This document shows, piece after piece, positions 1 to 55,670 of a stretch of 55,670 nucleotides of DNA. The notes below the pieces were generated by a model. The model searched no databases. It worked only from the letters and a program-made list of their open reading frames with translations, and was not told the DNA's origin. Position 1 is the first letter of the stretch. Each line of letters starts with the position of its first letter. The translations under genes were made by a program, and so were the position numbers. This stretch comes from a virus. The stretch is taken from IMG/VR virus record IMGVR_UViG_3300001782_000010, positions 1-55,670 of that record. One strand, written 5' to 3'.

Positions 1-1
1 A

Positions 2-226
2 GACTGGAATGGTTATGTAGGATATTCCAGAGGACAGGCTTTATTTAAAGATTGTATATTAATATCTGGATTTAAATTCTCTGCTGGAGGAGACAGTGGA
101 AGTCCAGTATTTACTATGGACATGAAATATATTGGAGCATTATTTGCTGGTTCGGAAAGTGAAACTATAGTATGCAAATTTACAAGAATAGAAGACTTAA
201 GTGGTTTAGAATATCTTCTGGACTAG
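2..226 (+). CDS. Trypsin-like serine protease, C-terminal fragment (cut by window start)
   Basis: The reading frame is open from the first bases and stops at 224-226, giving the last 74 residues of a larger protein. The fragment holds SAGGDSGSPVF, the classic motif around the nucleophilic serine of chymotrypsin/trypsin-fold proteases (GDSGSP), followed by YIGALFAGS, which matches the strand after the active-site serine. The catalytic His and Asp would lie upstream of the window. A viral serine protease could act in virion maturation, on a host surface protein, or as a trypsin-like domain of a secreted protein; the sequence does not decide. The domain call is good because of the motif; the role is open. 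Confidence 0.7.
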   Translation, partial: DWNGYVGYSRGQALFKDCILISGFKFSAGGDSGSPVFTMDMKYIGALFAGSESETIVCKFTRIEDLSGLEYLLD

Positions 227-267
227 ATTTAAATATTAGATAAATCAGAAATATTTTAGGTGAAATA

Positions 268-477
268 ATGAATATGCTTGAAAATGAATGGTTTTTTCCA
301 AATATAAGAACTAATGTATATCCATCCGATGGTACAATTTCGATTACTTGGAATTATTATGTTACTTGCCCCAAGTGTGGACAATGTTTTTATAGATATA
401 GTGGATATAAATACTGTCCATATTGTGGAGCAAAGTTAGAAGAGAAATGTCCTCATTGTGGAAAACCATATGAATAA
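268..477 (+). CDS. Small double zinc-ribbon protein
   Basis: A 69-residue protein whose C-terminal half carries three CxxC-type knuckles: CPKCGQC, CPYCG and CPHCG. This is the pattern of tandem zinc ribbons. The N-terminal 30 residues have no recognised motif. The start ATG has a GGTGA element a few bases upstream. The stop overlaps the start of the next gene, so both are probably translated together. It is the first of several tiny zinc-ribbon proteins in this genome. Binding of nucleic acid or protein is usual for such ribbons, but the partner cannot be read from the sequence. Confidence 0.65.
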   Translation: MNMLENEWFFPNIRTNVYPSDGTISITWNYYVTCPKCGQCFYRYSGYKYCPYCGAKLEEKCPHCGKPYE

Positions 478-985
478 AACATATAATCGTTTCTGGTTTA
501 TTGTTCTTTTAGAACTTATTATTTTAGATTTATTTGCTACTACTTTTATAGATATTGTTGTCCATAATATTTTATATAGATATGGATTACAATTTTCTTA
601 TGAATGGGCTGATATGTACTGGTTCTGGATAGCAATATTAAGATTAACTATAGCTTGTATTGCAGCAGTTTCTTTTTATTTCTTGAGAGATCCATCTGAA
701 AGAGACAAACAAGTTTCTATAGCTATTTTCATAACTCTTGTCTCTTTATATTTTGGTTTTATATTAGACTCTTTATTTTTTGTAATAATTGGAGCATTTC
801 CTCCATTAGACAGTATCTGGTGGTGGAATCCTTTCTATAGATTCTTTGGAATAAGATGGACTACACTAGAGAATTTAATATATAACTTTATATGGATATC
901 AATTGATATTATTATTTGGGTATATATAAAATATAGATTTGATATATTGGAGAAAATAAGAAGTGTTAGAAAGAGGAATTATTAA
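470..985 (+). CDS. Four-helix integral membrane protein, unknown function
   Basis: About 171 residues from the ATG at 470, which overlaps the upstream stop by a few bases; an in-frame GTG at 458 is a weaker alternative. Four strongly hydrophobic segments can be seen at roughly residues 8-30, 50-72, 80-108 and 135-158, separated by short charged loops, with a basic tail (RKRNY). I see no signal peptidase site and no catalytic motif. It sits between zinc-ribbon genes. A holin-like or host-membrane role is possible, but nothing in the sequence points to one. I do not recognise the family. Confidence 0.55.
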   Translation: MNKTYNRFWFIVLLELIILDLFATTFIDIVVHNILYRYGLQFSYEWADMYWFWIAILRLTIACIAAVSFYFLRDPSERDKQVSIAIFITLVSLYFGFILDSLFFVIIGAFPPLDSIWWWNPFYRFFGIRWTTLENLIYNFIWISIDIIIWVYIKYRFDILEKIRSVRKRNY

Positions 986-1196
986 AGCATGGGTATGTCA
1001 AATATGTGGTAATTACTATCCTGGACCAGATGGAGAAAAAGAAGCTTTAGAATGTTTTAATTCTCATGAAGAATTAATTTTTACTCCTAGACATGTCTTA
1101 GGAAAAAGATTTCCTATTGAAATTGAAGTACATTTAGTTAAAGGGAAAGAAATTATAGATAGTATGATATATATTTCTAAAGGGGAAGTTAAATGA
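963..1196 (+). CDS. Small Cys/His (zinc-finger-like) protein
   Basis: A 77-residue protein starting with GTG inside the end of the membrane-protein gene and overlapping the next start by four bases (ATGA), so it sits in a tight operon. VCQICG, followed about 16 residues later by ECFNSH, forms a C-x2-C...C-x3-H set that looks like a single zinc finger. The rest is a mixed alpha/beta stretch rich in Glu and Lys. Function is unknown. It belongs to the group of small zinc-binding proteins scattered through the left 15 kb. Confidence 0.5.
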   Translation: MLERGIIKAWVCQICGNYYPGPDGEKEALECFNSHEELIFTPRHVLGKRFPIEIEVHLVKGKEIIDSMIYISKGEVK

Positions 1197-2422
1197 TTAA
1201 AATATCTGTATTTATATCTGATTTACACTTGTTTAGTGAAACACATGATTATGATGCATTTCAGAGATTTCTAGATAAAGTATATTCTGTTATAGAAGAA
1301 TATAATGACAATAAAGTAACAGTTAAAATTTATTGTGTAGGAGATGTTCTTTCAGGAGCTGAAGTATATGGTAAATGGATGGGACAGCAAGCTTATAATG
1401 AAGTATTACAATCTGTATCAGCACAAACTTTAGGAACATCTTATATTTTCAAAAAGATAGCTGAAAAAGTTAAAGAATTAACAGATTATGAACCATCTTT
1501 TCATATTTTAAGAGGTACACATGAAAAAGTAAGAGGTCAGAATTATGCATGGCAATTAGTTACTGAATTACAAGCTAGTGGTTTAAATGCTGATTATCTT
1601 GGAACATGGAAAACAATTAAGATATGTGATAAATATTATGTATTTGCTTGGCATTCAACAGGATCATCTTCTTATGGATATGCTCCTGCTGCAATTAGAA
1701 ATTCTAATATGGCATTACTAGAACGTAGAGATAATCCATATATTAAAGATGTTATTATAGCACATAGACATGCTACAGGATATATTGGTTTGACACAAGC
1801 GTATAGACTAATTCAATTAGGAGGATTCCAGCAATATGATAGAGCACCTAATCAGAGACAAATGGGAGGATATGTTTATATTTCTACTTCTGATGAATTA
1901 CTTAAAGACTTCTTTATTCTAGTTGGAGCTACACAAGATCCAATGTTGGATATTCATAACAGAGTTAAATTTGCAGAAATATTTAAAGAAGCATGTGAAG
2001 ATGCTGTTAAAAATGGTAGAATATCTATAGATGATGAAAAAGTAGAAAATCCTAAAATTTCTAAGATAGTTGATAAAGAAAAAATAGTAGGATTTTATAA
2101 TAAAGCTATGAGATATTATTTTGAAAATGTTCCTAAATATATTGATATTTTACTTAAATTAATTAATAGAAACTTTAAAGAAAATAATGAAGTCATGATA
2201 TCTTTAAAAATGTTAGAAAGAAACTGGGATCCAGCTTTGAGTGAAACATATGCAGGATTTAAAAACTGGAAGTCATCTTCATTTAATCTTGGAAAGGATG
2301 GTATACCTAAACATGACCTTTCAAGAAGTAATATATGGCTTAAACCATTTGGAGTTAAACTCATATGGAGTTCTAGATTAAATGATATAATAATATTGAT
2401 GGAAGAAGACAAGTGGAAATGA
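1193..2422 (+). CDS. Calcineurin-like metallophosphoesterase
   Basis: A 409-residue protein whose first 200 residues carry the metallophosphoesterase motifs in order: ISDLH (D10, H12), GD (D51), GTHE in place of the usual GNHE (H110), a lone His in FAWHS (H154), and the final H-x-H in AHRHATG (H191, H193). These residues bind the two metal ions that hydrolyse phosphomonoesters or diesters. The first half therefore looks active even with Asn replaced by Thr in motif III. The second half (about 210-409) is mostly helical and not recognised. Its place just before the portal gene suggests nucleic-acid processing, but the substrate cannot be read. Confidence 0.8.
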   Translation: MIKISVFISDLHLFSETHDYDAFQRFLDKVYSVIEEYNDNKVTVKIYCVGDVLSGAEVYGKWMGQQAYNEVLQSVSAQTLGTSYIFKKIAEKVKELTDYEPSFHILRGTHEKVRGQNYAWQLVTELQASGLNADYLGTWKTIKICDKYYVFAWHSTGSSSYGYAPAAIRNSNMALLERRDNPYIKDVIIAHRHATGYIGLTQAYRLIQLGGFQQYDRAPNQRQMGGYVYISTSDELLKDFFILVGATQDPMLDIHNRVKFAEIFKEACEDAVKNGRISIDDEKVENPKISKIVDKEKIVGFYNKAMRYYFENVPKYIDILLKLINRNFKENNEVMISLKMLERNWDPALSETYAGFKNWKSSSFNLGKDGIPKHDLSRSNIWLKPFGVKLIWSSRLNDIIILMEEDKWK

Positions 2423-2547
2423 AATGTAAAATTAAATGTCAAAAGTGTGGTTCATATATTATAGTAGGTACTGAGGAATATATTAATGAAATTTATGTAT
2501 GCAAAAAATGTTTAAGGAAATATTTAAAATATAAGAGGGAGGAATGA
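2419..2547 (+). CDS. 42-residue zinc-ribbon protein
   Basis: The ATG overlaps the phosphoesterase stop (ATGA) and the frame closes at 2545-2547. The protein has CKIKCQKCG near the N-terminus and VCKKCLRKY near the C-terminus, so two CxxC knuckles about 24 residues apart as in a zinc ribbon. The tail is strongly basic. The next gene's ribosome binding site lies within its last codons. Function is unknown; the size and four cysteines fit a nucleic-acid-binding or adaptor ribbon. Confidence 0.55.
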   Translation: MKCKIKCQKCGSYIIVGTEEYINEIYVCKKCLRKYLKYKREE

Positions 2548-2548
2548 A

Positions 2549-2818
2549 TTGAACAAAGAACCAAGTATAGGATATCTAATTAGTGAGAAAGGTCCACATG
2601 ATGTCTGGAAATTAATCAAAAAACTTATCAATAAATATCCAAAAACTGTTATATTGTCTAAACAGTTGTGTATAGATCCTTTCTTTCAAGATGTTCCAAC
2701 TCCTATGTTATGGGAAGATACAATAATTTCAATTTCTGATGTAATCTTTATAGAAACAAGTAATGATATTATTGTTATTGACTATAATTATAGAACTGTA
2801 GAAAAGATATCCATATAG
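2549..2818 (+). CDS. Hypothetical protein, 89 residues
   Basis: The start is TTG at 2549, chosen because GGGAGG lies eight bases upstream; no ATG is near. It is a small alpha/beta protein with a hydrophobic C-terminal half (VIFIETSNDIIVIDYNYR). I recognise no motif. It lies one gene upstream of the portal in the same direction with small spacing, so it may be a head or packaging accessory protein, but that is inference from position only. Confidence 0.45.
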   Translation: MNKEPSIGYLISEKGPHDVWKLIKKLINKYPKTVILSKQLCIDPFFQDVPTPMLWEDTIISISDVIFIETSNDIIVIDYNYRTVEKISI

Positions 2819-2865
2819 AATAATTATTAAGCAGGTACTTCAGATATTAAGTGAGGGAAAGAATA

Positions 2866-4230
2866 ATGTCTAGCTTTAGTCCGTTTATTAGAGATCTTGA
2901 AAGACTTAGTGAAAAAAAGATAATAAATAAAAAAGAAAGAAAAGTTCTTGTAAAAGTTAGTGGAGAGAAAGATAGATATCTTAAAGTTAAACATCTTATT
3001 GAAGCTGCTGCACAAAGAATAGAAAGTAAGATAAGACCTAAAGTATTTAGACTTCTTTATCAATCTGAAGAAACTATTTTTGGACTGGTTAATAAAATAA
3101 ATATAGATGTTATTGGACCAGGTTTTAGTATTATTCCAGATCCTGATGTAGAACCAAATGATAAAGAATTATTGGAAACAGCTAAAAAAGAAGCTAAAGA
3201 AGTTGAGATATGGTCAAAATCAAAATATATTAAACTTAAAAGAAAAAGTTCAATAGCTTTTACAGACACTTTAGTTTATGGAAGAGGGTTTTTAGAACTA
3301 TGTTATAATTATAATAAAGATAATATTCTTTTAATACATTCAATTGATCCTGAAGATATGAGATATCAAACTAAAAAAACTAGTGGAGAAGTATTATTAG
3401 ATAAATATGGAATGCCTGAAGGATATGTGTATAAAGAATATCAAGGACAAAAAGAACTAAAATTATTTAGAAATGAAATAGCACATTTTAAGATGTGGGG
3501 TCTTGGTGAACCATCTATTGGTTTAAGTCCTTTAGAACCTTTATATAATGTATTAAAAGCTAAAATGAATATAGAAGAAGCTTTGGCTGAAGCGATCTAT
3601 AGAAGAGCATTTCCTTGGATAGTAGCATATTGTGGAGACAAAGATCATGAACCAACTATGGAACAAATTGATGAATTGCACAAAGCTATTTCAGAAATAG
3701 AACAAAAAACAGAATTTACATTTCCTTATTATTTTAAACTAGACAAATTAGAACCAGGTGGAGTAGAAGAACTAGCTACTTATCATAAAATATATTCTGA
3801 TTTAATTTACAATACATATCTTATGCCTAGAGGAATAATTACTGGAGGAAGAAAGACAGAAGTAGAGAAAGGAAGTCTTCAATGGGAAAGAAGTATTTTA
3901 AATTATCAAGAAATACTTTCTGAAATAATTCAAGAACAGATACTTGATAGATTATATGAAGTAAAACATTATAAAACAAGACCTAGAATTGTATGGAATA
4001 TTGTTACTCCTCAACATCAGACAGCATATGATAGATCTATAGCTACTCTCTTTAGGCATGGTGCAATAAAGTATGGTTTTGATACAGACAATTATTTGAG
4101 AAAGATGCATAATCTTCCTTTAATAAATGAAGAAGATATTGACGTTAATGAACAGTCTTTAAATATAATAGCTAAAAAAATTGCAGAATATATTAAAAAT
4201 ATTGAAGGTTCAGACGAAGAAAAAGAATAG
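2866..4230 (+). CDS. Phage portal protein
   Basis: About 454 residues from the ATG at 2866, which is preceded by GAGGG; an in-frame GTG at 2851 would overlap that site. The protein has the usual portal layout: an N-terminal helical part, a wing with SIAFTDTLVYGRGF followed by IHSIDPEDMRY, a conserved FKMWGLGEPSIGLSPLEPLY stretch, and a stem/crown region with PRGIITGGRKTEVEKGS. Portals form the dodecameric channel at the head vertex through which terminase pumps DNA. The size fits the 45-55 kDa portals of HK97-like viruses. Unusually, terminase is not adjacent here: TerS/TerL are 47 kb away on the other strand. If the genome is circular or permuted they may be closer. Confidence 0.85.
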   Translation: MSSFSPFIRDLERLSEKKIINKKERKVLVKVSGEKDRYLKVKHLIEAAAQRIESKIRPKVFRLLYQSEETIFGLVNKINIDVIGPGFSIIPDPDVEPNDKELLETAKKEAKEVEIWSKSKYIKLKRKSSIAFTDTLVYGRGFLELCYNYNKDNILLIHSIDPEDMRYQTKKTSGEVLLDKYGMPEGYVYKEYQGQKELKLFRNEIAHFKMWGLGEPSIGLSPLEPLYNVLKAKMNIEEALAEAIYRRAFPWIVAYCGDKDHEPTMEQIDELHKAISEIEQKTEFTFPYYFKLDKLEPGGVEELATYHKIYSDLIYNTYLMPRGIITGGRKTEVEKGSLQWERSILNYQEILSEIIQEQILDRLYEVKHYKTRPRIVWNIVTPQHQTAYDRSIATLFRHGAIKYGFDTDNYLRKMHNLPLINEEDIDVNEQSLNIIAKKIAEYIKNIEGSDEEKE

Positions 4231-4279
4231 TTTAAATTTAAGAAGATTATATTCTATCTAGAGTTCTGGAAGTGAAGTC

Positions 4280-6022
4280 ATGAAGTTGTCATATAATGCT
4301 ATTAACATTCTAAAAGAAAGATATTTAATAAAAGATGAGAACGGTGATGTTCAGGAAGATCCTTTATCTTTATTTAAAAGAGTTGCTAAAGAGATAGCTG
4401 AAGTAGAAAAGAAATATAATAAAAATGATGAGTATATTAAAAATCTTGAACAGTCTTTTTTAAGCATGATGTCTAATTTAGAATTTTTACCTAATTCTCC
4501 TACTCTTATGAATGCAGGTACATCTCTTAATCAACTTTCAGCTTGTTTTGTTATTCCTATTGAAGATAGTATGGAAAGTATATTTCAAGCTGTTAAAGAT
4601 GCATCTATCATTCATAAATCTGGAGGAGGTACAGGATACTCTTTTTCTAGACTTAGACCAAAAGACGATATAGTTAAAAGCACAGGTGGAATAGCTTCTG
4701 GACCAATATCATTTATGACAGTTTTTGATGCTGCAACTAATGTTATTAAACAGGGAGGAAGAAGAAGAGGAGCTAACATGGCTATTTTAAGAGTAGATCA
4801 TCCTGATATTTTAGATTTTATAGTAGCTAAAGAAAGAGAAGGTAATTTATCTAATTTTAATCTATCAGTTGCTATAACTGATAAATTTATGAAAGCTGTT
4901 CTAAACGATAAAGATTATGATATTGTTAATCCTAGAAATAAAAGAGTAACTAAAAGATTAAAAGCTAGAGCAGTATGGAATCTTTTAATTACTATGGCTT
5001 GGAAGAATGGAGAACCAGGTGTAGTATTTATAGATAGAATAAATAAGTTTAATCCTACTCCAAGTATTGGAGAAATAGAATCAACTAATCCTTGTGCAGA
5101 ACAACCTTTACTTCCATATGAATCATGTAATCTTGGATCTATTAATTTAAATAAAATGGTAGAAGGTAACAGGATCAGTTGGATTAAATTAAGAGAAATA
5201 GTACATTTATCTGTAAGATTTCTTGATAATGTTATTGATGCTAATTCTTATCCTTTAGAAATAATTGGAGAACAAACAAGAGGAAATAGAAAAATAGGTC
5301 TAGGAGTTATGGGATTTGCTGATATGTTAATAAAACTTGACATTCCATATAATTCAGATAAAGCAATTAATTTAGCTAAAAAAATTATGAAATTTATTAA
5401 TGATGAAGCTAGAAATATTTCAGAACAGATTGGAAAAGAAAAAGGTTCGTTTCCAAACTTTGATAAAAGTGCTTTAAAAAATAAATATAAAACAATGAGA
5501 AATGCTACTGTTACTACTATTGCACCAACAGGAAGTATTTCTATTATAGCAAATTGTTCTTCTGGTATTGAACCTCTTTTCTCTCTTGTTTATGTACGAA
5601 AATTGTCTGAAAGTATAGGAAAAGATCTAATAGAAATTAATTCTTTATTTAAGAATAAATTAGAAGAAAAAGAACTTTATTCTACTGAACTTATAAATAA
5701 AATATCCAGTAAGACTTCTATTCAAGGTGAGAATCTTCCTGTAGATATTAAAGAATTATTTATTACAGCACATGATATTTCTCCTGAAGAACATATAAAA
5801 ATACAAGCTGCCTTTCAACAATATACAGATAATGCTGTAAGTAAAACAGTAAATTTTCCTAAGACTGCTACAATTAACGATATTGAAAACACATTCTTAC
5901 TTGCATACAATCTAGGATGTAAGGGAGTAACAGTATATAGAGATAAATCTAGGAAATTACAAGTTCTAGATAGAATAGACTCTAAAACTTGTGAAGGAGG
6001 AATATGTCCAATATGCAGTTAA
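4280..6022 (+). CDS. nrdJ: Adenosylcobalamin-type (class II) ribonucleotide reductase
   Basis: A 580-residue reductase that makes deoxynucleotides from ribonucleotides. Visible landmarks are PNSPTLMNAG (71-80) with the redox cysteine C89 shortly after, the GGGTGYSFSRLRP loop, and the catalytic NPCAE (N270, C272, E274), whose Cys carries the radical. Further on come PTGSISIIANCSSGIEP near the active-site barrel end and a C-terminal CPIC pair (C576, C579) that would be re-reduced by thioredoxin. There is no separate radical-generating subunit next to it, and the compact layout matches class II enzymes that use B12. It sits between portal and small genes, inside the structural left arm rather than with replication genes, and presumably boosts dNTP supply during infection. 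Confidence 0.87.
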   Translation: MKLSYNAINILKERYLIKDENGDVQEDPLSLFKRVAKEIAEVEKKYNKNDEYIKNLEQSFLSMMSNLEFLPNSPTLMNAGTSLNQLSACFVIPIEDSMESIFQAVKDASIIHKSGGGTGYSFSRLRPKDDIVKSTGGIASGPISFMTVFDAATNVIKQGGRRRGANMAILRVDHPDILDFIVAKEREGNLSNFNLSVAITDKFMKAVLNDKDYDIVNPRNKRVTKRLKARAVWNLLITMAWKNGEPGVVFIDRINKFNPTPSIGEIESTNPCAEQPLLPYESCNLGSINLNKMVEGNRISWIKLREIVHLSVRFLDNVIDANSYPLEIIGEQTRGNRKIGLGVMGFADMLIKLDIPYNSDKAINLAKKIMKFINDEARNISEQIGKEKGSFPNFDKSALKNKYKTMRNATVTTIAPTGSISIIANCSSGIEPLFSLVYVRKLSESIGKDLIEINSLFKNKLEEKELYSTELINKISSKTSIQGENLPVDIKELFITAHDISPEEHIKIQAAFQQYTDNAVSKTVNFPKTATINDIENTFLLAYNLGCKGVTVYRDKSRKLQVLDRIDSKTCEGGICPICS

Positions 6023-6129
6023 TGAAATGTTATAGTTGTGGTAAACTAATGACTATAGATGAAGTTATAGAATATGGTAGAAAATGTAAAATCTGTAGAC
6101 GTACAGAAGAAATTACAGGGGAAATATAA
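6022..6129 (+). CDS. 35-residue zinc-ribbon protein
   Basis: The ATG overlaps the reductase stop (TAATG), the pattern of translational coupling; an in-frame ATG at 6004 would add six residues. The product has CYSCG near the start and CKICRR near the end, giving two CxxC knuckles about 18 residues apart. Its stop abuts the ATG of the eS30-like gene. It could be a nucleic-acid-binding ribbon, and its tight linkage to a ribosomal-protein-like gene raises the thought of a ribosome-associated role, but that is speculation. Confidence 0.5.
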   Translation: MKCYSCGKLMTIDEVIEYGRKCKICRRTEEITGEI

Positions 6130-6327
6130 ATGCCTTCACATGGTTCTTTAACAAAAGCTGGAAGAGTTATAAAGTCTAGAGACTGGAGAATTGAAGACAA
6201 AAAATATGAAAAAGGAATTAAAAGATGGCATAAGAAAAAACATTATAGTCCAAAATTAAATAACAGAAAGAAATATAATAGATATCTTCAAAAATTGATT
6301 CATGTTCATAAACAAGTTAAAATCTAG
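6130..6327 (+). CDS. rps30e: Ribosomal protein eS30-like protein
   Basis: A 65-residue, very basic protein. It begins MPSHGSLTKAGRV, which matches the well-known N-terminal signature of archaeal eS30 (HGSLTKAGKVR), and near the C-terminus has NNRKKYNRYLQK, like the NRRxYxxR end of that family. eS30 is a small-subunit protein near the decoding site, found in archaea and eukaryotes but not bacteria. The length is close to the usual 50-65 residues. The middle is diverged: the typical TPK segment after KVR is missing and replaced by a Lys/Tyr-rich stretch. It may be incorporated into host ribosomes to bias translation, or be a decoy. It sits directly after a zinc ribbon with no gap. The family call rests on the N-terminal motif plus the basic tail. 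Confidence 0.65.
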   Translation: MPSHGSLTKAGRVIKSRDWRIEDKKYEKGIKRWHKKKHYSPKLNNRKKYNRYLQKLIHVHKQVKI

Positions 6328-6375
6328 ACATACTTTTATACACCATTATATTTATTATATTCAGAGGTGTATTTA

Positions 6376-7113
6376 TTGACAGAAACTTGGGATCTTTTAA
6401 ATCAATTGTGGTTTTCATTATCTGGATGGAACAAAGTAGGGAGCGGTACAAGTGAAATAAATCCTCCTGGTCAGTTACATCAACAAGGAACTGGATTATC
6501 AAGTGTCGGTAGAACTAAAACTCTTGCTTCTGGATTACCTTCAGAATATACTATTGAAGTCCGTTTAAAAATAACTCAAGCTTTTCCTAGTCTTCGTTGG
6601 ACATATGAATTTTATGATGGTGAACATCGCATTGTACTTCAAATATGGAATAATAAAATTCGAAGTACTTATGGTATAGATTTTCAAGATATTATCTGTC
6701 AAAATGAACAAAATATTTTTTATATATGGCGTTTTGTAATAAACTCTAAAGAAAATGAAATAAAAGTTTACAGGGACTTTGAATATCTAGGCATATTTAC
6801 TCGTCTAGAAGATGATGCAAGTAATGATGGAAAAATATGGACCAGAGCCATGTTTTATCTTGAAGGTTATGAAGATTATATTAAAATAAAATCTGGGTTA
6901 CATCCTCCTTCTCTTCATGATAAAGGTTCTAAATATTCATTTATAATTTCTAAGCTTCATCCTTATTCTGCTTTAGTTTTTTTAAAAGAAAAATATCAAG
7001 CTCCAATATTTATAAAAGATAAAGAATATAATGCATTCATATCTTTGAAAAATAAATATAAAGGTAATGTAAGAAAAAAATATTATTATAGAGGGAGAGT
7101 ACAATTACAATAG
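6376..7113 (+). CDS. Fibre/adhesin-like protein with sandwich domain, paralogue of the long fibre's C-terminus
   Basis: The start is TTG at 6376, six bases after AGAGGTG; a GTG at 6367 overlaps that site. Residues 3-170 share an unmistakable pattern with the C-terminal part of the gene at 23963-26797: W..L..W...G.GTSEI.PP.QLHQ, then FYDG.H, a VKVYRD-type strand and YEDYIKIKSG, matching YEDYLRIKSG there. This looks like a LamG/concanavalin-type beta sandwich. After it comes a short array of about ten-residue units (YSALVFLKEK, YNAFISLKNK and similar). It is probably a tail fibre or adhesin protein placed outside the main tail cluster. No catalytic residues are evident. Confidence 0.55.
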   Translation: MTETWDLLNQLWFSLSGWNKVGSGTSEINPPGQLHQQGTGLSSVGRTKTLASGLPSEYTIEVRLKITQAFPSLRWTYEFYDGEHRIVLQIWNNKIRSTYGIDFQDIICQNEQNIFYIWRFVINSKENEIKVYRDFEYLGIFTRLEDDASNDGKIWTRAMFYLEGYEDYIKIKSGLHPPSLHDKGSKYSFIISKLHPYSALVFLKEKYQAPIFIKDKEYNAFISLKNKYKGNVRKKYYYRGRVQLQ

Positions 7114-7123
7114 AGGGAGAATC

Positions 7124-7480
7124 ATGACAGACAATACACTTACAATATTTAAGGGAGATAATGTTACATTATTTGTTCAAATTACTGAATCAGATGCTTC
7201 TGCAGATATTTCAGGTTTCAGTTTTATATTCACTGTTAAAGACAATATTTCTGAACCACAATTAAATGCTGAAATAATTAAATCTTCTGATATTGCTTCA
7301 GAGATAACTTTGATAAATCCATCTATAGGAGAAATTGAGATATATATTCTTCCAAACGATACTAAAAATTTAAGTGGAGAAGGAAGATTTTATTATGATA
7401 TTCAAATGACTACAGCTACTGGAGAAATATATACTATAGTACAAGATTATATTTTTATTAAAGAGGATGTTACAAAATGA
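7124..7480 (+). CDS. Beta-sandwich structural protein (baseplate upper protein-like)
   Basis: 118 residues starting from an ATG after GAGGGAGA. The sequence alternates short strands: LTIFKGDNVTLFVQIT, GFSFIFTVKD, INPSIGEIEIYILP, GRFYYDIQMT, IVQDYIFIKED. This resembles the N-terminal Ig-like domain seen in phage baseplate upper proteins (BppU type) and related tail decorations. It also resembles in size and plan the 98-residue protein at 26866. It directly follows a fibre-like gene, which supports a tail role. The fold assignment is by pattern only. Confidence 0.5.
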   Translation: MTDNTLTIFKGDNVTLFVQITESDASADISGFSFIFTVKDNISEPQLNAEIIKSSDIASEITLINPSIGEIEIYILPNDTKNLSGEGRFYYDIQMTTATGEIYTIVQDYIFIKEDVTK

Positions 7481-7581
7481 TATGTCCAAAATGTAAAAAA
7501 GAAATGATAGAACTTATAGTTGGATATTATTGTAAAAAATGCCAAATCTTTAAGAAAAAGGAGGGAAAAATATATGTCTAA
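7477..7581 (+). CDS. 34-residue zinc-ribbon protein
   Basis: The ATG overlaps the preceding TGA. The tiny product reads CPKCKKEM near the start and YYCKKCQIFKKK near the end, so two CxxC knuckles separated by about 13 residues, followed by a Lys-rich tail. The end of the gene contains the AAGGAGGG that serves the next start, and the two genes overlap by eight bases. This is the minimal size for a zinc ribbon; no function can be assigned. Confidence 0.5.
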   Translation: MICPKCKKEMIELIVGYYCKKCQIFKKKEGKIYV

Positions 7582-7696
7582 CTTTACTATTCATTGTGGT
7601 CATAAAGAACTTCAGGTGGAAAGAATAAGAGTTACTATCCGTTGTAAAGAATGTGGATTTTCATATTCTTTTAATTTAGATGTTAAGAAGGAATAA
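7574..7696 (+). CDS. 40-residue zinc-binding mini-protein
   Basis: The ATG at 7574 has a strong AAGGAGGG eight bases upstream. HCGHKEL and RCKECGF supply one Cys/His pair and one CxxC pair, about 16 residues apart, consistent with a single zinc ribbon. The stop lies two bases before the ligase start, so it is probably co-translated with the ligase. It could be a small partner of that enzyme, but only position suggests so. Confidence 0.5.
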   Translation: MSNFTIHCGHKELQVERIRVTIRCKECGFSYSFNLDVKKE

Positions 7697-7698
7697 AT

Positions 7699-10635
7699 AT
7701 GCCGATAAGCAAGAAGTATTTAAAAGTTCTTAGATCAATGGTTTCTCAGTATTGTACATCTAAATATGGAGCAGATGGAAGAAGAGATAAATATGTACAG
7801 GGAATACATACATGTCCTAAAGCTAGACAGGTCTTTTATGCTAAAATGAGAAAAGAAGGGATAGATTATAGATTATCTGAATTATTAGAATTATTACATT
7901 CTAGAATTAAATGTTTTGAATGTAATCAACCTCCAACTATAGATGTCCTTTGGGCTGAAGGAATGGCTAGATGCTGGTTCTGTGATAAACATTTTGAAGA
8001 ATGGAAGAAAAAGAAATTTAAGATTAATGATCAAGTGGTAACTTATGGAAGTGAAATAAATAAAGTAAGAAAAGTTAAAGATGGAGAAGTACCTAAGAAA
8101 TGGTCAGACTGGTATAAATTATCTCTTGACACATTAGATATTGACCCTTTAAAGCCAAAGATATTTCCATCTAAAAAAATAGAAGAAATGAGTAATATAG
8201 AATTAGAATATGTACATGCATTAGTACATTCTATCAAACCTAAATTGTTTACTAAAGAATGTGGTTTACATTATAAAATAGTTAAAGAAATGACAAAAAG
8301 AAATTATTTACACATGTTTAAAGAAGGATATTTATGTGATAGAATAATTGAATGGGGAATTAAAGACTGGAAAACTTATAATCCTAAAAATATATCTGAT
8401 GCTGTTTTAAGAGATGATTGGAGAATAGTACATGCTTGGATGAAACTTGTCTGTCAAAAAGGAAAGAAATTAGAAAGTATACAATTTAAAGAATACTCTT
8501 TAGAACAACAGAAGAAAATAATAGGAGATTTAAGAGATAAAATAAGAAAGGAAATGATTGAAAGAGGATGGCAGCCTAAGAAATTATCTTTTAAACTTCC
8601 TTCTGGAATGAATATTGAAGATATTGATCCTCCATTTATTATGAATTTAAAAGATAAAGATCTTATTAGTTTATATAAATTTTTACATCAAGAATATAAG
8701 AAGCGAGGAAAAGTAACTGAAGATATATCTAATGCTAACATATTTATTGGTTTAGAACTTGTTAGAAGAAGACTTTATAATAAAAATAAAATTGATGACG
8801 ATCTTACAAAAGAGACTGAACTTGAAATAAGAGAATATCCAACACCAGAAGGATTCCCTAGGAAAGAACAGTCTTTAGAATGGAAAGAAATAGAGAAGAG
8901 AGGATATATTACTTTAGAAGATGTTCTTTCTGTTTTACCTGACCAGTTGATTATTAAAGGTACCGTTGAAAAACCAGTATCAATATATCTTATTGGAAGA
9001 ATTGTTAATGTTAAGAAAGTACCTTTAGATCATGATATAGACGTTCTTTTTAAAACAGAATTTATAGATCCTAAATTATTATATTCATTTTACGCTAGTA
9101 TACCAGTATGGTTATCTAAAATATTACATCCTGTTCCAGATATAAATGGACCAGAAATAGGTAATGCAATATTAATATATGAACCAGGAAATTATTTTTC
9201 ACATCCTAGCAGATTATCCTTTTCTATCAAAGTAGGAAGATCATTTGTTGGACTTAAAGCTAAATCAGGATTTCATAAATATGAGTTCTGGGATATTGAT
9301 GAAGCATATAAAAAAGCTGTTTCTCAGTATATTAGTAGAGGTCTAATTATAGATAAAAAATATGATGGTAGAAGATTTCAGATTCATTATGATAAAAGTG
9401 AAGGAATATTTAAAATTATTACTGAAGATCAACAGAGAGATAGAGCAGGAGCATTACCAAATATTTCTTCTGAGATAAAATCGTTTCTAGATAAGAAAGG
9501 AATTAAAAATGTTATATTAGATTCTGAAGCAGTAGCATATGATTGTACAGGAAAGAAAGTTAAAAATAAAGAAGACCTGTGTGATTTTATAGATAGAGAA
9601 AAAACAGCATGGTTAACTGTTGGAACGATTAGTTCAGAACAGGAAGAATCTGTTGTATTTCATGTACATGATATTTTATATTTAAATGATAAAACAGTCA
9701 ATGAATTGGGATATATAGATAGACAGAGATTATTTAGAAAATTAATAGGTGTAGGTACTCCTCATCTTCAGGTTGTTAAAAGTACAACTGCAGATAATGT
9801 TAAACAATTTATATCTGCTGTTAAAAGAATGAGATCCCTTCCTGGTTCAGAAGGTGTAATGATTAAAGTAAGTGACAGTAAATATAGAATAAAATATTCA
9901 GGAGAGAATAGAACATCTGAATGGATAAAAATCAAGAATCTTAAAGAAATAGATGTAATGGTATGGGAAAGAGTACCTATGAAGAGAAAAGAAACAGGTG
10001 AACCAACTGGAGCATTTAGGTATGAATCAGTATTTGAAATACCAAGTAATAAAAAAGGACAGTTTAGAGAAAGTGATATAGTTGAACATAAAGGAAAAAT
10101 ATATGCTAAAATAGGTCTAACATATGCTACTAATGATAGAAATAAAAGAGGAGATATTATAAGTGTTAGACAAATTAGGATTAGAAAAGATTATGATAAA
10201 AATAATAAAGTCTACTATACTTGGATGTTTCCTTTTTATGCTGGTAAAAGAACAGATAAGAAAGAACCTGATACTTTAACTACAGTAGATAGACTTGAAA
10301 GAATTGGTACTAAACCATTAGAAAGGAACAGTCTAGAAAGATGGTACAAAGATACTTTCAGAGAAGAACTAAAGTATAAAGAAATAATGGAAAGAATTAC
10401 TGATGAAAACATAGAAGATTATTTAGATTCAGATACCATAATTATATCTTTAAACAAATGTCCTTTCTATGATAAAACAAAAATATGTCCTTTCAGGGAA
10501 CGATTTAAAGGACCATATTTAACGAAAGTGTTAGAACAATACTTGGAATTTCCAATAAAATGTCATTTTGCTGATATGTTTATATGTAGATATGTCAAGA
10601 AATATTATTATCCATATAAAATAATAGAGATTTAA
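7699..10635 (+). CDS. Multidomain ATP-dependent DNA ligase with zinc-binding ends
   Basis: A 978-residue protein with a central nucleotidyltransferase ligase core. Motif I is KYDGRR with the adenylated lysine K554; a middle motif SEAVAYD follows; motif IV is EGVMIK (718-723) and motif V is WIKIK (742-746). The core seals nicks using ATP. It is far longer than usual viral ligases (300-600 residues). The extra N-terminal 500 residues include a CFEC...CWFC zinc knuckle (C72, C75, C92, C95), and near 433-448 a GRIVN...DHDID stretch that vaguely recalls a nucleotidyltransferase Gly/Asp signature. The far C-terminus carries four cysteines (C921, C930, C955, C963) that could hold zinc or an iron-sulfur cluster. 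The ligase call is firm; the flanking domains are unassigned. A phosphoesterase-domain protein encoded at 27163 could supply the end-trimming activity that LigD enzymes carry in one chain. Confidence 0.8.
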   Translation: MPISKKYLKVLRSMVSQYCTSKYGADGRRDKYVQGIHTCPKARQVFYAKMRKEGIDYRLSELLELLHSRIKCFECNQPPTIDVLWAEGMARCWFCDKHFEEWKKKKFKINDQVVTYGSEINKVRKVKDGEVPKKWSDWYKLSLDTLDIDPLKPKIFPSKKIEEMSNIELEYVHALVHSIKPKLFTKECGLHYKIVKEMTKRNYLHMFKEGYLCDRIIEWGIKDWKTYNPKNISDAVLRDDWRIVHAWMKLVCQKGKKLESIQFKEYSLEQQKKIIGDLRDKIRKEMIERGWQPKKLSFKLPSGMNIEDIDPPFIMNLKDKDLISLYKFLHQEYKKRGKVTEDISNANIFIGLELVRRRLYNKNKIDDDLTKETELEIREYPTPEGFPRKEQSLEWKEIEKRGYITLEDVLSVLPDQLIIKGTVEKPVSIYLIGRIVNVKKVPLDHDIDVLFKTEFIDPKLLYSFYASIPVWLSKILHPVPDINGPEIGNAILIYEPGNYFSHPSRLSFSIKVGRSFVGLKAKSGFHKYEFWDIDEAYKKAVSQYISRGLIIDKKYDGRRFQIHYDKSEGIFKIITEDQQRDRAGALPNISSEIKSFLDKKGIKNVILDSEAVAYDCTGKKVKNKEDLCDFIDREKTAWLTVGTISSEQEESVVFHVHDILYLNDKTVNELGYIDRQRLFRKLIGVGTPHLQVVKSTTADNVKQFISAVKRMRSLPGSEGVMIKVSDSKYRIKYSGENRTSEWIKIKNLKEIDVMVWERVPMKRKETGEPTGAFRYESVFEIPSNKKGQFRESDIVEHKGKIYAKIGLTYATNDRNKRGDIISVRQIRIRKDYDKNNKVYYTWMFPFYAGKRTDKKEPDTLTTVDRLERIGTKPLERNSLERWYKDTFREELKYKEIMERITDENIEDYLDSDTIIISLNKCPFYDKTKICPFRERFKGPYLTKVLEQYLEFPIKCHFADMFICRYVKKYYYPYKIIEI

Positions 10636-10646
10636 GTTGATAAATA

Positions 10647-11339
10647 ATGTTACTAAAAAATAGTTACAATAAGTCAATATATATTATTAGAGAAGCTAGA
10701 ACAAGATTTACAAATTTAGCATTGATGTGGGGAGGAGGAAAAGATAGTACTTTAATGTTATATTTAACTAAAGAAGCTTTATATAATAATCTTCCATCAA
10801 TTATATTTCTTGATACTACATTTGCTTTTAGAGAAACTAAAGAATACATAAGAATTATATCTAAATTATGGAATTTTAATTTGATATATTTTCAGAATAG
10901 AGAAGCATTATCAAAAGGAATTAATCCTTGGAACTATTCTAAAATAGAATGTTGTACAAAATTAAAAACAGACGCTTTAAACCAATGTATACAAAAATAC
11001 AACTTTGATGGATTAATGTTTGGTATTAGATGGGATGAACATCCAATAAGGGGGAAAGAAAAATATTTTAGTTCTAGAGATGTTCCTTGTCATATGAGAG
11101 TACATCCAATATTACACTGGTCAGAAGAAGATGTCTGGAGATTTATAAAAAAATATAATATTCCTTATAATCCATTATATGATAGAATTATTAATGATAA
11201 AAAATATAAGTCTATAGGGTGTTATCCATGTACAAAACCTATTTCTCAAGAAGAATATTTAGAACTTGGAGAAAGAGGAGGAAGATCTTTAGATAAAGAA
11301 AAAATTATGGAGAGACTTCGTTCTCTAGGATATATGTGA
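10647..11339 (+). CDS. PAPS reductase / ATP pyrophosphatase-family protein
   Basis: 230 residues with the PP-loop GGGKDST (29-35) that binds the ATP or adenylyl phosphates. The motifs GIRWDEHPIRGKEKYFS and HPILHWSEEDVWRFIKKY follow, then YKSIGCYPCT, all of which are typical of the CysH/CysD group (PAPS reductase or sulfate adenylyltransferase small subunit). The C-terminal catalytic ECGLH of true PAPS reductases is not visible, although the IGCYPCT cysteines and an ECC pair remain and could bind metal. Enzymes of this family also work in sulfur transfer and DNA phosphorothioation. It opens the 12-kb glycan operon, so sulfur activation for a sulfated or thio-modified product is one idea. Confidence 0.7.
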   Translation: MLLKNSYNKSIYIIREARTRFTNLALMWGGGKDSTLMLYLTKEALYNNLPSIIFLDTTFAFRETKEYIRIISKLWNFNLIYFQNREALSKGINPWNYSKIECCTKLKTDALNQCIQKYNFDGLMFGIRWDEHPIRGKEKYFSSRDVPCHMRVHPILHWSEEDVWRFIKKYNIPYNPLYDRIINDKKYKSIGCYPCTKPISQEEYLELGERGGRSLDKEKIMERLRSLGYM

Positions 11340-11340
11340 A

Positions 11341-11865
11341 ATGAAAATACATAATAAAATAAATCCTAGAAGTATATATACTTCTAAATATTTTGAAAAA
11401 GCTACTAAGACTTCTCATTTTGAATATATTAAATGGGCAATGTATCTGAAGAAATATCCAGATCCTATGTTAGAATTAGGATGTTATAAAGGAGAATTAG
11501 TTAAAGAATTACAATTAAGAAAAAAAGAAACATATGGTGTTGATTCTTCAAACTATGCTATTCAAAATATTATTTGCAAAGATATTCTTCAAGCTGATGC
11601 ACACTTTTTACCTTTTAAAAACAATTTTTTTGGTACAATATTCTCTTTTCAATTTTTAGAACATTTAAGTGTACCAGATATCTGCCTTAAAGATTGCTAC
11701 AGAATTTTAAGATCTGAAGGATATTTTCTAGCTAAATGGGGATGGGGACAAGATATTACTCATTTATCTGATCTTCGAGATGGATGGATAGGAAAACTTA
11801 AAAGATATTTTAAATATATTAAATATCATCAAGGTTTGTATGTCTTTCAGAAGGTAGACAAATGA
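11341..11865 (+). CDS. SAM-dependent methyltransferase
   Basis: 174 residues of a class I methyltransferase. MLELGCYKGEL is the SAM-binding loop; YGVDSS is the acidic end of the second strand; ADAHFLPFKNNFF and FSFQFLEHLSV match motifs II and III of the Methyltransf_11 type. YRILRSEGYF is the usual post-motif helix and strand. The start lies two bases after the previous stop and the end overlaps the next ATG, so it is within one transcription unit. The substrate cannot be read; in this context a sugar or lipid glycan is plausible. Confidence 0.75.
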   Translation: MKIHNKINPRSIYTSKYFEKATKTSHFEYIKWAMYLKKYPDPMLELGCYKGELVKELQLRKKETYGVDSSNYAIQNIICKDILQADAHFLPFKNNFFGTIFSFQFLEHLSVPDICLKDCYRILRSEGYFLAKWGWGQDITHLSDLRDGWIGKLKRYFKYIKYHQGLYVFQKVDK

Positions 11866-12851
11866 AGATATTAGTAACTGGTGGTGCAGGATTTATAGGT
11901 TCATATTTAACTGAATATCTATTAGGAAAAGGACATGAAGTAATAGTATGGGACGATTTAAGCACAGGAAGACAAGATAATTTAAAGAATGTTTATTCAA
12001 ATAAAAATTTACAGATGATAAAAGAAAATATTCTTAATTATTATACTCTAGAAAGTGGAAGTAAAGGCTGTGATATTATTTTTCATCTTGCTGCTCAATT
12101 AGAAATATTAGAAATGATGGATGATCCTTCTATAGATTTAACAGTTAATGGACAGGGAACATTGAATGTCTTAGAAGCTGCAAAAACAAATAAAGTTAAG
12201 AAAGTAGTATTTGCTAGTACATGTGGAGTATATGGAGAACCTAAATATATTCCTGTAGACGAAAAACATGTCCTTGAACCTCAGTGGCATTATGGAGCAT
12301 CAAAAATATTAGGAGAGAAATATTGTGGAGTTTATAGTAAATTATATAATATTCAGACAATTATTCTAAGATATGGTTATATTTATGGTCCAAGAGAATG
12401 GTTTGGAAGAGTTCATACCAGATTTATTAATAGAATACTAGATAATAAAAATCCTCTGGTATTTGTTCCAGGTACTCAAACTAGAGATTTCCTTAATGTT
12501 ATTGATTGTGCAAGAATAACAGCTGAACTAGGGTTAAGATGTATTCCGTCTTCTATTTTCAATGTAAGTTCAGGAAATAAAATAACTATTTCTAAACTAG
12601 CTAAATTATTAATAGAGATTTCAAATAAAGATCTAGAAATTAAAATGATAAATCCTGAACCTTACAAGATGGGAAGAAAACCATGTGAATTAAAACATGT
12701 ACAGTTAGATATTAACAAATTAAAACATTATATTGATGATCAAATTATTGATTTATATGACGGACTTGTTTCTGAATATGAATGGGCTAAAAAATATAGA
12801 CATATATATTGGAGAAATGCTGATGAGAAATATAATGATTTTATGTATTGA
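11862..12851 (+). CDS. NAD-dependent nucleotide-sugar epimerase/dehydratase
   Basis: A 329-residue short-chain dehydrogenase of the extended (GalE-like) type. The Rossmann motif is GGAGFIG (7-13), followed by an acidic WDDLSTGRQDN loop, HLAAQ, the catalytic Ser/Thr pair near ASTCGVYGE (119-120) and Y144-x3-K148 (HYGASK). LRYGYIYGPRE and the C-terminal substrate domain are typical of UDP/GDP/dTDP-sugar epimerases. It presumably supplies an activated sugar to the glycosyltransferases encoded downstream. The start overlaps the methyltransferase stop (ATGA). The exact sugar is not readable. Confidence 0.85.
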   Translation: MKILVTGGAGFIGSYLTEYLLGKGHEVIVWDDLSTGRQDNLKNVYSNKNLQMIKENILNYYTLESGSKGCDIIFHLAAQLEILEMMDDPSIDLTVNGQGTLNVLEAAKTNKVKKVVFASTCGVYGEPKYIPVDEKHVLEPQWHYGASKILGEKYCGVYSKLYNIQTIILRYGYIYGPREWFGRVHTRFINRILDNKNPLVFVPGTQTRDFLNVIDCARITAELGLRCIPSSIFNVSSGNKITISKLAKLLIEISNKDLEIKMINPEPYKMGRKPCELKHVQLDINKLKHYIDDQIIDLYDGLVSEYEWAKKYRHIYWRNADEKYNDFMY

Positions 12852-13617
12852 TGGATTAGATCCAATTCTGGCTAGAGACTGTAAACTTGAATTTTTAAGA
12901 AGTATAGGAGATATTCAAGAAATAATAACTGGTAAAGATACTGGTGAAACTGTCTCTTATATATTCTCTGATAATATAGTTGATATGACTGAACATAGTA
13001 ACTATAACATTAAATCACATGAATTATTATGGAATAAAATTAATTGTAAATGGGGAATAGGAAATGTACCAACTATTCCAGTATTAAAAATATTTGGATG
13101 GTCTATTGTAGGATATTTTCGTCCTGGATCTTATCTTGCATATCCTTATTATATTGAAGATTATTTACGTTCAATAAATTATGAAGTTGATATACCAGTT
13201 AAAATAGGAGAATACTTGTTTTCACATTTACATTATCCTAGAATAATTAATAAAAGAACTAAAGCATTTAATTATTTATTAAAGGAATATCCTGTTGAAA
13301 TAGCATTTTTATGGTATAGATGTTTAGATGGAATTAATCATGAATATTGTATTGGTCCAGAAAAGAACATTGAAAAAATTTTAAAATGGTATGAAAGATT
13401 AGATTATGAAATATCAAAATTAAATACAAAGTTTGAAAAAATAATAATTTTTTCTGATCATGGTGTACCATCATATGCAGGTATATTTAAAAGATTAAAA
13501 GATAAACCTCATAGAGCAAAAGGAATATTTTTAAATAATATGAAATATAAAATAAAACATATTAGAGAACTTTATTACCTTATAGAAGAATTAGCTAAAG
13601 ATATTAAAGGAATTTAA
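12823..13617 (+). CDS. Alkaline-phosphatase-fold hydrolase (phosphodiesterase/sulfatase-like)
   Basis: About 264 residues from ATG at 12823, seven bases after GGAGA and inside the end of the epimerase gene. ILCIDGLDP places the metal-binding Asp at D10, as in type I phosphodiesterase / nucleotide pyrophosphatase proteins. Later FLWYRCLDGINHEY matches the D...H pair, and IIFSDHGVPSY supplies the DH pair of the AlkP superfamily. The protein is shorter than most relatives (350-450), lacking much of the cap. It may trim a phosphate or sulfate or transfer a phospho-group in glycan building. The family is likely; the substrate is unknown. Confidence 0.6.
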   Translation: MRNIMILCIDGLDPILARDCKLEFLRSIGDIQEIITGKDTGETVSYIFSDNIVDMTEHSNYNIKSHELLWNKINCKWGIGNVPTIPVLKIFGWSIVGYFRPGSYLAYPYYIEDYLRSINYEVDIPVKIGEYLFSHLHYPRIINKRTKAFNYLLKEYPVEIAFLWYRCLDGINHEYCIGPEKNIEKILKWYERLDYEISKLNTKFEKIIIFSDHGVPSYAGIFKRLKDKPHRAKGIFLNNMKYKIKHIRELYYLIEELAKDIKGI

Positions 13618-13618
13618 A

Positions 13619-14572
13619 ATGAATATTGTATTTCTAGCTCTATATAATTCTGGAGGAATATTTGGTACTTTAACAAAGGCAATAAATAAATATACTGAAC
13701 ATCATGCAGATTTTATTTTAAAGAAAAGACATAGATATAAATTTGATTATGATATTTGTGAAACTGAAGGATACAAAAGAGAAGATGGAAACTCTTTTAA
13801 TAATGAAGATATTAAAAGAATATTGAATAATGCTGATGTAATTCATAGAAATATGTGTGCTGGTAGATTTTCTAGAATATTTGGAATAAATATAGAACCA
13901 TATTTCAATAATGTTAAAACTAGAGCCTTTCATTTTTCAGGATATGAACTTAGAAATCAGCCTGGAAGATGGGATCACTTGAAGGGAATAAAAATAGTAG
14001 ATAATTTGGATTTATTACAGTATATAAAGAATGGACACTGGCTTCCTAATCCAGTTCCTACTAATAATAAATTATATACTCCAGATCCTTTTAGATCCAT
14101 TTATACTTTAAGATTTTGTACTGATATTTCTGTACCTTCTAAATGGGGAGGACATAAAGGACTTAGCTTATATGCTGATATAATCAAAGACAAGATAAGA
14201 AAGTATAATAGTAAAGTTAGTTTAGACATTATTAATGAAGTAACTAGAAATGAATGTCTAGAAAGAAAAAGAAAATGTCATGTTTATGCAGGAGAATTAT
14301 TTTTACCTAATTATGAAAATTCAGTATTAGAATGTACTAGTCAGTCTTTAGTTATTATTAATAAACATATACTTCATCCTGAAATATATAATAATCCTCC
14401 ATTCATATTTATAGAAAAGAAAGATTTGGATAAAACAATAGAAAAGTTAATTAATACTCCAATGAAAGAAATATTTAATATAGGAAGAAAGACTAGAGAA
14501 TGGTGTGTATCATTTCATGATGATAAAATAGTAATTAAGAAATTAATATCGTTATATGAGGAATATAAATGA
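13619..14572 (+). CDS. Glycosyltransferase-like protein (GT-B type)
   Basis: 317 residues. The N-terminus MNIVFLALYNSGGIFGTLTK has the strand and Gly-rich loop of GT-B glycosyltransferases. The C-terminal part shows CHVYAGELFLPNYENSVLE followed by SQSLVIIN, resembling the donor-binding region of family 4 enzymes (a Glu in the VLE position, then small-residue turn). The ending resembles the usual terminal helix. It lies between the AlkP-fold gene and a zinc-finger gene with almost no spacing. I am fairly sure of the superfamily, not of activity. Confidence 0.5.
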   Translation: MNIVFLALYNSGGIFGTLTKAINKYTEHHADFILKKRHRYKFDYDICETEGYKREDGNSFNNEDIKRILNNADVIHRNMCAGRFSRIFGINIEPYFNNVKTRAFHFSGYELRNQPGRWDHLKGIKIVDNLDLLQYIKNGHWLPNPVPTNNKLYTPDPFRSIYTLRFCTDISVPSKWGGHKGLSLYADIIKDKIRKYNSKVSLDIINEVTRNECLERKRKCHVYAGELFLPNYENSVLECTSQSLVIINKHILHPEIYNNPPFIFIEKKDLDKTIEKLINTPMKEIFNIGRKTREWCVSFHDDKIVIKKLISLYEEYK

Positions 14573-14814
14573 AAATAAAAGTTAAAAAACATTTTAGAAA
14601 TAATACAGAAGGATATGAATATTGGGAATATGATCATTTAAATAAAAAATGTACAAAGTGTTGTTTCTGTGGACTAGATAAAGGAGATAGAAAATTATTG
14701 TTATATCATGCTTGTACAGGAGAAGAAGAACATGCTGTTCAATGTCCTGAAATGTCTACATGTTTTGGAATGTTAGTTAAGAAAAGAACAAGTGAGATAA
14801 AAAATGATAAGTAA
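14569..14814 (+). CDS. Cys-rich small protein
   Basis: 81 residues, starting in an ATGA overlap with the preceding gene. KCTKCCFCGLDKGD, YHACTG, QCPEMSTC make six or seven cysteines in about 50 residues, which suggests a zinc or iron-sulfur site. It is immediately upstream of the radical SAM gene and overlaps its start, so it could be an accessory or substrate of that enzyme; this is inference from position. Confidence 0.45.
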   Translation: MKIKVKKHFRNNTEGYEYWEYDHLNKKCTKCCFCGLDKGDRKLLLYHACTGEEEHAVQCPEMSTCFGMLVKKRTSEIKNDK

Positions 14815-15805
14815 CAAATATTCATATACCGCTGCTGGGATATTTCCTGCTAAATTATTAATACATCAAAAATTAAATGATTATACTAGAAAGTTTGGAA
14901 AAATATTTCCTATCCATATTCAATTAAATCCAACCAATAGATGTAATTTTAACTGTTTCTTCTGTTCTTGTGCAGGAAGAAAAAGAAATATAGAATTATC
15001 ATATAATGAAATTTATGATATTATGACCAAGTCAAAACAAGTTGGAGCAGAATCTGTAACTATCACAGGTGGAGGAGAACCTTTGATGCACAGAAAAATT
15101 CAAGAGATTATTCTTTCAATTGACCTTTTAGGAATTCAAATTGGTTTAGTTACAAATGGGACTTTATTAAAAAATCTTTCAACAGAAACTTTAGATAAAA
15201 TAGTCTGGTGTAGAATATCTTCTGGAGATAATGTGGAATATAGTAAATATGGAATGGGAAATGAAAAGTATAGAGATATGTTGGAAGAAATAGTTAATAG
15301 ATCTAATAAAACTGATTGGGCATTTAGTCATGTTCTATCTAGAGATCCAAATTATTATACTTTAGAACATGTTGTTAAATTTGCTAATAAACATAATTTT
15401 ACTCATGTAAGAATAGTGTCTGATCTTTTAGATCTAAAATATGTACCTAACATGAAAATTATAAAAGAACATTTAAGAAAAAGAAATATTGATGATAGTA
15501 AAGTCTTTTATCAAGGAAGAAAAGATTTTACTAGAGGAAAAAATCCTTGTTATATAAGTATTCTAAAACCAATAGTAGGAGCAGATGGTTGGATATATCC
15601 TTGTTGTGGTACACAATATGCTCTTAAAAATCCTTCAAAAGATTATGAATTTAGTATGAGGATGTGTAAAGCTACTGAAATTGATAAATTATATGAAGAA
15701 CAGAAATTTTTTGATGGTTCAGTTTGTGCAAGATGTTATTATCAGAACTATAACTGGGCTTTAGGTGTAATGTTATCTAAAATAGATCATGAGAAATTTG
15801 TATGA
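14804..15805 (+). CDS. Radical SAM enzyme with C-terminal Cys-rich (SPASM-like) extension
   Basis: 333 residues. C47-x3-C51-x2-C54 (CNFNCFFC) binds the 4Fe-4S cluster that cleaves S-adenosylmethionine, and GGGEPL (89-94) binds SAM. The C-terminal third contains CYISILKPIVGADGWIYPCC, a Cys in MRMCKA, and CARCYYQN, a pattern like SPASM domains that hold auxiliary clusters. Such enzymes modify peptides or sugars (dehydrogenation, epimerisation). Inside a glycan operon a sugar or a small peptide could be the target. Its start overlaps the Cys-rich gene and its stop overlaps the next start. Confidence 0.82.
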   Translation: MISNKYSYTAAGIFPAKLLIHQKLNDYTRKFGKIFPIHIQLNPTNRCNFNCFFCSCAGRKRNIELSYNEIYDIMTKSKQVGAESVTITGGGEPLMHRKIQEIILSIDLLGIQIGLVTNGTLLKNLSTETLDKIVWCRISSGDNVEYSKYGMGNEKYRDMLEEIVNRSNKTDWAFSHVLSRDPNYYTLEHVVKFANKHNFTHVRIVSDLLDLKYVPNMKIIKEHLRKRNIDDSKVFYQGRKDFTRGKNPCYISILKPIVGADGWIYPCCGTQYALKNPSKDYEFSMRMCKATEIDKLYEEQKFFDGSVCARCYYQNYNWALGVMLSKIDHEKFV

Positions 15806-16668
15806 AAGTAAATGTTGTAACTGTTAGTTCTGGATGGATCTTAGAAAAAATAGCTGATAGATTAATAGAGAACAATAATAAATTAAACACAAAAATGGAA
15901 ATGAGAAAATGTTATCAGCCAAATAATAAAGCAGATATTAATTATTATATTGATATTTACAACTGTTTCTGGAATAAATCTAAAATTAAAGATGTAGGAT
16001 ATTTTACTCATTTAGACAAAGATTCTGACAAAAGTTTTGAAGATCATTGGAAGTTATTAGATTATATAGTTCATAAAAATAGTTATTATTTAGATAGAAC
16101 AGCTAAATGGGGATATCCTAGAGAAAAGATGAAAGTAATAGTACCTCCAATAGATACTGAACAGTTTCATTTAAAGAAAATAACACTTGGGATAATTCAA
16201 AGAGGATATTATATTGGAAAAGGTCATCAGTTCATGCTTGATCTTCCTAAATATATTAATCTTAAAAACTTTAGATTTTTATTTATTGGACAAGGTTGGG
16301 ATCAAGTCTGTTCAGAATATAATAAAAGAAAAATTGCTTTTATGTATACTAGAAACGAGGATTATAATTTGTACAGGAAATATTATGAAATTATAGATTA
16401 TTTATTAGTTCCTTCTTTATGGGAAGGTGGACCAATGTGTATTCTAGAAGCTTTATCATGTGGTATTCCAATAATATCTAGTAAAGTAGGATTTGTACAT
16501 GATTTTAAGATTGATCATGTATTTGAACCAAACAATTATAAACAATTGATTAAGATTTTAAAAAATATAGAAAAAGAGAAACTGGAAAGAAGAGAACAAC
16601 TTAAAAATATCAATTGGAACAATTATATATTGGAACTATATAATATATTTAAAGAGGTTTTAAATTGA
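15802..16668 (+). CDS. Glycosyltransferase family 4-like
   Basis: 288 residues. RGYYIGKGHQFMLDLPKY and LFIGQGWDQV give the donor-side Rossmann strands. VPSLWEGGPMCILEALSCG contains the E-x7-E signature of GT4 enzymes, followed by GIPIISSKVGFVHDF. The N-terminal acceptor domain is short and diverged. It retains the key donor residues, so it is likely active as a transferase of nucleotide-activated sugar. Both ends overlap the neighbours by four bases. Confidence 0.72.
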   Translation: MKVNVVTVSSGWILEKIADRLIENNNKLNTKMEMRKCYQPNNKADINYYIDIYNCFWNKSKIKDVGYFTHLDKDSDKSFEDHWKLLDYIVHKNSYYLDRTAKWGYPREKMKVIVPPIDTEQFHLKKITLGIIQRGYYIGKGHQFMLDLPKYINLKNFRFLFIGQGWDQVCSEYNKRKIAFMYTRNEDYNLYRKYYEIIDYLLVPSLWEGGPMCILEALSCGIPIISSKVGFVHDFKIDHVFEPNNYKQLIKILKNIEKEKLERREQLKNINWNNYILELYNIFKEVLN

Positions 16669-17099
16669 AAATAAATCTCGGATCAGGAAAAGATTATAGA
16701 AATGGGTTTGTTAATATAGAGAAAAATACTTTACTTAAAGCAGATATTCATTTAGATCTAGAAAAAGATAGATTACCTTTTAAAGATAGTTCGGTTGATT
16801 TTATTTTAATTAAACATACTCTGGAACATATTACTAATATTGTACATTTATTGAATGAATGTCATAGAATATTAAAGAAAGATGGAAATATACATATTGA
16901 AGTACCAAATGTAGCACACCCACAAGGAATTATAAGTGCATTTGGAGATATTTTTCATGTAAGATGTTTTAGTCCTTTTACTTTTACTATGCTTGGAGGA
17001 AGTTCAGACGATTACAGATTTAACAATCTTAAACCTTGGAATTTAATCAAATTAAGTTCTAATAGAGATATTATAGCTATTTTATCTCCTAGGAAATGA
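16665..17099 (+). CDS. SAM-dependent methyltransferase, first of a tandem pair
   Basis: 144 residues starting with TTG inside the previous stop (TTGA). INLGSGKDYRNGFVNIE is motif I; LPFKDSSVDFILIKHTLEH the middle motifs; ECHRILKKDGNIHIEVPN the C-terminal strand. It is closely similar in order and wording to the following gene (LNLGCGARYLQGFINID; HTLEHINN; ECHRVLKPN), so the two arose by tandem duplication. They are typical of the short methyltransferases found in glycan clusters. Confidence 0.7.
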   Translation: MKINLGSGKDYRNGFVNIEKNTLLKADIHLDLEKDRLPFKDSSVDFILIKHTLEHITNIVHLLNECHRILKKDGNIHIEVPNVAHPQGIISAFGDIFHVRCFSPFTFTMLGGSSDDYRFNNLKPWNLIKLSSNRDIIAILSPRK

Positions 17100-17103
17100 T
17101 GAT

Positions 17104-17550
17104 ATGATTAAATTAAATTTAGGATGTGGAGCTAGATATCTTCAAGGATTTATAAATATTGATATTGACAGATCTTACAAAGCAGATCTATATCTTGATT
17201 TTGAGAGAGATGTTTTACCATATCAAGATAATTCTATAGATTATATTATAGCTATTCATACTTTAGAACATATTAATAATATATGGGATCTTTTAAATGA
17301 ATGTCATAGAGTTCTTAAACCAAACTGTATATTAGAAGTTGAAGTACCAAATATAGCTAATATTCCACAAGGATTATTAGATTCTGTAGAAAGTATGTCA
17401 CATATAAGATTTTTTGTACCTTCATCTTTTAAAACTATGACTACTGCAGGAACAAAAGCAGGAATAAAATATAATAAATTAAAAAGATGGAAGATAATAG
17501 AAATAAAACATAATAGAGCTATACATGTTAGGATGGTGCCTATAAAATGA
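17104..17550 (+). CDS. SAM-dependent methyltransferase, second of a tandem pair
   Basis: 148 residues. Motif I is LNLGCGARYLQGF, followed by NSIDYIIAIHTLEH and ECHRVLKPNCILEVEVPN. The sequence parallels the gene just upstream along its whole length, including the VPN...PQG segment. The duplicates may differ in acceptor position. The end overlaps the next ATG. Confidence 0.7.
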   Translation: MIKLNLGCGARYLQGFINIDIDRSYKADLYLDFERDVLPYQDNSIDYIIAIHTLEHINNIWDLLNECHRVLKPNCILEVEVPNIANIPQGLLDSVESMSHIRFFVPSSFKTMTTAGTKAGIKYNKLKRWKIIEIKHNRAIHVRMVPIK

Positions 17551-18185
17551 GGATATTAATAGTTACTCCAGCTAGAAGCTTTCAAGATGTTCATATTAAA
17601 GTTATGGAAGGAATAAGATCTTTAAATCTAGGAGAACATATAGTAGATTGGATATTACTTACTGAACAAAAATATAAAGGAACTGATCAAGGAAGTAGAG
17701 AAGGAAACTTAAGGTTAAAATTAGAATATGGCAGAAAAATATTTCTAGAAAATAACTATGACAAAATGATGATAGTAGAAAGTGATAATGTAATTCCAAG
17801 TCACACTTTACTGGATTTAATTAAAACTCCAGGAGATATTTCAGCTACTTTAATAATGGATAGACCAAGTATGGTACATGGACAGTATGAATGGAATTTA
17901 GTAAGGCAGACTGGTTCAGCATTCAATAAAAATGCTTTAGAATTAATTAGAAAGAAAGAACCATTTATAATAACTGGTGCAACAGGTTATCATTGTATAA
18001 TGATAGATAGAAAAGTTCTAGAAAAAACAGAATTTAAAGCTACTGATATTCATTCTTATATTAACTGGAGAGGATTAGGATTTCAGATATATTGTAATCC
18101 TCTTATTAATGTTGGACATCTAGATCATAAAAAGATCTATAAGAAAGAAATAGATGGAGAAAAAGTGATAATATTTGAAGCCTAG
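17547..18185 (+). CDS. GT-A type glycosyltransferase-like protein
   Basis: 212 residues. MRILIVTPARSFQDVH opens the nucleotide-binding fold; KMMIVESDNVIPSHTLLDLI has the acidic D-x-D-like turn position (ESDN), with the following helix. TGATGYHCIMIDRKVLEK and an ending with NVGHLDHKK resemble the acceptor side seen in the two tandem transferases at 20652 and 21508 (GTGFCLIRDRVLKK; YDHLHYD). It is therefore a more distant relative of that pair. No exact donor can be named. Confidence 0.5.
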   Translation: MRILIVTPARSFQDVHIKVMEGIRSLNLGEHIVDWILLTEQKYKGTDQGSREGNLRLKLEYGRKIFLENNYDKMMIVESDNVIPSHTLLDLIKTPGDISATLIMDRPSMVHGQYEWNLVRQTGSAFNKNALELIRKKEPFIITGATGYHCIMIDRKVLEKTEFKATDIHSYINWRGLGFQIYCNPLINVGHLDHKKIYKKEIDGEKVIIFEA

Positions 18186-18579
18186 AAAAGTATTCATGTT
18201 TGATATAGGAGACTGCTTAGATATTGGAGGAGAAAGAAAAGGAGACAAAGGATTTCTTATTCCAACTAGAGAAGTATTTACTAGTCTGAGAGATAAAGGA
18301 TACTGGTGTGGTTTTGCTTCTGGAGTATATTTCTGGGTTGGACATCAGATTGCCAATAGAAATAGATTAACAATAGATTTTGCTTTCAAGAAAGAAGATA
18401 TAATATATTTTGTAGGAAGTGTAGAAATAATGTATGGACCAGGAACAATTTTTTATATGATAGGAGAAGATGAATCTGATAAAATGTTTGCTGATATAGC
18501 CAATCAAGCATGTCCTAGTAAAGTTATATATTATTCTCCTAGAGAATTTTATAAAAGATTTAAACAAGGAGAATTTTAA
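18175..18579 (+). CDS. Hypothetical protein, possibly a degenerate HAD-like fold
   Basis: 134 residues from TTG at 18175 overlapping the previous gene; ATG at 18196 is an alternative. KVFMFDIGDCLDIGG looks like the first strand and Asp motif of HAD phosphatases (hhhhDxD), but the second Asp is displaced; FASGVYFWVGHQIANRN could be the second motif. The final basic residues of the fold are not obvious. Within a sugar operon a HAD phosphatase would make sense. I hold the call loosely. Confidence 0.35.
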   Translation: MKPRKVFMFDIGDCLDIGGERKGDKGFLIPTREVFTSLRDKGYWCGFASGVYFWVGHQIANRNRLTIDFAFKKEDIIYFVGSVEIMYGPGTIFYMIGEDESDKMFADIANQACPSKVIYYSPREFYKRFKQGEF

Positions 18580-18580
18580 A

Positions 18581-19159
18581 TTGGATTTTAAAAAATTATG
18601 GGACCAAAGAAAGATTGGTACATATCAAGATATTGAACTTCCAGATGGAACTGTTTTGGAAGGATGGAGACATTCAGAAAAAACATGGGACCAAATTAAA
18701 TGGATCCCTTTTAAAAACAAAATAATTCTAGATATTGGTCCTTTTCATGCATATTTTTTAATAAAGGCTGTTCAAGCTGGTGCTAAAGAATGTTATGGAA
18801 TAGATTTAAATGTTGGTGCGTTAGGGGAAGGAGAAATAAAAACATTATATGTAGCAAAAGAAATTGTTAAAAAGTGGAAATTTAATAATATATATTTAAT
18901 AATAGCAGACTGGATGTTTTCTCCTATTAAAAATAAAGTAGATATTATTTTATGTTTTAATACAGCACATTATTTTCATAATATTAATAAAGGAATAGAA
19001 GACATGTTTAAAATAAGTAAAGAATGGATAATATTTCAAGTGATGCATCATATTGTACCTATTATATATAGATATTGTAATAAATATAATTTTAAGGTAG
19101 AAAAAGAAATAATTGGTACATGGAATCAGAGACCAATATTATTTTGTAGAAAGGTATGA
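18581..19159 (+). CDS. SAM-dependent methyltransferase (CmoB/DUF1698-like)
   Basis: 192 residues starting with TTG, with AAGGAG about ten bases upstream. TWDQIKWIPFKNKIILDIGP leads into the SAM loop; AGAKECYGIDLN supplies the acidic strand end; the later strands VDIILCFNTAHYF match. The N-terminal segment before the fold resembles CmoB-like enzymes that modify tRNA wobble uridine, but similar proteins occur in glycan clusters. I favour a glycan role because of context. Confidence 0.65.
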   Translation: MDFKKLWDQRKIGTYQDIELPDGTVLEGWRHSEKTWDQIKWIPFKNKIILDIGPFHAYFLIKAVQAGAKECYGIDLNVGALGEGEIKTLYVAKEIVKKWKFNNIYLIIADWMFSPIKNKVDIILCFNTAHYFHNINKGIEDMFKISKEWIIFQVMHHIVPIIYRYCNKYNFKVEKEIIGTWNQRPILFCRKV

Positions 19160-19162
19160 AAT

Positions 19163-19912
19163 ATGATAATTACTGGAATTGTTAAATTTTATAATGAAAG
19201 TAATAATGGTAATTTAGAAAGATGTCTTAAACAGATGTCAATATATTGTAATCATATTATATGTTGTAATGATTCAAGTACTGATAATAGTCTAGAAATA
19301 GCATATAAATATACTAATGATATTATTAATCGTCCTAATGATTTTAAATCTGAACTTCAGCACAAACAAGATTTGTTAGATTATTTGTATAAATTTTATC
19401 CTAAAACTGATATTATTATACATTTAGACCCTGATGAATGTTTAGATAATATTTCTAATATAGGAGCTTTGTGTGATGAAGTTCTAATAAAAAATTATGG
19501 AGGAATAAGAGCACACCTTCTCAATTTATGGTTATCTGAAGATTATTATAGAGTAGATAACGCATTCAATTATTTATGGAAAACATTTCTATGGAGAAAT
19601 ACTGGAGAATTAAGGTATCCTTCTGAAAAGAAATTACATCAACCTATGCACCCTCCAAATATTAAAAATATAGCTACTGTTAATCCAAGAAGTTTACAGA
19701 TAATTCATTATGGATTTTCTACTCCTGAATTAATAGCTAGAAAATATAAAACATACAAATCATTAGGACAGACTGGATGGGAATTAAGTAGATTAATACC
19801 TACTCATAAAACAGAACTATTTCCTTTATATCCTGGTTCAGGAGGAAGACCTATAAATAGAATAAATAAGAAAGAATGGAAGGAAGTATTAAAAAAATGT
19901 CAATTACAATAG
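19163..19912 (+). CDS. Glycosyltransferase family 2-like
   Basis: 249 residues. MIITGIVKFYNESNNGNLER and HIICCNDSSTDNSLEIA form the GT2 nucleotide-binding half with the DSSTDN loop. IIHLDPDECLD is the D-x-D metal-binding motif. A helix-rich C-terminus with HPPNIKN and IIHYGFSTPELI follows. It is similar to the SunS / glycosyl transferase group that adds sugars to proteins or lipids. It starts three bases after the previous gene. Confidence 0.7.
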   Translation: MIITGIVKFYNESNNGNLERCLKQMSIYCNHIICCNDSSTDNSLEIAYKYTNDIINRPNDFKSELQHKQDLLDYLYKFYPKTDIIIHLDPDECLDNISNIGALCDEVLIKNYGGIRAHLLNLWLSEDYYRVDNAFNYLWKTFLWRNTGELRYPSEKKLHQPMHPPNIKNIATVNPRSLQIIHYGFSTPELIARKYKTYKSLGQTGWELSRLIPTHKTELFPLYPGSGGRPINRINKKEWKEVLKKCQLQ

Positions 19913-20655
19913 TTATACCAACATATAATTCAGTAGATTATTTAAAAACATGTTTAAAGTCTATTTTCAAACAAACTCTTAAACCAGATGAAATTTTAAT
20001 AATAGATGATTGTTCTACAGATAATACTTGGGAATATCTGGAAGACTTAGCTAAAAATCATTCAGAAATAAAAATACATACTAATAAAGAAAATATGGGA
20101 ATAGGGTACACTAGAGGAAAAGGAATTGATCTAGCAAGATCAGAATATATTGGATTTATATCTGCTGATGATGGTTTAGAAAGAAAATTCTGTGAAGTAA
20201 TGTTAAAATATAATATTAAATATTCTGATTCATTATTGTATTCAGATTATTTTAGATGTAACGAAGAATTAATACCTACTGGAATATATAGAGCACCATC
20301 TTTTAGAGATCAGGAAGAATTGGAGAAATATTGTATTGTTGAAGCTAGAAAACATAACATGTTTATTTGTTATAATTTATTTGGACCTTCTAAAATATGG
20401 AAGAAATGTAATTTTAATCCTAATAAAAGAATGGTAGAAGATTTAGAACATTTACTTAGAGCATTAGTTGTACATCATATTAAATTTACTCATGTACCAT
20501 TTCCTTTATTTAAATATAGAATACATAAAAAATCAACTACATCTCAGAAATATTGGGATTGTATAAAAGAAAATAGAAAGACCTTTAAAGAAATAAATAC
20601 TCTAGTAAACAAAAGAATACTATGGGATCAAATCTTTAAAGGTAAAAAATTATGA
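19897..20655 (+). CDS. Glycosyltransferase family 2
   Basis: About 252 residues from ATG at 19897, which follows GGAAGGAAG inside the end of the preceding gene. MSITIVIPTYNSVDYLKTCL is the standard GT2 opening, followed by LIIDDCSTDNTW, NKENMGIGYTRGKGI and ISADDG, the D-x-D-like metal site. Then a C-terminal region with MVEDLEHLLR supplies the catalytic acidic (ED) motif. All key features of an active inverting transferase are visible. Confidence 0.8.
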   Translation: MSITIVIPTYNSVDYLKTCLKSIFKQTLKPDEILIIDDCSTDNTWEYLEDLAKNHSEIKIHTNKENMGIGYTRGKGIDLARSEYIGFISADDGLERKFCEVMLKYNIKYSDSLLYSDYFRCNEELIPTGIYRAPSFRDQEELEKYCIVEARKHNMFICYNLFGPSKIWKKCNFNPNKRMVEDLEHLLRALVVHHIKFTHVPFPLFKYRIHKKSTTSQKYWDCIKENRKTFKEINTLVNKRILWDQIFKGKKL

Positions 20656-21515
20656 AGTCTAGATTAGAATATTTAAAATATAAAGATAAAATAACAATTG
20701 GTGCTCCATTTTATAATTCTGTATGGTGCTGGAAAATATTTAGTAAAAGTATTTTAGATCAAGACTACAATAAAAAATATATTAATATTGTATGGGTTGA
20801 CAATGGATCAACAGATAATACTAAAGATTTATTATTAAAATTTAAAAAGAAATATGAGAAAGATTACAATTCTATTAAAGTCTTAGATTGTCCAAGAGTT
20901 AAAGAGAAATCTAGAGGAATGAGAAAATATATTCGAAATATAGTCAATGGTACAAATATGATAGCTGATAATAGAGAGAAAGATAGTGATCTTATATTAA
21001 TGGGAAGTGACTGTATTCCTCCTCAAAATGGTCTTAAAAAACTTCTAGATATGAAATATCTTGGAGCTGATATTGCAGGAGGAATAACTGTAATATTTGC
21101 AGGTGGTAGATTAGATAAATATGGTAGAAAAACTGTTATACCAGTCTTTTCTATATTTAACGCTTTAAGTCCATCATCTGCTTTTAAAGGAGTATTATTC
21201 CATAAAACTGAAAAGGATCTTCTTACTTTACCAGTATGGTTAAAAGATAAAGTAATTAGAGTAATGGCTTTAGGAACAGGTTTCTGTTTAATAAGAGATA
21301 GAGTATTAAAGAAACAAAGATGGAAAGTAAATTATAGATTTGGAGAGGATTTATATTTCTGCTGGACAGCACACCTTAATGGTTTCAAAATATATGCTGA
21401 TACTTCTTTATGGTATGATCATTTACATTATGATTATCAAGTAAAAAAGAAGAAACTAGGATATCAAATAATATATAAAGGAGAAACTGATAAGAGGGAA
21501 CGTTGGATTGTATAA
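20652..21515 (+). CDS. Glycosyltransferase family 2, first of a tandem pair
   Basis: 287 residues. TIGAPFYNSVWCWKIF, VWVDNGSTDNTKDLL and LILMGSDCIPPQNGL follow the GT2 order, with GSDC as the metal-binding acidic turn. GTGFCLIRDRVLKK and YRFGEDLYFCWTAHLNG carry the ED catalytic motif, and WYDHLHYDY a conserved His end. Its closest relative is the next gene, showing tandem duplication. The ATG overlaps the previous stop. Confidence 0.75.
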   Translation: MKSRLEYLKYKDKITIGAPFYNSVWCWKIFSKSILDQDYNKKYINIVWVDNGSTDNTKDLLLKFKKKYEKDYNSIKVLDCPRVKEKSRGMRKYIRNIVNGTNMIADNREKDSDLILMGSDCIPPQNGLKKLLDMKYLGADIAGGITVIFAGGRLDKYGRKTVIPVFSIFNALSPSSAFKGVLFHKTEKDLLTLPVWLKDKVIRVMALGTGFCLIRDRVLKKQRWKVNYRFGEDLYFCWTAHLNGFKIYADTSLWYDHLHYDYQVKKKKLGYQIIYKGETDKRERWIV

Positions 21516-22392
21516 TTCAGATTATCAAATAACTATTGGAACACCTTTCTATAATTCTTCATATTATGTAAATATGTATTTAAAACATGTTTATGATTTA
21601 GATTATCCTAAGAAATTAATAAATTTAATATTTGTTAATAATGAAAGTACAGATGACACAGAAGATAAACTAGTTAATTTTTGTAAAAAATATAAAAACA
21701 AATATAGATCTGCTAAAGTACTTTTTACTAAACATATCGAAGAAAGAGGAAAATTTAAAGGGCATTCAAATATTGTAGAATCTGTTAAAGCTTTCATAAA
21801 AGAAAATAAAACTGACTTATTATTTATAGGGTCCGATTGTTTTCCTACTAAAGATTCTATTAATAAACTTATTGAATTATTTAGAAAAGGTGCTGATATA
21901 GCTGCAGGAATTACTTTAGTTGGAGGAGCACAGACTCAAATTAAAGGTAGATTAATAAAAGGAATACCTGTTTTAAGTGCTTATTCTTTTGATAAGATTA
22001 CTGGAAAATTTCATTCTCTATCTAGAATTAAAAAAGATAAACCATATGTTTCTATGTTAGGAGTTGGATATTTAAATAAAATAGTAGAAGTAGATGGTAT
22101 AGGAACAGGTCTGTCTTTAATTAAAAAAGAAGTTCTAGATAATGTGTCTTTTGGAATAAGTAAGAGATATGGTGAAGACCTATATTTCTGTATGAAAGCT
22201 AGAATGTTAGGATATAAGATAATGATAGATACAAGTTTATTGTATAACCACTGGCATTATAGTTATTCAACTAATACTAACCAAGATGGAATGTATTTCA
22301 TAGTTAAGGGAATTAGAAATAAAGAAACAGGTGAAATAAATCCTATAATAGATAAGAATGCTTATAAATCAAAAAGGACATCAATTTATTAG
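21508..22392 (+). CDS. Glycosyltransferase family 2, second of a tandem pair
   Basis: 294 residues from TTG at 21508, nine bases after AGAGGGA. TIGTPFYNSSYYVNMYLKHV, FVNNESTDDTEDKL, LLFIGSDCFPTKDSINKL, GIGTGLSLIKKEVLDN and KRYGEDLYFCMKARMLGYKI align motif by motif with the upstream gene. It is the last gene of the glycan operon. The motifs are complete, so both copies are probably active on different acceptors. Confidence 0.75.
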   Translation: MYNSDYQITIGTPFYNSSYYVNMYLKHVYDLDYPKKLINLIFVNNESTDDTEDKLVNFCKKYKNKYRSAKVLFTKHIEERGKFKGHSNIVESVKAFIKENKTDLLFIGSDCFPTKDSINKLIELFRKGADIAAGITLVGGAQTQIKGRLIKGIPVLSAYSFDKITGKFHSLSRIKKDKPYVSMLGVGYLNKIVEVDGIGTGLSLIKKEVLDNVSFGISKRYGEDLYFCMKARMLGYKIMIDTSLLYNHWHYSYSTNTNQDGMYFIVKGIRNKETGEINPIIDKNAYKSKRTSIY

Positions 22393-22404
22393 GAGGTTAT
22401 GATA

Positions 22405-23085
22405 TTGGTAGTCTTAGTTGATCTACAGGTAAATACTGGAACTAATGCTTCACCTTCATGGTCTACTATTACAGCTAGTGAAAAATTAGTTTTTACAACA
22501 AGTGATATGACTGATTCTACTACAGATGCTAATATTCCATTTATTACTAAACCTGCTTCTGGAACAACTACAGCTGAACGATTATATTGGGGTACTTCAG
22601 GAGAATATACATGTATAATAACATATCATGGACATGGTACTGGAATGGACAGACCTAATGATAATGAAAATGTTATTAGATGGTCATGGGATGCTGCAAT
22701 GAATAGTGCTCCAGAATTTACTGCATGTTTAGATACTGTGACACATTCAGCTGCAACAGCTGGTAATGAAACTCTTCTAGGAGGAACAACTAATGAGACA
22801 GTTGATAAATCACATCTTAAAGCAGTAATATGTGATGGAAGCTTATCAGCTTCATGGTGTACTGCTGGAACAGGATCTATAGGAGAAGTAACAACTACAA
22901 ATACTGGGCAGTCATTAAATGGTTTCTATTCTGAAGATAATTCTAATGGACAAACATTGAAGAAAGATGGTATTCCTTCAGGAGCAGATAATGAACCACT
23001 AGCTCTATGTATGTTTGTATCCGCTTCATTGACAGAAACTGGTACTGTAGATTTCTATCTATCCTGTAAATTTACATATACATAA
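22405..23085 (+). CDS. Thr/Ser-rich structural protein (probable virion surface protein)
   Basis: About 226 residues from TTG at 22405, seven bases after a perfect AGGAGGT; the ATG at 22399 is only one base from that site and so less likely. The sequence is rich in Thr, Ser, Gly and Asn, with short beta strands and few Lys, unlike the Lys-rich enzymes upstream. SGEYTCIITYHGHG, TGTVDFYLSCKFTYT and GTGSIGEVTTTNTG suggest a beta-sandwich virion protein. The strong ribosome site and a hairpin right after the stop suggest high expression. Being next to the glycan operon and so Thr/Ser-rich, it could itself be a glycosylation target. Confidence 0.5.
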   Translation: MVVLVDLQVNTGTNASPSWSTITASEKLVFTTSDMTDSTTDANIPFITKPASGTTTAERLYWGTSGEYTCIITYHGHGTGMDRPNDNENVIRWSWDAAMNSAPEFTACLDTVTHSAATAGNETLLGGTTNETVDKSHLKAVICDGSLSASWCTAGTGSIGEVTTTNTGQSLNGFYSEDNSNGQTLKKDGIPSGADNEPLALCMFVSASLTETGTVDFYLSCKFTYT

Positions 23086-23118
23086 GAGATATAGTCAGAA
23101 CATCTGACCTTTATCTCT
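23085..23118 (+). terminator. Inverted repeat after the structural gene, possible terminator
   Basis: AGAGATA (23085-23091) pairs with TATCTCT (23112-23118), and inside it GTCAG (23094-23098) pairs with CTGAC (23104-23108) around an AACAT loop. It starts at the last base of the stop codon. A T-rich run follows only 40 bases later (around 23158-23169), so it may be a terminator or an mRNA-stabilising hairpin. Confidence 0.45.
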
Positions 23119-23175
23119 TCAACTGGTCCAAGGAGGATACAGAGTTGAGATCAAAACATTTTTATTTTGTAGGAG

Positions 23176-23622
23176 TTGATTAAAATATCTTATTTTATAG
23201 CCCATCTAGACAATGGAAAAAGTATTTCAGAACAAAAGATGTTAAATATTATTGATCCTAAATATAGGAGATCAGTATGGGATTTTATGAGAGATAATGG
23301 ATATTTAGAAAAAATATCTTCTCTAGAACTTAAACTTCCATATGGAGACTTGGTAAATATTCCTAGGAAAGAACCACACTGGAAATTCTTCCAGTTTAAA
23401 TATGCTCAGTCTGCTCCACAGAAAGGATATAGTCACAAAAGACTTGCTCAGATAATTGGTGCAGTTTATAATAATAAAGGAGATTGTATTATAGTATGTT
23501 ATTTATCTGATAGTCCAGATGTTATAGTAACAATAGATAATATTATAAATTTAAGATTGTTTAGAATAGGAGCTATTAATTTAAAGTTACATAATATAGA
23601 ATTGAAGGAGATACCTATATGA
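23176..23622 (+). CDS. Hypothetical protein, 148 residues
   Basis: The likely start is TTG at 23176, though TAGGAG abuts it directly, leaving unusually short spacing. The protein is alpha/beta, with GYSHKRLAQIIGAVYNN and CYLSDSPDVIVTIDN as the best-defined segments. I recognise no family. Its stop overlaps the start of the YkgJ-like gene, so the two are probably co-translated. It belongs to the group between the glycan operon and the long fibre. Confidence 0.45.
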   Translation: MIKISYFIAHLDNGKSISEQKMLNIIDPKYRRSVWDFMRDNGYLEKISSLELKLPYGDLVNIPRKEPHWKFFQFKYAQSAPQKGYSHKRLAQIIGAVYNNKGDCIIVCYLSDSPDVIVTIDNIINLRLFRIGAINLKLHNIELKEIPI

Positions 23623-23987
23623 TCTCTTTCAAATGTCAAAGATGTGGATGGTGCTGTAAAAATAAAGCTATAAATATTTTATATTCTGATATTAAACGAT
23701 GGGAAAAAGAAGATAGAAAAGATATTTTAAAAGAAGTAAGTTTTGTAGAAGTAAAGAATCCTAAAATATCAGGATTTTATTTTGTTAAAACAAGTATTCC
23801 AAATCATGATAAATGTCCTTTTTTAACTTTTAAAAATGATTTAGCTATATGTTCTATATATGAAACTAGACCTAAAAGTTGTAGGAATAATCCAGAAATT
23901 ATTCCTAAGGAATTATATAAGAAATGGTTAGGATGCCCTGCATTCAGGGAGGTGTACAGGGATTGGATAAAAGAACAATTGAATTAA
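23619..23987 (+). CDS. YkgJ-family CxxCxxCC metal-binding protein
   Basis: 122 residues. The N-terminus has C6-x2-C9-x2-C12-C13 (CQRCGWCC), then KCPFL, AICSIYETRPKSCR and LGCPAF, which is the full cysteine layout of the YkgJ/Fli-B group (putative zinc- or iron-chelating domain). The length matches the family. These proteins occur next to modification enzymes in bacteria and archaea and in some phages; their reaction is not established. The last 25 bases overlap the start of the long fibre gene. Confidence 0.75.
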   Translation: MISFKCQRCGWCCKNKAINILYSDIKRWEKEDRKDILKEVSFVEVKNPKISGFYFVKTSIPNHDKCPFLTFKNDLAICSIYETRPKSCRNNPEIIPKELYKKWLGCPAFREVYRDWIKEQLN

Positions 23988-26797
23988 GGAAAGATGAACA
24001 AGAAGATACTCTCCTAGCTATTTTACATAAAGACGAACTTTTACAGATTATTACTAATGCTAGAAAAAATATAAGTCTAAATTTAGATCCTGAAACAACT
24101 CTAGAAAGTGATAGTGAAGACATTGGTAATTGGACAGGTTCTGGTGATTCTCCTTATCTGCAATACGATGATAATAATTATATTTATTCTGATGCTAAGA
24201 AAGATACTACAAATAATGTTACATTTGAAAATCTTCCAGGAAATGCAGAATCTATTAATACAGTAGTTCTAAAAATAGAAACATATCTTGTTGGTAACGC
24301 TAAAAGTGGTCTAGTATATTACTGGGATAATGATGGAAGTACTGAAAGAAGTGCTGACTTAAACTTTCCTCGAGATACATGGGGAGAACAATCAATTGAT
24401 ATTACTTTAGATATAGGTACTGTTTCTGATGTTAATGCTTTATATGTGAGATTAGAATCACCTAATTTAACGAATGAATCTAGAATAGATTATGTCAAAG
24501 TACTTGTAAATTATAATGAAACTGCAGCAGTTACTACATCTTTTGAAGATATTCCTGCAACTATTAAAATTGAAATATTAGATTATAAAAACATCTTATC
24601 AAGAATCAGAACAGAAACAAAAGATTATAAAAATATAATTTCTAGATTAAGAGTTCAATTAAAAGAATTTAAAAATATTCTGTTTTCAATTAATGTTCAA
24701 ACTGAAGAGTTTAAAAATTACTTATTAAAACTTAGAGTTCATACTTTAGAATATAAAAATATTCTAACAAGTATTAAAATATATACAATTCAATACAAAG
24801 ATATTTTTTCTAGAATAAGACTGATTTCAATCAAATATAAGAGTATACAAGTTAGACTTAGAATAGGTTTTACAACTTATAAAAATATACCGATAATAAT
24901 TAAATTAGAAACTTCAAATTATAAAAATATAACAATAAGGATTAAAACTAGAGTTGAACAATTTAAAGATCTCATAATTAGAATTAGAACTTGTGTTAAA
25001 CTATATAAGAATCTTTTATTAAGAATACGAATACAGAATTTAATTTATAAAGATATAATTTTTCAAATTAAAATACAATATAAAATCTATAAAGATATTC
25101 TTGGAACTTTAAAACTTGAAGATTTACTTTATAAAGATATTTTAACAAGATTAAGAATTGTAACCACTTCTTATATATATATTTTAAATAGAATTAAAAT
25201 CCAGACTTTGGAATATTCTAATATATTAATTCAAATTAGAACACAGTATGAAAATTACAAAAATATTCTATCTAGAATTAGAACTATAACTTTAGAATAT
25301 TCAGATTATATAATACGAATTGAAATTCATTATTTAATATTTAAAGACATTACTTCAAAAATAAAATTAGCTGGAACAGGGTTCAAAGATATTGTACTAA
25401 GAATTAAATTTGTGGAAGAATATTTTAGAGATTTACCTTCTCTAATAAGAATAAAAATAATAGAATATAAAAATATCATATTTAAAATATATATACATTT
25501 AACTTTATATAAAGATATTTTAAATCAGATAAAACTAGAGACTTTAGTATATTTAAATAAAATAGTAAGAATAAGAACTCATATTGAAACATACAAAGAT
25601 ATTTTAATCATAATAGAAACTGCTTATAAAAATTATTCTGATATTATCTCTAGAGTAAGATTTGCACAGACAGAATTTAAAGATATTAATATTATGATTA
25701 AATTCTTTTCAGGAAATTACAAGGACGTTCTTGTAAAGATTAGAACTAAGATAATAGTTTATAAAAACTATATATTTAGAATTAAAATTCATAACTTAAA
25801 ATATTCTGACTATTTAATGAGAATTAGAAGTCAATATAAATTTTATGCTGATAAACTTATAAAAATAAAGAACCAATCTCAAGGAATTAAAGATATTCCA
25901 ATTAGAGTTCGTACAATGGTTTCAGGATATTATAAATACTATCATATTATAGTTAAATTCTTACAGAATTATTATAGAGATAGACATTCAATAATTAAAC
26001 TTGCCTATATTTCTTATAAAAACATTCTTTCAAAAATAAAAGTTTCTGTTAAGACAACTTCAGATTATTTGATTAGAATTCGTTCAATTAGTCTATTTGA
26101 TATTTTGGATCAACACTGGGACAGTCTTACAGACTGGATTAAAAGTGGAGATGGAACATCTGAGATATACCCTCCTTCACAATTACATCAGAAACCAGAA
26201 TCATACTCATATGTTAAAAGATCTTATGATATTTCAGAAGGATTTACAACTAAAATTTACACAGTATATTTCTCAGTAAAAGCAGAATCATGGGGTGATT
26301 ATATATCTCATGATTTCTTTGATGGTATTCATTGGATCAGTTTTAGAATAAAATCTGATAGAATAGAATTAAGAAATGAATTTGGAACATATTCTTATTA
26401 TACTTTAAGTACTGATACTAACTTTCATACTTGGGAATTACAAGTTAACAGTTTAGAACCTTTTGTTAAAGTCTATAGAGATAATATATTCATTACTAAA
26501 TTTACTTCATTATATGATTATACACAACTTGAAGGAAGAGTAGAAGTTTACTTATATAGATTTACTGATGGAGAAATGTACGAGGATTATCTGAGAATAA
26601 AATCTGGGATAATTCAGTTCTTTAAAGATGTACAAGTAAGAACTGGTTTTAGAGATTACTGGTTGTATTCTTATGCAACTGTTAGAATTAGAACTACAGA
26701 TTTTAGAAGACCAGTTGTAATATCTAAACTAGAACTCTTAAGAAGATATATTAAATTAATACCTATGAAGAAAAATATATCTATTGAAATGTATTGA
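23963..26797 (+). CDS. Long tail fibre with 37 tandem 14-residue repeats
   Basis: About 944 residues from TTG at 23963, eight bases after GGGAGGTG; earlier in-frame codons at 23924 and 23954 lack such a site. Residues 1-190 include a jelly-roll-like domain (VVLKIETYLVG, GLVYYWDND, DVNALYVRLESPN). Residues 194-712 are 37 consecutive units of the type YKNILSRIRTETKD with exactly one inserted residue. Then comes a sandwich domain (about 713-885) paralogous to that at 6376-6900, and a basic tail with two weaker units. Aromatic residue at position 1, Lys/Asp or Asn at 2-3 and alternating hydrophobics at 4, 8, 10 suggest a repetitive beta structure. Its place in the late region and the shared domains point to a fibre or adhesin. 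Confidence 0.7.
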   Translation: MDKRTIELRKDEQEDTLLAILHKDELLQIITNARKNISLNLDPETTLESDSEDIGNWTGSGDSPYLQYDDNNYIYSDAKKDTTNNVTFENLPGNAESINTVVLKIETYLVGNAKSGLVYYWDNDGSTERSADLNFPRDTWGEQSIDITLDIGTVSDVNALYVRLESPNLTNESRIDYVKVLVNYNETAAVTTSFEDIPATIKIEILDYKNILSRIRTETKDYKNIISRLRVQLKEFKNILFSINVQTEEFKNYLLKLRVHTLEYKNILTSIKIYTIQYKDIFSRIRLISIKYKSIQVRLRIGFTTYKNIPIIIKLETSNYKNITIRIKTRVEQFKDLIIRIRTCVKLYKNLLLRIRIQNLIYKDIIFQIKIQYKIYKDILGTLKLEDLLYKDILTRLRIVTTSYIYILNRIKIQTLEYSNILIQIRTQYENYKNILSRIRTITLEYSDYIIRIEIHYLIFKDITSKIKLAGTGFKDIVLRIKFVEEYFRDLPSLIRIKIIEYKNIIFKIYIHLTLYKDILNQIKLETLVYLNKIVRIRTHIETYKDILIIIETAYKNYSDIISRVRFAQTEFKDINIMIKFFSGNYKDVLVKIRTKIIVYKNYIFRIKIHNLKYSDYLMRIRSQYKFYADKLIKIKNQSQGIKDIPIRVRTMVSGYYKYYHIIVKFLQNYYRDRHSIIKLAYISYKNILSKIKVSVKTTSDYLIRIRSISLFDILDQHWDSLTDWIKSGDGTSEIYPPSQLHQKPESYSYVKRSYDISEGFTTKIYTVYFSVKAESWGDYISHDFFDGIHWISFRIKSDRIELRNEFGTYSYYTLSTDTNFHTWELQVNSLEPFVKVYRDNIFITKFTSLYDYTQLEGRVEVYLYRFTDGEMYEDYLRIKSGIIQFFKDVQVRTGFRDYWLYSYATVRIRTTDFRRPVVISKLELLRRYIKLIPMKKNISIEMY
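24542..26098 (+). repeat. 37-unit array of 42-base coding repeats (14 residues each)
   Basis: The 1557-base segment encodes 519 residues, that is 37 units of 14 plus a single extra residue near the end (between the unit IKDIPIRVRTMVSG and the next). The units keep an aromatic first residue, [KS][ND] at 2-3, a branched hydrophobic at 4, and [KR][IL][KR] around positions 7-9. DNA copies are strongly diverged, so selection acts on the protein pattern, not on recent DNA duplication. Confidence 0.9.
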
Positions 26798-26865
26798 AAT
26801 GTTCAAAATGAAATTAGTAATGTATATTAATATCATATAACATTTATAAAGAGGAGGAACAGATC

Positions 26866-27162
26866 ATGGGACTGGCTGTTTTTGAACTAGGTTCTGAAGT
26901 AAGATTTAGAGCTACAATTACCGATTATGATGCTAAAACATTATTTAATCCAGATGATCAAACAGTTAAATTAATATCAGGTTCTTCTACAGTAACATAC
27001 GGAAGTCCTGTCTCAGAAAGTACTGGTATATTTTATTTTTCTTATCAGACTTCTATAAATGATCCTGAAGGTTATTGGTATATTGAATGGAGTATTACTA
27101 AAGATTATATCACTACTGTATCTAGAAAGAAATTTCTTGTACAAAATAGTGGTGGAGATTAA
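26866..27162 (+). CDS. Small Ig-like beta-sandwich protein
   Basis: 98 residues after a GAGGAGG site. Strands can be followed: FELGSEVRFRATITD, QTVKLISGSSTVTYG, GIFYFSYQTS, GYWYIEWSITK, ISRKKFLVQ-like end. The plan resembles the BppU-like protein at 7124 and small Ig-like decoration proteins. It follows the long fibre and immediately precedes the intein gene. It may be a tail accessory or capsid decoration. Confidence 0.5.
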   Translation: MGLAVFELGSEVRFRATITDYDAKTLFNPDDQTVKLISGSSTVTYGSPVSESTGIFYFSYQTSINDPEGYWYIEWSITKDYITTVSRKKFLVQNSGGD

Positions 27163-30100
27163 ATGAAAATATATCTTTATATGATAAATACTTCACTACT
27201 TTCTAAAAGATATCAAGCTGAATTAGACTGGTTCTCTGCATATCCTTCAAAAGAATGTTCTAGAAAATTTGTATTACAAAAACATAAAATAGGAAAAAGT
27301 ATTTCAGATGAAGATCCGATAATTATTAAAAGAAATAATAAAATAGAAGTAATACCCATTAGACAATTATTGCCTTACAAGTTAAGAACAAGATCTGATA
27401 TTTACGAATATAAAATAGAAGGAATAAAGACTTGGACTAGAGGTGGATGGAAAGATATTAAATGGTTAATGAGACATAAACATAATGGTTTATTTAGAGT
27501 ACAATGCCCTTCTGGTTTAATTAATATTACAGAAGATCATTGTTTATTTAATGATACCAAACCAATTAAAATATCTGAATTTAAAGAAAATCAAAATATA
27601 GAACTTTGTAATTTACCAGTTATAAATGGTAATATTCATGTAGATCAGGAAATTGCATGGTTATTTGGATATTATTTAGCTGAAGGATCTAAACATGGAA
27701 AATATGCTGTAATATCACAAAATAATAAAAATGTTCTAGAAAAGATTGGAAAGATAATTTCTAAATATGGAGGAAAATATTTTATTTCAGGAAATAATGT
27801 GGAATTTTCTGGATTTAATATATGGAATGAATTTTATATTCCTAGCCCTCATAAACGAAGACAATCTAATGATAAAATAGTACCTTCATTTGTATTTCAA
27901 TGGGATAACAATTCAAAACAAGAATTCTTAAGAGGTTATCTAGAAGGAGATGGAGATGGTAATCTGAATTTTTCTACTTCTTCATTAGCTTTAGCTCAAG
28001 GTATAATTTTATTAATTTATTCTTTATATCCAAATAAAGATTTTACAATTATATGGGATAATTTAATTAGAATTAAAACAATAGATCCAATACATAACAG
28101 AACAGAATATCCTAGAGGAAGAATAAAAAATATTAAGAGAAGTTTAGCTTCAGATGCTGATGGTAAGAAAAATCCTAATTATAAATATGGAAAATATAGA
28201 TTCAAGAAATATAAAGAGAATAAATATATTTATTCTAACAAAAGATGGGTATATGATATAGAAACGGAAGATCATTCGTTTATGGCTGGAGTAGGAAGAA
28301 TATTAGCTCATAATTCACAACATGGAGATCTTAGACTTGAAAAATGTGATTTCCTAGAGGGATCATCTATAGTTGGATTTTCTGAAGATAAACAATTTAA
28401 TGCTGACACTCTTCTTAGCAATAGAGGAAGAGGATTTAGAGCTGAAACAAAATGTATTCAAGAATATTGTAATGAATGGAAATATAATATTGAAGAAAGA
28501 AATGGAGAATTTTATGCTGTTCCAATAAATATTGAAGAATTAAATTTTAAAGATATAGAGGAATTAGCAAGGCAGCCAAAGATATGGTTAAAAGTAAAAG
28601 GAGAAATAAAACCAGGAGAAGTAGGAGGAGGAGTAGAAGCACCAGGATACATGGAAATAATAGATTCTGGAACATATTGGGAAGGAGCAATTAAACCTTG
28701 GTTTAAAGAATTCTTTCTTAATGGGAAGACTTTGAAGAATTATGTTAGAATTATTATTAGAGCTATTAAAGTAAGAAAGATAGATCCTAAAACTAAGAAA
28801 CCAACTGGTAGATATGAAAGAATGTGGAGAATAATGGCACCAATAGATCAGACTCCATACGCTATTAAAAGAGGTAGAAAGAAAGGATGGGTCCCTCCAA
28901 AAGGAACTATTCCAATACCTCCTAATTGGAGGAAAGAAAATAAAGATAAATATGAAGAATGGTTACAATGGATTAAAGAGAAATGGTCAGAAAGACAGTC
29001 TTTATCTAAAGATGTACCTTTTACTTTAGCTTTACATAGATATAGAGGTCCAATTCATGTAAGAGGAAATTGGATAATAGATTTTTATTTATTATTTGAT
29101 GATAAAAGAACTGGATCTGTTAAAACATTTAAAATAGAAGGAGATCCAACTAGGAACAAATCTATATTGGCTTGGAAATGGAAAAAGACTTCTAGAAAAT
29201 TTCTAGATTATGAAGGAGAAACAAGACCAGGAAGTACTTTTAATCCTACAAAAGAAGTTAAAGGGGAATACATTATTATAGATAAAGGAAAAGTAAATAT
29301 TGAATTAAAGAAAGAAGAAACTGGAAATATCATTGATCTACAATTTAAAGGTAAGGAATTAAAAGGTAAATGGAAATTAAGTCAAGAAGAACCTGGATCA
29401 GAATCTTATGCTTTTGAAAAATTACATGTTGAAAAGTTAGTTCCATACAAATTTGTTTTACATAAACATGTTTTAGATTCTAAAGTACATTTCGATCTAA
29501 GATGGAAAACATCTGAAATTACAAAAGAAGAATTAAATTTATATTATAATCCTTTAGAAACAAAAGATAAAATTAAAGCATTTTATAAAAGTATAAAAGA
29601 ATCTAAAGATAAAGTTGATTACTGGATGATTGATAAAGGTACTAATATTAAAAGAAAGGTAGGTAATAAAGAAACTACAATTGACGTACTTGATTCAGGT
29701 ACATTAGAAGTTATAGAACATAATCCACAATTTTTATCTTTTAATATACTTGGAAAGAAATTGAAAGATCTTTGGGTAGCTAAGAAAAGTAACGGATTGT
29801 GGTACTTCTGGAAAACAAGTAAACCTAAAGAACCAAGAGAATTAGCTGGTGCAGGAGATCCTAAAACAGGAGATTATTATAAACCTTTTATTATAGAAGA
29901 AAAGAAAGGATGGGATCATTTTAATATAAAAATATATGATATAAGAGATTTTACTAGATGTGAAGGAGAAGAAAAAGTTAAACTTTATTTTAAAGATATT
30001 AATATTCCAAGTGGAGTAAATATTGGTGTTTGTTTATATCCTGTAATTGGAAAAGTACATCATGTAAGAGTAGCATTTGTTCAATTTAATAATAAAACAT

Positions 30101-30261
30101 GGAATTATGAAAAAGCTAAAAGTTGGATTAAAAGTAAAAAATTACATTTATTTGAAAGAGAACAGATTAGAAAAAGAATTGAAGAAGATATAGAAGAAGA
30201 GAAATATATATTAAGTAATAAATCTAGAACTAAAGAAGAGGGAGAATGTTGTCAGGAATAG
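27163..30261 (+). CDS. Intein-containing protein with three LigD-type 3'-phosphoesterase-like domains
   Basis: A 1032-residue precursor; removal of residues 46-384 (intein) leaves 693. Domain 1 reads FVLQKHKIGK + SQHGDLRLEK across the splice junction, matching the phosphoesterase motif QKHxxxxxHYDLRLE of LigD (His41, then H387, D389, R391). Domain 2 (about 620-755) keeps the later part (FLDYEGETRPG, FKGKELKGKWKLSQEE) but its His/Asp/Arg core is degraded (HVRGNWIIDFYLLF). Domain 3 has FVLHKHVLDSKVHFDLRW (H769, H776, D778, R780). The His-to-His spacing of +7 is the same in the spliced domain 1 and in domain 3, one more than usual in LigD, which supports the splice boundaries. The C-terminus (GKVHHVRVAFVQFNNKTW) vaguely recalls XkdF-like phage proteins. 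It lies just upstream of the head protease, a strange place for a DNA repair enzyme. Confidence 0.72.
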   Translation: MKIYLYMINTSLLSKRYQAELDWFSAYPSKECSRKFVLQKHKIGKSISDEDPIIIKRNNKIEVIPIRQLLPYKLRTRSDIYEYKIEGIKTWTRGGWKDIKWLMRHKHNGLFRVQCPSGLINITEDHCLFNDTKPIKISEFKENQNIELCNLPVINGNIHVDQEIAWLFGYYLAEGSKHGKYAVISQNNKNVLEKIGKIISKYGGKYFISGNNVEFSGFNIWNEFYIPSPHKRRQSNDKIVPSFVFQWDNNSKQEFLRGYLEGDGDGNLNFSTSSLALAQGIILLIYSLYPNKDFTIIWDNLIRIKTIDPIHNRTEYPRGRIKNIKRSLASDADGKKNPNYKYGKYRFKKYKENKYIYSNKRWVYDIETEDHSFMAGVGRILAHNSQHGDLRLEKCDFLEGSSIVGFSEDKQFNADTLLSNRGRGFRAETKCIQEYCNEWKYNIEERNGEFYAVPINIEELNFKDIEELARQPKIWLKVKGEIKPGEVGGGVEAPGYMEIIDSGTYWEGAIKPWFKEFFLNGKTLKNYVRIIIRAIKVRKIDPKTKKPTGRYERMWRIMAPIDQTPYAIKRGRKKGWVPPKGTIPIPPNWRKENKDKYEEWLQWIKEKWSERQSLSKDVPFTLALHRYRGPIHVRGNWIIDFYLLFDDKRTGSVKTFKIEGDPTRNKSILAWKWKKTSRKFLDYEGETRPGSTFNPTKEVKGEYIIIDKGKVNIELKKEETGNIIDLQFKGKELKGKWKLSQEEPGSESYAFEKLHVEKLVPYKFVLHKHVLDSKVHFDLRWKTSEITKEELNLYYNPLETKDKIKAFYKSIKESKDKVDYWMIDKGTNIKRKVGNKETTIDVLDSGTLEVIEHNPQFLSFNILGKKLKDLWVAKKSNGLWYFWKTSKPKEPRELAGAGDPKTGDYYKPFIIEEKKGWDHFNIKIYDIRDFTRCEGEEKVKLYFKDINIPSGVNIGVCLYPVIGKVHHVRVAFVQFNNKTWNYEKAKSWIKSKKLHLFEREQIRKRIEEDIEEEKYILSNKSRTKEEGECCQE
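27298..28314 (+). mobile_element. Intein with LAGLIDADG homing endonuclease (339 residues)
   Basis: The intein runs from Ser46 (SISDEDPIIIKRNNKIEVIP, block A) to Asn384; ITEDHCLF is block B with its His, and YDIETEDHSFMAGVGRILAHN followed by Ser is blocks F/G. The inserted endonuclease has both LAGLIDADG helices, LFGYYLAEG (167-175) and LRGYLEGDG (256-264), each keeping an acidic residue, so it looks active. The first extein residue after it is Ser385, as required for splicing. It interrupts the phosphoesterase motif between its two catalytic histidines. Confidence 0.85.
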
Positions 30262-31673
30262 AATATAATGAAAAAGAATTGGAAGAAGATAAGTCTGGAA
30301 TAGTAGAAGAACTTCTTCTGGAATTAGAGGAAACTAAAGAACAGCTTAAAAATTTAAATAATTATGGTAAGCATAAACATATTTTATCTTTAAGTTCTTG
30401 GATTGCTACTACTTCAGAAAAACCTGTTAAAATAACTGGAATTGCACTTGCAGAAGGAACATGGAATGGAGTTCTATATTCTCTGGAAGAAATAGAAAAA
30501 TCAGCTGAGAAATTAATTGGTATTCCATTAAAAGTAGAACATGGACAGGGAAGCGAATATAAAAATAAAGAAGTAGGGAAAGTTACTAAAGCAAAGTTCG
30601 ATGAATTGACTAAAGCATTACTGTTTGAAGCAGAAGTCACTGATCCTAGAGCTATCAAAGATGTTCTAAAGAAACGATTTAAAGCTGTGTCTATGGCAAC
30701 TTCAATGGAATATGTACCTGAAAAAGGACAAGTAATGGGTAAAGACTTTGAATTTCTAGAAATATCTCTTGTAGAGAATCCTGCTTGTGAATCCTGCTAC
30801 ATTCTCCATTTTGAACAATCTTTAAGTATGATTAAAGATAAAAATATAAATATAAAGGAGGAAGAGGTGAATAAAATGACTAAAGATAAATTTTACCTGG
30901 CTTCAGAAGAACTGACTGTTGATATGCCTAAAGATATAAATATTCCAGTAGAGACTTTGAACAAGTTTGGTGAAAAGATAGGATTTCAATTTCTAAAAGC
31001 TGAAAGTGCTACTAATGATGAAGGAGAAGCAGTAATGAGATATACTTTCCAATACAAGAATTATCCATACACAAATCTTGGATCTCCTGTTGCTGAAGAA
31101 GAAGAAAAGAAAGAAACATTTAAAAAAGAAGATATTGTTAAACTTATTGATGAAAAACTAGAAAATTTCAAAGAGTCTTTATTGCCTAAACCAGAAGAGA
31201 AAGCTGGAGAAGAGAAACCTGAAGAAGAAGCTAAAGAAGAAACAGAAGAGATTGAAGGACTTGCTGAACATATTAGTGCATACACTGATTATATAAAGAA
31301 ATGCATGGCTGATGGAAAAAAATCAATGAAGGAATGTGCTAATGAATGGAAAGGTGGAGAGAAAGAAGAGAAGTCTAAAGAGACTGAAAAAGAACCTAAA
31401 GAAGTAAAGAAAGAAGAGACAGCTGAGAAATATGAATACAAATGTCCAGAAGGAGAAGTATGGGATGCAGAGAAAGAGAAATGTGTTCCAAAAGAAGAGA
31501 AAAGTACAGAAGAAGTTAATGAGGAAGAAAGGAAGCCCACAGAGACAGAAGCTAATGAAGAGGAAGTAAATTCTAAAGAAGAAAAATTAAGTAAACTTTC
31601 AGGTGCTGAAGCTGCACTAGGCATAATAGAATATGTTCAAAGAATGTCAGGAAGAAAGAAAGATGGCAAATAG
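30246..31673 (+). CDS. Head maturation protease fused to scaffold-like domain
   Basis: 475 residues. Residues 44-185 show the HK97/XkdF-type prohead protease fold: GIALAEGTWNGVLYSLEEIE, PLKVEH (His99), VGKVTKA, and KAVSMATSMEY (Ser149), ending with the family phrase ISLVENPAC. His99 and Ser149 are the likely catalytic pair. From about residue 205 the sequence becomes very Glu/Lys rich with coiled-coil character, as expected of a scaffold or delta domain that is cut away during maturation. A short CPEGEVWDAEKEKCVP segment sits within it. The gene directly precedes the capsid gene region. The ATG at 30246 is close behind GAGGGAG; TTG at 30249 is an alternative. Confidence 0.78.
   Translation: MLSGIEYNEKELEEDKSGIVEELLLELEETKEQLKNLNNYGKHKHILSLSSWIATTSEKPVKITGIALAEGTWNGVLYSLEEIEKSAEKLIGIPLKVEHGQGSEYKNKEVGKVTKAKFDELTKALLFEAEVTDPRAIKDVLKKRFKAVSMATSMEYVPEKGQVMGKDFEFLEISLVENPACESCYILHFEQSLSMIKDKNINIKEEEVNKMTKDKFYLASEELTVDMPKDINIPVETLNKFGEKIGFQFLKAESATNDEGEAVMRYTFQYKNYPYTNLGSPVAEEEEKKETFKKEDIVKLIDEKLENFKESLLPKPEEKAGEEKPEEEAKEETEEIEGLAEHISAYTDYIKKCMADGKKSMKECANEWKGGEKEEKSKETEKEPKEVKKEETAEKYEYKCPEGEVWDAEKEKCVPKEEKSTEEVNEEERKPTETEANEEEVNSKEEKLSKLSGAEAALGIIEYVQRMSGRKKDGK
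30867..31673 (+). CDS. Nested in-frame scaffold protein (internal start in protease gene)
   Basis: A strong ribosome binding region (GGAGG at 30857-30861 and GAGGTG at 30864-30869) lies inside the protease gene and is followed in the same frame by GTG at 30867 and ATG at 30876. Translation from either gives about 265-268 residues: the whole acidic scaffold part without the protease. This mirrors the known arrangement of lambda C and Nu3, where an internal start produces the scaffold in excess. The placement at exactly the domain border, after ISLVENPAC, makes chance less likely. No expression evidence is available from sequence alone. Confidence 0.55.
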   Translation: MNKMTKDKFYLASEELTVDMPKDINIPVETLNKFGEKIGFQFLKAESATNDEGEAVMRYTFQYKNYPYTNLGSPVAEEEEKKETFKKEDIVKLIDEKLENFKESLLPKPEEKAGEEKPEEEAKEETEEIEGLAEHISAYTDYIKKCMADGKKSMKECANEWKGGEKEEKSKETEKEPKEVKKEETAEKYEYKCPEGEVWDAEKEKCVPKEEKSTEEVNEEERKPTETEANEEEVNSKEEKLSKLSGAEAALGIIEYVQRMSGRKKDGK

Positions 31674-31905
31674 AGGAACTGAAACTTTAAAAGAGAAAGA
31701 GATACATAGACTTTCCAAAGAAGTACATAAGCTTAAGAAAGAAGTTGAGAAGAAAGATAGAGAAATAGAAAAACTAAATAAGATAATAAAAGAAATTCCA
31801 ATAATGTATACACATAGAATAATTAAACCAATGTCAGAAGAAGATGAATCGAAAGACAAGACAGAAGAAGCAGCTAAAGCAGTTATTAAAATAAGTGGGT
31901 CTTAG
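31663..31905 (+). CDS. Small coiled-coil protein before the capsid gene
   Basis: About 80 residues from ATG at 31663, behind GGAAGAAAG and overlapping the end of the protease gene; ATG at 31633 would add ten residues. The segment LSKEVHKLKKEVEKKDREIE continues into a long amphipathic helix with heptad hydrophobics. Position between the protease and capsid genes suggests a head decoration or assembly factor. The stop lies inside the terminator stem. Confidence 0.45.
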   Translation: MANRGTETLKEKEIHRLSKEVHKLKKEVEKKDREIEKLNKIIKEIPIMYTHRIIKPMSEEDESKDKTEEAAKAVIKISGS

Positions 31906-31920
31906 ACCCATTCTTTTTTT
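31896..31920 (+). terminator. Intrinsic-type terminator upstream of the capsid gene
   Basis: TGGGTC (31896-31901) pairs with GACCCA (31905-31910) around a three-base loop, followed at once by a run of T (31911-31920, one C). The stem overlaps the preceding stop codon. This separates the protease/scaffold transcript from the capsid unit. Confidence 0.75.
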
Positions 31921-31942
31921 ATAGTTGTATGTTATCCAATAT

Positions 31943-31966
31943 ATTTAAATATATATAAATTTATAA
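31943..31966 (+). promoter_or_regulatory. TATA-like promoter of the capsid gene
   Basis: A 24-base A/T-only stretch centred on TATATATAAAT lies about 30-50 bases before the capsid ATG and right after a terminator. Spacing allows a transcript start around 31975, shortly before the GAGGGAGG ribosome site. It is the expected form of an archaeal TATA box, though AT-rich DNA makes such matches easy. Confidence 0.5.
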
Positions 31967-31994
31967 GATAAATAAGAGGGAGGTGGATTAGATA

Positions 31995-33062
31995 ATGAGA
32001 GCTATTGAGGTTCTAGCTGCCATAACTACATCAGATCTTACTGGATTATATCCTAAGATTATGACTGCTGTTGAAACAGAAATGAGAGAAGCTCGTTTTG
32101 GAGCACAGCTTGTTAAAGAGAATAGAGATTTAACAGGTAAAGGACGTACATTAACTGTTCCATACAGATCTAGAATTGCATATAGTGGAACGACTGCTGT
32201 TGGTTATGTTGCTGAAGGAACAAGTCCAACTGAAGTTAAAGCAACTTATACAACTGTTGAAGTTACAGTTACTAAAATTGGTGCATCTTTCAAGGTGACT
32301 CAAGAAGCAATAGATTCTGTTGCGGTTGATATTATAAAAGATCAGATAGCTGAAGTTGGTGAAGCACTTGCAGACTTTGAAGATTGGATGATTATGGACG
32401 AATTGTATGGTGCTTCTGAGGTTACTACAATAATCTCTGGAGATACTACAATGACTCTTTCAGGTCCAATACTTGATATTTTGGAATATAGAGAGACAGA
32501 TGCTAGTGGAACTGATAAAATGTCTGAGATAACTTATATAGATGCATATCTTAATTCTGCAAATGGACAGGTATTTGTTTCAGCCACATATACTAATGTT
32601 TACTTTAAGTATAAGAAATCTTCAAGGACCAATTGGTTTGAAGGAGTAGGGACTGTTACTGTAGCAGACTATATTGATCTTGTTAAAGGTAGAACAGAAA
32701 TGAAGAAGCTAAAATATCATCCAAATATATGTGTATTTGGTCCTGATCATGAAGCAAAGCTTTTGGAAGATAGTAGATTCATAGATGCAAGTCAGTATGG
32801 TGCAAGAGAACCAGTCTTGAATGGTGAGATTGGTAAAGCTGCAGGACTAAAACTTTTAACTGCTATACACACATATGGTAGAGCACTATTGTTCTTGGAC
32901 ACTGATAAAGCTGCATGGTTGATTCTTAAGAGAGAACTTGATATGAAGCTTAAGGAGCTTCCAGAAGAGGATTCGTTTGCATATTACTTCTACAGAGAAT
33001 GTATTCCAGCTGTTATTCATGAAGATGCTATTGTACTGGTAGCTGTTGACTATACAGTGTAA
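31995..33062 (+). CDS. Major capsid protein, HK97 fold
   Basis: 355 residues after GAGGGAGGT. Features of HK97-fold capsids: an N-terminal arm helix, RTLTVPYRSRIAYSG and YVAEGTSPTEVKATYTTVEV (E-loop and adjacent strands), the spine region around FKVTQEAIDSVAVDIIKDQI with its long helix, and late A-domain strands (HPNICVFGPDHEAKLLED, KELPEEDSFAYYFYRECIP). The acidic long helix QIAEVGEALADFEDWMIMDE is typical. The gene has its own promoter and terminators on both sides, and less AT-biased codons than many neighbours (GCT, GGT, CTT), fitting the most abundant protein. Its cleaved delta domain is likely carried by the scaffold gene upstream. Confidence 0.87.
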   Translation: MRAIEVLAAITTSDLTGLYPKIMTAVETEMREARFGAQLVKENRDLTGKGRTLTVPYRSRIAYSGTTAVGYVAEGTSPTEVKATYTTVEVTVTKIGASFKVTQEAIDSVAVDIIKDQIAEVGEALADFEDWMIMDELYGASEVTTIISGDTTMTLSGPILDILEYRETDASGTDKMSEITYIDAYLNSANGQVFVSATYTNVYFKYKKSSRTNWFEGVGTVTVADYIDLVKGRTEMKKLKYHPNICVFGPDHEAKLLEDSRFIDASQYGAREPVLNGEIGKAAGLKLLTAIHTYGRALLFLDTDKAAWLILKRELDMKLKELPEEDSFAYYFYRECIPAVIHEDAIVLVAVDYTV

Positions 33063-33084
33063 ACATAAATTACATTTTATTTTG

Positions 33085-33135
33085 TGACATATTCCTCTAA
33101 AGTAGGAGTATGTCAATAAACTTTTATTTTATATT
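33085..33135 (+). terminator. Strong hairpin terminator after the capsid gene
   Basis: A 12-base stem (33085-33096 with 33104-33115, one G-T pair) closes a seven-base CTAAAGT loop and is followed by T-rich DNA (33121-33135). With the terminator before the gene this insulates the capsid gene as a single-gene unit. Confidence 0.8.
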
Positions 33136-33137
33136 AT

Positions 33138-33152
33138 TCTTTATATGATAGT
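33138..33152 (+). promoter_or_regulatory. Possible TATA box for the connector operon
   Basis: TTTATATGATAG lies between the capsid terminator and the connector ATG at 33183, about 35-45 bases upstream of it, with GGGAGGG following. A new promoter is needed here because of the strong terminator just before. The motif itself is weak. Confidence 0.35.
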
Positions 33153-33182
33153 GAATACAGTATATTTAAGGGAGGGAATAAT

Positions 33183-33926
33183 ATGGTCTATAATGAACCA
33201 GAAAATATTCGTAAAATTGGGAATTTAACTGCTTCTCAGGCACCTAATAACTTACTTGAAGACTTTATAAATAAAGCAGATAGATCATTAATAAATAGTA
33301 TAACTGTTCAAGTTAGAAATGAAGAGATGGTAAATGATATTAATCGTACAGAATCTCAAGTAATAGATGGAAATAACAAAGTCTTCTACACTCAACATTT
33401 TCCTTTAGCAGATACAAATTCTAGTTACACACTTATTAATAATGAAATTAAATGGGTATGGACAGATGATATTAAAGTATATACATGGGGTACTAAATAT
33501 GATGAAAGTACTAAATCAGAAGTTACTATAATAAATATTAATGATAAAACAGGAATGGTAGAGTTAGAAACTGCACCATCTTCAGATTCTATAGCTTGGA
33601 TTACATGTGATTATTATCATTATTATAATGAAATGGACTTTGAAATAATAAAAGAAGTAGCAGCCATTGGAGCATTATTAAGATGGGCTAGAAGAGAATA
33701 TTTCTGGCATCCTGATAGCATAAGAATTGGACCTTTAGATGTCAAATATATTCCAAGATCTAGTAAGTTAGGTTCTATAGAAGGAGGATTACCAACTACT
33801 AGAATATATCAAGCATATATTCATGGACTAAATCTATTGAAAAAGAAAGCATTTGCTAAGACTGATGATAAAACTATAACTAGGATTAAAAGAATGGAAG
33901 AGAAAGAAAGTGATATTCCAACATAA
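33183..33926 (+). CDS. Head-tail adaptor (connector) protein
   Basis: 247 residues after GGGAGGG. It follows the capsid gene, the standard place for the adaptor that binds below the portal. The C-terminal two thirds show helical segments (MDFEIIKEVAAIGALLRWAR, TTRIYQAYIHGLNLLKKKAF), and the middle has beta-hairpin sequences (KVFYTQHFPLADTNSSYTL). Such a mixed plan, longer than the 100-residue gp6-type adaptors, is seen in some archaeal and phage connectors. Assignment relies mostly on position. Confidence 0.5.
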   Translation: MVYNEPENIRKIGNLTASQAPNNLLEDFINKADRSLINSITVQVRNEEMVNDINRTESQVIDGNNKVFYTQHFPLADTNSSYTLINNEIKWVWTDDIKVYTWGTKYDESTKSEVTIININDKTGMVELETAPSSDSIAWITCDYYHYYNEMDFEIIKEVAAIGALLRWARREYFWHPDSIRIGPLDVKYIPRSSKLGSIEGGLPTTRIYQAYIHGLNLLKKKAFAKTDDKTITRIKRMEEKESDIPT

Positions 33927-33937
33927 GGGGTAATAAA

Positions 33938-34294
33938 ATGTTCTTTTTATCAAGTATACTAAAGAATAATTATATTCTGAAAAAAGTAGAGGAAATAATA
34001 ATAGATGAAATATATGGTACTACACAATCTATAGATACTTCATATGAGATACAAGGATTAATTATACCTTTAACTGTAGAAGATTTAAGATATGAATTAT
34101 CTGGAATATACAAAGTTGGAGATGCAAGAGGGTATTTCTTGAAAGAATTTGCAATAGGAACTAAGATTCTATCTATAGAAACAAATGATATATTAGTAGA
34201 TGGTTCTATTAATTATAGAGCTGATCTTTATAATGATTATAAATGGAGCACTATTGAATTAAGAGAGGTATTTCTAAGGAGAGTACAGGAATAA
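33938..34294 (+). CDS. Head-completion / stopper-like protein
   Basis: 118 residues following GGGGT. Hydrophobic beta strands dominate the second half (YFLKEFAIGTKILSIETNDI, GSINYRADLYND). It occupies the second slot between adaptor and the gp10-like neck protein, where head-closure (stopper) proteins lie in siphovirus gene order. I see no diagnostic motif; the call is by synteny. Confidence 0.45.
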   Translation: MFFLSSILKNNYILKKVEEIIIDEIYGTTQSIDTSYEIQGLIIPLTVEDLRYELSGIYKVGDARGYFLKEFAIGTKILSIETNDILVDGSINYRADLYNDYKWSTIELREVFLRRVQE

Positions 34295-34809
34295 TGGCTA
34301 GAACAAAATCCAACTTAAACAAATTTACTAGAGGATTTAGAAGAATAATTAGAGAAGAAATGTATAGAGCTTCTTTTAGAATACCTAAAGAAATATCTAA
34401 TGCTTGTCCTGCTCCAGGAATGAAAGGATCATTTGGAGGGAAATATATTAGAACAGAAGGTGGAGCAATGTTTGAAATATTTACTACTTTTCCTAGAATA
34501 ATTGCTGTATATGCTATGGAATTTGGTAGAAGAGAATTACCAGCTAGAGAACGTCCTTATCCATTATATATTAGAGGGAAACCAGTTATTAAAAGAAGAA
34601 GGAGAGCAAAAGGAGTATATCAAGAAAAACCAAGTGCAAGAGAACAAGCTAAATATGATGAAGAAGGATATATTATAAGATATGGTCCAATTGGACCTCA
34701 GAAAGCTAGACCATTTATAGTTCCTACATGGATAAGAGAATTTAATAATCTAAAGAAAAGAATTGGTATTAGACTGATAGAATTAGTTAAAAGGAGTAAA
34801 ATATCTTGA
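34294..34809 (+). CDS. HK97 gp10-like neck / tail completion protein
   Basis: 171 residues; ATG overlaps the previous stop by one base. The sequence starts basic and helical, has FEIFTTFPRIIAVYAMEFGR followed by the typical KARPFIVPTWIREF near the C-terminus. The phrase ARPFI.P...., with a preceding small-residue loop, is characteristic of gp10-family tail-completion proteins. Length fits. An insertion rich in Arg/Lys (KRRRRAKGVYQEK) in the middle is unusual. Confidence 0.6.
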   Translation: MARTKSNLNKFTRGFRRIIREEMYRASFRIPKEISNACPAPGMKGSFGGKYIRTEGGAMFEIFTTFPRIIAVYAMEFGRRELPARERPYPLYIRGKPVIKRRRRAKGVYQEKPSAREQAKYDEEGYIIRYGPIGPQKARPFIVPTWIREFNNLKKRIGIRLIELVKRSKIS

Positions 34810-35270
34810 GTTTTACATTTGAAAGAATTACTAAAGATCTTATAGAGTTTTTAAGAGATAAAGTAGAAGATCCTATAAGTAGAGGAAAAGAATGGATATA
34901 TCCAGATTATCCAAGAGTAGATGCTAAAATGCCTAGGATCTCAATTATACAATCTGGTTCTCCTTTTCTAAGAGAATATATTAGTAATAATCAATCAATA
35001 TGGAATATAACATTTACAATAGATGTATGGACTAATTCTAAAGTTAAAGTAACTATTAATGATGAAATATATTCAGGAAGTAAATTAAGAGAATATTTAA
35101 CCGATCAAGTTGTATCTGCATTTATTGATAATAAATCTATTTTAGAATCTTCTTATGGAATTTTAGATGCATTACCAGGATCAATCTTTACACATCCTTA
35201 TAATGAAGAATTGGATGAATATAGAAAGAGTATTCCTTTTACATTTAGTATAGTACGAATTACTGGATAA
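34806..35270 (+). CDS. Tail terminator-like protein
   Basis: 154 residues from TTG overlapping the previous stop, with AAGGAG about ten bases before. FTFERITKDLIEFLRDKVED, IYPDYPRVDAKMPRISIIQ, and NITFTIDVWTNSK match the helix-strand order of tail-terminator proteins (gpU/TrP group), which end tail tube growth. It lies immediately before the tail tube gene, as usual. Confidence 0.55.
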   Translation: MSFTFERITKDLIEFLRDKVEDPISRGKEWIYPDYPRVDAKMPRISIIQSGSPFLREYISNNQSIWNITFTIDVWTNSKVKVTINDEIYSGSKLREYLTDQVVSAFIDNKSILESSYGILDALPGSIFTHPYNEELDEYRKSIPFTFSIVRITG

Positions 35271-35283
35271 TATATATAAATAA
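35269..35283 (+). promoter_or_regulatory. TATA-like box of the tail tube gene
   Basis: AATATATATAAATAA lies about 70-80 bases before the tube ATG (35350). The leader that follows contains a small inverted repeat AGATC-AAGAA-GATCT (about 35303-35325) and ends in AAGGGAGGT. A separate promoter for this abundant protein would parallel the capsid gene. Confidence 0.4.
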
Positions 35284-35349
35284 GGAAATATAATTTATTT
35301 ATTGAGATCAAGAAGATCTTATAAAACCAAGTAAGGGAGGTTATGTATA

Positions 35350-35769
35350 ATGCCTACAGTTATAAAAGGATGGAAAGCTGAAATCTGGTCCACAGCTACT
35401 GCTGGAGGACAAACTCTGTACAAAATAGGATATGCCGAATCAGCTACTGTAGATATTGATTCTGCTGTAGATGAGTTCTTAGCTGTTGGAGAATGGTCTC
35501 CTGTGGCAATTGCTGAAGGTCCTCGTATTCTAACAGGTACACTTTCAGAAGCATGGGTTGATAATACACATGTTGCATTTATTTATGGTGATGTAACTAC
35601 ACATGAACAGTTCAAGTGGCAATTATATGTTTATAATACTACAAATAACTTGTATATCTGGGCATATGACTGTTTGATAGAGTCTTTGAGTCTTGATATT
35701 CCTGCTGATGGATTTCTAACACAAGATGTAGATTTCAGAGCAACGTACTGGGTATATGGATCCTTCTAA
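35350..35769 (+). CDS. Major tail (tube) protein
   Basis: 139 residues after AAGGGAGGT. It is almost entirely beta: WKAEIWSTATAGGQTLYKIG, ESATVDIDSAVDEFLAVGEW, GTLSEAWVDNTH, FKWQLYVYNTTNN, DVDFRATYWV. This matches the short tube proteins of siphoviruses and P2-like tubes (GWKAEIW..., SATVDIDS..., acts as a hexameric ring). Codon choice is less AT-biased than in its neighbours, as for the capsid gene, which agrees with heavy expression. Position before the tail chaperones supports it. Confidence 0.72.
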   Translation: MPTVIKGWKAEIWSTATAGGQTLYKIGYAESATVDIDSAVDEFLAVGEWSPVAIAEGPRILTGTLSEAWVDNTHVAFIYGDVTTHEQFKWQLYVYNTTNNLYIWAYDCLIESLSLDIPADGFLTQDVDFRATYWVYGSF

Positions 35770-35792
35770 GATCAAATTAAAGGGGATATCTC

Positions 35793-36254
35793 TTGTCTTC
35801 AAGTCATTATTCAGAAACAGAGAAAGCTATAATTGGATGGACATTAGCTACCAAGGGGTATATATCTCTTAACTGGAAATTTAAGAGGACAGGGGAAAAC
35901 CGTTCTTTCTTTTTATGTCCTGTTATTGGAATTATAAGTCCAGATTATTATTTCCTAGATAGATTTGATAAAGTAGTTAAATGTGGTAATATTAGACATA
36001 AAGGACTTCCTAAATATGGAAGACAAGATTATATTTGGCAAGTTAATAAACAAGAAGAAGTATATAGAATTTTAAAAGAAGTTATTCCTTACTTGCCTAA
36101 TAAAGAAAAAATAAAACTAGCAGAATTGGTTATGGAATTCTGTGAATTAAGAAAGTATGGAACACTTAAGAAGAAACCATATTCTGATAGAGAAAAAGAA
36201 ATAGCAGTAGAAATAACTGCTATCAATAAAAAGAATAGGAGAGGTGGTAAATGA
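35793..36254 (+). CDS. Degenerate LAGLIDADG endonuclease-like protein
   Basis: 153 residues from TTG. The first segment SETEKAIIGWTLATKGYISL can be aligned with the single-copy LAGLIDADG motif (EKAYLAGFIDGEGSISL), but the acidic catalytic residue is replaced by Ala/Thr and the following Glu by Lys. The rest keeps the pattern of that fold: DYYFLDRFDKVV as the second helix, QDYIWQVNKQEEVYRILKEV, IPYLPNKEKIKLAELVMEFC, which matches the phrase IPYLx-KK-qA-l-EF typical of such nucleases. It lies between tail tube and tail chaperone genes. It may be a decayed homing gene or a DNA-binding protein using the fold without cutting. Confidence 0.5.
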   Translation: MSSSHYSETEKAIIGWTLATKGYISLNWKFKRTGENRSFFLCPVIGIISPDYYFLDRFDKVVKCGNIRHKGLPKYGRQDYIWQVNKQEEVYRILKEVIPYLPNKEKIKLAELVMEFCELRKYGTLKKKPYSDREKEIAVEITAINKKNRRGGK

Positions 36255-36571
36255 GTGAAGAAAGAGAAGTAGCTCAGATAGGGGATTTAGTTGATACAGA
36301 AGCAGAGAAATGGGTTAAAATTGATCTAATAGACAAAGAAGTACGTATCAAGAAGATACTACTTGGTTCAATGGGTAATATTACTAAGAAAGCAGGTGAT
36401 GATCCATTTGAAAATCTTATATTAATGATTCTTGAAGGTCTAGTAGAACCCAAGCTTACAAGAGATGATATTGAAAAAATGAATCCACTAGTAGCTAATG
36501 AAATTGGCATGTCAATTGCTGAGTTCAGTGGAATGACAAAAGAATCAGCTAAGAAGATCAGAAATTTATAA
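36251..36571 (+). CDS. Tail assembly chaperone, zero-frame product (gpG-like)
   Basis: 106 residues after GAGAGGTGG. It is small, acidic and helical (PFENLILMILEGLVEPKLTR, MSIAEFSGMTKESAKKIRNL) and sits between tube and tape measure, the conserved place for gpG. The gene ends in a slip sequence A AAT TTA directly before its TAA, and a second coding segment follows in the -1 frame. The shorter product should be the major one. Confidence 0.7.
   Translation: MSEEREVAQIGDLVDTEAEKWVKIDLIDKEVRIKKILLGSMGNITKKAGDDPFENLILMILEGLVEPKLTRDDIEKMNPLVANEIGMSIAEFSGMTKESAKKIRNL
36562..36568 (+). promoter_or_regulatory. Programmed -1 ribosomal frameshift site (AAATTTA)
   Basis: The heptamer has the X XXY YYZ form in the right phase (A AAT TTA) and is followed at once by the zero-frame stop TAA. 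The -1 frame is closed shortly upstream (TAA within gct-aag) and open downstream to 36753. A hairpin (36592-36620: ATATGGA with TCCATAT plus ATT with AAT) starts about 23 bases later, further than the usual 5-9, so its stimulatory role is uncertain. The same heptamer is known as a slip site in Rous sarcoma virus. Confidence 0.75.
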
Positions 36572-36753
36572 GAAGTGATTATGGTTGGAGTATATGGATA
36601 TTAATGCATGAATTCCATATTGCTGATCCAAAAGTTGTAGCTAGATGGACTCCAGAGTTCTTATATTTCATGGCTAAAGGACTAGAGAAATATAATAAGG
36701 AACTAGAAAGAGCAAGGAAGAAAGCAAGTAGAAAAGCTAAAAGGAAGCATTAA
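36568..36753 (+). CDS. Tail assembly chaperone -1 frame extension (gpT-like)
   Basis: After a -1 slip at 36562-36568 the frame adds 61 residues beginning IRSDYGWSIWILMHEFHIAD, then VVARWTPEFLYFMAKGLEKY and a Lys/Arg-rich end. The phrases YGW..W.L..EF and WTPEFLYFM resemble gpT-type extensions (tail chaperone domain following gpG). The full fusion would be about 167 residues. An in-frame ATG at 36604 could start a separate 49-residue protein, but it has no clear ribosome site and would miss the conserved YGW part. Confidence 0.68.
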   Translation: MRSDYGWSIWILMHEFHIADPKVVARWTPEFLYFMAKGLEKYNKELERARKKASRKAKRKH

Positions 36754-36754
36754 A

Positions 36755-36778
36755 TCCCCTTTTATATTTAAAAGGAGG
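36755..36778 (+). promoter_or_regulatory. Hairpin that could mask the tape-measure ribosome site
   Basis: CCTTTT (36758-36763) pairs with AAAAGG (36770-36775) around ATATTT, so part of the AAAAGGAGG site for the ATG at 36788 would be in the stem. A further C-G pair is possible beyond one mismatch. Tape-measure translation could be held back in this way; the stem is short and the effect is a guess. Confidence 0.35.
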
Positions 36779-36787
36779 TAAATAAAT

Positions 36788-39700
36788 ATGGCAGAAGTTG
36801 GACGTCCTATATCAGAAATTATTATTCGTTGTATGATTGAGTGTAAACAGACTACAAAAGGTTTACAGAACTTACAGGAAGAACAAAAGAAAACTATTAA
36901 GATAGGAGATCAATTAAAAGATAATCATAGGAAAATTCAAGATAGTGTTTTTCAAACTGCTAAAAGTTTGGAAGAATTAAAGTCTTCTTTAAGAGAAGTT
37001 ACACAAGTACCAGAATTTAGACCTAAAGTAAATATTAACGAAATAGTTAAAGAACTAGAACGTTTGATGGGTTATGAAATTAATTTAGAAAAGAAAGTAG
37101 GAGACTTAAAGAAAAAATTTGCAGAAAAGATGGAAATAAAAGATATCAAAGGAGCAGAAAGTGTTAAGAAACAATTAATTAAAATAGAAGAAGAATTATA
37201 TAATGTTCGTAAAACAAGAACTTCTTTGATAAATGAATTAAAAGGATCTATGCCAGGAATAATAATTCCAACACATGTTGAAACTAAAGAATCTTATCTT
37301 GAAGTTCAGGCTTTAGTTAAAAGATTATATCAGTTAAGAAATAAACAGAAAGAAGTTATGGAAGAATGGTTGAAGTCTTCTAAAGAAGGTGCTACTGCAA
37401 CTGCTAAGAATTATAAAAAACAGTTTGATCTTTTAACTTCTGAAGTAGAAAAGACTAGGAATCTTATTCAGCAGTTATCAGGAATAAGTGTTACTACTAA
37501 ATATGATATTGCTCCTGTTCGAGGAACAATTGAAGAAGCATTATTAAAACAAATAAATATTGCTCAACAGAAACTTAAGGATCTTTTTAAAGCAGAAATG
37601 CCTCCTAAAGAATTACAAATATTTCCTAAAATATTTAAAAAACTAACTTCTGAAGAAATAATTGAAAAAGTTCCTATAGTTAAAACAAAAGCTGAATTAA
37701 CTCAAGAAATTACTAGAGTTCTTAAAGAAGATATTAAAGCACCTGAAAAGGCTATTCAGGAAATAATTAGAAAGGTTGTTAAAGAACCTGAAGAAATTCC
37801 AAGAACAGCTACTATTGTTGTTGATTTAAATGAAGAACTTGTAAAAAGAGGACTAGAACCACTTACAGCAGTTCAAGCTTCTAAATTAGAATTTGATTTA
37901 ATGCCTACTGGGTTATCTGAACTTGAACAAGCAATTTCTATTATTAAAGATTCTCAGAAATCACATGAAAGAACTATTGAAAAAGTTGAAAAGGCTGGAA
38001 TAGCTCAGACAGAATATGGTAAAGGAGTAATTCATTGGGAACAAAAAGTTATTGATCAATATCAGACTGTTCTAAATCTTTTAGGAAAATTTCCTAAGTA
38101 TATACTTGGAACAGGAATAATGGAAGAAGCTAAAGAATTAATTGCATATCTAGAACAAATTAAAGCAACTATAAGAACAATACCTACTATAGAAGAAGTT
38201 AAAGCTCCTGATATTTTGAAAGATGTTCCAAAAGAACAATTAGTAAGATGTAAAGTAATATGTGATGAAGCAACTAAGAAAATAAAAGAATTAACTTCTA
38301 CTAAAATATCTAAAGTGGTTTATGAAGCAGAAGTACCTCCACATGTAAGAGTAGAACCATTAACAATACTAGTTAAATATGTACAAGAAAAACTTCCAGA
38401 AGTAAAAATTCCAGATGCTATTCAAAAGATTGTAAGTGAATATGAAGGAGAGATGCCTCCAGAAACATATGAAGCTATTCTTGATTTTGCTTTAGGAAAG
38501 ATTCCAGAAGTACCTCCTGCGGTACAAAGTTTAATGTACAAATATAGACCATTAGAAGAACCAGAACTAAAAGAATTATCTCAGTTTATAGAATTGGTTC
38601 ATAAAGAAGTACCTACTGTAAAATTAGAACCATATTTAATAGATGTTGAATATGCTAGAATTGCTCCTCCAAAACTTGATCCTATCAGACAAGATATTAA
38701 AGTTATGGAAGCAAAGATTCCAGATTTTGAAGTACCTCCTGCTGTTAGGGAAATATTACATAAAGAAGAACCAATTCCTATTCAAGAACTTGAACCTTTA
38801 ATAAGATGGATTAAACCTCAGTACGAAAAAGTAGAAGATTTAAAACTTCCTCCATTACTTAGAGATATTAAAATTGTTGAACAAGAAATTCCTAAACCTG
38901 AAATAGAAGCTGCAGAAATTCCAATACAATGTAAACTAATATGTATGGAAACAACTAAGGAAGCTTTAGATAAAGTAACTGGTAAAAGAGAAATTGAAAT
39001 TTCTCTTCCTCACGCACCAGTAAGAACGTTTGCTAACAGAATGTCAAGTGATGTTGGTGCAATCAGTACTGGTCTTTCTGGTTTAAGCAGATCAATTGGA
39101 TCTTCATTTCAACTTATGAGTGATAGGGCTGAAAGATTCAGAGCTACACAATTAAGATGGATCGGAAGAGACTTGATGAGAATTGGATTTATGATCACAA
39201 TATATGGCAGAATGTTTTCTACTACATTTCAGAAAGCTGCAACTGCTTCAGCAGATTTGGAAGGAGCATTAATGGACATTGGAGATGTTTTAGAAGATAT
39301 GGCAGATATTATTGGTACAACTATTGCTCCAATCTTTGAAGCATTACGAGGTCCATTAGAGGCTATTCAAGATTTCTTAGAAATGAACGAAATAATTGCT
39401 GCTGTAATTGGAGTAGTCATTCTTATTGGAAGCGCATTTGTACTTCTAGCTTCACAAATGTTCTCTGTTATTGGAACTATTACAGTTCTAAGATATGGAC
39501 TTGTACAAATAGCTGGATCAGCTCTTGGTGCAAAAACAGAAGTTAGAGGATTAACTGATATGTTAAAACTTCTGTTTGAAGTATTGATGGGTGCAACAAG
39601 AGTTCAAAGAACAATGGTGCAAGAGTTGGGATTATCTCAAGAAGAAACTAAGAAGTTTGCTTTAGGAATAGACGATACTATTATGAAATTAGAAGCATTT

Positions 39701-42700
39701 CTTGGAAGTGAACAAGCTTTAATGAAGGCAGGATTTAAACCTGTTCAGAAATTATTGGATGGACAGGAACAGACATTTAAATTGTTTGGAGATACTGCTT
39801 CAAAAGTTGGAGAAGAAGTTGCTAAGTCTTACCCTGGAATTCTTCCTGTATTCAATAGAATTGTAAATGCTAGTGAAAGTTTATATCAAGAATGGCAGGA
39901 AGGAAAAGAATATTCTAAAAAATTAATAGATAATATTAAAGAATTAGTAGAAGTTAAAGATGAACTTAGTAAAACTACTGATACTGCTACTAAAAAAGAA
40001 TTGAAAGGAAGAATAGCTAGTTTAGAACAAAATATTAAATACGCTACTTCTTATAATACATTACAATCAGCTATAGTAAGAACTACAGAAGATGGTAGAA
40101 GATTTCAGAAGAATGCTTTGAAAAATATACAAAAAGAATTTAAAGGTGTTTTATCTATAATAGAGGAAAATGCTGAAGGATTAAATCTTTTTGGAAGATT
40201 TATTAAAAATACTATAAAAGAAATTATTCATGCTATTGACATATATAAAGAAGAAAATGATTTAATAGATAGAAATGAAAAATTAATGACAAGTCTAAAA
40301 ACAAGGATCAAATCAGTAACTGGAGTAATGAAATTACTTGGAAGAGCTGCAATTGGTGTAATAGGTGGATTTATTTTAATGGCTGCTATTGAACCTGTTA
40401 TAGAAGGAATTCAGGGTCCATTAGAAGTTATAGGAGATATATTTTCAAATATTATAGATACTTTACAACCAGCTATTGACGCTTTTGCAGATGTATTAGA
40501 ACTTATAGGAGAAATACCATTCTTTGGACCTATATTGCAAGCTGCTATTGGTATGTTTCTACTAGCTTTAGCATTAATACCTGGTACAGTATTAAAAGGA
40601 ATAGCTGCATTTCTTAAATTTCTATTACATATTGATGCTGGTAAACAGAAGTCAGACGAATTTAGAAATATTCTAAAAACTACTTTTCTAGAATTTAAAG
40701 AAGGTATTACAACAACCATTCCATTTATGCAGGTATTAACTAATGAATTCTCTTTACTAGAATCTAAAATTAAAACAGTAGCAATAAAATTAAAAGAAGT
40801 AACAGCAGGAGTGGAAGGAACAGTAAAAGATGCTCCTTTGGATGTAGCATGGGAATTTAGTGTTATGGCTGGAGGAACAGAAGTAGCTAAGAAATCTTTA
40901 GAACAAATAACTGGAGCAATGGATACTACAATGAATACTGCTAATCAAATGGTTTCTTCAGTTAAAAAAATAAATACAAGTATGGAACCCAAAAATATTT
41001 CTAGTTCAGCATATGCATATAATATTCTTTCTAAAAATGTTAGAGTAGCAGGTGGTACACTAGAAGATACTTCTGTTCATGTGAAAACAACTGTAGAAAA
41101 TGCTAAAGCAATGACTGATGGATTGAAAGGATCTTCTGATGAAATGGGAAAAGTAAAAAGTGGAGTATCAGGTGCAGTTAAAGGACTTAAGAATTTTGCT
41201 TCTGGAGCATTTAAGGGATTTGCATATTTAACATTATTTGGAATAGCATTACAAGCTTTAGAACCTATATTAGAACCATTAGCAGAAGCATTTCAAATGA
41301 TGTTTGAACCATTAGAACCAATATTTGAATTGATAGGAGACTGGATTGAAGAAAATCCTGAATTAGTACAAGGATTATTTTTGATAATAGCAGGTTTATG
41401 GGCTGCAAATAAAATATTAGGTCCATTTGGAGGATTGCTAGGTGGAATATCTAAAATAACTGGTAAAGTAACAGGAGGAATTGGAGATGCAACGGACAGT
41501 GTATCAGGATTTTCATTTGAAAGTGCTGCATCAATGGCTGGGATGGCAGCTGTTATTGCTTCAATAGCTGGATTAGTTCTTGCATTTGCTGAATTAGCAA
41601 GATCATTTAAAGAAAGTGGAATATCAATTGACCAGTTTGCAGAATTAATTCTTATAGTATCTGTTGCAGGAGGAGCTTTAATAGCAGAAGTCACTTTACT
41701 TTCAAAATCATTCAAACAATTTTCTTATGAATCTGCCGTTTCAATGGCTGCTATTGGAGCTGTATTAGCTGGTCTAGCAGGATTAGTAATTGGTTTTTCA
41801 AATTTTGTTAAAGCTGTTGGTGAATCAGGAGTTAAAATAGGAGATACTATAAATCTTATTGTATCGTTCTCTATATCTTTAGGAATATTAGTTGGAATAA
41901 TTGAAGTACTTGCTGCAGTAATGGGTAGACTAGGAGCAACATGGGAAACAGCTCTGAGTTTAGCAGCTGTAACTGCAATTATTGTTGGTTTAAGTCTTCT
42001 TGTTGGTTCCTTTGGCGATTTAATTAAAGCAGCTAGTGAATCAGGATTTACTTTAGGAGAAATAACTGGTTTCTTAAATGCAACTATAACATCAGTTGGA
42101 ATATTAATTGGAGTATTAGCTGCTGTAGCAGGAGTATTAAGTGCTGTAACAGGAGGACTTGCTGCCGCAGGAATTGCAGCATTAGGATTCTTAGTAATTG
42201 CATTTGCAGAACTAATTAAAGCAGTTGCAGTATTTATTGAAGCAATAGTATATATGGCTAAGAACTGGAAGAAAATATCTAAGATGTTACTAGAAATAGG
42301 ACCAACAATTGTTAAAGCAATTGAAAATACTGTTGATGAAGTATTAAGAGTTTTAAAAGATAAAGTTCCAGAATGGATTAGAATGTTTGGTGAAGCAATG
42401 AGAAGAATTAGAGAAGCAATAATTGCTGAAGGACCATCTATAGCAAATGCTATAAAAGATATAATGAGTGAACTCGGAAGAATAATTGGTTCAGCTTTAG
42501 CAGGAATACCTTTGTTGTTTAGTAATATGTTTGCTGAAATATTTAGAGGGATAGGTGAAGCAGTAAATATATTAACTACAGCATTTGGAGAAATGTCTAA
42601 TAAAATAGTAACGTCTTTTTCTGAAATGTTTATATCTATCTTTAAGACGATAGATGAACAAATACCTCTTGTTGTACAAGCATTTACTTCTATGACAAGT

Positions 42701-44008
42701 GATATTTTAAATGCGGTTGGTTCTGGGATCGAAAGCATAGTTACAGACTTTGGTACTTTAATAGGAAGGATAATGAGTGTTATAGGAGAACAAGTATATC
42801 AGTTAATAGACTTAGGATCTGATATAATATCTAATATTCTTGAAGGAATAGGAGATGCTGCTGAACAAATTGGAGATGCTTTTATAGGAACTATGGAAAA
42901 AATAGGATCAACAATTGGTTCAGTAGTAAGTGTTGGTGCAGATATTATAGCAGATATTTTAGAAGGAATTGGTGATGCTGCAGTTGTGATAGGAAATGCC
43001 TTTATTGATACCATTTCAGAAATAGGAGATGTGATTGGAAGTGCTATAGATGTTGGTGGAGATATAATAGCAGATATTATTACTGGTATTGGAGATAATA
43101 TTTACAAGATAGGAAATGCTACTAAAGATGTAATTAAAAAAGTAGGAGAAGTAATAACTGATAATATTGATACTATTACACAATATGGTACTGATATAGC
43201 AGAAGCAATTAAAGATGGTATAACAGCTGGAGTAGATGTCGTTAAAGGAGGAATAGGAGAAATAATTGATCACATTATATCAGGATGCCCAGGAGGAGGA
43301 TTACAGGACATGTCTAAAGTAGGATATAAATATGGAAATCAAATGTCAAGAGGAATGGCAGATGGAATGTTAGGAAGTCTTAAACATATCAAAGATTCTG
43401 TGTCTCAAGCAATAAGTGGTTCTATAGAAATTATTGAAGGAGGAATAAAGATCGTAGGAGATATTGCAACTGGAATTGGAACTGCAGTTGTTATAGGAAT
43501 AGCTGGAGCTGCAAGTGCTGCTGGATCAGCAGTTGAAGGACTTGGGAATATCATTAGTGATGGAATAGAAGGAATACTTACTGGGTTAAGAAATATTTTC
43601 TGTTTCTCTCACATTATTCCAGAAGCAATATTAGATGCAGTTGATCCGTCTGTTAAAGCAATGTCTATATTAGGAGATTCAATATCAAGTACTTTAGGTG
43701 GATCAATTAGAGATGTTTCTAAAGTGTCTGAAGATATATCTTCCGCAGCATTATCTGAACTGAAAAATATGGAAGAATTAATTGGTAATCCAGAAATTCA
43801 GATAACTAGTAGAATAGGTGAAATGATTGGTCCAGGAATGTTGACAATTCCAACTGGAGCAGCAGTTGCTCCATCTCCAACATATTATAATGATTTCTAT
43901 ATTACAATTTCTGCTAGAGAATTATCTCCACAAATGACAGATGCAGAGAAAAGAAATTTAGCAGATGACTTATCTAAGCTAGTAGCAGAAAAAATAAGGA
44001 GGACTTAA
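36788..44008 (+). CDS. Tail tape measure protein
   Basis: 2406 residues after AAAGGAGG, the longest gene here. The N-terminal 250 residues are coiled-coil; residues 250-750 are Pro/Glu-rich with repeated phrases such as VPPAVQ, EVPPAVRE, KLPPLLRDIK; about 865-895 is a strong membrane-type segment. About 1575-1790 contains three related hydrophobic units (SFESAASMAGMAAVIASIAG, SYESAVSMAAIGAVLAGLAG, WETALSLAAVTAIIVGLSLL), and about 2010-2130 has 40-residue repeats (DIIADILEGIGDAA and similar). A Cys pair appears near GCPGGGL. The gene follows gpG/gpT chaperones, as in all long-tailed phages. If tail length follows the usual ~0.15 nm per residue, the tail would be roughly 350 nm (inference). Confidence 0.87.
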   Translation: MAEVGRPISEIIIRCMIECKQTTKGLQNLQEEQKKTIKIGDQLKDNHRKIQDSVFQTAKSLEELKSSLREVTQVPEFRPKVNINEIVKELERLMGYEINLEKKVGDLKKKFAEKMEIKDIKGAESVKKQLIKIEEELYNVRKTRTSLINELKGSMPGIIIPTHVETKESYLEVQALVKRLYQLRNKQKEVMEEWLKSSKEGATATAKNYKKQFDLLTSEVEKTRNLIQQLSGISVTTKYDIAPVRGTIEEALLKQINIAQQKLKDLFKAEMPPKELQIFPKIFKKLTSEEIIEKVPIVKTKAELTQEITRVLKEDIKAPEKAIQEIIRKVVKEPEEIPRTATIVVDLNEELVKRGLEPLTAVQASKLEFDLMPTGLSELEQAISIIKDSQKSHERTIEKVEKAGIAQTEYGKGVIHWEQKVIDQYQTVLNLLGKFPKYILGTGIMEEAKELIAYLEQIKATIRTIPTIEEVKAPDILKDVPKEQLVRCKVICDEATKKIKELTSTKISKVVYEAEVPPHVRVEPLTILVKYVQEKLPEVKIPDAIQKIVSEYEGEMPPETYEAILDFALGKIPEVPPAVQSLMYKYRPLEEPELKELSQFIELVHKEVPTVKLEPYLIDVEYARIAPPKLDPIRQDIKVMEAKIPDFEVPPAVREILHKEEPIPIQELEPLIRWIKPQYEKVEDLKLPPLLRDIKIVEQEIPKPEIEAAEIPIQCKLICMETTKEALDKVTGKREIEISLPHAPVRTFANRMSSDVGAISTGLSGLSRSIGSSFQLMSDRAERFRATQLRWIGRDLMRIGFMITIYGRMFSTTFQKAATASADLEGALMDIGDVLEDMADIIGTTIAPIFEALRGPLEAIQDFLEMNEIIAAVIGVVILIGSAFVLLASQMFSVIGTITVLRYGLVQIAGSALGAKTEVRGLTDMLKLLFEVLMGATRVQRTMVQELGLSQEETKKFALGIDDTIMKLEAFLGSEQALMKAGFKPVQKLLDGQEQTFKLFGDTASKVGEEVAKSYPGILPVFNRIVNASESLYQEWQEGKEYSKKLIDNIKELVEVKDELSKTTDTATKKELKGRIASLEQNIKYATSYNTLQSAIVRTTEDGRRFQKNALKNIQKEFKGVLSIIEENAEGLNLFGRFIKNTIKEIIHAIDIYKEENDLIDRNEKLMTSLKTRIKSVTGVMKLLGRAAIGVIGGFILMAAIEPVIEGIQGPLEVIGDIFSNIIDTLQPAIDAFADVLELIGEIPFFGPILQAAIGMFLLALALIPGTVLKGIAAFLKFLLHIDAGKQKSDEFRNILKTTFLEFKEGITTTIPFMQVLTNEFSLLESKIKTVAIKLKEVTAGVEGTVKDAPLDVAWEFSVMAGGTEVAKKSLEQITGAMDTTMNTANQMVSSVKKINTSMEPKNISSSAYAYNILSKNVRVAGGTLEDTSVHVKTTVENAKAMTDGLKGSSDEMGKVKSGVSGAVKGLKNFASGAFKGFAYLTLFGIALQALEPILEPLAEAFQMMFEPLEPIFELIGDWIEENPELVQGLFLIIAGLWAANKILGPFGGLLGGISKITGKVTGGIGDATDSVSGFSFESAASMAGMAAVIASIAGLVLAFAELARSFKESGISIDQFAELILIVSVAGGALIAEVTLLSKSFKQFSYESAVSMAAIGAVLAGLAGLVIGFSNFVKAVGESGVKIGDTINLIVSFSISLGILVGIIEVLAAVMGRLGATWETALSLAAVTAIIVGLSLLVGSFGDLIKAASESGFTLGEITGFLNATITSVGILIGVLAAVAGVLSAVTGGLAAAGIAALGFLVIAFAELIKAVAVFIEAIVYMAKNWKKISKMLLEIGPTIVKAIENTVDEVLRVLKDKVPEWIRMFGEAMRRIREAIIAEGPSIANAIKDIMSELGRIIGSALAGIPLLFSNMFAEIFRGIGEAVNILTTAFGEMSNKIVTSFSEMFISIFKTIDEQIPLVVQAFTSMTSDILNAVGSGIESIVTDFGTLIGRIMSVIGEQVYQLIDLGSDIISNILEGIGDAAEQIGDAFIGTMEKIGSTIGSVVSVGADIIADILEGIGDAAVVIGNAFIDTISEIGDVIGSAIDVGGDIIADIITGIGDNIYKIGNATKDVIKKVGEVITDNIDTITQYGTDIAEAIKDGITAGVDVVKGGIGEIIDHIISGCPGGGLQDMSKVGYKYGNQMSRGMADGMLGSLKHIKDSVSQAISGSIEIIEGGIKIVGDIATGIGTAVVIGIAGAASAAGSAVEGLGNIISDGIEGILTGLRNIFCFSHIIPEAILDAVDPSVKAMSILGDSISSTLGGSIRDVSKVSEDISSAALSELKNMEELIGNPEIQITSRIGEMIGPGMLTIPTGAAVAPSPTYYNDFYITISARELSPQMTDAEKRNLADDLSKLVAEKIRRT

Positions 44009-44009
44009 C

Positions 44010-44456
44010 ATGCCAAATATTAAATTTGTACCAACTTCAGATACCGATGACACACTTGTTTTAAGTGGAATATTTAGACCATCAAGATTAATTAAAAATA
44101 TTAAACATACATGGAGAAGAAGAAGACCATCCTCAAGTACAAGACCAGTAAAGAGAGCTAAAGATAGAAGAGAAGATCTTGTAGTATATACTTTAGAAGG
44201 TTCATGTGATTCTGCTGTAGCAGAGAAGCTAGAAAGTTTCAGTAAAGATGCATCAACATATTATTTTTATAACCCTCTTATTAGTCCAGATACTGTAATA
44301 TGTGGGGATCATCAGACTAGATGTCCTGCTTCAGGAGGAAATTATGGTTATGATCAGATAGTTTTTACATCATGTGAAGTAGAATTATTAGCTGGTAAGA
44401 AACCAGGATATGAATATAAATATAGAATAAATCTAGAAGAAGCAAAGGAGTATTGA
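44010..44456 (+). CDS. Tail protein downstream of the tape measure (possible distal tail component)
   Basis: 148 residues, one base after the tape-measure stop. FVPTSDTDDTLVLSGIFRPS, DLVVYTLEGSCDSAVAEKLE, and a C-terminal KKPGYEYKYRINLEEAKEY suggest a beta-rich core with an Arg-rich loop (WRRRRPSSSTRPVKR). In siphoviruses this slot holds the distal tail protein that links tube to hub. The fold cannot be confirmed by eye. Confidence 0.4.
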   Translation: MPNIKFVPTSDTDDTLVLSGIFRPSRLIKNIKHTWRRRRPSSSTRPVKRAKDRREDLVVYTLEGSCDSAVAEKLESFSKDASTYYFYNPLISPDTVICGDHQTRCPASGGNYGYDQIVFTSCEVELLAGKKPGYEYKYRINLEEAKEY

Positions 44457-44510
44457 ATATGAAGAAAAGATTATTTATAGAAATGTACAATAAAATACTG
44501 AGGGAGATTA

Positions 44511-45647
44511 ATGCCTATTAGAATTATTCCTCCACAATTAACTAAGACTGAATGGAATGCTTTACTTTATCTAGCTTTAGCTAAGACTTCAAGTTTTATA
44601 GTTAGAATAAATGAAGGATATTATGAAGCAATATGGGCATATGGTACATATGGAGGACAATCTGAAACAACTCAAGCTGGAAGATTAGCTTATGGAGGAT
44701 CAGGAAATCAGGGAGGAATAAGTGGTTCTTCTTTTGAAGCAGTTATTGAAGCATGTCTTAGTACATTATCAAATGGAGGAAGTATTTTAACTAAGTCGGC
44801 TTCATATGAAGTAGATGATCAAATAGACTGGTCACAAAATGATATTATGTTATTTGGAGAAAGAGGTACGATCTTTACTTTTCCAGACACTTTATCAGTA
44901 GATAGAACAATGATTGATATGACTGGAGATAGAAATAGAATAAGCAATATATTCTTTGATGGTATTAGAGATCAGGTTTCAGGAAATCAAGATGCAGTTC
45001 TTATTGATGGAGGATTATATAATACTATAGACAATAATAGATTTGAAGCATTTACTTCAGATGCAATAGTTTGTGATAATGCTTCTTCATATTGTTTTAT
45101 TACAAACAATTTAATATATGATATTTATTCTAGAGGATTAAATCTTAATGATATTAGACATTCTGTAATATCAGGAAATATTTTAAGACATATTGGAGTT
45201 TCAGGAGTAGACACTGATGGTGCATTATATAGTACATTTGCGTACAATATATTTGAAGATACTTCTTTCTGGGCTAATGATAATGCTTTAGAACTTGAAC
45301 AGGAAGAGACTAGTCCAACACATACTGAATTTTGTACGGTTATAGGAAATACATTTTTGAATGGATATTGTGGAGTACATATTAATTCTGGAAGAAATAA
45401 TACAGTTATTGGTAATTCATTTGATAGTTTTGTATATGGAATAAGAATACAGACAGCTGGAGGTACAAGATACTCTACTAGAAATATTATTAAAGGGAAT
45501 AGATTTGGTACTATAACAACCAATCCAATTATAGAAATAGATGCTAATCAAGATTATAATGTAATAGTAGGGAATATATTTCCAGACAGTCCTAATAATG
45601 ATCTAAAAGGAGTTAATGATGAAATAGGACATAATATAGGTGGATAA
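44511..45647 (+). CDS. Right-handed beta-helix tail spike-like protein
   Basis: 378 residues after GAGGGAG. From about residue 110 on the sequence is a run of pectate-lyase-like rungs with the NxI/NxF pattern: NRISNIFFDG, NTIDNNRFEAFTSDAIVCDN, FITNNLIYDIYSRGLNLND, SVISGNILRHIGVSG, NNTVIGNSFDSFVYGI, NIIKGNRF. The N-terminal 100 residues would attach it to the tail. Such proteins bind or cut surface polysaccharide; I cannot pick out a catalytic site. A 19-residue gap with a small 20-codon frame lies just before it. Confidence 0.7.
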   Translation: MPIRIIPPQLTKTEWNALLYLALAKTSSFIVRINEGYYEAIWAYGTYGGQSETTQAGRLAYGGSGNQGGISGSSFEAVIEACLSTLSNGGSILTKSASYEVDDQIDWSQNDIMLFGERGTIFTFPDTLSVDRTMIDMTGDRNRISNIFFDGIRDQVSGNQDAVLIDGGLYNTIDNNRFEAFTSDAIVCDNASSYCFITNNLIYDIYSRGLNLNDIRHSVISGNILRHIGVSGVDTDGALYSTFAYNIFEDTSFWANDNALELEQEETSPTHTEFCTVIGNTFLNGYCGVHINSGRNNTVIGNSFDSFVYGIRIQTAGGTRYSTRNIIKGNRFGTITTNPIIEIDANQDYNVIVGNIFPDSPNNDLKGVNDEIGHNIGG

Positions 45648-45648
45648 A

Positions 45649-47331
45649 ATGAGTCAACATCTTAAAATAGTAAGTTACATTATAGAAAAAAGAGATTCTA
45701 CTTATTTAGCTAGAGATAAATATGGAAAAATATTTTCTAAATCAGATATTTTCAAAACAGTAATTGATGATGTTATTTCTGAAATAAGTTATGTTGGAGG
45801 AGGAAAAATATTTATTACTAAATCTGTCATTGCTTCTTATTCTGGAAAAATATACATAACATCATCTAATATTGAAATGGAAGGAGAAAAAGGACACCAA
45901 TTAACTCATACTGGTACAAATTTTGCTTTTCATATTCAGGGAACTCTAGATAATTATATAGATAATATAAGATTGAAAGATATTAATTTAAAATGTAGCA
46001 ATGGTTCTGAAGAAGACGGATTTACTTTTGTATATGTAGAAAACAGTATAATTGAAAACTGTTCTTTGAGAGATTCTCATGAAGAAGGAATAATATTATA
46101 TGATTGTAGAAATGTTAAAATAATAAAAAATAATCTGGACAATTGTGGTCAAGACGTTACTAACCCATCTATAGAAATAAAAGATACAGCTACAGGAGCC
46201 GATGTAAGAAACAATTATATTGGATATAATAAAATTATTAATTCTCCAAAAATAGCTATAACTGTAAGAGGAACTAAAAATACTGTTATTGAAAATAATA
46301 TTATTACTAATTCATCAATTACAACTGCAGATAAGATAGGTTCAGCTGGAATAGTAATATGGGCTGGAGGAGAAACTTCAGAAACTGATGTTGATGATGT
46401 AATAATAAGAGAAAATATGATTGATACTCCTTATGCCTATGGAATCCTTATAAATTCTGGAGGAACAAACTCAAATAATCATATAAATATTTTAAATAAT
46501 ACAATTATAAATGGCAAATATTTTGGAATAGGAGTGTTTGGTGATTCTACAAGAGTAGGAATAGATCATAATACTATTAAAAATTGTATTTATGGAGCAA
46601 TTCAAGTTCAAAATAAACCTAGATATGGAAGAATACATGGTAACTTTTGTATTGATAGTCCAGTATCATTTACTACAACAAATATTATAACATTATATGA
46701 TAATGTTACTGATTGGATAATTGATGGAAATACATTAATATTTAAAAATAGTGGACAAGGTCAACATTTAATAAGTATTCAAAATCAATGTAATAGAAAC
46801 AATATTTTAAACAATTATTTGTATAGACCTGATCTTAATAATAGAGGTATTGTTATTTCTTCAAATTGTGATGATAATATGATCCAAAATAATAGAATAT
46901 TAAATAGTTGGTCATGTGTTCAAATATGGTCAGCAGATTGTCAGAATACCTTGATTCAAGGAAATTATTTTAATAGAGGATCTCTTTCAATAGGTGAATC
47001 TGGGAATATAAGTACTGTAATAAAAAATAATTATAGTTTTAATCCAATAGGTAAAATATCTAATCCTTTTGAAAATATATATAATACAATTTCATGGAGT
47101 AAAGGAAATCAATCTAGTCCTACAGCAGATACTACTTACATTATAAAACAAATTGATATGATAATAACGTCATATGGAGGTTCTAATGTGGATATAACTG
47201 TTTATGATTTAAATGATAATATAATAACTGAGAATGAATTAGAACTATCAGCTTTATATCTACCAGTAGGATATAAAATAAATTGGGGATCATTTACTTC
47301 AGATCCAACAGTCATAATAGGAGGTAATTAA
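45649..47331 (+). CDS. Second right-handed beta-helix tail spike-like protein
   Basis: About 560 residues from ATG at 45649, five bases after GGTGG. Rungs are clear: NIRLKDINLKCSNGSEEDG, NSIIENCSLRDSHEEGIILY, NVKIIKNNLDNCGQDVTN, NYIGYNKIINSPKIAITVRG, NHINILNNTIINGKYFGIGV, DNMIQNNRILNSWSCV. The C-terminal 90 residues are a small beta domain (TYIIKQIDMIITSYGGSN). It is not a close copy of the gene before it, but has the same architecture. It likely recognises or degrades host surface glycan. Confidence 0.7.
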   Translation: MSQHLKIVSYIIEKRDSTYLARDKYGKIFSKSDIFKTVIDDVISEISYVGGGKIFITKSVIASYSGKIYITSSNIEMEGEKGHQLTHTGTNFAFHIQGTLDNYIDNIRLKDINLKCSNGSEEDGFTFVYVENSIIENCSLRDSHEEGIILYDCRNVKIIKNNLDNCGQDVTNPSIEIKDTATGADVRNNYIGYNKIINSPKIAITVRGTKNTVIENNIITNSSITTADKIGSAGIVIWAGGETSETDVDDVIIRENMIDTPYAYGILINSGGTNSNNHINILNNTIINGKYFGIGVFGDSTRVGIDHNTIKNCIYGAIQVQNKPRYGRIHGNFCIDSPVSFTTTNIITLYDNVTDWIIDGNTLIFKNSGQGQHLISIQNQCNRNNILNNYLYRPDLNNRGIVISSNCDDNMIQNNRILNSWSCVQIWSADCQNTLIQGNYFNRGSLSIGESGNISTVIKNNYSFNPIGKISNPFENIYNTISWSKGNQSSPTADTTYIIKQIDMIITSYGGSNVDITVYDLNDNIITENELELSALYLPVGYKINWGSFTSDPTVIIGGN

Positions 47332-47389
47332 ATGATAAATAAACCTTTTAATAATAAAATATACTTAATATCTTTGGAGGAAAATTTAA

Positions 47390-48691
47390 ATGCCAAAATG
47401 GAGAAAATATGATGTAGATGTAGATATTGGAAATATAGATCTTAGAACTACTTTTGGAGCTAATGTAGAAGGTAATATTGTAATGTGGGTGCCTAAAGAA
47501 AAACGTCTAATTGTTGGTATTACAAATAACACAGATAATAAAGCAGAAATATGGATTTCAGATGATTTTGGTGTTAATTGGACTATAGTTTATCAAGATG
47601 CTCTTCCTGTTACTTCAGGTCAATATTGGAGAGATACATTTGTTGCTAGAAATGGAACTCTATTGATAGGAGGTTCTCATTATAATATATATTCAAAAGA
47701 TGATGGTAAAACATGGGCAAGACTTGGTGATTTAGGTGATTTTCCAATGATGAATTTTACAGAAGACAAAAACGGAAATTTATATGCATGTAGTCATGGT
47801 CCCGCTATTAATAAATCAACAAATGGTGGAGATAATTGGACAACAGCTTGGAGTATTGGAACATGGGATGAACATTTACATGGATGCTACTATGATAAAT
47901 GGAATGACAAGTTTTGGCTAACAATGGGCGATATAAATAAATATATTATGAAATATGATAACACTTTAACTTCAAGAGAAGGTTTGTTCCAGATCTCATA
48001 TAGAGGTGGTATAAATCAATATATAGCATGTATAGTTACAGATAATGCTTTATATTTTACAACAGATATGGCTACTCCAACATTAATAACAAGAGCTTAT
48101 ACTGATATGAGTGATTATAATCATTGGGTTATGCCTTCACAAGTTGGTCCTGTAGTAAGTAATATATATAGTGCTACAGCAATGGGAGATCTTTTCACAG
48201 TCTGGGGAACAGATTATCCTTATTTCTCATTTAGTTATGATGGTGGAGAAACTTGGTGTTACTTACAAATTGGTGATGATAAGACTGTAGAATGGGCTTT
48301 TGATGCTGGTAATTTTGTTCTTATAATTACAGAAACTTCACTTGTTTCTATTTCTAAAGAATCACTTAGAAATATGAAGCCAGCAAACCATCAAATTATA
48401 AATATAGATTATGTAACAGCAGGATCAACAACATATTCTATGAAAGTACCAATTAGAAAATGGAATTCAATAATGGTATATACTGAAACAGATGGTACCT
48501 GTGGTTTTGAACCATATATTTATTATTATGGTAATGAATATATAGTAGATTCAACAATTTCTCATAGTGGTACAGAAAGAAAACTTACAGACTTGACAGC
48601 AAAAGCAAAAGGTGCACAGTATATAAACTTTCGTTATTTTGCTTCATCATATAAAAGAATGGCTGTTGTAATATTAAGTGATCCTGTATAA
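47390..48691 (+). CDS. Asp-box (BNR) beta-propeller protein
   Basis: 433 residues after GGAGG. Four Asp-box motifs (S-x-D-x-G-x-T/N-W) can be seen: ISDDFGVNWT, YSKDDGKTWA, KSTNGGDNWT and FSYDGGETWC. These are structural turns of sialidase-type six- or seven-bladed propellers. The Arg triad of real sialidases is not obvious, so binding rather than cleavage may be its role. The last 100 residues form a separate beta domain (YSMKVPIRKWNSIMVYTETD). Located among tail-tip genes. Confidence 0.65.
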   Translation: MPKWRKYDVDVDIGNIDLRTTFGANVEGNIVMWVPKEKRLIVGITNNTDNKAEIWISDDFGVNWTIVYQDALPVTSGQYWRDTFVARNGTLLIGGSHYNIYSKDDGKTWARLGDLGDFPMMNFTEDKNGNLYACSHGPAINKSTNGGDNWTTAWSIGTWDEHLHGCYYDKWNDKFWLTMGDINKYIMKYDNTLTSREGLFQISYRGGINQYIACIVTDNALYFTTDMATPTLITRAYTDMSDYNHWVMPSQVGPVVSNIYSATAMGDLFTVWGTDYPYFSFSYDGGETWCYLQIGDDKTVEWAFDAGNFVLIITETSLVSISKESLRNMKPANHQIINIDYVTAGSTTYSMKVPIRKWNSIMVYTETDGTCGFEPYIYYYGNEYIVDSTISHSGTERKLTDLTAKAKGAQYINFRYFASSYKRMAVVILSDPV

Positions 48692-48692
48692 T

Positions 48693-48720
48693 ATTAAACT
48701 CTTTTAAATGAGAGTGTAAT
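48693..48720 (+). promoter_or_regulatory. Intergenic hairpin before the hub gene
   Basis: ATTAAACTCT (48693-48702) and AGAGTGTAAT (48711-48720) form a ten-base stem with one mismatch and an eight-base loop. It fills nearly the whole gap between propeller and hub genes and includes the only purine-rich element before the ATG at 48723, so it could be a processing or translation-control site. Confidence 0.45.
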
Positions 48721-48722
48721 AA

Positions 48723-50582
48723 ATGGGTGATTTTAATCCTGTTGATTTTTATTCTGTTGATTTTTATGATGGATTAGATTATAAAGTAATACCTGTTAGA
48801 ATTGGAATATATGAACTTGGCGAATTCAAAAATATCTTAGTTAATATTAGAATAAATGAAATTGTAGCTGAATTTAAAAATCTATTAACAAGGATTAGAA
48901 TACAAGAACTCCCATTATACTTTAAAGATATTCTATCAAGAGTTAAAATAACATCAGTATTTCCTTCAACTGATGTTCCAGAATGGGATATTAAATTATA
49001 TAGAATAATAAATGGATCAGAAATACAATTATCATTCAATAATCAAGAAGTAATAGAAATAGAAACAGAACAAATAGCTAATAGAGAAATAGGAAATTTC
49101 AGAATTAGAATGACTAATGAACCTATTCTTCAAGATATTGAGTCAGCAGATGCTATTGAAATATTTATGAGACATACAGGAGAAGAATGGTCCAAAATAT
49201 TTACAGGACAGGTTATTAAAGCTCCAGAAGAATTAACAGACGAAGGAGATAGATTTATTAATGTTAATGGAAATGATTTTGGACTACTTCTTAAAAAATA
49301 TTCTTTTACAAGAACATATACAGACGCAACTTTTGCTGATATTATAAAAGATATAGTAGATCCAATTACTAAAAAGACAGGTACTCCATCTCCAACAGAA
49401 AAGAAAATAACAGTTAATAATGTTGAAGGATCAGATATTATAAGTTGGGAATTTGAAGATTACACTTATTGGGATGCTATTAAAGAGTTATGTGCTAAAT
49501 ATAATTATATTTTTTATGTTGATGAGAATAAAGACTTAAATGTTTTTAAAAGAGGAACTAAGTATGGAGATTATCTTAATGAACCTATGCTAGAAAAATA
49601 CAAATATTATACAACAGTGGAATATATTATAAATTATCAGGAAGTAATTGGTGCAAGAACAGATGTATTTAATCCAGAGAATAAAGATGACTGGTCAGAA
49701 ACTACAAATAATTATACAGGAAGTGCTTTAAATTATAATAATCAGCCTAAAACTGTTTATTTTGATGTTGGTACTCCAGCACAAGCAGGAATATATTATA
49801 TTAAAGCATATACTACAGATACAATCAACACAGCTTTAATAAGATATTCTTTTTCTCCATCAGCAGATTGTTCTAACACATATAAAACATTTAAAGTTAT
49901 GAGAAGACAGAACGATGAATTTAGATATAAAATACGTTTAGAAACAGATGCTTCAAACTATTATGAAACTACAGAATGGTACCATGATTCTGTATGGAAT
50001 GAGAAAGTTGTAACTACAAATACTGCTACTGGATGGAATATTACTGGAAGTCCTTCATGGAATAATATAAACAGTATTTCATTTAATTTGAAATATCCAG
50101 AAGCATTGTTTGGTCAAGGAATATTTGGATTAAGTATTTTCAGTTCATTTGATAATATATTAAATGAACATTTTGATAAAATGTATTTTGAAGGAGATAG
50201 AGTAAGAGCTATAGCTTATGACATAACTTCTCAAAATAAATATGGTTATTCAGAAGGAGAAAAAATAATAGATGAATCTTTAACTTTAAATTCTCAGGCA
50301 CAAGCAGTAGCTGAATATATGGTTAATTCTTATAAAAATCCACTACCAGTTGTTGAAAATGCAGAGACAGACTTTAATAAATTGGATGTAAAACCAGGAA
50401 GACTTATACAAATTAGTATTCCTGAAATTTCAGATTCATTTATTATTTCAAGTATTAGACATTCATTATTAGAAGATAAGAATATTGATCTGTATATGTT
50501 GTCATATTATCTTCCTTCAATAGAAACTGAATTGAAAGATTTAAAAACTAGAATTGCTTCTTTAGAACATAGAGTTGATTAA
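48723..50582 (+). CDS. Tail hub (baseplate hub / tail-associated) protein
   Basis: 619 residues. The first 80 carry three to four units related to the long fibre's repeats (FKNILVNIRINEIV, FKNLLTRIRIQELP, FKDILSRVKITS). Residues about 85-300 show the hub-like order IEIETEQIANREIGNFRIRM, DAIEIFMRHTG, WSKIFTGQVIKAPEEL, GDRFINVNGNDFGLLLKK, similar to gpD/gp27-type hubs. The C-terminal third (ESLTLNSQAQAVAEYMVN, KLDVKPGRLIQISIPEIS, FIISSIRHSLLE) matches the end of late-control/Tal proteins. A short coiled coil ends the chain (LKDLKTRIASLEHRVD). It should close the tail tube and anchor the fibres. Confidence 0.65.
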   Translation: MGDFNPVDFYSVDFYDGLDYKVIPVRIGIYELGEFKNILVNIRINEIVAEFKNLLTRIRIQELPLYFKDILSRVKITSVFPSTDVPEWDIKLYRIINGSEIQLSFNNQEVIEIETEQIANREIGNFRIRMTNEPILQDIESADAIEIFMRHTGEEWSKIFTGQVIKAPEELTDEGDRFINVNGNDFGLLLKKYSFTRTYTDATFADIIKDIVDPITKKTGTPSPTEKKITVNNVEGSDIISWEFEDYTYWDAIKELCAKYNYIFYVDENKDLNVFKRGTKYGDYLNEPMLEKYKYYTTVEYIINYQEVIGARTDVFNPENKDDWSETTNNYTGSALNYNNQPKTVYFDVGTPAQAGIYYIKAYTTDTINTALIRYSFSPSADCSNTYKTFKVMRRQNDEFRYKIRLETDASNYYETTEWYHDSVWNEKVVTTNTATGWNITGSPSWNNINSISFNLKYPEALFGQGIFGLSIFSSFDNILNEHFDKMYFEGDRVRAIAYDITSQNKYGYSEGEKIIDESLTLNSQAQAVAEYMVNSYKNPLPVVENAETDFNKLDVKPGRLIQISIPEISDSFIISSIRHSLLEDKNIDLYMLSYYLPSIETELKDLKTRIASLEHRVD

Positions 50583-50584
50583 AT

Positions 50585-51514
50585 ATGGTAGGTATTAAAC
50601 ATAGTGAAACAGTTACAGATAATGTAGATACTGTTACTGCAGAGAAATGGAACGCTGATCATATTATAACAGGAAATATTGTACCACAAAATCCAGGATA
50701 TTCCATAGGAAGTTCAACAAATCCATTTGTAGGTATTTATTTTGGAACATCTGATAGTCCTAAATTTAGAACATATAGATATTCTTCTTTAATCTTTGAA
50801 ATTCTTAAAAATATAACTAGTGGCATTGTAAGACTTGAAGTTAGAGAAGCAGGTCCAGACGAGCTTGTATTCAGATCACATATAGGAACAGATATTTTTA
50901 AAATAACTGAAACTGGAGATATTATCCTCACTGGAAATGTAGATGGAGTAGATATTGCAAATCATGTTCATTCTGGAGGAAGTCTTGGATTAACAATTGA
51001 TCATGGTACCACAACAGGAAAAAGTGATGATGATCATCCAGAATATTTAAGATTAAATAAATCTGGACAGACTCTTCAACAAAATTTAAGTGTTGCAGCA
51101 GGAATAACAATTGATGGTAAAGATATATCATCAATAGGTGAAGGATGGCATGCATCATCCACAAGAATAAAAATATCACCTCAAGATTTTAGAAGGGGTG
51201 GAGCAGCAGATTATTACTGTTCAGGATCTACAGGTTCACTACAAGGGTCAGGATCATTATGGGCAACATCTTATATACCAACAGGTTTCAAGGCAACTGC
51301 TGTTAGGATATATGGTTCTGCAGGAGTAGATATTGATATATATGAATGTAGAATAGATGATAATACTCTTGATAGCAGAGGAAGCGGTACAACATTTGCA
51401 GAAATTGATATAACTGATGTAACTTCATCATCTGTAAATTATCTAGCAATTAGAGCTACTAAGACTGCAGCATTTAGTGTATACGGTGGATATGTAACTA
51501 TAGTTAAAGTTTAA
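50585..51514 (+). CDS. Tail fibre protein
   Basis: 309 residues. The first half has NADHIITGNIVPQNPGYSIG and the phrase DDDHPEYLRLNKSGQT, which is close to the DDHPQYL element of many phage fibres (collar/trimerisation region). The C-terminal 110 residues form a beta domain (GFKATAVRIYGSAGVDIDIY). The start lies two bases after the hub stop. Its end overlaps the end of the oppositely oriented terminase gene by 11 bases. It is the last of the rightward late genes. Confidence 0.7.
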   Translation: MVGIKHSETVTDNVDTVTAEKWNADHIITGNIVPQNPGYSIGSSTNPFVGIYFGTSDSPKFRTYRYSSLIFEILKNITSGIVRLEVREAGPDELVFRSHIGTDIFKITETGDIILTGNVDGVDIANHVHSGGSLGLTIDHGTTTGKSDDDHPEYLRLNKSGQTLQQNLSVAAGITIDGKDISSIGEGWHASSTRIKISPQDFRRGGAADYYCSGSTGSLQGSGSLWATSYIPTGFKATAVRIYGSAGVDIDIYECRIDDNTLDSRGSGTTFAEIDITDVTSSSVNYLAIRATKTAAFSVYGGYVTIVKV

Positions 51515-52805
51515 GAAATTTACTTTTTCTTTTTCTTTTAGATCCAACTCTAATATACCATGTACTAGGAGGTAAACTAGATTCCTGTACTCCTAACATT
51601 ATACTATCTACCCAATCATCTTTCTCATGTGTGTCAATAGTATACACTGATAATTGCATAAATGCTGTTTTATATTTTTCAGGTATTTTGATGTCTTTAT
51701 GTTCTATTAAAGATTGAAGACCAAATTGCATTCTAGGTTTATTTCCTTTAAATGTTATTCCTTTTATTTTACATAATCTTAGGTCCTGTAAATCTCTTAT
51801 TAACCAAGGAATAGCAGCATCAGCATTTACTATCATCACATTATAATCTCTTATTAAATGTCCTATTCTATTAATTATAAAATCTCTAGGTTTTTCTGTC
51901 CATTCTTCAGCATATACTAGATACCAGGTACTTCCTTCTTTCTGAAATATTGTGATAATAGTAGGATTTTTTGATCCAAAGTCTACTCCCATATAACTAG
52001 GAGAATTAGTATCGAAAGAACATGTTTTAACTTTAACTTCATCTCTAAGTCTTACAGGATTAAATAATGCTCCTTTAGGATTAAAAGAAGGTTCACCTTT
52101 CCATTTAGCATCAAACTTATCTTTAGATAATGTAGCTTCTGCTTCTTTAATTTCTGATAAAGAGATCCAATTACAATCAAATGAAGACCATGATTTTCTT
52201 TCCCAGTGTTCATATTTTTTTAGATCATTCCACATTTCTATAAATCTAGAAAAATAATATTCAGTTTCTGGAGTAGATGTAAATATGATAATTCCTGGTT
52301 CTCCAACTATTCTAGAATAAGAATCATCCATAATATTGTCTGGTATTAGAACAGCTTCATCTCCAAAATAAACATTAGGATGTTCTCCTAGAATCTGTTT
52401 TTCACTAGAAGTAAAAGATTTTATCCATGATCCATCTTTAAAGTTTAATTCAGTAACTTTTGGATCTCCTTTAATTAATTCTTCAATATATGGATGTTCT
52501 ATGAATTCTTTAACAAAAGATTGTAATTTCTTGGCTTGTGTCCAACTACCACTTACTAGAAGAACTCTTACTCTTCTTCTTTTCTTTTTAGCATATACTG
52601 TACAGAACCATAAGGCTATAATAGCTAACAATAAAGTCTTTCCAGTTTTATTAGCAGAACATATTAGAATTCTTTTTGTAAGTTTTTTTACTAAGTCTAA
52701 TAATTCTTGCTGTTTAATATTTGGAGAGAAAGGAGTAATATCTTTCATAAATTCTCCAATATCATTAATCCATACTTCTCTTTTTAACATAAAATATAAT
52801 GACAT
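51504..52805 (-). CDS. terL: Terminase large subunit
   Basis: 433 residues on the minus strand. ATPase: Walker A SANKTGKT (50-57), Walker B VYFGDEA (D149, E150), coupling motif FTSTPE (175-180). Nuclease: GVDFGSKNP (D275), VNADAA (D329) and EKDDWVD (D397/D400), giving the three acidic groups of the RNase H-like fold. It packages DNA into the head through the portal and cuts it. It starts two bases after TerS ends. Both are opposite in direction to all structural genes and face the hub/fibre genes tail to tail. All catalytic motifs are present. Confidence 0.92.
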   Translation of the reverse strand: MSLYFMLKREVWINDIGEFMKDITPFSPNIKQQELLDLVKKLTKRILICSANKTGKTLLLAIIALWFCTVYAKKKRRRVRVLLVSGSWTQAKKLQSFVKEFIEHPYIEELIKGDPKVTELNFKDGSWIKSFTSSEKQILGEHPNVYFGDEAVLIPDNIMDDSYSRIVGEPGIIIFTSTPETEYYFSRFIEMWNDLKKYEHWERKSWSSFDCNWISLSEIKEAEATLSKDKFDAKWKGEPSFNPKGALFNPVRLRDEVKVKTCSFDTNSPSYMGVDFGSKNPTIITIFQKEGSTWYLVYAEEWTEKPRDFIINRIGHLIRDYNVMIVNADAAIPWLIRDLQDLRLCKIKGITFKGNKPRMQFGLQSLIEHKDIKIPEKYKTAFMQLSVYTIDTHEKDDWVDSIMLGVQESSLPPSTWYIRVGSKRKRKSKFLKL

Positions 52806-53342
52806 TTAATAACCCTTATTTTTAAGTTTTTCAGCTATTTTATTAATATATTCTACTGGTATATCTTCACAAGCTTCTATAAAATCTTTGAATATATCTT
52901 CTTTATCTATTTCAGGTTCAGGATAATATTCTTTTTTAATCTTTTCATATTCTCCCATACATTTAACAATATCAGTTACTAAACCTCTTAACTCTCTGAT
53001 CATAGATGGTTTAAAGAAATTCTGTTTATTTTCAAGAACAGTTCCAAGAGTAGTTTCTAGAACTTCTAAATGTGTTCTAATTCTTTCAAGTATACTTACA
53101 TCTTCATTTAATCTTTTCTGAAAATATTCTTTAGTGTACTTATCAGCTTCTTTCATAAATTTCTGATATGGATATACATGTTTTCTAAAATGATCTCCAA
53201 GAGCAGTATCTGATATTGGATCTTTATCTTTTAACCATTCTTCTACTCTTTCCACAGACCATCCTTTTTCTAATACTAATTCATGTATTTCTTTCTTATA
53301 TTTAGATGTACATGTTTTACATCTGGTACTGAAATATGACAT
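52806..53342 (-). CDS. Terminase small subunit-like DNA-binding protein
   Basis: 178 residues on the minus strand, ATG after GAGGGAGG. The N-terminus has a CKTC pair and a helix-turn-helix-like part (KEIHELVLEKGWSVERVEEW, ISDTALGDHFRKHVYP). The centre is a long helix (ISILERIRTHLEVLE-like) as in TerS oligomerisation cores. A lone CxxC may be half of a metal site. Position directly upstream of TerL is the main reason for the name. TerS recognises the packaging site, which may lie within or near this gene. Confidence 0.65.
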   Translation of the reverse strand: MSYFSTRCKTCTSKYKKEIHELVLEKGWSVERVEEWLKDKDPISDTALGDHFRKHVYPYQKFMKEADKYTKEYFQKRLNEDVSILERIRTHLEVLETTLGTVLENKQNFFKPSMIRELRGLVTDIVKCMGEYEKIKKEYYPEPEIDKEDIFKDFIEACEDIPVEYINKIAEKLKNKGY

Positions 53343-53370
53343 GGTCCTCCCTCACATAGTTACTTAAACT

Positions 53371-53384
53371 TTTATATATATAAA
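53371..53384 (-). promoter_or_regulatory. TATA box for the terminase operon
   Basis: TTTATATATATAAA, a palindromic A/T box, lies 29-42 bases before the TerS ATG on the minus strand. The intervening sequence contains GAGGGAGG seven bases before the start. Spacing is right for transcription starting about 10-15 bases before the ribosome site. Being palindromic it could also serve rightward genes. Confidence 0.5.
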
Positions 53385-53483
53385 CATTAGCTTCATTAGG
53401 CATTAACTGTTAAATGAGTCTTTAATTACAAATATACATAACTATTTCAAACTCCTTCCAAACCCAATACTACATATATACTA

Positions 53484-53546
53484 ATGTCGTCTATGGATAA
53501 AGATTTAAAAGTAAAATTTGATGGATGTTATGAATGTGATGAATAA
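53484..53546 (+). CDS. 20-residue mini-ORF (possible leader peptide)
   Basis: ATG at 53484 begins a 20-codon frame ending in GCYECDE and stopping in TAATG, so its stop overlaps the next start. A possible TATA box lies a dozen bases upstream, so this could be a leaderless or short-leader transcript with translational coupling. The CxxC pair recalls the other mini-proteins. Weak evidence because of the short length. Confidence 0.3.
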   Translation: MSSMDKDLKVKFDGCYECDE

Positions 53547-54316
53547 TGCAAACAACCAAAAAAAGTAAGAAGGATTTCGTTAAAGAGTTATGTGAGGATA
53601 AAGGATACTCTTATAGAGATTTAGTAAGAGAAGGATTATTCAATAATGTTACTAAGGCTTTTAGGTATTGTAAGACATACTCTATAAAGACGATTTACTC
53701 AAATGAAAAGAATGAAGATAAAAAACAATTAAATACTTTATCTTTAAACGATTTAAAAAACTTAGATGGAGTAATTGATTTAAGTTGTGTATCTATAGTA
53801 AGACAAAAAGGAAAACATAAGAGAGATATAGGAGATACTTTAATCGGATATATTGATATAAGAAGTAAAAGAGTCTTTATAAATTACATTAAAGACTTAA
53901 AACAAAATAAAGTAACCGAAAACATGGTTATTACATTCTTAGAATACTTAAAGATAAAATTCAATTTAAAAATTCAAACTATAGGTTGCGATAGTGAATT
54001 TCCTAATTTACCTTACAAAATTGGTAAAGTTGCAAATTGGAATTGCTCAAAAAGTTATATAGAAAAATGTTTTGGAATTAAAAACAAAATTCTACAATAC
54101 TTAAATATAGTAAAAGAAATTATGGGATTAACAAATAAAGAATTACTCACAACACATAAAGAAATAGTAAGAAGGATATACTTAGAAATTTTAAAAAGAC
54201 ATAAAGAAACTTTTACTTTAGTTTTAGAGGTAAATAACACAATTCCTTCAAAAGAGAAAAAAGAGATTATGGTTACTCATAGAGTAACAAATAAAAAAGG
54301 AGGTTTGATAAAATGA
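53546..54316 (+). CDS. DDE-integrase (rve)-like protein
   Basis: 256 residues. The middle resembles the retroviral-type integrase core: GVIDLSCVSI (D78), then IGYIDIRSKRVFINYI (like the vvDlfSR strand), a helix, IQTIGCDSEFPN (D149, like sDnGsEF), and SKSYIEKCFGIKN (E173, like the final Glu helix). The Asp-Asp gap of 71 is normal, but the Asp-Glu gap of 24 is shorter than the usual 35. The N-terminus (KELCEDKGYSYRDLVREGLF) might be a small helix-turn-helix. It could be an active or decayed transposase, or a viral integrase. No inverted repeats are visible around it. Confidence 0.45.
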   Translation: MQTTKKSKKDFVKELCEDKGYSYRDLVREGLFNNVTKAFRYCKTYSIKTIYSNEKNEDKKQLNTLSLNDLKNLDGVIDLSCVSIVRQKGKHKRDIGDTLIGYIDIRSKRVFINYIKDLKQNKVTENMVITFLEYLKIKFNLKIQTIGCDSEFPNLPYKIGKVANWNCSKSYIEKCFGIKNKILQYLNIVKEIMGLTNKELLTTHKEIVRRIYLEILKRHKETFTLVLEVNNTIPSKEKKEIMVTHRVTNKKGGLIK

Positions 54317-54513
54317 CAAAAATAGAAGAATTCTCTAATATTGAATTAATAGAGAATTACAACAAAATTAAAATGATAAAAGGTATGATTGAAATAGAAA
54401 TTAAAAGGAGAGTAAGAGAAGGAGAAATGAAAAATATCTTTAAGACTTCTTACCCTTTACTCTTACCATTTGATAGAAAAAAGAATTTTCATGACTTAAG
54501 AATAATGATTTAA
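54313..54513 (+). CDS. Hypothetical protein, 66 residues
   Basis: The ATG overlaps the preceding stop and has a strong AAAGGAGG site. The first 45 residues look helical and Lys/Glu-rich (IELIENYNKIKMIKGMIEIE); the end is hydrophobic and aromatic (TSYPLLLPFDRKKNF). I recognise no family. It is probably co-translated with the integrase-like gene. Confidence 0.45.
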   Translation: MTKIEEFSNIELIENYNKIKMIKGMIEIEIKRRVREGEMKNIFKTSYPLLLPFDRKKNFHDLRIMI

Positions 54514-54527
54514 AAGAGGTAAGAGAA

Positions 54528-54773
54528 TTGGAGAGAAATACAATTAAACAAAACTACGAAATAGCTAATATTCTCTTAGAAAATATGTGTATGATAAAAT
54601 GTAAAAAGACAATAACTAAAGAATGTCTTAAAAAGAAATGTGAAATGAAGACATTAATTGATAATTTGGATTACCATTACTCAATGGATTGGTATAAAAT
54701 GATTTCACATGACGTTAAAAGAGTTATGAAATTATTCTTAAAGACGATTAAGATAACAATAACAATTAAGTGA
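54528..54773 (+). CDS. Hypothetical Cys-containing protein, 81 residues
   Basis: TTG start nine bases after AGAGGTAAGAG. It contains MCMIKCKKTITKECLKKKCE, so four cysteines in a short stretch of Lys-rich sequence, possibly a metal site. The remaining part is helical (YHYSMDWYKMISHDVKRVMK). Its stop is within a long hairpin, so it ends the transcript. No function can be assigned. Confidence 0.45.
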   Translation: MERNTIKQNYEIANILLENMCMIKCKKTITKECLKKKCEMKTLIDNLDYHYSMDWYKMISHDVKRVMKLFLKTIKITITIK

Positions 54774-54798
54774 AACACTCTTAATAAGATTGTTTCAT
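54770..54798 (+). terminator. Hairpin ending the integrase-like operon
   Basis: An outer eight-base stem GTGAAACA/TGTTTCAT (54770-54777 with 54791-54798) and an inner four-base stem TCTT/AAGA close a three-base loop. It begins at the stop codon. There is no T-run directly after, so it may act as an mRNA 3'-end stabiliser rather than a classical terminator. Confidence 0.5.
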
Positions 54799-54917
54799 GG
54801 TTAAAGGAATGTTGAAATAAGGAATAAGAAAAGGAATTAAAGACGTATTATTCAACCCTTAAACAACACAACAAAAACAAATAGGAAGGAGAGATAATAT
54901 TACATCTATTGTTAATA

Positions 54918-54940
54918 TAGGTTGAATACCTAAGTTTTTT
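54918..54940 (+). terminator. Small hairpin plus T-run
   Basis: A five-base stem TAGGT/ACCTA with a TGAAT loop is followed by AG and six T. The form is that of an intrinsic terminator. It lies in a gene-free stretch, so it would end a small RNA or a read-through transcript from the left. Confidence 0.5.
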
Positions 54941-54981
54941 ATGGTGTAATTGTTTAGTTATAACTATTCACACAACACAAA

Positions 54982-54991
54982 CCTTATAAAG
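54982..54991 (+). promoter_or_regulatory. TATA-like box upstream of the 55.0-kb gene
   Basis: CCTTATAAAG, preceded by an A/C-rich stretch that could be a BRE, lies about 45-55 bases before the next gene's start. It is one of the clearer TATA boxes because the surrounding DNA is less AT-uniform here. Confidence 0.5.
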
Positions 54992-55036
54992 AAACCTTAA
55001 CACTTATGTTAATTACGGAAAAATAGAGGAATGAAT

Positions 55037-55372
55037 TTGTCAAAAGAAACCAAAGACACACCAACCGAAGACAAAGACAAAGACAAAGAAACTTTAATGA
55101 TGGAGATAGATTTAACTCCTCCCGAAGAAACCGTTGTAAGTGAATATCCCGCAACAAAAGGGCATTACTTTCGCCCTTTTTTGACTAAAGACGGAAAGCT
55201 AAAGAATGAAGGAAATTTAAAATCTATTGAAAAAATAGAAAGACGGGGTTATTTCCTTCTACCAAAAGTAAAAAAGATTATGGGGAGAGATAACTTCACA
55301 AAAGCTATGGTTGGTTTCTTAGAATCTCTTAACCAACACTACGAAAAAGAGATTAAAAAAGCTAAATCCTAA
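55037..55372 (+). CDS. Hypothetical acidic/basic low-complexity protein
   Basis: About 111 residues from TTG at 55037, six bases after GAGGA; the ATG at 55031 is only one base from that site. The N-terminus has a run of alternating charges (TPTEDKDKDKETLMM), then HYFRPFLTKDGKLKNEGNLK and a helical end (VGFLESLNQHYEKEIKKAKS). Codons such as CCC, GGG, CGC and CGG appear, rarer elsewhere in the window. A strong terminator follows. I do not recognise it. Confidence 0.5.
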   Translation: MSKETKDTPTEDKDKDKETLMMEIDLTPPEETVVSEYPATKGHYFRPFLTKDGKLKNEGNLKSIEKIERRGYFLLPKVKKIMGRDNFTKAMVGFLESLNQHYEKEIKKAKS

Positions 55373-55376
55373 AGGT

Positions 55377-55420
55377 AAAGAGTCTTTAAAAATTTAGACT
55401 CTTTTCACTCCCTCTTTTTT
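55377..55420 (+). terminator. Strong intrinsic-type terminator
   Basis: A perfect nine-base stem AAAGAGTCT/AGACTCTTT (55377-55385 with 55396-55404) with an AT loop, then a pyrimidine-rich stretch including seven T (55414-55420). It clearly ends the 55.0-kb gene. Confidence 0.8.
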
Positions 55421-55450
55421 TCTCAAAATAAATTTGAGGAAAAGAAAATA

Positions 55451-55670
55451 ATGATACCAAAGAAAACTCCCTATTTCTCTAAGCATAATATCTTAAATCT
55501 TCCTATAAAGCATAAGCACAAAGATAAAGACAAAGACAATTTTAACGATTTAACTTCTAAAAAATCTAAAAATCTAATTGGGAGAATTCTAAGCATAATA
55601 TCGTATGCAAAAAATCAAAAGAAAAAGCATAAAAAATCTAAGCATAATCTAATGCAATCTTTGAAGCATA
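55451..55670 (+). CDS. Lys/His-rich protein, 5' part (runs off the window)
   Basis: An ATG after GAGGAAAAG opens a frame that has no stop through the last base (73 residues seen). It is extremely rich in Lys and His: FSKHNIL, IKHKHKDKDKDN, KKKHKKSKHN. The gene overlaps an iterated AAGCATA motif. It may be a real basic protein, or the frame may be open only because of the repeats; the ribosome site favours the first. Confidence 0.4.
   Translation, partial: MIPKKTPYFSKHNILNLPIKHKHKDKDKDNFNDLTSKKSKNLIGRILSIISYAKNQKKKHKKSKHNLMQSLKH
55481..55670 (+). repeat. Iterated AAGCATA motif, six copies in 190 bases
   Basis: AAGCATA begins at 55481, 55508, 55591, 55625, 55640 and 55664. Two copies extend to the same 15-base word (TCTAAGCATAATATC, at 55478 and 55588), and a third shares 12 bases. 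The copies fall in different reading frames of the overlapping gene, so the conservation is on the DNA. It could be an iteron set or protein-binding cluster and continues beyond the window end. Confidence 0.5.

Follow-up and report, generated by a model that had tools for sequence, protein, structure and literature searches.

The stretch of DNA analysed here (55,670 nucleotides, hereafter the window) is a 55.7-kb viral record with an HK97-type major capsid protein, a tape-measure protein and a terminase. Its plus strand carries a module of three genes, which we call A, B and C. Genes A (22399–23085, 228 residues) and B (23176–23622, 148 residues) encode proteins of no known function, and gene C (23963–26797) encodes the repeat fibre protein. 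The mechanically assigned reading frame of gene C runs from an ATG at 23924 to 26797 (957 residues); the likely start is a TTG at 23963, preceded 8 nt upstream by a GGAGGTG motif, which gives a product of 944 residues, 13 fewer, with the repeat array at residues 194–712 (207–725 in the longer frame). The protein consists of an N-terminal globular domain of sandwich-like appearance (24071–24523), an array with 37 copies of a 14-residue unit, consensus YK[DN]ILSRI[RK]xxTxx (24542–26098), and a C-terminal domain (26096–26797, residues 725–957 in the 957-residue numbering), all on the plus strand. The C-terminal domain has a paralogue lacking the repeats, encoded on the same strand at 6367–7113 (32% identity, E 4e-23). 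A small gene follows each of the two paralogous domains (7124–7480 and 26866–27162); their products look β-rich and show no clear relationship to one another (E 0.2). Directly 5′ of the module lies an island (11862–22392) of genes for an epimerase, a radical SAM protein, methyltransferases and at least four glycosyltransferases, which may serve the glycosylation of virion proteins.

The 37 in-register units at 24542–26098 reported in the preliminary description were reproduced in both coordinates and count. In frame, the array comprises 519 residues, or 37 × 14 + 1, with the single extra residue before residue 698 and with degenerate ends (first unit FEDIPATIKIEILD, last unit TSDYLIRIRSISLF). 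Self-identity of the array was 0.312 at lag 14, 0.288 at lag 28, 0.267 at lag 42 and 0.297 at lag 56, whereas 1000 shuffles gave at lag 14 a mean of 0.094 (sd 0.012) and a maximum of 0.137. Mean identity between units was 29% at the protein level and 50% at the DNA level. At conserved positions, pairs of units shared a synonymous codon about as often as the codon usage of the genome predicts (e.g. 0.46 vs 0.47 for I8, 0.78 vs 0.78 for R7). Synonymous codons are thus randomised at the conserved positions, indicating that the units are old and that the protein pattern has been kept by selection, as had been claimed together with the strictness of the register. The same description had let the array end where a sandwich domain begins; the boundary stands, as a C-terminal domain with a paralogue starts there, while the sandwich fold is a reading of the sequence only.

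The repeat had no match in Pfam, NCBIfam or PHROG that reached a curated cut-off or was clearly significant, and a profile search of the PDB gave nothing significant, the matches at E 0.07–1 being unrelated proteins. Weak PHROG matches to families of unknown function (phrog_31757, phrog_6167, phrog_27016 and phrog_38841; best 2e-4) were obtained with other members of the repeat family only, none with the window protein. Literature searches on 14-residue repeats in phage fibres and on the string TRFKL found nothing relevant. The repeat therefore remains unnamed in all profile libraries searched, in line with the original assertion. A coiled coil and collagen were ruled out by the absence of a heptad and of GXY, respectively.

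Protein and gene scans of IMG/VR with the whole fibre, the C-terminal domain pair and the major capsid protein detected no relatives, and an alignment of the window units alone was dropped as a scan query for being too variable. Because the protein-level scans gave no relatives, we used degenerate DNA patterns spanning two consecutive units. Among the genomes of 84,980 bacterial and archaeal species, such a pattern scan identified a contig of a Dehalococcoidales metagenome-assembled genome (MAG) (L005) with ten units, e.g. YKDISTRFKLVVQN. Its motif, Y.D..TRF.L, then retrieved from IMG/VR five contigs (L006–L010) with up to 33 units; L007 and L008 are one virus (100% identity over 10.4 kb) and were counted once. 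With a further contig described below (L035), the repeat is present in at least seven independent records, namely the window and six other viral or prophage-like ones including the MAG. The other records preserve it better than the window, as [YF]KDxxTRFKLxVQx. A profile built without the window matched the window array at E 1.7e-21 (best reversed or shuffled control, 0.018), and a profile from the window only matched L026 at E 2.5e-37 (best control, a reversed sequence, 2.5e-4). The window shares with the family the tandem 14-residue register, [YF] at position 1, [DN] at position 3, R7 and hydrophobic residues at positions 8 and 10. On one point these findings correct the preliminary interpretation: the repeat is not confined to the window protein. 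The window array, diverged and AT-rich, belongs to a repeat family common to other tailed viruses. Within the class and the phylum of the Dehalococcoidales MAG (294 and 400 genomes, respectively), a profile search found the repeat only in that MAG. Three further matches were set aside as due to chance: L003, from a stricter AT-rich DNA pattern, L004, from the genome scan, and one to repetitive DNA on a Staphylococcus chromogenes plasmid, at a site where a 6-kb ORF runs along the opposite strand beside LPXTG/SecY2 genes.

Gene B is likewise conserved near the arrays, and homologues of gene A were found in four repeat-bearing contigs (22–28% identity). A scan of IMG/VR with gene A alone returned five contigs, 5/5 with an array; four were already known, and the fifth, L035 (67% GC), was new and also has gene B. 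Linkage of A and B to the array holds for the window and five other records, a count that leaves aside the 4-kb fragment L009, with 22–30% identity between the window and the other A and B proteins. The repeat, its neighbours and the prediction of a new member thus provide three agreeing lines of support. The diagnostic motif and the linked gene pair now allow further members of the family to be found. The domains that accompany the array vary: the window protein has its C-terminal domain, L006, L007 and L010 have other N-terminal domains, and the 910-residue protein of L035 (5010–7742 of that contig) has a non-repeat domain of ~370 residues, propeller-like in appearance, inside the array. L035 also has a LAGLIDADG endonuclease-like ORF between A and B (891–1925). 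Structural genes lie near the module in other records as well (terminase, portal and tape measure in G004, portal in G005), and where the module sits with respect to the head and tail genes varies between viruses.

The window contains the repeat at a second place. Four diverged units (48780–48962, plus strand; spacings of 15, 16 and 16) lie at the N-terminus of ORF 48723–50582, which was detected at E 1.1e-7 with the family model A4 and at 4e-8 with the window-only profile. Judged by its sequence, the remainder of this ORF is a probable tail hub protein; searches of PHROG, the PDB and phage sequences (tblastn) gave no match to it. Conserved neighbours, structural genes close by and repeat units on the probable hub agree with the earlier proposal of a fibre and give it a virion context.

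In the window units, mean hydropathy was +2.4 at positions 4, 6, 8, 10 and 12 and −1.5 at positions 3, 5, 7, 9, 11 and 13 (column permutation, p = 0.013), and the same alternation of hydrophobic and polar positions was seen in other family members. Assigned with equal penalties for 12, 13, 15 and 16 residues, 153 of the 178 spacings between units were 14, 11 were 16, nine were 12, three were 15 and none was 13; the remaining two, of 29 and 27 residues, each span a weak unit. The predominance of two-residue changes fits a need to keep the alternation of a β-strand. AlphaFold2, given 15 aligned eight-unit segments, placed a strand at residues 3–13 of the unit and a turn at 14-1-2 in models of both the window and L009, mainly one strand per unit and in the same phase, although in L009 one unit pair was merged into a single strand. 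Confidence was low (pLDDT 62 for the window and 53 for L009; pTM 0.48 and 0.37), so that the models lend weak support to the β-strand per unit that had been suggested. Foldseek searches of these two low-confidence models against the PDB and viral models returned no match at E ≤ 0.001; one viral match was the entomopoxvirus protein W6JJ26 (TM 0.55, E 0.047).

Several known fibrous systems resemble the array in part. In the triple β-spiral, a Pro/Gly turn links the two antiparallel strands of each repeat (PMC7565637). Like the triple β-spiral shafts of adenovirus and reovirus, the window protein has many short repeats, predicted to be β, with hydrophobic alternation and a globular head after them, but it has one predicted strand per unit and no conserved Pro/Gly position, with only 11 Gly and Pro in about 519 residues. 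In the δ β-bracelet of the pentameric Orsay virus head fibre, strands of 5 residues alternate with loops of 3, giving an 8-residue period (PMC7565637). This fold would share with the window repeat a short strand and a short loop per chain repeat, an acidic or Asn loop residue and a hydrophobic interior, whereas the window period is 14 and its strands are predicted to span about 10–11 residues. The functional amyloids CsgA (curli) and FapC are also long β arrays with a strand per repeat; however, they gave no significant structural match and are not virion proteins. Finally, a tail protein of Aeromonas phage 13AC503A (OQ622094.1, L011) has a C-terminal run of about 14-residue units (APYGLTAGYLPDLV), but the consensus of these is PYGL/AGY, and with a single tblastn match at 22% identity kinship with the window repeat is not established. 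We class the repeat as a new family within a familiar category, the shafts of virus fibres; its fold may be new as well.

We consider it probable, at about 0.6, that the array provides the shaft for a modular, virion-attached adhesion fibre, in which amphipathic strand units form a meander sheet, several chains associate and the end domains bind. This role is favoured because the arrays, which range from a few units to 37, carry varied globular domains, lie in a late-gene setting and share their units with the probable hub. The low AlphaFold2 confidence and the varying place of the module count against it. Each unit would be an amphipathic β-strand (about residues 3–13) followed by a tight turn (14-1-2), with positions 4, 6, 8, 10 and 12 buried and D3, R7 and K/R9 directed toward solvent or adjacent strands. 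Successive strands would pair, presumably antiparallel, into one long sheet; with a three-residue turn, paired positions would sum to 16 and residue 8 would face residue 8, keeping the faces consistent. Several chains, three by analogy, may pack their hydrophobic faces together into a stiff rod, the length of which would be determined by the number of units, and globular domains at the ends of the array or inserted in it would bind the host surface or glycans. Genes A and B probably encode partner or assembly proteins. We infer the place of the gene C product in the virion from the location of the module among capsid, portal and tail genes and from the hub-borne units. Gene C would then mark a likely host-recognition protein of viruses known from metagenomes alone. 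A bolder proposal, which we hold only tentatively, is that the units adopt a previously unseen fibrous β fold that serves as an interchangeable shaft in uncultivated tailed viruses, with fibre and hub units docking by the same strand pairing. If new, the shaft fold would extend the short list of fibrous β folds known from virus fibres and provide a simple unit for building rods of set length.

A different architecture, a monomeric parallel β-solenoid of the curli or antifreeze type, would make each unit a coil with ladders of Tyr1, Asp3, Arg7 and Ile8 and would need no partner chains. The recurrence of the same positions in every unit suits such ladders, and the top Foldseek matches, none of them significant, were mostly parallel β-solenoids and amyloids (FapC, CsgA, ice-binding proteins and bactofilin), but the best-ranked had a TM of about 0.1–0.2 and E of at least 0.05. 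Moreover, a predicted strand of 10–11 residues leaves ~3 residues for the return to the next coil, an unpaired Arg7 ladder is unfavourable, and free loops would tolerate odd insertions and deletions, which are nearly absent from the spacings. The even-numbered changes thus favour tight hairpins, and a solenoid seems unlikely to us.

The place of the shaft on the particle, and its presence there at all, may also be read differently. The module precedes the major capsid region in the window and in G004, where it comes just after the portal, and in L035 the short ORFs after it resemble head-tail joining genes, as would suit a head or neck appendage (a head fibre or whisker) or a structural spacer in place of a tail receptor-binding fibre. 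However, in G005 the module comes last among the structural genes, and the window repeat also occurs on the probable tail-hub protein; we regard this assignment as rather improbable. A protein outside the virion, secreted by the infected cell or displayed on its surface, or a spacer lacking any defined fold, would accord with a family known from uncultivated records, with no isolate, and with the low AlphaFold2 confidence. Yet register and amphipathy are retained in genomes of 28% to 67% GC with synonymous sites saturated, which indicates that the fold matters, and gene C stays together with A and B among late genes, making this explanation very unlikely. The adhesion fibre remains our preferred reading.

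Other features of the window were recorded alongside. The capsid-region protein encoded at 27163–30261 has a LigD 3′-phosphoesterase-like domain, unusual company for head genes, and an apparent LAGLIDADG intein inserted near residues 40–390, at a second such site. The terminase large subunit (51504–52805) is on the minus strand, and nearly all other genes of the window are on the plus strand. A class II (B12-dependent) ribonucleotide reductase is encoded at 4280–6022, its nearest match among phage records being that of Moorella phage MTATph1 (46%).
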